Shown: positions 1 through 33,184 of the stretch, piece by piece
Layout: each line of letters begins with the position of its first letter
Position numbering within the stretch: position 1 is the stretch's first letter
Assembly (NCBI GenBank): GCA_022781925.1
Contig: JALESO010000070.1
Coordinates: 1-33,184 of the forward strand
From: Lachnospiraceae bacterium
GTDB lineage: Bacteria > Bacillota > Clostridia > Lachnospirales > Lachnospiraceae
Length of the DNA stretch: 33,184 bases
Direction: 5' to 3'
Program-made: the position numbers and the translations under genes
The notes under the pieces: generated by a model
What the model was told of the DNA's origin: nothing
Seen by the model: the letters and a program-made list of their open reading frames with translations, nothing else
Databases searched by the model: none

Positions 1-5
1 AAAAA

Positions 6-440
6 ATGGCAGAAGTTAAAATCATTTACTGGAGTGGTACAGGAAATACAGCAGCAATGGCTCAGAGCGTAGCTGATGGTGTTGCAGCAGCAGGTGCAGA
101 GGCAAAGATCATCCCTGTTGAAAATGCAAGCACAGCAGATATCGCAGATGTAAAAGCATTCGCACTTGGATGCCCATCCATGGGAGCAGAGCAGCTGGAA
201 GAATCTACCATGGAGCCATTCGTAGAGGAGATCCTCGGCAGCGTATCCGGCAAAAAAATTCTGTTATTCGGATCTTACGGCTGGGGCGACGGCGAGTGGA
301 TGCGCAACTGGGTTGAGCAGATGACAGGTGCAGGCGCAGAGATGATCGAAGCAGAGGGCATCATTGCCAACGAAGCTCCGGATGCAGATGCACAGGCAGC
401 ATGCGAGGCAGCAGGAAAAGAGCTTGCAGCAAACGCATAA
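6..440 (+). CDS. Flavodoxin (short-chain, FMN-binding)
   Basis: Small soluble electron carrier that binds FMN and replaces ferredoxin in low-potential redox reactions in the cytoplasm. The N-terminus carries the FMN-phosphate loop SGTGNT (residues 10-15) after a first beta strand. The middle keeps the flavodoxin pattern, with GCPSMGAEQLEE around residue 55 and FGSYGWGDGEW around residue 88; the latter supplies the aromatic residue that usually stacks on the flavin. The length of 144 aa is normal for a clostridial flavodoxin. ATG at 6 is the first codon that leaves room for the first strand; its ribosome site lies outside the window. It looks monocistronic because a strong terminator follows about 85 bases downstream. 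Nothing links it functionally to the polysaccharide genes. Family assignment is confident, but its redox partner cannot be told. Confidence 0.93.
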   Translation: MAEVKIIYWSGTGNTAAMAQSVADGVAAAGAEAKIIPVENASTADIADVKAFALGCPSMGAEQLEESTMEPFVEEILGSVSGKKILLFGSYGWGDGEWMRNWVEQMTGAGAEMIEAEGIIANEAPDADAQAACEAAGKELAANA

Positions 441-523
441 GCAGCATAACGATATAGAAAACTGATCCTATAACTATAAAACCTAAAACCAAGATTATAA
501 AAAATTAGAATTCATTCCACCCA

Positions 524-573
524 AAACCCCCATTGACACCGGTTGTACATGTCCGGTGGCGATGGGGATTTTT
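524..573 (+). terminator. Rho-independent terminator after flavodoxin
   Basis: CCCCAT (528-533) pairs with ATGGGG (562-567), and inner CACCGG (537-542) pairs with CCGGTG (553-558). A run of five T follows (569-573), with A residues on the 5' side. This gives a two-part stem with a small internal loop and a T tract, a classic intrinsic terminator. Confidence 0.85.
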
Positions 574-599
574 ACAATCGGTCTATATGATAATTCCCC

Positions 600-628
600 T
601 TGCATTTCCGTGAAATCTGGGCTATGAT
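600..628 (+). promoter_or_regulatory. Probable sigma-A promoter of glyA
   Basis: TTGCAT (600-605) and TATGAT (623-628) are separated by 17 bases, close to the TTGACA/TATAAT consensus, about 120 bases upstream of glyA and downstream of the flavodoxin terminator. The 441-745 interval otherwise holds only that terminator and an untranslated leader. I saw no riboswitch (folate, glycine or SAM type) in the leader. Confidence 0.55.
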
Positions 629-745
629 GGAAAAAGGATCTTTCAATGCGTTAAATTGGAGAACTGAGTTGAGAATCGAATGTATGCCAGAGCCTTTGCA
701 TGAAGAAATCTGAACGTACATTTTGTGTAACAGGAGGAAAAAGTG

Positions 746-1990
746 ATGAATTTAGAAGAGTTAAAAGTAGTTGATGCAGACGTAGCAGCAGCGATCGAAG
801 CGGAGATGGACCGTCAGAACAGCCATATCGAGCTGATCGCATCCGAGAACTGGGTCAGTGACGCAGTCATGGAAGCACAGGGAAGCATCATGACAAATAA
901 ATATGCAGAAGGATATCCGGGAAAACGTTACTACGGCGGATGCCAGTGCGTTGATATCGTGGAGAATCTTGCCATTGAGCGTGCCAAAGAATTATTCGAC
1001 GCTGAGTATGTAAATGTACAGCCGCACTCCGGTGCACAGGCAAACATGGCAGTACAGTTTGCACTGCTTCAGCCGGGTGACACGGTGATGGGTATGAACC
1101 TGGATCACGGCGGACATCTGACACACGGAAGTCCGGTCAACTTTTCCGGTACTTATTTCCACATCGTACCTTACGGAGTAAACGACGAAGGCTTCATCGA
1201 TTATGACAAAGTAGAAGAGATTGCCATGGAATGCAAACCGAAGCTGATCATCGCCGGTGCGAGCGCTTATGCCAGAACCATTGATTTTCCGCGTTTCCGT
1301 GAGATCGCAGACAAATGCGGCGCATATCTGATGGTAGATATGGCACACATCGCAGGTCTGGTAGCAGCAGGACTTCATCCAAGCCCAATCCACTATGCAG
1401 ATGTAGTTACTACTACTACACACAAGACACTGCGTGGACCGAGAGGCGGCATGATCCTGGTTTCCAAAGAATCTATGGAGAAAAATAATTTCAACTTCAA
1501 TAAAGCTGTATTCCCTGGTATTCAGGGTGGACCGCTGATGCATGTCATCGCTGCCAAAGCCGTATGCTTCAAAGAAGCATTACAGGACAGCTTCAAGACC
1601 TATCAGCAGGGTATCGTAGATAACGCACAGACACTGTGCAAGGGACTGATGAGCCGCGGTATCAAAATCGTATCCGGCGGAACAGACAATCATCTGATGC
1701 TGGTTGACCTGACACCGTTTGAACTGACCGGAAAAGCTATCGAGAAACTTCTGGATGAGGCTCATATCACAGCCAACAAGAACACCATCCCGAATGATCC
1801 GAAATCTCCGTTTGTTACAAGTGGTATCCGTCTCGGAACACCGTCTGTCACATCCAGAGGAATGAATACAGAGGATATGGACAAGATCGCTGAGGCAATC
1901 TCCATCGTCATCAAAGAAGGCGAAGAGGGCGTAGCAAAAGCACGTGCCATCGTGGACGAGCTGACAGCGAAATATCCACTGAAAAAATAA
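746..1990 (+). CDS. glyA: Serine hydroxymethyltransferase
   Basis: PLP enzyme that interconverts serine plus tetrahydrofolate with glycine plus 5,10-methylene-THF, the main one-carbon source in the cytoplasm. Family signatures run the whole length: IELIASENW near residue 30, [14 protein letters not shown] near 55, [10 protein letters not shown] near 90, the [12 protein letters not shown] block near 195, and [14 protein letters not shown] with the Schiff-base lysine at K227. The 414-aa length is normal. AGGAGG at 732-737 lies eight bases from ATG 746, so I prefer that ATG to the GTG at 743. It has its own promoter and a likely terminator, so it is a housekeeping neighbour of the capsule locus rather than a part of it. 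Confidence is very high. Confidence 0.98.
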
Positions 1991-2021
1991 TCATTAAAAA
2001 TGACAACATTGTAGAGCAGAA

Positions 2022-2066
2022 AGAAACCCGTTGTATTGCATTTTGGAATATGACGGGTTTCTGTTT
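2022..2066 (+). terminator. Probable terminator after glyA
   Basis: AGAAACCCGT (2022-2031) is perfectly complementary to ACGGGTTTCT (2053-2062), a 10-bp stem with a 21-base loop. The trailing sequence is only GTTTGGG, so the T tract is weak; leaky termination or an RNA-stability hairpin is possible. The position, 30 bases after the glyA stop and before the capsule promoter, supports a terminator. Confidence 0.6.
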
Positions 2067-2084
2067 GGGTAAGCACACTATTTT

Positions 2085-2103
2085 CATGTAAATTCCATGT
2101 AAA
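2085..2103 (+). promoter_or_regulatory. Tandem CATGTAAA boxes upstream of capsule promoter
   Basis: CATGTAAA occurs at 2085-2092 and again at 2096-2103, a direct repeat with an 11-bp period, about one helical turn. It sits roughly 75-90 bases upstream of the -35 element at 2176. The spacing suits an activator that binds one face of the helix, but an 8-mer repeated twice in AT-rich DNA can occur by chance. Confidence 0.25.
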
Positions 2104-2129
2104 AGATAATGTGCATAAAAAACATTACA

Positions 2130-2147
2130 CAGTATTTGCAAATACTG
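2130..2147. promoter_or_regulatory. Perfect 18-bp palindrome, possible operator
   Basis: CAGTATTTGCAAATACTG is its own reverse complement over all 18 bases, in the 260-bp gap between glyA and the capsule operon and 28 bases upstream of the -35 box. Perfect dyads of this size near a promoter are typical of dimeric helix-turn-helix regulators. No matching regulator gene is in the window. Confidence 0.5.
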
Positions 2148-2175
2148 TTGAAAACAGAAGTAATTAATTTTTACG

Positions 2176-2204
2176 TTGACAAAAGATGGTATGAACGGTA
2201 TCAT
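2176..2204 (+). promoter_or_regulatory. Main promoter of the polysaccharide operon
   Basis: TTGACA (2176-2181, a perfect -35) is followed after exactly 17 bases by TATCAT (2199-2204). The predicted start near 2211 gives a leader of about 40 bases before the ATG at 2253, with AAGGAG at 2237-2242. This is the strongest promoter-like sequence in the window, and the genes from 2253 onward run co-directionally with small gaps. Confidence 0.75.
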
Positions 2205-2252
2205 TAAACTGTATGCATAAGAAAAAATAGGTGAAAAAGGAGCAAATGATAC

Positions 2253-2966
2253 ATGACTGGTTACTGGGATATACATAATCATATACTTCCAGGTGTGGAT
2301 GACGGTTCCGGCTGCATGAGTGAGACCATGCAGATGCTGCAGGAAGAGTATCAGCAGGGAGTACGTCATGTCGTATTTACACCACATTACCGTCGTGGTA
2401 TGTTTGCCATCCCGAGAGAAGAGATACAGATCGTTTACGAACGCGTGTGTGAAGCGGCCCGGGAACAGTTTGTGGATATGGAGTTTTATCTCGGGTGTGA
2501 GTATTACGTTCACAAAGAAGATACGGGTATTGTGTTAAATGATATAAGTTATCAAATGCCGGGTGCAAGGAGTGTACTGTTAGAATTCAGCTATGAAAAG
2601 CCGTTTCAAAGTATCTGTGAAGTAGTCAGAAAAACAGTACAGAGCGGTATGATACCAATTTTAGCGCACATAGAGAGATATGAATGTCTATGTGGAAACT
2701 TGAATAATGTTGCATCGCTTCGCAATGATGGTGCAAAGATACAGATTAATGCGGACAGCCTGCTTGGAAAACACGGATTCGGTATGAAACGATTTTGTAT
2801 GAAAGTGTTGAAGGAAGACATTGTCGATTTTATTGCCAGCGATGCGCATGATACTGTAAATCGAACGGTAAATATGAAAGCTGCAATTGAAGTGGTTCGA
2901 AAGAAATATGGCAGCGGAAAAGCTGAAAGTATTTTTGTGACAGGACCAGAACAATTGTTAAGATAA
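2253..2966 (+). CDS. cpsB: PHP-type protein-tyrosine phosphatase (CpsB/YwqE family)
   Basis: Metal-dependent phosphatase that removes phosphate from the tyrosine kinase CpsD and so sets the capsule assembly cycle. The PHP metal ligands are visible in order: DIHNHILPGVDDG at the N-terminus (H8 and H10), TPHY (H45), AHIERY (H139, E141) and SDAH (D197, H199). The 237-aa length fits Streptococcus CpsB and Bacillus YwqE. The start is supported by AAGGAG ten bases upstream of ATG 2253. It is the first gene of the locus, followed after 17 bases by its expected substrate kinase and then the adaptor. The order phosphatase-kinase-adaptor differs from the streptococcal cpsB-cpsC-cpsD order. Family assignment is confident; the in vivo substrate is inferred from context. 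Confidence 0.93.
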   Translation: MTGYWDIHNHILPGVDDGSGCMSETMQMLQEEYQQGVRHVVFTPHYRRGMFAIPREEIQIVYERVCEAAREQFVDMEFYLGCEYYVHKEDTGIVLNDISYQMPGARSVLLEFSYEKPFQSICEVVRKTVQSGMIPILAHIERYECLCGNLNNVASLRNDGAKIQINADSLLGKHGFGMKRFCMKVLKEDIVDFIASDAHDTVNRTVNMKAAIEVVRKKYGSGKAESIFVTGPEQLLR

Positions 2967-2983
2967 AGGAGAGGAATAGATAA

Positions 2984-3715
2984 ATGCAGGAATTGGTTTT
3001 GGAGGAAAAAATAACATTATCCCCCGTAATGAAAGAGATATATCGAAGACTTCGGACAAATCTGGAGTTCACCGGTATAGAAAATAAGGTAATCTGCCTG
3101 ACAAGTTGTATGGCAAATGATGGAAAATCCAGTGTATCATTCAATCTGGCAAAAATTCTGGCAGAAAATGATAAAAGAGTGCTGTATATTGATGCAGATA
3201 TGCGGAATTCCGTGTTGGCAAAGCGAACAGGAATTTCATCAAATTTAAAAGGTTTGAGTCATTATCTGGCAGGTAAAAATTCTGCGTCTGAGATTATATA
3301 CAGTACAAATTATAAGAATTTGTATTTGATACCAACAGGACGTTTCCCTAAAAATCCGACAGAATTGTTGAACAAAGAGTGTTATGAGGTACTGATCGAT
3401 GGTATGAAACAGACTTTTGACTATGTGATCATTGATACACCGCCTCTGGGTAGTGTGGTTGATGCGGCATTGATCGCAAAAACTGCCGATGCTTCAATTT
3501 TAGTTGTATCTGCAAATTCAGTCAGTCGAAGAGTTGTTAAAAATGTAAAAGAACAGCTGGTAAATGCAAATCCGAATTTCCTCGGAGTTATTTTAAATAA
3601 AGCAGATGAGGGAACAAAACGATATGGATATGGTTATGGTAAAAAATATGGTTATGGCTATGGTTACGGATATGGATATGGCTATGGAAGATATGGTCAT
3701 GACACAGAAGAATAA
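2984..3715 (+). CDS. cpsD: Bacterial tyrosine autokinase (CpsD/YwqD family)
   Basis: BY-kinase that autophosphorylates its tyrosine-rich tail and, through the membrane adaptor encoded next door, controls Wzy-dependent polymer length. The Walker A-type loop SCMANDGKS lies at residues 41-49, Walker A' LYIDADMR at 67-74 and Walker B YVIIDTPP at 147-154. The C-terminal tail (about 214-240) is an uninterrupted Tyr-Gly cluster with 11 tyrosines, split only by one Lys-Lys and one Arg, and is followed by HDTEE. The 243-aa length is normal for a kinase whose transmembrane part is a separate protein. A GGAGAGG ribosome site precedes ATG 2984. The tail is longer and more regular than the three or four tyrosines of pneumococcal CpsD. 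Confidence 0.95.
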   Translation: MQELVLEEKITLSPVMKEIYRRLRTNLEFTGIENKVICLTSCMANDGKSSVSFNLAKILAENDKRVLYIDADMRNSVLAKRTGISSNLKGLSHYLAGKNSASEIIYSTNYKNLYLIPTGRFPKNPTELLNKECYEVLIDGMKQTFDYVIIDTPPLGSVVDAALIAKTADASILVVSANSVSRRVVKNVKEQLVNANPNFLGVILNKADEGTKRYGYGYGKKYGYGYGYGYGYGYGRYGHDTEE

Positions 3716-3751
3716 AGAGATGCAATAAACAGACAAAGGAATAGAAAATAT

Positions 3752-4525
3752 ATGGAAAATAATAGTATAAGAGAAGAAAAGGAAATGGAAATAGACCTTG
3801 TCAGTCTCTTTTTCTACCTGATAAATAAGTGGAAAATATTGTTGCTAGGTGGAATTATCGGTGGTATATTGGCTGGAGCAATTGTGTTTTTCCAGACACC
3901 AATGTATGAATCAAATTCAACATTGTATGTACTGTCAAAGACAACAAGCATTACATCTATGGCTGATTTACAGCTTGGAACAGAATTGACATCAGATTTT
4001 ACGGTTATTGCCACCAGTAAACCAGTTATTGATGGAGCAATTGATGAATTAAAAACGAAGAAAAAAATAAAATTGACCCGTGAAGAAATACAGAGAATGC
4101 TTACGGTTGCTAATAAAACAGACACACGTATGCTGTCAATCACAGTTACAAGTGATGATGCAGAGCTGTCCTGCGCAGTGGCAGATGCGGTGACCGATGC
4201 CGCTGTTTCTCAGATGGCAAGTATTACACAGACGGATCCGCCAACAATTGTAGAACGCCCGGAAGTGGCTGATAAACCGGTAGATAATGGCCTAGTAAAA
4301 AAAGCGGCTTTAGGTGTTCTGCTTGGAATCGTTCTGCTTGGAATTATTCTTACCGTTCGTTATATGATGAATGATAAAATTCAGACAGAAGAAGATATTC
4401 AGACATATCTGGATGCAACAGTTCTTGGAATTATTCCGGTTGACAGAGAACTTGCTTATTACAGCAAACAGGAAGAAAAGACAGAAAAGAGCAGACATTC
4501 GCACAAAAAGAAAAAACATTCATAA
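3752..4525 (+). CDS. cpsC: Wzz/CpsC-like chain-length adaptor
   Basis: Membrane protein of the polysaccharide co-polymerase class; it activates the CpsD kinase and helps set chain length. The 257 aa contain a first membrane helix at about residues 27-47 (after EIDLVSLFFYLINKWK, typical of Wzz N-termini), an extracytoplasmic region of about 135 aa, the proline-containing ADKPVDNG segment before the second helix, and a second helix at about 183-206. The cytoplasmic tail is very basic and ends in a His/Lys stretch. AAAGGA lies 11 bases before ATG 3752. It directly follows cpsD, so kinase and activator are made together. No kinase domain is fused to it. Confidence 0.92.
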   Translation: MENNSIREEKEMEIDLVSLFFYLINKWKILLLGGIIGGILAGAIVFFQTPMYESNSTLYVLSKTTSITSMADLQLGTELTSDFTVIATSKPVIDGAIDELKTKKKIKLTREEIQRMLTVANKTDTRMLSITVTSDDAELSCAVADAVTDAAVSQMASITQTDPPTIVERPEVADKPVDNGLVKKAALGVLLGIVLLGIILTVRYMMNDKIQTEEDIQTYLDATVLGIIPVDRELAYYSKQEEKTEKSRHSHKKKKHS

Positions 4526-4558
4526 TGTATCGGATATCAAAGGAGATGAAATAAGAGC

Positions 4559-5329
4559 GTGAAGTTGAGAAAAGTATTATTTCGCATATTTCTTGCAGTT
4601 TTTATTGTAGCATTAGCCTGTATTATAGGAATATTGATACGTGATCATAAGCAGAATGTAAAAGATCAGAATCTGCGGGAAAAAGCAGCCGTGACATCTG
4701 AAAATGACACGGAAGTGTCTGCCGAGGCAGAAGAAGATACGACTGTGCAGATACCGGTTGATTTTGCAACATTGCAGGAAGAAAATCCTGACATTTATGC
4801 CTGGATCCGAATTGCAGACACACCGGTTGATTATCCGATATTGCAGAGCAAGATAGACGATGATTACTATATGACACATACTGTGGATGATAAAGAGGGA
4901 CTTCCAGGAGCTATTATGACAGAATACAGTTATAATCCGGATGCTTTTGAATCAGATGCAGTTACCGTGGTGTATGGTCATAATATGTTGAACGATTCCT
5001 TCTTCAGCAGACTGAAAGATTATCAGGACGAGACATTCCGAAATGAGCATTCATATATCGAGATCTACACACCGGAACATATTTATAAATACCGTGTATT
5101 TGCAGCAGTTACTTATGATAACAGACATATTTTGTATAATTATAATTGCAGGACAAAGGAAGGATATCAGGCATTTTTGGATTCACTGTCGGAAGTGCGT
5201 ATCATGCCGACTTGGATTGAGGATCCACTGCCGGTAACTACGGATGACAGGATGATCGTGTTATCTACCTGCAATGGTAATCATGACCAGCGTTTCCTGA
5301 TCTGCGCGGTCCTGACAGAGGAACAATAG
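4559..5329 (+). CDS. srtB: Class B sortase
   Basis: Membrane-anchored cysteine transpeptidase that cuts a sorting motif in secreted proteins and joins them to the cell wall. An N-terminal membrane helix (about residues 7-27) and an acidic linker precede the sortase barrel, which starts near the class-B-like TLQEENPDIYAWIRI. The catalytic residues are visible as H141 in VVYGHNM, C238 in LSTCNG and R245 in DQRFLI. The 256-aa length fits class B. The start is GTG 4559, since the ATG at 4546 opens a two-codon frame; AGGAG at 4541-4545 is 13 bases away, somewhat long. It sits between the kinase/adaptor genes and the LCP gene, and a protein with an SPKTG sorting signal lies two genes downstream, its probable substrate. 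Confidence 0.93.
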   Translation: MKLRKVLFRIFLAVFIVALACIIGILIRDHKQNVKDQNLREKAAVTSENDTEVSAEAEEDTTVQIPVDFATLQEENPDIYAWIRIADTPVDYPILQSKIDDDYYMTHTVDDKEGLPGAIMTEYSYNPDAFESDAVTVVYGHNMLNDSFFSRLKDYQDETFRNEHSYIEIYTPEHIYKYRVFAAVTYDNRHILYNYNCRTKEGYQAFLDSLSEVRIMPTWIEDPLPVTTDDRMIVLSTCNGNHDQRFLICAVLTEEQ

Positions 5330-5333
5330 TTTT

Positions 5334-6317
5334 ATGAAAAATGAACCGAAAAGACATGTTGTGTCCACCATTGTGGTTATAATAGCAGCTGTGGCAGCAG
5401 TGGTTGTTTTGTTTGTGCTGCATTACAGGCAACAGCAACAATTAGTCCGTGAACCGGAGGAATCTGTTTCACAGGCAGAAAGTAATACCATTGAATGGAA
5501 AGGGAAAAAATATACATATAACAATAATCTGATTAATATTCTGTTTCTCGGAATTGATAAAGATTTGGATTTAGATACCAGTTATATGCCGAGCGATGCC
5601 GGACAGGCAGACTGCATTATGCTTTTGTCACTGGATAAAGAGACAAAGGAAGGAAGAATCCTTCAGATTAACCGAAATACGATGACACAAATTGACACTT
5701 ATGATTCAAATGGAAGCGTTTTCGGTACGGTAAATGCACAGCTTGCAACGCAGTATGCTTATTGTATCGGCGGAAGCCGCAGTTGCTGGGCAACAGAAAA
5801 GACAGTCAGAGAATTACTTTATAATTTACCGATCAACGGATATTTTTCTTTATCCGTTGATGGAATAGCACAGATCAACGATGCACTTGGCGGAGTGACC
5901 GTAGAAATGACAGAGGATGATACAGAAATCAATCTGGAATTTCAGGCTGGTCAGGAAATCTGTCTGAAAGGCGAAGATGCTGAAAAATATGTACGTTACC
6001 GTGATACGAGTGTATTTAACAGTAATGAAAAACGTATGCAGCGTCAGGTGAAATATGTGACAGCGTTGATAAAAAATGCCAGATCTCATGGAGGGAGTGC
6101 CCTGTACAATATTATTTCTCCGTTTTTGGACAAATACATTGTGACAGATTTGGACGGGAAGCAGATCGATGCTCTTAGCAGTTATACCTATCTCACAGAT
6201 GAGATACAGTATTTGCCGGGAGAGACCGTAATGGGGGATAAGTATGAAGAATTTCATGTGGACGAAGAGAAGCTGCAGGAAGAGATTATACAGACCTACT
6301 ACAAGGAAAAACAATAA
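5334..6317 (+). CDS. LytR-CpsA-Psr (LCP) family glycopolymer transferase
   Basis: LCP enzymes move undecaprenyl-pyrophosphate-linked polymers, such as capsule, onto peptidoglycan outside the membrane. A single N-terminal membrane helix (about residues 11-29) precedes the LCP domain, which shows NILFLGIDKD, GQADCIMLLSLD, the Arg motif INRNTM (R114), the YFSLSVDGIAQINDALGGV core and YVRYRD (R221, R223, D224). The 327-aa length is normal. The start lies four bases after the sortase stop, so translation is probably coupled. An oddity is Asn at position 115 where the family usually has Asp (R-D-T). Linkage of this polysaccharide to the wall is the natural role in this context, inferred from family and position. 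Confidence 0.93.
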   Translation: MKNEPKRHVVSTIVVIIAAVAAVVVLFVLHYRQQQQLVREPEESVSQAESNTIEWKGKKYTYNNNLINILFLGIDKDLDLDTSYMPSDAGQADCIMLLSLDKETKEGRILQINRNTMTQIDTYDSNGSVFGTVNAQLATQYAYCIGGSRSCWATEKTVRELLYNLPINGYFSLSVDGIAQINDALGGVTVEMTEDDTEINLEFQAGQEICLKGEDAEKYVRYRDTSVFNSNEKRMQRQVKYVTALIKNARSHGGSALYNIISPFLDKYIVTDLDGKQIDALSSYTYLTDEIQYLPGETVMGDKYEEFHVDEEKLQEEIIQTYYKEKQ

Positions 6318-6397
6318 CCGGCATCAATGAGGAAGCTGTAAATACAGTGTGACGTATGTTACGCTGTTTTACAAATATATACGAAGGGAGAAAAACC

Positions 6398-7012
6398 ATG
6401 AAGAAAATTGTTGCTTTATTAATGACCGCTGTAATGACAATCGGTATGGCAACCGTTGCGTTTGCTGCACCAAGCCCACAGCCATCAACAGGTAACATTG
6501 TTGCTGCAAAAGATGCAAATGGACAGGATGTAGATTTATCCAAAGTAACTACATCTGATAATTTTACACCTGCTGATCAGCCGGGAGTGGATGCAATCAA
6601 ATCAAATCCGCAGAATGTGCTGAAAGATGCAGTAGGTGCTCCAAATGCAAATGGCTATGGTCTTGCATATGTAACTAACATTACAGCTGACGATGATGTT
6701 CAGTTCCCATTGACACTGACATTCAAAGTGGATGGCGTTACCAGCACAAGCAAAGTTCTTGTACTTCGCTATGTAAATGGCAAGTGGGTACCGATCGATG
6801 CAATTGTTGGCGAGGGAACAGTAACAGTAACTGTTGACGGTCCTTCACCGATTGCAATTTATGTATTAAATGCAAATGCAGCAAATGGAACAGACAGCTC
6901 AAAAGTTGTCTCTCCAAAAACTGGTAGTGCACCAGTTATGATGTGCTTTGTAGCAGTAGCAGCGGCTGCGGTAGCTGGAATGTGTGTAACATCCAGAAGA
7001 AAACATGCTTAA
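6398..7012 (+). CDS. Small secreted protein with SPKTG sortase B sorting signal
   Basis: The 204-aa precursor starts at ATG 6398, with AAGGGAG at 6384-6390; the in-frame ATG at 6356 has no such site. A signal peptide ends near VAFA-AP (residue 23). The mature part has a Pro/Ser linker, a region without a recognised fold, then a beta-rich segment with VNGKWVPIDAIVGEG and GPSPIAIYV, a pattern shared with many secreted Gram-positive proteins. The C-terminus is a full sorting signal: SPKTG, a hydrophobic stretch rich in Ala and Val, and the basic tail SRRKHA. Clostridial sortase B enzymes (for example in C. difficile) are known to use (S/P)PxTG, so the class B sortase two genes upstream is the likely partner. 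It is the only protein with a sorting signal in the window. Its role in capsule assembly or anchoring is inferred. Confidence 0.87.
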   Translation: MKKIVALLMTAVMTIGMATVAFAAPSPQPSTGNIVAAKDANGQDVDLSKVTTSDNFTPADQPGVDAIKSNPQNVLKDAVGAPNANGYGLAYVTNITADDDVQFPLTLTFKVDGVTSTSKVLVLRYVNGKWVPIDAIVGEGTVTVTVDGPSPIAIYVLNANAANGTDSSKVVSPKTGSAPVMMCFVAVAAAAVAGMCVTSRRKHA

Positions 7013-7068
7013 TCAATTTTGATTAAGTGAGGTATCAGAAGAATCCTGCTTGCAGGATTCTTCTGATA
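7008..7068 (+). terminator. Tandem hairpins after SPKTG gene
   Basis: The first hairpin is CTTAATCAA-TT-TTGATTAAG (7008-7027), which overlaps the stop codon. The second is a perfect 17-bp inverted repeat, 7033-7049 with 7052-7068, separated by only two bases. No T tract follows, so this is not a textbook intrinsic terminator. It could stall polymerase, protect the upstream mRNA or act as a bidirectional stop. It separates the regulatory/anchoring genes from the assembly genes. No convincing promoter is visible in the 120 bases that follow. Confidence 0.5.
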
Positions 7069-7191
7069 TGTATGAAAATGCAAAAGAGAAATGTAGGATT
7101 ATATACGGGACAGGAAAACAAACATGAACACCTTAAATAAAAAGGTATTATATGTATCTTTGTTTTTTTGCCACAGGGAGATAACAAGAAC

Positions 7192-8535
7192 ATGAAAAAA
7201 ATTCCACTTTTGGCAGTAAAGGTAATAAATATACTACTTATGTTAGTTCCTTTTATCCTGTGCTGGATATTATATTATGAGAGAAGAACATCAACGGTTG
7301 GTTCGAAACAGGTTAGTGTACTGGTAATAGGAACCTTTATCGTATTATGTTATTATTTTGAACAGAAACTGGATTGCTTTCGAATTGCAATCCTCCGTAT
7401 TCGAGATATTATTATGGGACATATACTGGCACTGATGATCACAGATGCCATTATATATATATTGATCTGGATGTTATCTATCCATTTACCAAACCCGGTG
7501 CCGGGACTTTGTGCATGGCTGGTACAGTGTGGAATTAGTTTTTTCTGGACATTAGGTATGCATAAGAACTATTTTAGAACACATAAGCCGCTGAAAACGG
7601 TAGTGGTTTATGATGAAAGGGAAGGCATGGATTTACTGATCCATGCATATGGACTGGAAAAGAGATTTGAGATTACGTCAGTATATCACGTGGACGAAGT
7701 GATAGAACATTGGGATATACTGCATGACATAGAAGTTGTATTTTTGTGTGGAATACATTCGGGACAAAGAAATAAAATATTAAAATATTGTACATCTGAA
7801 AATATTCAGCTTTTTATGATTCCGAGAGTTGCTGATGTCATGATGCAGGGATCAGAACAGATGCATATGCTTCATCTACCAATTGTGAAAACAGAAAGAT
7901 ACAATCCGTTGACGGAGTATCTGATCGTAAAAAGGTTGATGGACGTTGCCGTGTCATTGTTGGCATTGCTTATTTTATCCCCGGTCTTTTTGATCGTGGC
8001 AATCGCAGTGAAAAGTGATGGAGGACCGGCATTTTACAAACAGAAAAGGCTGACGAAAGATGGCAAGGTGTTTGAAATCGTCAAGTTCCGAAGCATGAGA
8101 GTAGATGCTGAAAAATATAGTGGAGCGGTACTTTCAGCTGGAGAAGATGATCCGAGGATCACAAAAGTGGGACGGATCATCCGTATGTGCAGACTGGACG
8201 AAATACCACAGTTTATTAATATATTAAAAGGTGATATGAGTCTGGTGGGACCACGGCCGGAACGTCCGGAGCTGCAGGAAAAGATCGAAAAAGAATTACC
8301 TGAATTCAGACTGAGACTGCAGGCAAAAGCCGGATTGACAGGTTACGCACAGGTATATGGAAAATATAATACTACATTTTATGATAAATTACTTATGGAT
8401 CTGATGTATATCGCAAAACCAAGTTTGCTGGAAGATCTTACGATTATGCTGGCAACAGTACGAATTCTGATGAACAAAGAGAGCACAGAAGGAGTAGGCG
8501 AATGCGAGAAAACGCTGGAATTGAGAAAACTGTAA
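7192..8535 (+). CDS. Polyprenyl glycosylphosphotransferase (initiating sugar transferase)
   Basis: Transfers a sugar-1-phosphate from a UDP-sugar to undecaprenyl phosphate, the first step of repeat-unit assembly. The N-terminal half has about four hydrophobic helices and a Rossmann-like middle region, as in CpsE/WbaP. The C-terminal catalytic domain (from about residue 240) has the membrane re-entrant helix LMDVAVSLLALLILSPVFL, FYKQKRLTKDG, VKFRSMRVDAE, DEIPQF (D336) and GDMSLVGPRPERPE near 345-357. The start is placed at ATG 7192 with AGGGAG at 7175-7180; an in-frame TTG at 7168 lies upstream of that site. This gives 447 aa, normal for the family. The first sugar cannot be read from the sequence. 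UDP-FucNAc or a related sugar made by this locus would be a candidate, but Glc or Gal are equally possible. Confidence 0.93.
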   Translation: MKKIPLLAVKVINILLMLVPFILCWILYYERRTSTVGSKQVSVLVIGTFIVLCYYFEQKLDCFRIAILRIRDIIMGHILALMITDAIIYILIWMLSIHLPNPVPGLCAWLVQCGISFFWTLGMHKNYFRTHKPLKTVVVYDEREGMDLLIHAYGLEKRFEITSVYHVDEVIEHWDILHDIEVVFLCGIHSGQRNKILKYCTSENIQLFMIPRVADVMMQGSEQMHMLHLPIVKTERYNPLTEYLIVKRLMDVAVSLLALLILSPVFLIVAIAVKSDGGPAFYKQKRLTKDGKVFEIVKFRSMRVDAEKYSGAVLSAGEDDPRITKVGRIIRMCRLDEIPQFINILKGDMSLVGPRPERPELQEKIEKELPEFRLRLQAKAGLTGYAQVYGKYNTTFYDKLLMDLMYIAKPSLLEDLTIMLATVRILMNKESTEGVGECEKTLELRKL

Positions 8536-8573
8536 GTGCAAAGACTGTATGAGTCCGGGAGAGGTTTTAGATA

Positions 8574-9317
8574 ATGGTTTCAATTGTAATGCCGGCATAT
8601 AATTGTGAAAAATTTATAGGAAAAGCGATAAAAAGCGTACAGGATCAGACCTGGACAGAGTGGGAACTGATAATTATTGATGACTGTTCGACAGATCATA
8701 CATATGATACAGCTGATACTTATGCGCAAAAAGATGCACGGATACGATTACTTCGACAGGAGCAAAACAGTGGTGTTGCCTGTGCGAGAAACCGTGGCAT
8801 TCAGGAAGCAAAAGGTGATATGATCGCTTTTTTGGACTGTGATGATGCGTGGGTGTCAGCAAAGCTGGAGAAACAATTAGAATTGCAGCGTGAAACCGGA
8901 GCAGAGATTATATATTGTTCCTATGATTTTATAAATGAGAATGACGAAACGATTCGAAAGCCATTTATTGTGCCAGGTATCACAAATTATGATAAAATGC
9001 TGGCCAGCAGCGTGATCAGCTGTTCTACCGCATTGATTAAAACATCTTTGTTAAAAAAACATTTATTTCAACCGGAGTATTACCATGAAGATTATGTATT
9101 GTGGATGGAATTGTTAGCAATTCCGGTCCGCGCAGTTGGAAATCGTGAGGTTCTGGCTCATTACAGACAACTTTCAGGTTCACGTTCTAATAATAAAAAG
9201 AATGCAGCAAAACAACGTTGGTTTGTCTATCGAAATGTGCTGCATCTTGGGATGATCAAGAGTTTAAATGCCTTTGCAAAATATGCTTTATTAGGAATGA
9301 TAAAATATGTCTTGTAG
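8574..9317 (+). CDS. Glycosyltransferase family 2
   Basis: Inverting GT-A enzyme that adds one sugar to the lipid-linked repeat unit at the inner membrane face. It opens with VSIVMPAYNCEKFIGKAI; IIIDDCSTDHT gives the nucleotide-binding Asp pair, FLDCDDAW gives the DxD-type metal site, and HEDYVLWMELL supplies the ED motif with the probable catalytic base. The short C-terminal part (247 aa in total) resembles TuaG-type transferases. A GGGAGAGG stretch lies upstream of ATG 8574. Donor and linkage are unknown. It is the second gene of the assembly block, 38 bases after the initiating transferase. Confidence 0.92.
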   Translation: MVSIVMPAYNCEKFIGKAIKSVQDQTWTEWELIIIDDCSTDHTYDTADTYAQKDARIRLLRQEQNSGVACARNRGIQEAKGDMIAFLDCDDAWVSAKLEKQLELQRETGAEIIYCSYDFINENDETIRKPFIVPGITNYDKMLASSVISCSTALIKTSLLKKHLFQPEYYHEDYVLWMELLAIPVRAVGNREVLAHYRQLSGSRSNNKKNAAKQRWFVYRNVLHLGMIKSLNAFAKYALLGMIKYVL

Positions 9318-9347
9318 AGTGTCGCAAAATGAAAGGGTTTACAGTAA

Positions 9348-10667
9348 ATGAAAGTATTAGTTGTGAGCCAGCCGGTTTTCAGCAACACAAATAATATGGG
9401 GAAAACATTAAAGGGATATTTTTCATGTTTTCAGCCTTCAGAAATAGCACAATTATATTTGAGAAACGGTATTCCAACGGAGTTGTCCAGTTGTGAAAAC
9501 TACTATCGTTTTTCAGATGAAGATGCTTTGAAGTCAATCCTGAATCGAAGAATACATGGAAAACGGTTTGATAAAGAAAATATAACGCTTGCAAAAGATA
9601 TAGATAAAAACAGGAAAGCTGCATCAGACTTACAGCCAGAAGGAATGGTTTATAAAATGAAAAGTAAACATAAAGCATGGATGTTGCTGTTACGTGATAT
9701 GATGCATGATCTAAGTAATTGGAAGAATGAAGATCTTCTGATCTGGGTCAGGGAAATGAATCCGGATATTATTTTTTTTGCAGCGGGTGATTCAGCATTT
9801 TCTTATAAGATAACAGATTATATCGCAAGAAAAATGAAAAAACCACTTGTTGTTGGATGTATGGATGATTTTTATATTAATAATCAGAATAAAAATGATT
9901 TTCTTGGGCGATTCAGACAAAATCAGTTTATGAAAGTTGTAAAAAAGACGATGGAAGATGCAGACGCACTTTTTACAATTTGCGATTCTATGAACCGGGT
10001 ATATCATCAGATGTTTCAACGAAAATGTTATACACTGCATACACCTGCTGTAAAGAGAGAAATTATTCTGGATGAAAAGGCACATCAGATTTCCTATATT
10101 GGAAATGTGGGATGTGGAAGAGTTCAGTCATTACTTGAAATCGGACAGGCTTTATCAGAAGTGAATTCAGAAGAACTGCCGGGCTATGTCGATGTATATT
10201 CAGGAACAAAACAGCCGGAATATATCGAAAAATTAAGGCAGGCACCTGGAATCAGATTTCATGGGGCTATTTCACCGGAACAGGTATTGGAAGTAATGGG
10301 GCACAGCATGGCAGTGATCCATACAGAGTCGTTTGATACGAATATGATGGAACGGGTGAGATTTTCTGTTTCAACAAAGATTGCAGAATCTTTAATGTAT
10401 GGTCCGTGTTTACTGGCTTATGGACCGAAAGGTATAGCATCCATAGATTATCTGAAAGAAAATCATGCAGCGTATGTGATATCGTCCCGACAGAAATTAA
10501 AACAGGGCTTGCAAGAACTTTTGGGAAATGCAAAGTTACGAAATGAGATTTTAAAAAATGCACGTGTTCTGGCGGAAAAGAATCATGATGGAGAGAAGAA
10601 TCCGGGAAATGTACGAAAATGGTTATCTGAGATAGCTGCTCAGAGGATAGTGTCAAATGACCTATGA
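9348..10667 (+). CDS. Glycosyltransferase, GT-B fold (GT4-like)
   Basis: This 439-aa protein starts MKVLVVSQPVFS, with a first strand typical of GT-B enzymes, and continues with a divergent acceptor domain. The C-terminal half has ISYIGNVGCGR, a possible donor-site loop, IRFHGAISPEQVLEVMGHSM, and KIAESLMYGPCLLAYGPKG, which matches the end of the usual E-x7-E donor-binding region in degenerate form (E at the start of AESLMYG). It has no signal peptide or membrane helix, so it is cytoplasmic. AAAGGG precedes ATG 9348. The N-terminal 200 residues resemble no subfamily I know, so donor and acceptor are open. Its place among the other transferases supports a role in building the repeat unit. Confidence 0.75.
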   Translation: MKVLVVSQPVFSNTNNMGKTLKGYFSCFQPSEIAQLYLRNGIPTELSSCENYYRFSDEDALKSILNRRIHGKRFDKENITLAKDIDKNRKAASDLQPEGMVYKMKSKHKAWMLLLRDMMHDLSNWKNEDLLIWVREMNPDIIFFAAGDSAFSYKITDYIARKMKKPLVVGCMDDFYINNQNKNDFLGRFRQNQFMKVVKKTMEDADALFTICDSMNRVYHQMFQRKCYTLHTPAVKREIILDEKAHQISYIGNVGCGRVQSLLEIGQALSEVNSEELPGYVDVYSGTKQPEYIEKLRQAPGIRFHGAISPEQVLEVMGHSMAVIHTESFDTNMMERVRFSVSTKIAESLMYGPCLLAYGPKGIASIDYLKENHAAYVISSRQKLKQGLQELLGNAKLRNEILKNARVLAEKNHDGEKNPGNVRKWLSEIAAQRIVSNDL

Positions 10668-10697
10668 AAAAACAGATCAGGGCAAAGAGGCTGATGT

Positions 10698-11915
10698 ATG
10701 AAGATTTTACAGATAAATTGTGTATATGATTATGGAAGCACCGGGAAACTGACGCGATGTATCCACGAAGGGTTAGTTGAAAGAGGCATAGAAAGTGTCG
10801 TTCTGTATGGTCGAAGAGATAAGAAAAATATTTCAAATGTTTATAAGACATGTACAGAGCTGGAGGCAAAAACCTGGAATCTTATTTCAAGAGTCAATGG
10901 ACATCCGTATGAAGTGGCACCGGTAGGAACATCAAAATTAATCCGATATTTAAAAAAAGAAAAACCGGATGTAGTACATTTGCAATGTATCAATGGTTTT
11001 TTTGTTAATATATATCACCTGGTTGCGTATTTGAAGCAACATCAGATACCAACAGTGCTGACTTTACATGCTGAGTTTATGTTTACCGGTGGCTGCAGTC
11101 ATGCGTTAGACTGTGAGCAATGGTCTGAGGATAAAGGATGTAACAGCAAGTCCTGTCCGGGATATGGATCAGAATTGCGATCATTGTGCTCAAATCAGTC
11201 TTCCTATATGTGGAAGAAGATGAAACAGGCATTTTATGGATTTGAAAAACTTCAGGTGGTGTCTGTGTCTCCGTGGTTAATGAAGCGGGCAGGCAGATCC
11301 TCTATACTTGGGGACAAGTCTCAGTGCGTAGTATACAATGGAGTCAATACAGAGATTTTTTATTATCGCTGCGAGGAAGCAAAACGGCTTCGAGGGTATC
11401 ATCAGTGGGAGAATAAAAAAGTAGTATTTCATGTAACACCTGCATTCAGTTCAAATTCAGACCATCTGAAGGGCGGATACTATGTTCTGGAACTGGCAAA
11501 ACAAATGCCGGACACAGTTTTTCTTGTAGCCGGAGAGTGCAAAGAAGAAATAGCATTTCCGGAAAATTTGAAAATGCTTGGAAAAATAGTGGATCAGGAA
11601 ATGCTTGCGGCTTATTATTCTATGGCAGATGTTACTGTGCTTACCAGTAAGCGGGAGACTTTTTCTATGGTCTGTGCAGAAAGTTTATGTTGTGGTACCC
11701 CGGTTGTTGGGTTTCTGGCTGGTGGACCGGAAACGATTGCAATATCGGAATACAGTCAGTTTTGCAATTATGGAAATATAGAACAGTTGGAAAAATTGTT
11801 ATCTGATAAGAGAACGTATGAAAAAAATATCATTGCAGAAGAAGCACAGAAGAAATATGCAATTTCTGAAATGATTGAAAAATATATTGGAATATATCAC
11901 CAAATGAGTGATTAG
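10698..11915 (+). CDS. Glycosyltransferase family 4 (WcaC-like)
   Basis: A 405-aa GT-B enzyme. It begins MKILQINCVYDYGSTGKLTR, the family opening with a Gly-rich loop. PDVVHLQCINGFFVNI and LTLHAEFMFTGGCSH are typical of the colanic-acid WcaC group, as is the Cys-rich insert that follows (several Cys between about residues 135 and 172), which in this group may bind a metal. The C-terminal donor site is clear: KRETFSMVCAESLCCGTPVV, with the E-x7-E pair, then FLAGGPETI. It lacks membrane segments. It is the third glycosyltransferase of the block, 30 bases after the previous gene and ending just before the polymerase. The sugar specificity cannot be read. Confidence 0.9.
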   Translation: MKILQINCVYDYGSTGKLTRCIHEGLVERGIESVVLYGRRDKKNISNVYKTCTELEAKTWNLISRVNGHPYEVAPVGTSKLIRYLKKEKPDVVHLQCINGFFVNIYHLVAYLKQHQIPTVLTLHAEFMFTGGCSHALDCEQWSEDKGCNSKSCPGYGSELRSLCSNQSSYMWKKMKQAFYGFEKLQVVSVSPWLMKRAGRSSILGDKSQCVVYNGVNTEIFYYRCEEAKRLRGYHQWENKKVVFHVTPAFSSNSDHLKGGYYVLELAKQMPDTVFLVAGECKEEIAFPENLKMLGKIVDQEMLAAYYSMADVTVLTSKRETFSMVCAESLCCGTPVVGFLAGGPETIAISEYSQFCNYGNIEQLEKLLSDKRTYEKNIIAEEAQKKYAISEMIEKYIGIYHQMSD

Positions 11916-11930
11916 TGGAGAAAAGTGAAT

Positions 11931-13133
11931 ATGAAAAAAACAAAAAATGTACAATTAAATTTTTCCCTTTGTATAAAAGTGGAACTGTTTCTTGTCGCAT
12001 TAATTATTCTGTTTACAATGCTGAGTCAAGATTCGCTGGTTTCTCTATGCTTTACGTTAAGCTTTATCGTTCTGCTTATATATACGGGTATAAGACTAAC
12101 AACACGCAAGTTTAATCTGTCGGTACTTATACTGATATTGCTTTCTGTGATCAATGTTTTGTGGAATGCGAGTATTTCCAGAGACGCGAATATGAGTTTT
12201 GATTATTTTAAAAAAGTTTTTATGTTTGCGGCTTTTATATTGATACTTTATTATTCGCAGGAAGATAGAGTATCAGAAGGAACCTATAAATATGCCTTGA
12301 TATTACCGGCATTGGTTGGAACGGTTCTGGTAATGTCTTATTTTTTATTTGGTAATAAAGTGCAATATGGTGGAGGTATCACGCTGGGATTCTCAAATCC
12401 GAATTTTACAGGTATGTGGTTATTACATTTGATGATTTATATGTTTTTGTTGATGGTATCATCGAAACATAAAATATGGCTGCGCATATTCTGTATTATT
12501 ATGATCGGTCTTATGGTATGGCTGATCCTGCAGACAAAGGCAAGGTCATGTCTGGTGGGTCTGATCGTATTTTTCGGGCTTTGCCTGCTTGGTAGGATTA
12601 TCAAACCAAAAAGAGTTTTAAATCCAGTTTTACTGTTTGTGATTATTATATTCCCGATTGTTCTGGTTTTTATCTACCAGTTTTTGTTGAATTCAAGCTG
12701 GTTTTTAAGAATGTTTGCGTTTATGGTATCTGAGGGAAAAGGACTGGATGCCCGGTTACGTGTATGGAGTCCGGCGATTAAATTATTTAAGGAAAGCATA
12801 TGGCTGGGAGATTATTGCGGTATCAGTGATGGTACTGGTGTTTCTCAGTTACATAATACACATCTGGATGTTGTATGCTCGTATGGAATTATTCCATTTT
12901 TGCTATTTTTGCAAGTGTTATTCCGGGAAGGAAAAAAGATGATGCGATCCAGCAAATCATTTTTTAATTATTATGCAGTTTGTGGCTATTTTGCCATTAT
13001 AGCTACCGGTGCATTTGAGGCTGCCGTAGTTGCGGGAGCTATGGGTCTGAATCTTCTTACAGCAGGAATTGTATTGTTGGCTAATCGACCGGTGGATGGA
13101 GAATTGAAAGATGAAAATCACATTTATTTCTAA
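11931..13133 (+). CDS. wzy: Wzy-like polysaccharide polymerase / O-antigen ligase family
   Basis: A 400-aa integral membrane protein with about ten to eleven hydrophobic helices. It has the large extracytoplasmic loop and motif pattern of the O-antigen polymerase/ligase family: GGGITLGFSNPNFTGMW, KARSCLVGLIVFF, ARLRVWSPAIKLFKES and, after the loop, LHNTHLDVVCSYGIIPFLLF, which matches the usual His-Asn...Gly signature. It would join flipped repeat units outside the membrane, with length set by the CpsC/CpsD system. I place the start at ATG 11931 because GGAG at 11917-11920 is ten bases away; a GTG at 11925 is too close. Its 3' end overlaps the next glycosyltransferase by 23 bases. A ligase role is unlikely because no LPS is expected here. 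Confidence 0.88.
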   Translation: MKKTKNVQLNFSLCIKVELFLVALIILFTMLSQDSLVSLCFTLSFIVLLIYTGIRLTTRKFNLSVLILILLSVINVLWNASISRDANMSFDYFKKVFMFAAFILILYYSQEDRVSEGTYKYALILPALVGTVLVMSYFLFGNKVQYGGGITLGFSNPNFTGMWLLHLMIYMFLLMVSSKHKIWLRIFCIIMIGLMVWLILQTKARSCLVGLIVFFGLCLLGRIIKPKRVLNPVLLFVIIIFPIVLVFIYQFLLNSSWFLRMFAFMVSEGKGLDARLRVWSPAIKLFKESIWLGDYCGISDGTGVSQLHNTHLDVVCSYGIIPFLLFLQVLFREGKKMMRSSKSFFNYYAVCGYFAIIATGAFEAAVVAGAMGLNLLTAGIVLLANRPVDGELKDENHIYF

Positions 13134-14304
13134 TTATTTGACGCATCACCAAATCCCTTTTTCTGAAAAAATGACGGAACTTTCAGGTGTTGAATATTAT
13201 TTTGTTTCTACTCAGCCTATGGAAGAAGAAAGAATTGCAATGGGATGGAGTCAGGAAACTTACCCGTATGAAATAAAAGCATATCAGAGTATGGAATTGA
13301 AGAAAAAGGCAGAAAAGCTGGCAGAAGAAAGTGATGTTGTAATCATAGGAAGTGCTCCGGATTCATATATTGATGCCCGATTAAAACAAAAGCGTCTTAC
13401 CTTTCGATATGCAGAGCGTTTTTATAAACAGGGATTAAATATAAAAAACATAGGACATGCTTTTATTGGTTCTTTATTGCATCATGGAAAATATCGCAGA
13501 AGTCCGTTGTACATGTTATGTGCCAGTGCATATACAGTAGCGGATTGTGCTGTTTTTGGAAACTATATAGGAAAAACTTTTCAGTGGGGATATTTCCCAC
13601 AATTCGAGGAATATGATATCGCAGACTTAATGAATCAAAAAGCAGCGAATACACATCAAAAAACAAGTACAAAAATAAAAATTTTGTGGGCAGGGAGAGT
13701 GATTCAGTGGAAGCACCCGGAAGCGGTTCTTAAACTTGCAGAACAATTAAAAATGTCAGGGTATGCTTTTGAAATACAAATGATCGGTACTGGTGAAATG
13801 CAGGAATCAGTAGAACAGATGATTGTAGAAAAAAATATATCGAATTGCGTCAGTTTCCACGGGGCAATGAAGCCGGAACTTGTGCGTAAATATATGGAGC
13901 AGGCGGATATTTTTGTGTTTACCAGCGATTTCAATGAAGGCTGGGGTGCAGTTGTGAATGAAGCTATGAACAGTGGATGTGCGGTTGTTGCAAGTCATGC
14001 GATAGGTTCTGTACCATTTTTGATAAAAAATAAAAAAAATGGTTTGATTTACCAGAATGGAAATCAGGAAGAACTGCAGAAAAAGGTAATGTGGCTGCTG
14101 GATCATCCGGATGAATGCAGAAGAATTGGAAAGAATGCATATTTAACCATTCAGAATCTGTGGAATGCGGAGGTGGCAGCATCACGTTTTGTGAAATTAT
14201 CTGAAATGCTGTTGAAGGGTGAAGATACAGAGTATCTTTTTGCTGATGGACCATGCAGCAGAGCAGAGATTATAAAAAATGACTGGTATACAGGAAACGA
14301 ATAG
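13111..14304 (+). CDS. Glycosyltransferase family 4
   Basis: A 397-aa GT-B enzyme starting MKITFISNYLTHHQIPFSEK. The C-terminal domain shows KILWAGRVIQWKHPEAVLK, IQMIGTGEMQESVE, VSFHGAMKPELVRKYMEQAD and FNEGWGAVVNEAMNSGCAVV, with the E-x7-E donor motif, then ASHAIGSVPFLI. This C-terminal part matches GT4 well; the N-terminal acceptor part is less conserved. Its start lies inside the 3' end of the polymerase gene (23-base overlap), which indicates translational coupling. It probably adds a sugar to the repeat unit on the cytoplasmic face. Confidence 0.9.
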   Translation: MKITFISNYLTHHQIPFSEKMTELSGVEYYFVSTQPMEEERIAMGWSQETYPYEIKAYQSMELKKKAEKLAEESDVVIIGSAPDSYIDARLKQKRLTFRYAERFYKQGLNIKNIGHAFIGSLLHHGKYRRSPLYMLCASAYTVADCAVFGNYIGKTFQWGYFPQFEEYDIADLMNQKAANTHQKTSTKIKILWAGRVIQWKHPEAVLKLAEQLKMSGYAFEIQMIGTGEMQESVEQMIVEKNISNCVSFHGAMKPELVRKYMEQADIFVFTSDFNEGWGAVVNEAMNSGCAVVASHAIGSVPFLIKNKKNGLIYQNGNQEELQKKVMWLLDHPDECRRIGKNAYLTIQNLWNAEVAASRFVKLSEMLLKGEDTEYLFADGPCSRAEIIKNDWYTGNE

Positions 14305-14315
14305 GAGGCAGAAAC

Positions 14316-14825
14316 ATGCATATTGTTTTTGGAATAAAAAAACGTATGGTGTTATTCCTGATAAATCATATATTTGCAGGTACGAGAGAATCCTTTTGGA
14401 ATGTCAAAAGAAAATTATTAAATAGTATTGGTTACAGTATTGGAGAAGGCACAAAGGTGGTCGGACCTTTGGAATGTTACGGAACATTGAGTGTCGGGAA
14501 AGATTGCTGGATCGGTAAAAATTTAATTATAAATGGAAACGGAACAGTAAGTATTGGCGATAACTGCGATCTGGGACCCGAAGTTACATTTCAGACAGGT
14601 GGACATGAGATCGGTTCAAGTGAAAGACGGGCCGGAAATGGAACATGCTATTCCCAATATGTAGGTAATGGAGTCTGGATCGGTGGAAGGTCTACCGTGT
14701 TGGGTAACACCAGAATTGGTGACGGAAGTGTAATTGCAGGTTGTGCCTGTGTGGTAAAAGATATACCGGAAAATACATTAGCCGGGGGAGTCCCGGCGAA
14801 AATGATACGGAGATTGGAAGCATGA
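14316..14825 (+). CDS. Left-handed beta-helix O-acyltransferase
   Basis: A 169-aa hexapeptide-repeat transferase, the trimeric family that moves an acetyl group from acetyl-CoA to a sugar hydroxyl. Isoleucine/valine-led hexapeptide turns are seen from about residue 60 on: VGKDCWIGKNLIINGNG, VSIGDNCDLGP, GNGVWIGGRSTVLGNTRIGDG, SVIAGCACVVKD, and the closing IPENTLAGGVPAKMI typical of the LacA/WcaF group. The candidate catalytic His is in QTGGHEIG, near residue 93. GGAGG precedes ATG 14316. The stop overlaps the flippase start in an ATGA, so the two are coupled. It probably O-acetylates the capsule repeat unit. Confidence 0.92.
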   Translation: MHIVFGIKKRMVLFLINHIFAGTRESFWNVKRKLLNSIGYSIGEGTKVVGPLECYGTLSVGKDCWIGKNLIINGNGTVSIGDNCDLGPEVTFQTGGHEIGSSERRAGNGTCYSQYVGNGVWIGGRSTVLGNTRIGDGSVIAGCACVVKDIPENTLAGGVPAKMIRRLEA

Positions 14826-16102
14826 ATTTTAAGAGTATCATACAGAGCAAAGTGACAAAAAATGCAAGCTGGCTGATTGGCGGACGCGTGTATAACATGG
14901 TGTTAAATTTTATTGTAGGATTGCTGACGGCACGTTATCTGGGACCAGGTAATTATGGACTGATCAATTATGCAGCTACCTATACTACGTTTTTTGCATC
15001 TTTTTGTACACTTGGAATTAATTCTGTAATAGTAAAGAATTTTATGGATCATCCGGATGAAGAAGGGGAAACCATCGGTTCGGCAATCTTGCTTCGGACG
15101 GTGTCCAGCTTTTTATCATTACTTATGATGCTTTGCATTACCATGTTTGCTGACAAGGGAGAGACTACGACACATCTGGTTGTGGGATTATGCGGGATTG
15201 GTGTTGTTTTTCAGGTGATGGACACTTTAAACTACTGGTTCCAGTCCCGTTTGCAGTCGAAGTATGCTACATATGCAACGATGATCTCTTATACGATTGT
15301 ATCTGCTTATAAAGTATGGCTGCTGGTTACTGAGAAAAATGTAGAATGGTTTGCTGTATCGACATCCATAGATTATCTGGTTGTAGCAATTGTTTTATTT
15401 ATCATGTATCGGAAGCATAACGGTCCCAGAATTTCATTCTCAAAAAGAAAAGCCCGTGAACTATTACAGAGCAGTTATCATTTTATATTGGCCGGGCTGA
15501 TGGTATCTATTTATGGAAGTACCGATAAATTTATGCTGAAGCAGATGCTGAGTGAAGCAGATGTCGGATATTATTCCACAGCTGTTTCCATATGTAATAC
15601 CTGGGTATTTGTATTAGCAGCGATTATTGATTCTTTATATCCGACAATATTGCAGGCTTTTGAAAATAAAAAACTATTTGAACGGAAAAACCGCCAGTTA
15701 TATATGATTGTTTTTTATGTATCCTTTCTTGTATCAGCAGGATTTTCCATATTAGCGAATGTTATTATAAGGATACTGTATGGAACAGCATATTTACCGG
15801 CGGCAATGCCATTGCGGATTATTACCTGGTATACAGCATTTTCTTATCTGGGAGTGGCCAGAAATGCATGGATCGTAAGTTACAATCATCAGAAATATCT
15901 CAAATATCTTTATGTGGGTGCGGCAATTACAAATGTAATACTGAACGCGATCATGATCCCTCATTGGGGAGCATCGGGGGCAGCTGCGGCATCTCTTGTG
16001 ACACAGATCAGTACGATTATGGTATTTCCGGTACTGATCAAAGAGTTGCGGCCGAATGTAAAACTGATGCTGGAGGCAATACGGTTTAAAGATGTGTTTT
16101 AA
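14822..16102 (+). CDS. wzx: Wzx-type flippase (MOP/PST polysaccharide transporter)
   Basis: A 426-aa membrane protein with about 12 hydrophobic helices. The N-terminal pattern KNASWLIGGRVYNMVLNFIVG followed by LLTARYLGPGNYGLINYA is the classic Wzx/RfbX opening. STDKFMLKQMLSEADVGYYS in the middle is the conserved loop with charged residues. It would move undecaprenyl-linked repeat units across the membrane for the Wzy polymerase. The start is ATG 14822 in the ATGA overlap with the acetyltransferase stop; a longer in-frame start inside that gene lacks support. A 69-base gap with a possible promoter follows before fnlA. Confidence 0.94.
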   Translation: MNFKSIIQSKVTKNASWLIGGRVYNMVLNFIVGLLTARYLGPGNYGLINYAATYTTFFASFCTLGINSVIVKNFMDHPDEEGETIGSAILLRTVSSFLSLLMMLCITMFADKGETTTHLVVGLCGIGVVFQVMDTLNYWFQSRLQSKYATYATMISYTIVSAYKVWLLVTEKNVEWFAVSTSIDYLVVAIVLFIMYRKHNGPRISFSKRKARELLQSSYHFILAGLMVSIYGSTDKFMLKQMLSEADVGYYSTAVSICNTWVFVLAAIIDSLYPTILQAFENKKLFERKNRQLYMIVFYVSFLVSAGFSILANVIIRILYGTAYLPAAMPLRIITWYTAFSYLGVARNAWIVSYNHQKYLKYLYVGAAITNVILNAIMIPHWGASGAAAASLVTQISTIMVFPVLIKELRPNVKLMLEAIRFKDVF

Positions 16103-16114
16103 CACAAAAGAAAA

Positions 16115-16144
16115 TTGATAAAACGGTAAAATTGAAAGTATAGA
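16115..16144 (+). promoter_or_regulatory. Possible internal promoter before fnlA
   Basis: TTGATA (16115-16120) and TATAGA (16139-16144) are separated by 18 bases in the 69-base gap between wzx and fnlA, one of the wider gaps in the operon. The match to consensus is moderate, so this is a candidate only. It would let the nucleotide-sugar and surface-protein block be expressed apart from the assembly genes. Confidence 0.35.
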
Positions 16145-16171
16145 TACATAGAAAGATGAAGGGAGTTACAG

Positions 16172-17236
16172 ATGTCAACATTTAATAATGCCACACTTAT
16201 GATCACCGGAGGAACCGGATCCTTTGGTTCTACGGTGTTGAAACGTTTTCTGGATTCAGATTTGAAAGAAATCAGAATTTTTTCCAGAGATGAAAAAAAA
16301 CAGGATGATATGCGTCATGAACTGCAGGCAAAGCATCCGGAAATGGCAGGAAAAGTAAAATTTTATATCGGAGATGTGAGAAATCCACAGTCTGTCAGAG
16401 ATGCGATGGCGGGTGTAGATTATATTTTCCATGCAGCTGCATTAAAACAGGTTCCGTCCTGTGAGTTTTTCCCGATGCAGGCAGTGCAGACCAATATAAT
16501 TGGTACAGACAATGTACTGCATGAAGCAATAGAAGCAGGAGTAAAAAAAGTTGTCTGCCTGTCCACAGATAAGGCTGCCTATCCGATTAATGCAATGGGT
16601 ATCTCAAAAGCTATGATGGAACATGTGGTGTATGCAAATGCACGTGTGGCAGCAGAGCGTGGTGGTACAACAATCTGCTGTACCCGATATGGAAATGTAA
16701 TGTGCAGTAGAGGCAGTGTGATTCCTCTGTTTGTAGAACAGATCAAAGCTGGCAATCCTATTACTATCACAGATCCGAATATGACCCGTTTTTTAATGAG
16801 TCTGGATGAGGCAGTTGAATTGGTATTATTTGCTTTTGAGCATGCAAAGCCCGGAGATCTGTTTATACAGAAATCAGCAGCATCTACCATAGGAGATCTG
16901 GCAAAAGCAGTACAGCAGCTTTTTGGAGACACCGGAACCAATATCATCGGAACCCGTCATGGAGAAAAATTGTATGAAACTCTTATGACGAGGGAGGAAC
17001 GGCTGCGGAGTGAAGATATGGGAGATTATTTCCGCGTGGCAGCAGATAACCGTGATCTGAATTATGATAAGTTTGTTGTAAAAGGCGAAGTACACACCAT
17101 GTCTGATGAAGCATACACCAGTCACAATACAAAGCGTCTGGATGTGGAAGGCACTGTTAAAAAAATTCTGACAACAGATTATATACAAAGACAAATTAAT
17201 GGAAATTGTGTTGACGAGAAGAGGATTATAAACTAA
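16172..17236 (+). CDS. fnlA: UDP-GlcNAc 4,6-dehydratase/5-epimerase (FnlA/CapE/WbjB)
   Basis: First enzyme of UDP-N-acetyl-L-fucosamine synthesis, acting on UDP-GlcNAc in the cytoplasm. It is an extended short-chain dehydrogenase with an NAD(P)-binding loop (ITGGTGSFG, residues 11-19) and YIGDVRNPQSV for the cofactor. HAAALKQVPSCEFFP is the hallmark of the inverting 4,6-dehydratases, and STDKAAYPINAMGISKAM (131-148) has the TDK and MxxxK active-site pattern in place of the usual YxxxK. The C-terminus has RHGEKLYETLM, as in CapE and WbjB. The 354-aa length is slightly above the usual 340-345 aa. The partner enzymes FnlC and FnlB are encoded 11.5 kb downstream. PseB and FlaA1 are relatives, but the presence of CapF and CapG homologues favours FucNAc. 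Confidence 0.93.
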   Translation: MSTFNNATLMITGGTGSFGSTVLKRFLDSDLKEIRIFSRDEKKQDDMRHELQAKHPEMAGKVKFYIGDVRNPQSVRDAMAGVDYIFHAAALKQVPSCEFFPMQAVQTNIIGTDNVLHEAIEAGVKKVVCLSTDKAAYPINAMGISKAMMEHVVYANARVAAERGGTTICCTRYGNVMCSRGSVIPLFVEQIKAGNPITITDPNMTRFLMSLDEAVELVLFAFEHAKPGDLFIQKSAASTIGDLAKAVQQLFGDTGTNIIGTRHGEKLYETLMTREERLRSEDMGDYFRVAADNRDLNYDKFVVKGEVHTMSDEAYTSHNTKRLDVEGTVKKILTTDYIQRQINGNCVDEKRIIN

Positions 17237-17240
17237 AATT

Positions 17241-18116
17241 ATGAGGAGAGAGGTACGAAAGAAAGAAACACTGCGTGCACATCAGAATGTAATGAACCAG
17301 ATGCTGCAGGTGATTGATGAAATCTGTCGAAAACATAATATCTCTTATCTGCTTTTTGCAGGGACGGCACTTGGTGCGGTACGGCATCATGGATTTATTC
17401 CCTGGGACGATGATCTGGATATTGTAATGCTCCGGCCGGAGTATGAACGTTTCCTGAAGATTGCCCCTAAGGAACTTGATCCTGAGCTATATTATTTACA
17501 GGGAGAATTTTCAGCACACTGGCCGAATTTTTTCTCAAAACTGCGAAAAAATAATACAGCATGTATCGAACGTTATATTCCAAAAGATGAAAAAGTGCAT
17601 CAGGGAGTATATGTGGATATTTTTCCATGTGATAATCTGTCGGATTACAAGCTGAAGCGTGGGCTGCAATTTGCCGCATCTAAAGTGGTGATTGCTCATT
17701 CGTTAGGCGAGAGAGGATATCTGACACATAATCCGGTCAAAAAGGTTATGCTTGCTGTCAGCAGATGCTTTCCACAGAAAGTTATGCTGAGATTTGCACA
17801 GGATCGCAAAGAAAGTGACAGCAGAAATGTACATACATTTTTTGCAGCAGCATCGAAATATAAGAAAAATGTATTCCCAAGAGAATGGTTTGAACAGACG
17901 ACAGAAATAGAATTTGAAGGTCGGACTTATCCGGTATCAGCGTTTTATGATGAGATGCTGACACGGATATATGGAGATTACATGGTGCTTCCGCCTGAAA
18001 GTGAGAGAACTTGCAAAGTGCATGCAGATATTGTGGACCTGGAACATTCTTATGAAAATTATATTGGAATCCAGAAACACATGAAGATAGATGAATATAC
18101 CAGAAGCATACGATAG
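17241..18116 (+). CDS. licD: LicD-family phosphotransferase
   Basis: LicD proteins transfer a phospho-group, phosphocholine in the best known cases, from a nucleotide donor to a sugar of a cell-surface glycan. The diagnostic block is clear: LLFAGTALGAVRHHGFIPW followed by DDDLDIVMLRPEYERF (residues 38-70), with the Asp cluster at 56-58 and 60 for metal and phosphate chemistry. YVDIFPCDNL near residue 128 and the FEGRTYPV...DEMLTRIYGDYMVLPP end are also family features. The 291-aa length is normal. It starts four bases after the fnlA stop, so it is coupled to sugar synthesis. No choline kinase (LicA), cytidylyltransferase (LicC) or choline importer is in the window, so the donor could be CDP-choline, CDP-ribitol or CDP-glycerol, or another alcohol phosphate. 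The transferred group is unknown. Confidence 0.9.
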   Translation: MRREVRKKETLRAHQNVMNQMLQVIDEICRKHNISYLLFAGTALGAVRHHGFIPWDDDLDIVMLRPEYERFLKIAPKELDPELYYLQGEFSAHWPNFFSKLRKNNTACIERYIPKDEKVHQGVYVDIFPCDNLSDYKLKRGLQFAASKVVIAHSLGERGYLTHNPVKKVMLAVSRCFPQKVMLRFAQDRKESDSRNVHTFFAAASKYKKNVFPREWFEQTTEIEFEGRTYPVSAFYDEMLTRIYGDYMVLPPESERTCKVHADIVDLEHSYENYIGIQKHMKIDEYTRSIR

Positions 18117-18148
18117 TAGCTGTAAAAAAGTATGCAGGGAGAGTTTTA

Positions 18149-18649
18149 ATGAAGAAAAAATGGATTTATTGCCTGTTAAGTATCGCAGTTGTTGGAAGTT
18201 TACTGACAGGATGCGGTAATGGACAGCAGACAGAACAGAAAAATGACAAAAGTGTTGTAGAAGTATCTTCGGATGAAGAGGATTCTGCAGATGCAGAAGA
18301 ATCTGAGAAGGCAGATACGATGGAAATTGAGACAGAATATGGAACGCTGTATTATCCGGAACAATGGAAAGATTCAGTGGAAGTTGAGCAGACGGAAAAG
18401 GATGATACATTACATGTTGCGTTTCAGGTAAAAATTGATGAGAAAAATTATACTTTATTTGAAATAATAATTGGTAAAGGAGATGGTGAGCCTGTTGGAA
18501 CAATACAGGATGCAGATGGAAAAATGCACGATGTATATGTGAATACAGAAGAAAAGGAAGATTTGAAGAATTTGAGTGAGGAAGAACAGAATCGGTTTTA
18601 TGCAATGAAAGAAGGTATAAATCAGGTACTGGATCATCTAACAAACTAA
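18149..18649 (+). CDS. Small lipoprotein of unknown function
   Basis: A 166-aa protein with a lipoprotein signal: MKKKW, a hydrophobic core and lipobox LLTGC, with the acylated cysteine at residue 22. A low-complexity acidic linker of about 40 residues rich in Glu, Asp and Ser follows, then a folded part of about 105 residues starting ETEYGTLYYPEQWKDSV. I do not recognise a named family for the folded part; the YGTLYYPEQW phrase occurs in small clostridial lipoproteins. A GGGAG site precedes ATG 18149. It lies 32 bases after licD and 12 bases before the phosphodiester glycosidase gene, so it is probably membrane-tethered and co-expressed with that secreted enzyme. Function is unknown. Confidence 0.8.
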   Translation: MKKKWIYCLLSIAVVGSLLTGCGNGQQTEQKNDKSVVEVSSDEEDSADAEESEKADTMEIETEYGTLYYPEQWKDSVEVEQTEKDDTLHVAFQVKIDEKNYTLFEIIIGKGDGEPVGTIQDADGKMHDVYVNTEEKEDLKNLSEEEQNRFYAMKEGINQVLDHLTN

Positions 18650-18661
18650 GGAGGCAAGAGA

Positions 18662-21600
18662 ATGAAAAAGAGTTACAGAAGGTGGATCGCCGGTGTGCTG
18701 GCTGCATCCATGGTTCTGGGTATGGGAGCCCCGGCGGTATCCTATGCACAGGAACTGTCAGCCGGTCAGACAGATGCGGCGGAAAACCTGCTGGATGAAT
18801 CTGAGGTACAGGATCAGGATGCAAGTCTTACGGATGATGCAAGTAATGAGAATGCGGATACTCAGATTCAGAGCGAGAGTGAGGAAACAGGAAAAGTAAC
18901 AGATTACAATACGTTTCTGTCAGATCTGAAAATCCTGGAATCCTATGCGGAAACTTATGCAAAAGAGCATAAGGGTGAGAACGCAACAGAACTGGTACTG
19001 AACTATATTCGTACTGGTGTGGAAAAGTATACAGATGGAAACTGGAACCTGCTGGCAGGTGAAGAAAAAACGGCTTTCGTATCTTATGTGGCAACACAGG
19101 ATGAAGCAAATGGAACATCTGTGGCAGATCTGAGAAATCTGGAAGAGTTTACAATTCCAAATGGACAGACCGTAGAGTTCGGTCACATGTTTGGATGTAT
19201 GAATATTACATACTACATGAAAAAAACAAACGCAAGTGCAGCAACTATTTATGCTGACCTGAGCGGATGGGGTGGAGACATCTGTGATCTGATGTCTTAT
19301 ACAAAAGGCAAAGTCAGCGGTGATGTGGAAACAATGGCTGCTGATATTCAGAAAAATTATCTGGGTGTAGATGATCCGTCCACACATACTTTTGGACAGC
19401 TGGATATTTACGGAGATCTGGATGCTTTCTATATTATGAATAATATTTCAGAAAGCAAATCCATCAGTGCTGTAATGAAAGATTACTATAATAAAAATCT
19501 TACAGATAAAGCAAGAGCGAAATATTTTGTTCAGAACAGATTCCCAGGTAGCGGAACAAAAGATGAGATCAGAGATGCTATGTACCGTGCATATTCTACC
19601 AATGATATGCTGAGCAATCTGGAAAGCAGCCGAGGTCTTGGCGCAGATGATGCTGATCTGAGAACTGCTTGCAGCTATGCTTTTGCTGATTATCTGGCAG
19701 AACTGACCGGTGTGATCACTGACAAAGAGAGCAATGATTATTATACTGTATTCTCCAGTGAATCATCTACTCTGGCACCGGGTGTGACACAGCAGATCAA
19801 GCAGGCAACAACAGCTGATAACAAACAAATTGTATATTATGTTGCAACAGCAGATGTAGGACGCAGTGATATCAATATCTATGCGAACTATAAGGACAAT
19901 GAAGGAACGACAACAGCATGGGGCATGCAGCGTGTAACAGATCAGATGGCTGCTGCACAGAAGAAACATTCAAATCCGGAGGATAAAGAGAATTATATCG
20001 CAAATTACAATACAATTCTTGGTGTAAACGGTGACTTCTATAATATGAGTACCGGTGAGCCGACCAGTGCACTGATCATGGAAGGAAAGACATATCATGG
20101 TCTGGGTGGATATGGTACATTCTTTGGAATTTTAAAAGATGGAACACCGATCATCGGTGGACAGTTTGAATGGAATGAGTACAAAGATGAGCTGCAGGAA
20201 GCAATCGGTGGAAATACATGGCTTGTAAAAGATGGAAAATCCGCAGTGACAACGACAGATAAATCACGTATGCCAAGAACCTGTATCGGTCTGACAGCAG
20301 ACAATAAAGTTGTTATGGTAGTGCTGGATGGTAGACAGGAGCCGATTTCCGCAGGCGGAAGCATGGCGGAGTTAGCACAGATCATGCTGGATGCTGGCTG
20401 TGTAGTTGCAGTCAACCTGGATGGCGGCGGTTCTACAACCATGGCAGCAAAGAGCGAGGGAAGCGATGAAGTATCTGTTGTAAACAGACCTTCTGATGGA
20501 TATGAGCGTTCTGTAAGTTCTTCTCTTCTGGTTGTTTCTACTGCAAAATCTTCCACTGAGTTTGATCATGCATTAGTTACAACTGAAGAGGATTATCTGA
20601 CCGTAGGTACTTCTCTTGATGTATCTGTAACAGGTGTAAGTGCTACCGGAAATGCAGCAGATATCCCGAAGGATGCAAAACTGGTTGTATCCGATGAAAA
20701 TGTCGGAACATTGGATAACAATGTGTTTACAGCAACAGCGACTGGTGATGTTACCTTAAAACTGATGTCCGGTGATGAGGTACTTGGAAGCAAGACACTT
20801 CATGTAGTTGTTCCGGATAAAATCAGCTTTTCAAGCGAAAATGTGAATGCAGTTTACGGTGTTCCATATAAAATGCCTGTTCAGGCATTTTACAAGGGAA
20901 GTCCAGTAGCTATTAATGAAAAAGATGTTATTTTTGGCTTTATTGAAGATGGACAGCCTGTGTTTGAAAGTAAAGCCGGAGTATTCAGCGGATTCGAGTT
21001 TACAGGTGACGAAAGTTCCGGAATCCGTGTTGTAAAATCAGGTGCGATTTTAAATAATGGCAAAGCCATGAATGAGCTGACTTCAGATGAAATGGCATTT
21101 GTCACGATTAACCTTTATAAAAAGGATGAAGCGGTATTCGATTTTGACCATGTGACTGGTGGAAATCGTTCACTGGCATGGGTAAGAACTGTATCCAATT
21201 CTAAAACTGCAGATGAAAAAACATATTACATAGAAGATCCAAAGCAGGATATGGAAGGCAATTATACTTTTGCAGTAGATATGTCTACGATTGAGATTCC
21301 GGAGAAATTAAAACCGATGATCAGTCTTCTTCCGGGTGGCGATGATGCATCAGCGACAGCCTGGGGATTCTTAATGCAGCTGGCAGAGAGAGTCAGCACT
21401 TTAACAAATGTGCAGGTAAGTCTGAAAGTAAGTGATGGATTTGATATTGATGCTTCTAATCTGAAAGCAGTAAATGAATATTTTGAACTGACAAAGACAG
21501 AGTATGATAAAGATAATCATACTTTAAATCTGACGCTGAATTTTAAAAAGCAGTCTCAGGCAATTGACGAAGCGACTGCAAATCCAATTTGTATTTTGAG

Positions 21601-23764
21601 TGGTCTGAAAATTGTGGCGAACAATGATGCAAAGTGGACAAATGAGCAGATTACGGCAACATTAAACGGAAATGTAAACTATGATATTTATCTCCGTTCC
21701 AATGCGGTATATGGTATTGCTAGTGATAAGGAAAATCAGGAAAATTATGATCTGTATCCGTTTATCAATCCGGATAATCCGAATGAGAAAGGTGCACATT
21801 TTTCAAATGACTTTGCTGAGGTGACAGATGAGTACACTCTCGACAGAACGAACAAACAGGGCTGGATAGAAGAAGACGGAAATCTGTATTACTACAAAGA
21901 TAATGTTGTACTGACCGGAATTCAGGAGCTTCCTGGATACAAAGATGAAAGTACAAAATATTATTATGATCTGGGCGAAGATGGTATCAGCAAAGGAAAA
22001 TATAGTGGTGTATTTGACCTGAACCATGCAAAATACTTTGCTAAGAATGGTGTACTTCAAAGCGGATGGCAGTCTGTACCTGGTGCAGGTGGAAGTGTTC
22101 AGGATTACTATTTTGATAAAAACACTTATCAAGCTGTAAACGGAAGCCGGACAATTGGCGGATATCATTATGAATTTACAGATTATGTACTGACACGTGG
22201 TGACCTGATTAAAGATGCGAACGGAACCAGATATATGTGGGCCGGTGTATTTGTAAGTTACCAGTGGAAAACAGTAGATGGACAGAAATATTATTTCCGT
22301 TCCAGCGGATATGCAGCAACCGGTGTATATGCATTTAACATTGACAACAAGAATGTATTTTATCTCTTTGATGACAATGGTGTATGGCAGGAAAATCTGA
22401 ACGGTATGTACACAGATAAAAATGGTGATACTTACTGGTTTGAGAATGGTATCAAGAATACCTATCCGGGACTGCTGTATGTAAATGGAAAATATTACTA
22501 TTTTGCTTATGAATCAAATGGCAAATTAGGCGTTATGATCAAAGGAAGAACCTATTGGATCAGTAAAACGAATGATCTGATGAAGGAAGCAAATTATGTT
22601 TTCAATGAAGATGGTTCTATGGCAGATCCGAAACCGTATGCTGGATTTAAAATTACCTGGAAAAATGCAGATGGATCTGTTCTGAAGACAGATCAGGTAC
22701 AGTATGGAAATGTGCCGGCATATGGAAATGAAAATCCGACATTACCGGAAGATTCACGTTATACATATGAGTTCACTGGCTGGTCACCGGAAGTGACAGC
22801 TGCGTCTGGTGAAGCAACTTATGTGGCACAGTATAAGAAAATCGGTAAAAATGGACTGTGTGTGGAAGGTGATGATACATACTGGATCAAAGATGGTGTA
22901 AACGTAGAGTTCCCAGGACTTGTGAAAGTAACAAATGAAAATGGTAATAATGTATATTACTATTTTGGAGAAGACGGAAAAGCTGTTAAGAATGTACCGG
23001 TAGGCGGTAAAGATTTCTGGGTAGAGAAGACCAATGATCTTCTTCCACAGTGGGGATACTACTTTGATGAGAACGGTATCATCATTCATGATGCATTATA
23101 TCAGAATGGTATTCAGAAAGATGAAAATGGTACACTTTGCTATTACATTGATGGAATCAAAGCACATGTTGGTATGATCCAGATTGGTGATGATTACTAT
23201 TATGCAAAGAGCAATGGACAGCTCATCACAGGAAGATCCTATTATTGTTCCAGAACGAATGGATTAAAGCCGGAAGGAACTTACGAGTTTGATGCAGATG
23301 GAAAAATGATTCAGCCGGATCTGAACAAAAATGGAATCGTAGAGGAAAATGGAAGTCTGTACTACTATCAAAATGGTGAACTTACTTATGCTGGATTAAT
23401 TCAGATTAACGGTTCTTACTATTATGTAAAGACCAGTGGAGAAGTAGTACATGGACATAATTACTGGATCAGTAAGACAAATGGTTTACTTCCAGAGAAA
23501 AGCTACACATTTGCAGATGATGGTAAGCTTGTAATGCCAGAAATTACAAAGAATGGAATTGTAGCAGAAAATGGAAGTCTGTATTACTACGAAAAAGGTC
23601 AACTTACTTATGCAGGTCTGATTCAGATCAATGGTGATTATTATTATGTAAAAACCAGTGGAGAAGTAGTACATGGACGTAATTACTGGATCAGTAAGAC
23701 AAATGGTTTACTTCCAGAGAAGAGTTACACTTTTGATGAAAATGGTAAAATTGTAATGGAGTAA
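18662..23764 (+). CDS. Secreted phosphodiester glycosidase (NAGPA) with cell-wall-binding repeats
   Basis: A 1700-aa surface protein. A signal peptide ends near YAQE (residue 30), followed by an acidic linker. Residues about 80-380 form an unrecognised domain with FGHMFGCMNITYYM and ADLSGWGGDICDL. Residues about 390-626 are the phosphodiester glycosidase (NAGPA) domain: LGVNGDFYNMSTGEP (453-467), GTFFGILKDGTPIIGG, MPRTCIGLTADNKVVMVVLD and VVAVNLDGGGSTTM (581-594). An Ig-like domain follows (about 640-720), then a long region without a clear match. From about 1066 to the end there are aromatic cell-wall-binding repeats, interrupted at about 1327-1393 by a beta-grasp-type unit (TWKNADGS to TYVAQY). 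There is no LPxTG-type signal, so attachment would be by the repeats. An AAGGAGG site precedes ATG 18662. NAGPA enzymes cleave sugar-1-phosphate diesters; the target here may be the LicD-modified capsule (inference). Confidence 0.88.
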   Translation: MKKSYRRWIAGVLAASMVLGMGAPAVSYAQELSAGQTDAAENLLDESEVQDQDASLTDDASNENADTQIQSESEETGKVTDYNTFLSDLKILESYAETYAKEHKGENATELVLNYIRTGVEKYTDGNWNLLAGEEKTAFVSYVATQDEANGTSVADLRNLEEFTIPNGQTVEFGHMFGCMNITYYMKKTNASAATIYADLSGWGGDICDLMSYTKGKVSGDVETMAADIQKNYLGVDDPSTHTFGQLDIYGDLDAFYIMNNISESKSISAVMKDYYNKNLTDKARAKYFVQNRFPGSGTKDEIRDAMYRAYSTNDMLSNLESSRGLGADDADLRTACSYAFADYLAELTGVITDKESNDYYTVFSSESSTLAPGVTQQIKQATTADNKQIVYYVATADVGRSDINIYANYKDNEGTTTAWGMQRVTDQMAAAQKKHSNPEDKENYIANYNTILGVNGDFYNMSTGEPTSALIMEGKTYHGLGGYGTFFGILKDGTPIIGGQFEWNEYKDELQEAIGGNTWLVKDGKSAVTTTDKSRMPRTCIGLTADNKVVMVVLDGRQEPISAGGSMAELAQIMLDAGCVVAVNLDGGGSTTMAAKSEGSDEVSVVNRPSDGYERSVSSSLLVVSTAKSSTEFDHALVTTEEDYLTVGTSLDVSVTGVSATGNAADIPKDAKLVVSDENVGTLDNNVFTATATGDVTLKLMSGDEVLGSKTLHVVVPDKISFSSENVNAVYGVPYKMPVQAFYKGSPVAINEKDVIFGFIEDGQPVFESKAGVFSGFEFTGDESSGIRVVKSGAILNNGKAMNELTSDEMAFVTINLYKKDEAVFDFDHVTGGNRSLAWVRTVSNSKTADEKTYYIEDPKQDMEGNYTFAVDMSTIEIPEKLKPMISLLPGGDDASATAWGFLMQLAERVSTLTNVQVSLKVSDGFDIDASNLKAVNEYFELTKTEYDKDNHTLNLTLNFKKQSQAIDEATANPICILSGLKIVANNDAKWTNEQITATLNGNVNYDIYLRSNAVYGIASDKENQENYDLYPFINPDNPNEKGAHFSNDFAEVTDEYTLDRTNKQGWIEEDGNLYYYKDNVVLTGIQELPGYKDESTKYYYDLGEDGISKGKYSGVFDLNHAKYFAKNGVLQSGWQSVPGAGGSVQDYYFDKNTYQAVNGSRTIGGYHYEFTDYVLTRGDLIKDANGTRYMWAGVFVSYQWKTVDGQKYYFRSSGYAATGVYAFNIDNKNVFYLFDDNGVWQENLNGMYTDKNGDTYWFENGIKNTYPGLLYVNGKYYYFAYESNGKLGVMIKGRTYWISKTNDLMKEANYVFNEDGSMADPKPYAGFKITWKNADGSVLKTDQVQYGNVPAYGNENPTLPEDSRYTYEFTGWSPEVTAASGEATYVAQYKKIGKNGLCVEGDDTYWIKDGVNVEFPGLVKVTNENGNNVYYYFGEDGKAVKNVPVGGKDFWVEKTNDLLPQWGYYFDENGIIIHDALYQNGIQKDENGTLCYYIDGIKAHVGMIQIGDDYYYAKSNGQLITGRSYYCSRTNGLKPEGTYEFDADGKMIQPDLNKNGIVEENGSLYYYQNGELTYAGLIQINGSYYYVKTSGEVVHGHNYWISKTNGLLPEKSYTFADDGKLVMPEITKNGIVAENGSLYYYEKGQLTYAGLIQINGDYYYVKTSGEVVHGRNYWISKTNGLLPEKSYTFDENGKIVME
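23102..23764 (+). repeat. Three tandem 222-225-bp cell-wall-binding repeats (first surface gene)
   Basis: Units start at 23102, 23327 and 23549, each 74-75 codons. The last two are nearly identical in protein, with the pattern NGIV-x-ENGSLYYY, TYAGLIQING, YYYVKTSGEVVHG, NYWISKTNGLLPEKSYTF. The YYY clusters and Gly turns resemble choline-binding-type repeats. The same unit occurs in the 1367-aa protein gene. Confidence 0.85.
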
Positions 23765-23768
23765 AAAA

Positions 23769-24458
23769 ATGAATATAGTGACTGAATGGATGATAAGTCA
23801 TGCACTGCTGCTGTTACTGTCAGCAGGTACAGTATTTAATGTGATATGGCTTACAACATTTAGAAACAGATTACAGATGAAAATGGGAGCAGTATTGATT
23901 GTATCAATACTGCATACCGTTTTCGGAGTAATGGCTGTAAGGTTATTCGCATTTGCAGAGGGTGGATTTGACAGCAGTAAGGCAGGGAATATGAGTTTGT
24001 TTGGTGGCGTTTTCCTCATGCCAATAGCATATTGGCTGGGAGCCAAGCTCACGAAACGTTCTATGAAAGAAGTATATGACCTGTTGACGATTTGTATGGT
24101 ATTCACACTTATGTGTGCAAGAATTAACTGTATCATAAGTGGATGCTGCAAAGGCATGTTGATTCCAGGACAGCAGATGCGGTGGCCAACAAGGGAAGCT
24201 GAGATTATCTTTTATATTATTTTACTGTTTTTATTGGGAAAAAGAGTAAAAAGGGACGAGATGTGTGGACAGACATATCCTATCTATATGATGTCATATG
24301 GAATATTTCGTTTTATCATAGAAGGTTTTCGGTTTCACGAGGATACTTCCTTGATTCATCCGGCTCATATCTGGGCATTGCTCTCATTTGGAGTTGGATT
24401 TAGTATATATGCTGAATTGCAAAAGAAAAACAAGAAGGGAATGAGTAAGAAAAAATGA
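23769..24458 (+). CDS. Lgt-like membrane protein (divergent prolipoprotein diacylglyceryl transferase family)
   Basis: A 229-aa integral membrane protein with about seven hydrophobic helices and the overall Lgt layout. The segment CARINCIISGCCKG sits where Lgt has its Arg-Gly-Asn signature, and YPIYMMSYGIFRFIIEGFR matches the conserved YGxxRFxxExxR near the C-terminus, followed by HPAHIWALLSF. Compared with true Lgt (from memory), the His-Gly-Gly-Leu loop with the essential His reads SLFGGVF here, and the Glu after the Arg motif is replaced within GCCKG. It belongs to the 'CCxG' branch found in Firmicutes. The start is ATG 23769 with GGAG seven bases away, five bases after the glycosidase gene, and it overlaps the next gene by four bases. 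True housekeeping Lgt function is doubtful; a role in modifying one of the flanking surface products is inferred. Confidence 0.78.
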   Translation: MNIVTEWMISHALLLLLSAGTVFNVIWLTTFRNRLQMKMGAVLIVSILHTVFGVMAVRLFAFAEGGFDSSKAGNMSLFGGVFLMPIAYWLGAKLTKRSMKEVYDLLTICMVFTLMCARINCIISGCCKGMLIPGQQMRWPTREAEIIFYIILLFLLGKRVKRDEMCGQTYPIYMMSYGIFRFIIEGFRFHEDTSLIHPAHIWALLSFGVGFSIYAELQKKNKKGMSKKK

Positions 24459-27400
24459 CAGAAGTAAAAAACGTCATGAAACGTCTGATGACATTGCTTT
24501 TAGTATTTGCAATGGTTATTACTTTGGTACCATTAAGTGGTATAGAAGTTAAGGCGGCAACAAGTGGCACTGTAAATGGTTTGGCAGACTCAACGATTGG
24601 ATTGAGCTATTCTGGATCAGCAGAAAATGCATGGAGTGCTAGCGGTGCCACAATAATAGGAACAACGCAGAGTACATCAGGGTCATGTGGAGGAACTGAC
24701 AATTATACATCTACATTGAAAATTAAGAATACAAAATCAGAAGCTGCCGTTTTGTCGTTTAATTACAGTGTTGTTCAAAGCGGTGGTACAATTAAGGTGG
24801 CAGAAAAAGATGTTACTGAAGCAGGTACGTTTGAACGTGAACTTGCTGCGGGCGAAAGTATTGATATTGTGATAAATTCAGGAAGTACAAGTGCGGCAAC
24901 AACGATTACAATGTCAAATGTTACGTTAATATCAAATACAAATGTTACAACAACATTTAATGTTGCGAAAAATGGTTCGTATACTGTTGATGATAAGTCA
25001 ATTACAGAGACTTATAGTAATACCCAAAACTCTTTAATTGGATATCATGTAGTAGCTAAACCGGCCGATGGATATAAATTTATGGGCTGGTATGATGTCG
25101 CAAATGATGAATATGTTTCCACTGAAGTAGATACAACATTAAAATTTGATAAAAATATCACAATTGTTCCAGTATTTGCTGCCAAAGACGCTGCACTTTT
25201 TACAGTTGATGGTAGATTATTTGATGATTTGAATCAAGCTATTACATATGCAGAAATGAATAGTATTAATGAAATAATATTAGCTGATTCCGGAATCATT
25301 AGTGATACATATACAATTCCTCAAGGAATTACATTATTGATTCCGTTCGATGAACGTGGTACTTTATATACAACAACACCGGAATATACTAAAAAAGAGG
25401 AGACACAGAGTGCATATAAAACACTTACAATGAAAAGTGGCTCTTCAATGGTAGTAAACGGAGCTATTAGTGTGGGAGGTAAACATTATACTTCTACTGG
25501 TACACAGGTATGTAAACCAACTGGAGCATATGGTTGCATTAGCATGGAAAAAGACAGTTCCATGATTGTAGAGTCCACAGGTGCCCTGTATGCTTGGGGA
25601 TATATTGTAGGCAATGGTAAGATTAGAGCTAAATCAGGTTCAAATGTATATGAATATTTTCAAGTGACAGATTGGCGTGGTGGTTCTGCAACCTCAGGTA
25701 TGGCAAGCAATAGTCAGAAAGTTTTCCCATTTTCACAGTATTATGTACAAAATATAGAATCTGCAATTACGTTTGAATCAGGTGCGAATGAGTATGCATA
25801 TATATCTGTTACAGCAAGTTCAATAACACAATCAGCAACAATTCCTTTTATTGGTGGAGACGGATTGTTTGCGATGGCAGATGATTGCACTATTACTAAG
25901 ACATATGATTCAACTAAAGATCAAGAAATTTTTGATATAAATGGTGATATTGCGGTAAATAGTATATCGATGAAAGTTGTTGTAAAAGTTGATTCTTCGG
26001 ATTATATTTTACCAATTAATAATAATATCCAATTGAATATTCAGAGTGGAACAGTAACTGTGAATAAAGATATTGCATTGCAACCAGGAGTATCGGTATC
26101 TATTGCGAAAAATGCTACTATGAAAGTTGCTTCAGGAGCATCTTTATATGTTTATGATCAGGATGAATGGAAATCTTCATACGTATATGAATCAAGTAAT
26201 GGAATTCAGCCGGTAAAATTTTCACCATCAGGTGTTGGAAAAAGAACAATATCAGATGCAACTATTGATGTAAATGGTACATTAATTGCATCGGGAGCTA
26301 TTTATACCACTTCCAGCGGTAGTAATATTTATAGTAGTGATGGAACAGGAGTATATGTACAGGATGGAACTTTAGGGACGAATACAGTAACACATCAGGC
26401 TACCCAGAGTGGAAGAACAGTAAGTTATGTAGATATTCCAATCACAGCAGCAAAACTTCATAATGCAGATGAGACTTATTTTGAAACAGCTGGGGTAGAT
26501 GCAGGACGTACTATCGCATATAACGATGGTAAATGGAATATTGTAAAGAATCATTACACTGTAACATGGGTAAACTATGATGGATCTGTTCTGGAGACAG
26601 ATGAGAATGTAGAAGAGGGAACTATCCCGACTTATGATGGTGATACACCGCAGAAAGATGCTGACGATGATTACACCTATACATTTAAAGGCTGGGATCC
26701 GGAAGTATCTGAAGTAACCGGTGATGTTACTTATAAAGCTACTTATGATGAGACACAGATTGTAAAGAAATATACAGTTACCTGGAAAAACTGGGATGGA
26801 TCTGAACTGAAATCTGAAGAAGTAGAAGCAGGTACAATGCCTGTATGGAGTGGTGATGATCCGGTACGTGAAAGTGCAAACGGATATACCTATACATTCA
26901 AAGGCTGGACACCGGAACTGAAAGAAGTAACAGGTGATGTTACTTATACAGCAGAGTTTGATGCTGTAAAGAATCTGTATACCGTTACATGGGTAGATGA
27001 GGACGGAACAGTTCTTGATGTAGATGAAAATGTAGAATATGGCACTGATCCACTTCCATTATACAGTGGAAAACAGCCGGCAAAAGAGGCTGATCATGAC
27101 TATACTTATACATTTGCAGGCTGGACACCGGAAGTTACACCTGTTACAAAAGATGTAACCTATACAGCAACATATACAAAGACACCGATTGTACGTCACA
27201 CAGTAACCTTTGATGCAAATGGTGGTACCGGAAAGATGGATCCACAGGAATTTGTTCAGGGTACAGAAGGTAAATTACATGCAAATGAATTCAGCCGTGA
27301 GAATTACAGCTTTAATGGCTGGAATACAGAAGCAGATGGATCAGGTGCAACATATGCAGATGAAGGTGCAATCATTGATCTGACAGAAGATATCACATTA

Positions 27401-28558
27401 TATGCTCAGTGGAAGATTGAAAACGGTCTGGAGTACGACGGTGATGATATTTACTGGGTACAGAATGGCGAACGTGTCATGGATGCAGGTCTGGTTCAGG
27501 TAAAAGATGCTGATGGACATAATCTGTATTACTACTTTGGAGAAGACGGCAAGGCAGTAAAGAATGTACCGGCAGGCGGTCAGGATTACTGGGTTAGCAA
27601 GACAAATGATTTACTTCCGGAGTGGGGATACTACTTCGATGAGAACGGTGTCATCCTTCATGATGAGCAGTTCCAGAATGGTATCAACAAAGATGCTGCT
27701 GATGGTCAGTTATACTACTATGTAGACGGTATCAAAGTTCACAAAGGTATGTTTGTAGTTGATGGAAATTACTATTATGCAAAGAGTAACGGAGCTCTGA
27801 TCGTTGACAGAAGCTACTATTGCTCCAGAAATAATGGTCTGAAGAGTGAAGGCACTTACAGCTTTGATTCAGAAGGAAAGATGATCATTCCGGATGAGAC
27901 AAAGAATGGTATTGTAGAGGAGAATGGAAGCCTGTATTATTATGTAGACGGAACACTCTCTTATGCAGGTCTGATCCAGATTGATGGAAGCTATTATTAT
28001 GTAAGAAGCAATGGTGAAGTAGTACACGGACGCAGCTATTGGATTACAAAGACAAACGGATTATTACCGGAGCAGAGTTATACATTCGAAGCTGATGGTA
28101 AGATGGCGAATGCAGATACTACAAAAGATGGCATCGTATCCGAGGATGGTACCATGTATTATTATCAGAATGGTGTCAGAACTTATGCAGGTCTGATTGA
28201 ACTGAACGGAGATTACTATTATGTAAAATCTACCGGAGAAGTTGTTCATAACTGCAACTACTGGATTTCAAAAACCAATGGCTTATTACCGGAGCAGAGC
28301 TACACATTTGATGAAGATGGTAAACTGGTTCAGGGAGATAAAACCAAGAATGGTATTGTATCTGAAGACGGCACGATGTATTATTATGTCGATGGGATCA
28401 AGACATATGCAGGATTGATCGAAATTGATGGATCTTACTATTATGTGAAATCCAGCGGTGAAGTAGTACATGGACGTAGCTACTGGATTTCAAAAACCAA
28501 TGGCTTATTGCCAGAGAAGAGCTACACATTTGCAGATGATGGAAAACTGATTAAGTAA
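24455..28558 (+). CDS. Large secreted surface protein with cell-wall-binding repeats
   Basis: A 1367-aa protein. Translation may start at ATG 24455 (ATGA overlap with the previous gene) or at ATG 24476, which gives a cleaner signal peptide (MKRLMTLLLVFAMVITL, cut near VKA-AT). Residues about 35-690 are Ser/Thr/Gly-rich with many short strands and no family I can name; KPADGYKFMGWYD near 203 and long runs alternating Val, Ile and Ser suggest a beta-helix or adhesin fold. Three repeats with YTVTWVNYDGS to YTFKGWDPEV occupy about 698-910. An InlB B-repeat-like unit (VTFDANGGTGKMDPQ to ITLYAQW) spans about 913-988. The rest is the same wall-binding module as in the glycosidase protein, with four 74-76-residue units. 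No enzyme motif is seen. It is probably an adhesin or scaffold on the capsule or wall. Confidence 0.82.
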   Translation: MTEVKNVMKRLMTLLLVFAMVITLVPLSGIEVKAATSGTVNGLADSTIGLSYSGSAENAWSASGATIIGTTQSTSGSCGGTDNYTSTLKIKNTKSEAAVLSFNYSVVQSGGTIKVAEKDVTEAGTFERELAAGESIDIVINSGSTSAATTITMSNVTLISNTNVTTTFNVAKNGSYTVDDKSITETYSNTQNSLIGYHVVAKPADGYKFMGWYDVANDEYVSTEVDTTLKFDKNITIVPVFAAKDAALFTVDGRLFDDLNQAITYAEMNSINEIILADSGIISDTYTIPQGITLLIPFDERGTLYTTTPEYTKKEETQSAYKTLTMKSGSSMVVNGAISVGGKHYTSTGTQVCKPTGAYGCISMEKDSSMIVESTGALYAWGYIVGNGKIRAKSGSNVYEYFQVTDWRGGSATSGMASNSQKVFPFSQYYVQNIESAITFESGANEYAYISVTASSITQSATIPFIGGDGLFAMADDCTITKTYDSTKDQEIFDINGDIAVNSISMKVVVKVDSSDYILPINNNIQLNIQSGTVTVNKDIALQPGVSVSIAKNATMKVASGASLYVYDQDEWKSSYVYESSNGIQPVKFSPSGVGKRTISDATIDVNGTLIASGAIYTTSSGSNIYSSDGTGVYVQDGTLGTNTVTHQATQSGRTVSYVDIPITAAKLHNADETYFETAGVDAGRTIAYNDGKWNIVKNHYTVTWVNYDGSVLETDENVEEGTIPTYDGDTPQKDADDDYTYTFKGWDPEVSEVTGDVTYKATYDETQIVKKYTVTWKNWDGSELKSEEVEAGTMPVWSGDDPVRESANGYTYTFKGWTPELKEVTGDVTYTAEFDAVKNLYTVTWVDEDGTVLDVDENVEYGTDPLPLYSGKQPAKEADHDYTYTFAGWTPEVTPVTKDVTYTATYTKTPIVRHTVTFDANGGTGKMDPQEFVQGTEGKLHANEFSRENYSFNGWNTEADGSGATYADEGAIIDLTEDITLYAQWKIENGLEYDGDDIYWVQNGERVMDAGLVQVKDADGHNLYYYFGEDGKAVKNVPAGGQDYWVSKTNDLLPEWGYYFDENGVILHDEQFQNGINKDAADGQLYYYVDGIKVHKGMFVVDGNYYYAKSNGALIVDRSYYCSRNNGLKSEGTYSFDSEGKMIIPDETKNGIVEENGSLYYYVDGTLSYAGLIQIDGSYYYVRSNGEVVHGRSYWITKTNGLLPEQSYTFEADGKMANADTTKDGIVSEDGTMYYYQNGVRTYAGLIELNGDYYYVKSTGEVVHNCNYWISKTNGLLPEQSYTFDEDGKLVQGDKTKNGIVSEDGTMYYYVDGIKTYAGLIEIDGSYYYVKSSGEVVHGRSYWISKTNGLLPEKSYTFADDGKLIK
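27674..28558 (+). repeat. Four tandem 222-228-bp cell-wall-binding repeats (second surface gene)
   Basis: Units start at 27674, 27902, 28124 and 28346, with periods of 228, 222 and 222 bases. Each follows NGIV-x-EDGTMYYY, YAGLIEI-x-G-x-YYYVKS, GEVVH, YWISKTNGLLPE. They align with the three units of the 1700-aa protein gene. A longer preceding unit (GDDIYWVQNG to YYFDENGVILHD) is also shared. Confidence 0.85.
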
Positions 28559-28622
28559 GAAATATGAATACAAAATAAAATTGCTGTAAATCAGATATCT
28601 GAAATGATGCAGTAAAATAATT

Positions 28623-28697
28623 GCTCTCTTCTGAGTAGATAAGTGAATGAGAAAAGACACTTAATACTTGGAAGAGAGCTTTTTTGTTTGTTTTTTG
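28623..28697 (+). terminator. Terminator or attenuator between surface-protein and FucNAc genes
   Basis: GCTCTCTT (28623-28630) pairs perfectly with AAGAGAGC (28672-28679). Inside it TAAGTG (28640-28645) pairs with CACTTA (28658-28663). A six-T run follows directly (28680-28685), with more T-rich sequence to 28697. It has the form of an intrinsic terminator with a branched or interrupted stem. Since fnlC and fnlB lie downstream without a clear promoter, partial read-through is likely. Confidence 0.75.
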
Positions 28698-28738
28698 TAT
28701 GATTCCGGTGAAAATATGCAGAGAAAAGGAAATTAGAA

Positions 28739-29917
28739 ATGGCAGATTATAATGATATCAAGTGGAAAGAAAATGGAAAATTAAAGCTTTTGATCATCGT
28801 AGGCACAAGACCGGAGATTATTCGGCTGGCAGCTGTTATCAATAAAACGAGAAAATATTTTGATGTGATTCTGGCACATACCGGTCAGAATTATGATTAT
28901 AACTTAAACGGTGTATTTTTCAGGGATCTGAAGCTGGAAGATCCGGAAGTATATCTGAATGCAGTAGGTGCGGATCTCGGCGAGACTTGTGGAAACATCA
29001 TTGCGCAGAGTTACAAGCTGATGGCAGCGATAAAACCGGATGCAGTTCTGGTTCTTGGAGATACAAACTCCTGTCTGTCTGTTATTGGCGCGAAGAGACT
29101 TCATATTCCAATCTTTCACATGGAGGCAGGAAATCGTTGCAAGGATGAATGTTTGCCGGAGGAAACAAATCGTCGGATCGTTGATATTATTTCTGATGTA
29201 AATATGGCTTATTCGGAGCATGCCCGTCGCTATCTGGCAGAATGTGGATTACCAAAAGAGAGAACCTATGTAACCGGATCACCGATGGCAGAAGTGCTTC
29301 ATAATAATCTGGCTGAGATAGAGGCTTCTGATATTCATAAAAAACTTGGGCTGGAAAAGGGCAGATATATTTTGCTTTCCGCACATCGGGAAGAGAACAT
29401 TGATACGGAGAAGAATTTCTTTTCTTTATTCAATGCGATTAATAAGATGGCAGAAAAATATGATATGCCGATTCTGTATTCCTGCCATCCGCGCAGCAGA
29501 AAGCGAATCGAGGCTACCGGTTTTAAACTGGATCCACGAGTGATTCAGCATGAACCGCTGGGCTTTCATGATTATAACTGTCTGCAGATGAATGCGTTTG
29601 CGGTCGTGTCTGATTCGGGTACCTTACCGGAGGAGAGTAGTTTCTTTACATCAGTGGGACATCCTTTTCCTGCTGTATGCATCCGAACTTCTACGGAGCG
29701 ACCGGAGGCACTGGATAAGGCATGTTTTATTTTATCCGGAATTGATGAAAAAGGACTTCTTCAGTCTGTGGACACGGCAGTGGAGATGAATAAAGCCGGA
29801 GATTATGGAATTCCGGTGCCGGACTACATCGAAGAAAATGTAAGTTCCAAAGTGGTAAAAATTATTCAGAGTTATACTGGTGTCGTGAATAAAATGGTCT
29901 GGAGAAAAGAAAGTTAA
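28739..29917 (+). CDS. fnlC: UDP-sugar 2-epimerase (WecB-like; FnlC/CapG/WbjD)
   Basis: Cytoplasmic non-hydrolysing 2-epimerase of the WecB fold. In this context it probably converts UDP-N-acetyl-pneumosamine to UDP-N-acetyl-L-fucosamine, the last step of the pathway. Motifs run in order: IIVGTRPEIIRLAAVI, HTGQNYD, VLGDTNS, HMEAGNRCKDECLPEETNRR (the acidic/basic active-site block), YVTGSPMAEVL, SAHREENID, and SDSGTLPEESSFF with STERPEAL for UDP binding. The length of 392 aa is slightly long, due mainly to the charged N-terminal tail. AAAGGA lies upstream of ATG 28739. ManNAc-forming WecB is the alternative, but the flanking fnlB and the fnlA upstream favour FucNAc. It starts the second part of the split pathway, after the terminator-like hairpin. 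Confidence 0.9.
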   Translation: MADYNDIKWKENGKLKLLIIVGTRPEIIRLAAVINKTRKYFDVILAHTGQNYDYNLNGVFFRDLKLEDPEVYLNAVGADLGETCGNIIAQSYKLMAAIKPDAVLVLGDTNSCLSVIGAKRLHIPIFHMEAGNRCKDECLPEETNRRIVDIISDVNMAYSEHARRYLAECGLPKERTYVTGSPMAEVLHNNLAEIEASDIHKKLGLEKGRYILLSAHREENIDTEKNFFSLFNAINKMAEKYDMPILYSCHPRSRKRIEATGFKLDPRVIQHEPLGFHDYNCLQMNAFAVVSDSGTLPEESSFFTSVGHPFPAVCIRTSTERPEALDKACFILSGIDEKGLLQSVDTAVEMNKAGDYGIPVPDYIEENVSSKVVKIIQSYTGVVNKMVWRKES

Positions 29918-29954
29918 GTATATTGTAGTAGAAAGATGAAATGAGGGGCATGTG

Positions 29955-31151
29955 ATGAATATATTAATAACCGGGGCAAAAGGGATGGTTGGCACGGCCC
30001 TTGTGAATAATCTGAAAAGCATCAGAGATGGAAAAAACCGAACAAGACCCGGGATTCTGGTAGATGAAATTTATGAATATGATGTGGATTCTACATCGGA
30101 GGAGTTGGATTTGTACTGTCAGAACGCAGATTTTGTGTTTCATCTGGCAGGGGTAAACCGTCCTGAAAATTCGGAAGATTTTATGAAGGGAAACTTTGGT
30201 TTTGCATCAGAACTATTGAATACATTAATAAAATATGGAAATAAAGCACCGATTATGGTGTCTTCATCTGTTCAGGCGACACTTGCAGGTCGTTTTGGTA
30301 ATTCAGAATACGGACGCTCCAAACAGGCAGGAGAGGAACTGTTTTTTGCTTATGGCAGGAAAAATGATGTCAAAGTGGCCGTGTATCGTTTCCCAAATCT
30401 GATGGGACATTCCAGACCAAAGTATAATTCCGCGGTTTCTACATTTTGCTGGGCTGTGGCAAATGATGAGGAGTTCACGATCAATGATCGGGATACAGAA
30501 CTGGAACTGCTGTATATTGATGATCTGATAGAAGGGATGTTTGACCTTCTGGAGGGAAAAGAAAAGCATTGTGAATTTGATGGTGTAGAGGCAATTGCGA
30601 ATACAGATGGACGTTATTGTTACGTCCCGGTGACATACAGGGTGACTTTGGGAGAAATCGTAGATTTATTACAGCAGTTTAAGGCACAGCCGATGACACT
30701 TCTGATGCCGAGGATGCCGCAAGGTTCCTTTGCAAAGAAGTTATACAGTTTATATCTGACTTATCTTCCGACCGAGAAGTTCAAATACGGATTGAAGATG
30801 AATGTGGATGATCGAGGCAGTTTTACAGAACTGGTTCATACACAGGACTGTGGACAGTTTTCTATTAATATCAGCAGACCTGGAGTTACAAAGGGACAGC
30901 ACTGGCATAATTCAAAATGGGAGATTTTTATAGTTGTGGCTGGCTACGGTTTGATTCAGGAACGGAATATCAATACCGGCGAAATGGTAGAATTTGAAGT
31001 GAGCGGGGATAAGATCGAAGCTGTTTATATGATTCCGGGATGGACACATAATATTATAAATCTGTCTGAGACGGATAATCTGGTTACTGTAATGACCTGC
31101 AATGAAGTATTTGATCCGAAACATCCGGATACATTTGGAGAATGTGTGTAA
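29955..31151 (+). CDS. fnlB: Bifunctional UDP-sugar reductase/3-epimerase (FnlB/CapF/WbjC)
   Basis: CapF-type enzyme with two parts. The N-terminal NADPH-binding reductase starts MNILITGAKGMVGTALVNN and shows HLAGVNRPEN and SEYGRSKQAGEELF, which supplies the YxxxK pair. The C-terminal cupin (about residues 290-398) has RPGVTKGQHWHNSKWEIF, with metal-binding His at about 316 and 318, and IPGWTHNIINL with a further His. In the CapE-CapF-CapG route the cupin epimerises C3 and the reductase then reduces C4 to give UDP-N-acetyl-pneumosamine. The start is ATG 29955 (GAGGGG six bases upstream); GTG 29952 is too close to that site. The 398-aa length is about 30 aa above S. aureus CapF. It is 37 bases after fnlC. 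Confidence is high. Confidence 0.93.
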   Translation: MNILITGAKGMVGTALVNNLKSIRDGKNRTRPGILVDEIYEYDVDSTSEELDLYCQNADFVFHLAGVNRPENSEDFMKGNFGFASELLNTLIKYGNKAPIMVSSSVQATLAGRFGNSEYGRSKQAGEELFFAYGRKNDVKVAVYRFPNLMGHSRPKYNSAVSTFCWAVANDEEFTINDRDTELELLYIDDLIEGMFDLLEGKEKHCEFDGVEAIANTDGRYCYVPVTYRVTLGEIVDLLQQFKAQPMTLLMPRMPQGSFAKKLYSLYLTYLPTEKFKYGLKMNVDDRGSFTELVHTQDCGQFSINISRPGVTKGQHWHNSKWEIFIVVAGYGLIQERNINTGEMVEFEVSGDKIEAVYMIPGWTHNIINLSETDNLVTVMTCNEVFDPKHPDTFGECV

Positions 31152-31153
31152 TC

Positions 31154-31699
31154 ATGAATTTATATAAGATTTGGACAGTTCATATCAGAATGTGGTCACC
31201 AAGAGAAATATACGTGTTTACAATATTGTTTGCCATAGCTGTGTTATTTTTGATTGGGCGAGTAAAAAAACATAAAATGAATTGGCAGCAGGCTGTTGCT
31301 GGTGGGATTTTATTTTTGTTTCTTGGTCTTGTATATGCGTCTACCGTATTTACGAGAGAAATCATCCCAAGAGATTATAAGCTGATACCATTCTGGTCAT
31401 GGCGGCACATTTTTAAGATAGGTGATCTTGGACTGCTTCAGGAAAATATTCTAAATTGTATGTTACTGTTCCCTATGGGAGTTTTGCTGCCTGTGATTGC
31501 TGGTCACAAAGTAAAGCCAGGCATTGCTTTTGGAATGGGATTGGCTGTTTCAGCATTTATTGAGTGTAGCCAGCTGATCTTTATGCGCGGGACATTTGAA
31601 TGGGACGATATGATTCACAATGCCTTTGGGTGTATGCTCGGGTGCGTTGTGGCCAATATTTTAAAGCGAATTCTGAAAATGGCTGGTAAAAAGCGGTGA
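31154..31699 (+). CDS. VanZ-family membrane protein
   Basis: A 181-aa protein with four to five hydrophobic helices and the VanZ signatures: LIPFWSWRHIF, NILNCMLLFPMGVLLP and the C-terminal FIECSQLIFMRGTFEWDD followed by MIHNAFGCMLG. VanZ itself gives low-level teicoplanin resistance, but most homologues in clostridial capsule and cell-envelope loci have no known job. I use ATG 31154 because GGAG at 31137-31140 would sit 13 bases away; ATG 31142 overlaps the fnlB stop and leaves only one base. It is co-directional with, and directly follows, fnlB. A second, truncated copy of its 3' end lies 300 bases downstream. Confidence 0.85.
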   Translation: MNLYKIWTVHIRMWSPREIYVFTILFAIAVLFLIGRVKKHKMNWQQAVAGGILFLFLGLVYASTVFTREIIPRDYKLIPFWSWRHIFKIGDLGLLQENILNCMLLFPMGVLLPVIAGHKVKPGIAFGMGLAVSAFIECSQLIFMRGTFEWDDMIHNAFGCMLGCVVANILKRILKMAGKKR

Positions 31700-31710
31700 G
31701 GAAAGTAGAA

Positions 31711-31992
31711 ATGAAGATAGCTGATCTGTTAAATTATAAATATATATCGATTCAGAGAGAATCATATTCACAAGTTTTTAGTGAAGAAAAAGAAATGGTG
31801 GAAGAAAACAGATTTTTTCGTCTGGCAGAGTTGAATGTTTTACCGAAAGGGCAGATAAAAAAGGTCGAATTGCTGGATATGGATAAAGACAATTCTGATA
31901 GGTATGACGATATCTTGTTGAATGGGAAATGCGAGAAAAAGATTTTAATTACTATGAAAAATGGTGAAAAAATCGAATTGGGGATAGCATAG
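31711..31992 (+). CDS. Small hypothetical protein (93 aa)
   Basis: The start ATG 31711 has GAGGAAAG eight bases upstream, overlapping the VanZ stop; the in-frame GTG at 31696 is less likely. The protein is charged and soluble, with no membrane helix or signal peptide, and ends in an ITMKNGEKIELGIA beta hairpin. I recognise no family. It lies between an intact VanZ gene and a remnant of a second one and ends one base before that remnant, so it may have arrived with, or been exposed by, a recombination event. It may be translated with VanZ. Confidence 0.55.
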   Translation: MKIADLLNYKYISIQRESYSQVFSEEKEMVEENRFFRLAELNVLPKGQIKKVELLDMDKDNSDRYDDILLNGKCEKKILITMKNGEKIELGIA

Positions 31993-32093
31993 GACTGTTT
32001 GAATGGGACGATATGATTCATAACTCGATTGGATGTGTGTTGGGGTGTATTTTAGCAAATTTTATTTTCAAGAGAAAACGTGGATCGCTTTGA
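31993..32093 (+). pseudogene. C-terminal remnant of a second VanZ gene
   Basis: Read in the frame of TTT at 31998, the DNA encodes FEWDDMIHNSIGCVLGCILA and then a basic end (KRKRGSL) before TGA at 32091-32093. This matches the last part of the intact VanZ (FEWDDMIHNAFGCMLGCVVA). The rest of the gene is missing; upstream DNA encodes the 93-aa ORF instead. Identity is strong at the DNA level only over the first 30 bases, so the copy is diverged rather than a recent duplication. Confidence 0.8.
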
Positions 32094-32107
32094 GGCGGTC
32101 CTCTTTT
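32082..32107 (+). terminator. Terminator at the end of the VanZ block
   Basis: GGATCGC (32082-32088) pairs with GCGGTCC (32095-32101), with one G-T pair and a six-base loop holding the TGA of the VanZ remnant. TCTTTT follows. It is a short but plausible intrinsic terminator and probably the end of the polysaccharide transcription unit. Confidence 0.6.
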
Positions 32108-32150
32108 ATTAGTACAACCTATAAAAATAATTAAAAAGTGATAAAATATA

Positions 32151-32179
32151 TTGACATAGTTGGCTGTCAATGTTACATT
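32151..32179 (+). promoter_or_regulatory. Possible promoter with inverted repeat before Rpn remnant
   Basis: TTGACA (32151-32156) and TACATT (32174-32179) are 17 bases apart. TTGACA also forms an inverted repeat with TGTCAA (32165-32170) across eight bases. The 32094-32434 interval otherwise has no gene I can support; a frame open from 32279 has no ribosome site and no recognisable family before 32435. Confidence 0.35.
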
Positions 32180-32434
32180 CTATATAAGCATTAGTATTCT
32201 AAAAATTCTAATTAAGGCGAGGGCCAATCTTTATTTCTAATATGATGATCGACAGAATTTCTTAATGCTTGGATTTCAATGATTACTAAAATTAAAAACA
32301 GGCAAAAGGAATCGGGCAGAAGAAGTTTTGCAGAAACTGTAAGTGTTTTTGTGTGTACATATGCGTATAGCGAAGTGGTATGTGAAATCGGCTGTTATGT
32401 TCTTTTTGCCTGGAAAAAGCGAGGAGGACAATGG

Positions 32435-33073
32435 ATGGCAAATCTGAAAGAGACTATGAGAGAGGGAATTTCCACAGAATACTTACAGGAAACGATGATG
32501 CATGTGATCAAAGTGTTGGGAGAGCCTGGCAGGGAGTATAAGGAACGTGTATTTCGGATGCTTTTGAAAAAGCCGGAGGTAGCGTTGGAAGTGTACAATG
32601 CGATGAATGATACGGCGTATGAGGATCCGGATGAGCTGACGATTACTACTTTGGAGAATGCAGTTTACATGGGGATGAAGAATGATGTGTCGTTTGTGAT
32701 CGCTTCACAGTTGGTGTTATATGAGCATCAGTCAACGGTAAATAAAAACATGCCATTACGGAACTTAATCTATGTGACATGTATTTATTCGGCATTGACA
32801 CGGAATGAAAATTTGTATGGAAGAAAGAGGATCCCGCTGCCGGAACCGAAATTTGTTGTGTTTTATAACGGAAGAGAAAAGATACCGGACAGAACGGTGT
32901 GTAGGTTATCGGATGCATATGAAAGAATTTCCGGGGAGCCGGATCTGGATCTGAAGATCACAATACTGAATATCAATGAGGGGCATAATAAGGAACTGGC
33001 TGAGAAAAGCCCGACGCTTCATCAGTATATGATGTTTGTGGATATCGCTGTTTGTCAAGCTAGATGTCAGTAA
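32435..33073 (+). pseudogene. 3'-truncated Rpn family / PD-(D/E)XK nuclease transposase-like gene
   Basis: A 212-aa product. The start is ATG 32435, seven bases after GAGGAGG; the frame is open further upstream, but that part looks non-coding. Family features are EVALEVYNAMNDTAYEDP, LTITTLENAVYMGMKNDVSF, VLYEHQSTVNKNMPLRNLIY (with the Glu-x-Gln nuclease residues), PKFVVFYNGREKIPDRTVCR and LKITILNINEGHNKEL. Rpn proteins are DNA nucleases that raise recombination; many copies exist in Lachnospiraceae genomes. Family members usually run about 280-350 aa. Here homology stops near HQYMMFVD and the frame ends in an unrelated VCQARCQ tail, so the C-terminal third is missing. The break point coincides with the start of a structured palindromic sequence. 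Probably non-functional, though the nuclease core residues remain. Confidence 0.8.
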
Positions 33074-33138
33074 AACTTTATATTTTTGTTGCTATATTTC
33101 CTCTTGCTTTGACCGAGGGTACCTGGATCAGACTAAAC

Positions 33139-33183
33139 TGTCAATGGCAAGCGGTTCAGACCGTCGCTGCGCATCATTGACAG
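33139..33183. repeat. Palindromic structured element at window end
   Basis: CTGTCAATG (33139-33147) pairs with CATTGACAG (33175-33183), with an inner CGGT-TCAG-ACCG hairpin. The form resembles a REP-like or IS-end palindrome. It follows the broken end of the Rpn gene within 70 bases. No coding sequence is seen from 33074 to the end. Confidence 0.55.
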
Positions 33184-33184
33184 C

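Follow-up and report, generated by a model that had tools for sequence, protein, structure and literature searches.

A class B sortase, an LCP transferase, and a small secreted protein with an SPKTG sorting signal are encoded side by side in the capsule locus of the Lachnospiraceae genome examined here, and this three-gene unit recurs among relatives. We propose, at a probability of roughly 0.6, that the three products form one attachment machine, in which the LCP protein would ligate the polymer to the small protein (the linker) and the sortase would tie the conjugate to the wall. Each activity is already known singly: ligation by LCP proteins, anchoring by sortases, glycosylation of a wall protein by an LCP enzyme, and a sortase required for capsule. 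New, so far as our searches reach, are (i) the recurrent three-gene unit, (ii) an LCP subfamily with two residue changes, (iii) a sortase-LCP fusion, (iv) minimal two-ended linkers, and (v) tail-less linker forms.

The capsule locus and its sortase

The window (the whole 33,184-nt stretch that was analyzed) is contig C61 of a 2.93-Mb genome that is 91% complete. Its capsule locus runs in the order cpsB, BY-kinase, wzz, sortase, LCP, small SPKTG gene, and polyprenyl glycosylphosphotransferase, followed by glycosyltransferases (Table 1). The initial annotation had placed a sortase, an LCP protein, and an SPKTG protein of 204 aa after the BY-kinase module and before the sugar transferase, and open reading frames do occupy these positions, with gaps of 4 nt between the sortase and LCP genes and 80 nt between the LCP and small genes; the mechanical reading frame of the small protein begins at 6356 (218 aa). 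The promoter-like site before cpsB is the best among 23 such sites in 1990-9000, a count no higher than expected by chance (shuffle mean 24.6).

Table 1. Features of the capsule locus, in window coordinates
Feature	Position	Strand	Evidence or remark
Promoter-like site (TTGACA, 17 nt, TATCAT), before cpsB	2176..2204	+	11/12 matches
CpsB/CapC tyrosine phosphatase	2253..2966	+	PF19567, E 2.9e-74
BY-kinase (tyrosine autokinase), Tyr/Gly-rich tail	2984..3715	+	TIGR01007, 200.9 bits (cut-off 108.05)
Wzz/CpsC chain-length protein	3752..4525	+	PF02706, E 1.2e-12
Class B sortase, LCP-linked clade	4559..5329	+	256 aa, GTG start
LCP transferase, linker-associated subfamily	5334..6317	+	327 aa; D93, R114, R223, R234 kept; Q136 and N231 replace K/R and D
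Small secreted SPKTG protein, proposed glycan-carrying wall linker	6398..7012	+	204 aa
Predicted mature N-terminus APSP (residues 24-27)	6467..6478	+	Ser26 at mature +3, proposed glycan acceptor (putative function)
SPKTG sorting motif (residues 172-176)	6911..6925	+	read in the small protein
17-bp RNA stem-loop without a T-run, in the linker-sugar transferase gap	7032..7069	+	-28 kcal/mol for 7012-7082, z -5.08
Polyprenyl glycosylphosphotransferase	7192..8535	+	PF02397, E 1.5e-62

The claim of a complete sortase B with H141, C238, and R245 was borne out by direct reading of these catalytic residues, all three of which are invariant in a nine-sequence alignment. The protein matches PF04203 (E 4e-12) and scores 145.8 bits against TIGR03064, the class B sortase model (E 1.2e-42), below the cut-off of 153.75. 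A profile of its clade (A2) matched 15 solved sequences at E ≤ 1e-5, SrtBs included (E 8.9e-42 to 2.1e-32). Judged by this kinship with solved SrtBs and by its catalytic residues, we assign the window sortase to class B, despite the sub-cut-off TIGR03064 score.

Eight PF04203 sortases are encoded in the source genome. The other seven have nearby sorting-signal proteins with LPxTG, TPxTG, PPVTG, or MPFTG motifs, or none, and an LCP gene was not found in the stretches around these seven, three other SrtBs included. No SPKTG sorting signal other than that of the linker was found in this 91%-complete genome; among four DNA matches to two SPKTG codon patterns, only that of the small gene is C-terminal with a tail, and a search with the gene returned one strong match, namely itself. 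For C. difficile SrtB, van Leeuwen is said to have described (S/P)PxTG sorting in 2014, and the likeness to the window lies in a clostridial sortase combined with an SPxTG-type motif; we know of no LCP partner or capsule link for that enzyme.

Recurrence of the three genes

The small protein was detected in 13/150 family genomes by sequence search (E ≤ 1e-5) and in 43/397, the source genome included, by profile (E ≤ 1e-12). The loci that we read comprised 81 stretches (five from the source genome), 79 sortase-picked named loci, and 20 lower-scoring sortase controls; the sortase-picked set represents the best 80 of 591 relatives, and L028-L042 and L152-L161 were instead chosen for the small protein. 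We defined the clade as 141 distinct sortases scoring >200 bits, 94 of which have a full flank (at least 3.5 kb on either side). Among these 94, both an LCP gene and a small-protein gene accompany 74, an LCP gene only 6, a small-protein gene only 3, and neither 11. With 32 of the 47 short-flank sortases, complete triads number 106, in which all six gene orders occur (55, 34, 8, 5, 3, and 1) and intergenic gaps are short (median 29 nt; 202/212 are ≤150 nt). That these neighbors are kept in changing order indicates a working unit and speaks against simple inheritance of a single ancestral operon. Since sortase and small protein recur in relatives, the SPKTG pair in the window is also more than a chance pairing, and the initial annotation's view that the two belong together, and to a glycan-attachment step, is sustained.

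The best-80-of-591 set includes 45 full-flank sortases; a same-strand LCP gene lies within 2.5 kb of 42, and 40 are accompanied by both an LCP gene and a small protein. A second sortase-ranked set (L101-L151), which omits the best sortases already taken and shares some sequences with the former, has an LCP gene beside 30 of its 40 full-flank sortases and none beside 10, with both partners present in 26. Lower-scoring SrtB controls have an LCP gene in 3/20 cases, and those three also have the small protein. The sequences are related, so none of these counts is independent. A FastTree tree of 165 sortases, in which long branches were flagged, has on one side of its midpoint root 123 LCP-linked, 18 unlinked, and 6 contig-edge sequences (123/147 with an adjoining LCP gene) and on the other side 18 unlinked sequences (0/18 with LCP), including the source genome's three other SrtBs. 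On this tree, roughly 14 to 18 changes of the LCP-linkage label are required; therefore, gains or losses of the linkage occur.

The sortase-substrate pair had been tied to the capsule operon, and as a capsule-specific pair it proved too narrowly drawn, the constant partner being the LCP gene. CpsB, Wzz, or BY-kinase was present in the stretch read for 53 of the 106 complete triads and absent from the other 53, some of these stretches being short. Independence of capsule genes in most genomes had been named as counting against the pair; it was found for about half of the triads, and the LCP link remains. CpsB itself occurs in 60/100 family genomes. Its 28 best places include six with a known complete triad, one with an LCP gene and small protein without sortase, and one with a small protein alone; at the 20 further CpsB loci, four of them read over stretches of 9 kb or shorter, a triad was not found. 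Capsule operons are of two kinds, with and without the three-gene module. Among the 20 loci without a triad, another SrtB lies beside CpsB in L278, and L275 gave a weak (18-bit) small-protein match.

The partner LCP proteins and the two ends of the linker

The window LCP exceeds both curated cut-offs (PF03816, 78.2 versus 24.6 bits; TIGR00350, 69.9 versus 62.3 bits) and had been taken as an ordinary member of its family, a view that residue comparisons did not uphold. R114, R223, and R234, together with D93 of the pyrophosphate site, are kept in 117/117 triad LCPs and in 31/31 ordinary LCPs. The K/R of the K-x-N/T motif, retained in 31/31 ordinary LCPs, is replaced by Q, H, or E in 117/117 triad LCPs, and the D of D-x-x-R, likewise retained in 31/31, is replaced by N, A, S, or V in 117/117; the window LCP has Q136 and N231 at these positions. 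Both residues are also gone in 4/4 LCPs that adjoin a sortase-less small protein and in a fused LCP (see below), and the LCP type therefore goes with the small protein rather than with the sortase. This grouping is partly by construction, and uniformity was favored, because triad LCPs were gathered by requiring >100 bits on a profile built from 11 LCPs beside small proteins, on which ordinary same-family LCPs reach ≤83 bits. A Q-x-x-Q-Y motif, present in only 19/117, was rejected as a mark of the subfamily.

Placed through K-x-N and D-x-x-R rather than by direct alignment, the two positions correspond to K135 and D224 of S. aureus LcpA, and a review lists R99, K135, N137, and D224 as lying close to potential sites for peptidoglycan saccharides (PMC7831098). 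S. aureus LcpA and B. subtilis TagT and TagV belong to the same family and have the same catalytic arginines as the window LCP, but they differ in having peptidoglycan acceptors and in keeping the K and D positions; alignment of TagT and TagV to an ordinary LCP showed both retained. By these residue patterns, the partner LCPs are a separate subfamily, altered near the proposed peptidoglycan sites.

A sortase (residues 95-291) and an LCP domain (296-566) are joined in one 570-aa frame in a metagenome-assembled Eubacteriales genome (L177), with both domains above the Pfam cut-off and the catalytic motifs of both present; being a single instance from such an assembly, the frame could have arisen by misassembly. 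Directly 3' of the fusion lies an SPKTG linker with, by eye, a Ser at +3. Reading L177 as an LCP gene plus linker without a sortase was ruled out by the fused frame, and the sortase-less class comprises four loci (L032, L039, L153, and L155).

The small protein of the window, which matched no Pfam family above cut-off, has all the features of a sortase substrate: it starts with a signal peptide, and its C-terminal part comprises SPKTG, a hydrophobic stretch, and a basic tail. We gathered 107 distinct small proteins beside a sortase and an LCP gene. Their bodies vary, being a beta-sandwich (as in the window), some other body, or none. The C-terminal motif, readable in 102 linkers, is SPxTG in 53 and APxTG in 16, with the remainder scattered and including some false matches.

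The second recurrent feature lies at the opposite end. A strict signal-peptide site rule was passed by 87 of the 107 linkers, and these were compared with 43 further secreted proteins encoded at these loci; a first control set (82 proteins, 1 with Ser-Pro) had been dropped because of contamination with membrane proteins. Ser occupies mature position +3 in 63/87 linkers versus 7/43 controls, and Ser-Pro falls within the first seven mature residues in 57/87 versus 2/43, one of these two control matches (L223, before the sortase) being itself probably a linker. Under a looser rule, Ser-Pro occurs in the first ten residues of 67/107 linkers. The Ser frequency in linkers is 0.72 at +3, with the next highest value at +5 (0.32) and most others at about 0.1, and the Pro frequency at +4 is 0.54. 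After thinning to <35% body identity, Ser was found at +3 in 31/44 linker clusters. It is also present, by eye, in 4/4 small proteins of the sortase-less loci and in 0/5 small proteins beside a sortase without a visible LCP gene, although one of these five is at the edge of its contig and two others are large and dissimilar. Among the strict-rule linkers, 24/87 have no Ser at +3, and 14/87 have none anywhere at +2 to +4.

The sorting tail is less constant. In 24 distinct linkers the chain stops one or two residues past xPKTG, at a stop codon and with no in-frame membrane stretch. A frameshift or read-through artefact was rejected, as the stop falls at one and the same position in all 24, and in several lineages; in their other frames, a hydrophobic tail adjoining the motif was not seen by eye, and mildly hydrophobic runs occur further on in some (e.g., L128). 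On the sortase tree, the trait requires six changes, fewer than in any of 500 shuffles (automatic count 25, with two doubtful rows, L239 and L244), and it was therefore gained or lost repeatedly. Our literature searches found no description of tail-less natural sortase substrates. Such linkers are not predicted by the ordinary sortase pathway, and they count against the explanation that we consider best.

Proposed attachment route, precedents, and alternatives

In the route that we propose, A-P-S26-P would be exposed once the small protein has been secreted and has lost its signal peptide. The LCP protein would move the finished polyprenyl-PP-linked capsule polymer onto the small protein, most likely at Ser26, and the class B sortase would cut SPKTG between T and G and join the small protein to a peptidoglycan stem peptide, so that the capsule would hang on the wall via a protein or peptide linker. 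Given the precedents in A. oris and M. gnavus, the altered LCP residues, the sortase-LCP fusion, and the features that recur at either end of the linkers, this account is the simplest. In its fullest form, to which we give slightly less than even odds, a dedicated LCP subfamily would ligate capsule to the mature +3 Ser of the linker, and a dedicated SrtB, once fused to LCP, would tie down the other end; linker bodies would be free to vary or vanish, and tails would have been dropped in several lineages, perhaps since the lipid-linked polymer holds the conjugate at the membrane. Of the two roles envisaged at the outset for the small protein, alongside the polysaccharide or as a base for it, the base is the better reading.

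Mutants of M. gnavus in the capsule-locus srtB (srtB4) and in LCP both lose capsule (PMC13121745, March 2026); the authors consider the sortase unlikely to make the capsule itself and mention candidate target proteins near sortase genes (Fig. S4b). In strain ATCC 29149, the srtB4 cluster (RGna_12030-12060) includes the phosphatase 12055, the LCP protein 12040, and the sortase 12035, with 12030 at the cluster end (PMC13121745). As in the window, a class B sortase gene adjoins an LCP gene and a BY-phosphatase gene lies in the locus, but the locus tags place LCP before the sortase, whereas the window has the sortase first. M. glycyrrhizinilyticus (L183) has the order CpsB, Wzz, BYK, LCP, sortase, linker, and because the M. 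gnavus tag order fits it, we infer that RGna_12030 is the expected linker. The parts of the M. gnavus study at hand assay no substrate and propose neither a linker nor an LCP subfamily (PMC13121745). The module had been called undescribed; this stands for the three-gene unit, in that our literature searches found no description of an SrtB-LCP-linker unit, but it does not extend to a capsule-locus srtB beside an LCP gene, as published for M. gnavus.

The GspA wall protein of A. oris is glycosylated by LcpA, the product of a neighboring gene, and is then anchored by sortase (PMC6381275). The likeness to the window is an LCP gene adjoining the gene for a sorting-signal, wall-anchored protein; the difference is that A. 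oris uses the housekeeping sortase SrtA, not described within the gene pair, and that no capsule role is reported in the part of the paper available to us (PMC6381275).

The same genes could be read otherwise. The LCP protein might attach capsule directly to peptidoglycan, as is usual, with the sortase separately anchoring a small protein, structural or binding in role, to hold or organize the capsule noncovalently. D371 of pneumococcal Cps2A, the residue at the D224 position, stabilizes the active-site arginines (PMC7831098), and loss of this D therefore need not mean a new acceptor and may have another meaning. The shortest linkers have only ~23-32 mature residues and no domain (L216, L111, L117, and L239, with L227 of the same kind), which leaves little room for a binding role; such a chain can hardly be an adhesin or lectin and can be a linker. 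We regard direct attachment with a separate binding protein as unlikely.

Two further explanations turn on the capsule genes around the triads. One has the trio making a glycoprotein layer separate from the capsule, with LCP carrying another glycan and the place in the capsule operon reflecting co-regulation. Ten proteins flanking triads without capsule regulators comprise four glycan genes (one Wzy_C and three GT4), one protein of no family, and five housekeeping or unrelated ones; the glycan genes speak for this idea, and housekeeping neighbors also count against the linker route. The capsule loss in the M. gnavus srtB4 and LCP mutants (PMC13121745) speaks against a separate layer, and we consider it quite improbable. 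Least probable of all is that the small protein acts as a wall-side regulator or sensor of BY-kinase/Wzz, with the sortase only positioning it and sortase loss blocking capsule indirectly. The close proximity of CpsB/BYK/Wzz in half of the triads would suit such a role, but in the other half none of these genes lies within the stretch read and LCP is retained, and in the four sortase-less loci the small protein lies beside LCP even so.

If the linker route is correct, the capsules of many Lachnospiraceae, and of some other Clostridia, would be protein- or peptide-linked, two residues may reveal which acceptor an LCP protein uses, and in the linker nature would have a means of joining polysaccharide to peptide. 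M. gnavus, a symbiont of the gut, becomes more abundant in inflammatory bowel disease, and for its capsule display, in which the need for a sortase is unexplained, the three-gene unit offers a mechanism.

Forms of the triad in relatives

Among the stretches fetched from relatives' genomes (L-numbers), the linker, which is the small secreted protein of the sortase-LCP-linker triad, lacks a membrane tail and stops at its sortase motif in L108, L110, L113, L115, L120-L122, and L124, as well as in L126, L128, L189, L201, L205, L207, and L209; the tail past this motif is also missing in L214, L222, L229, and L232-L234. In the triads of L213, L217, L219, L230, L237, and L243, which are in the order linker-sortase-LCP, the linkers have a different type of body, which we presume to be partly Listeria-Bacteroides repeat-like. 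The triad LCP proteins of L109, L111, L112, L125, L127, L138, L231, and L237 comprise ∼480-590 residues, compared with 327 in the window. Two oppositely directed triads share a single contig in L201, L222, and L121, the LCP gene of the second triad in L121 being cut by the contig end.

Sortase fusion and sortase relatives outside triads

The sortase-LCP fusion of L177, a single instance from a metagenome-assembled genome, is directly followed by an SPKTG linker. Around the relatives of the window sortase in L168 and L169, neither an LCP gene nor a linker was seen, and the small protein beside each sortase is presumably NusG-type antiterminator-like.

Coordinates of features in the window and in relatives' stretches
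Feature	Location	z
Class B sortase and LCP enzyme fused in a single 570-aa frame	L177 8764-10476
Site with close relative of window sortase between CpsB and small protein	L168 2395-2904; L169 9988-10497
Long Gly-Tyr repeat (YGYGYG...) at BY-kinase end	window 3620-3700
17-bp stem-loop right after linker gene	window 7032-7069	-5.08
LicD gene	window 17241-18116
Giant secreted protein, weak choline-binding repeats and NAGPA phosphodiester glycosidase domain	window 18662-23764
Giant secreted protein, weak choline-binding repeats and Listeria-Bacteroides repeat	window 24455-28558

Other features of the window's capsule locus

The Gly-Tyr repeat of the BY-kinase is an unusually regular version of the tyrosine tail. 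The stem-loop, which has no T-run, could keep the linker mRNA at a higher level than the downstream synthesis genes. Farther downstream within the locus (17241-28558) lie the LicD gene and two giant secreted protein genes, the latter separated by an LGT-like gene. This region suggests a phosphocholine-type decoration having its own binding proteins.
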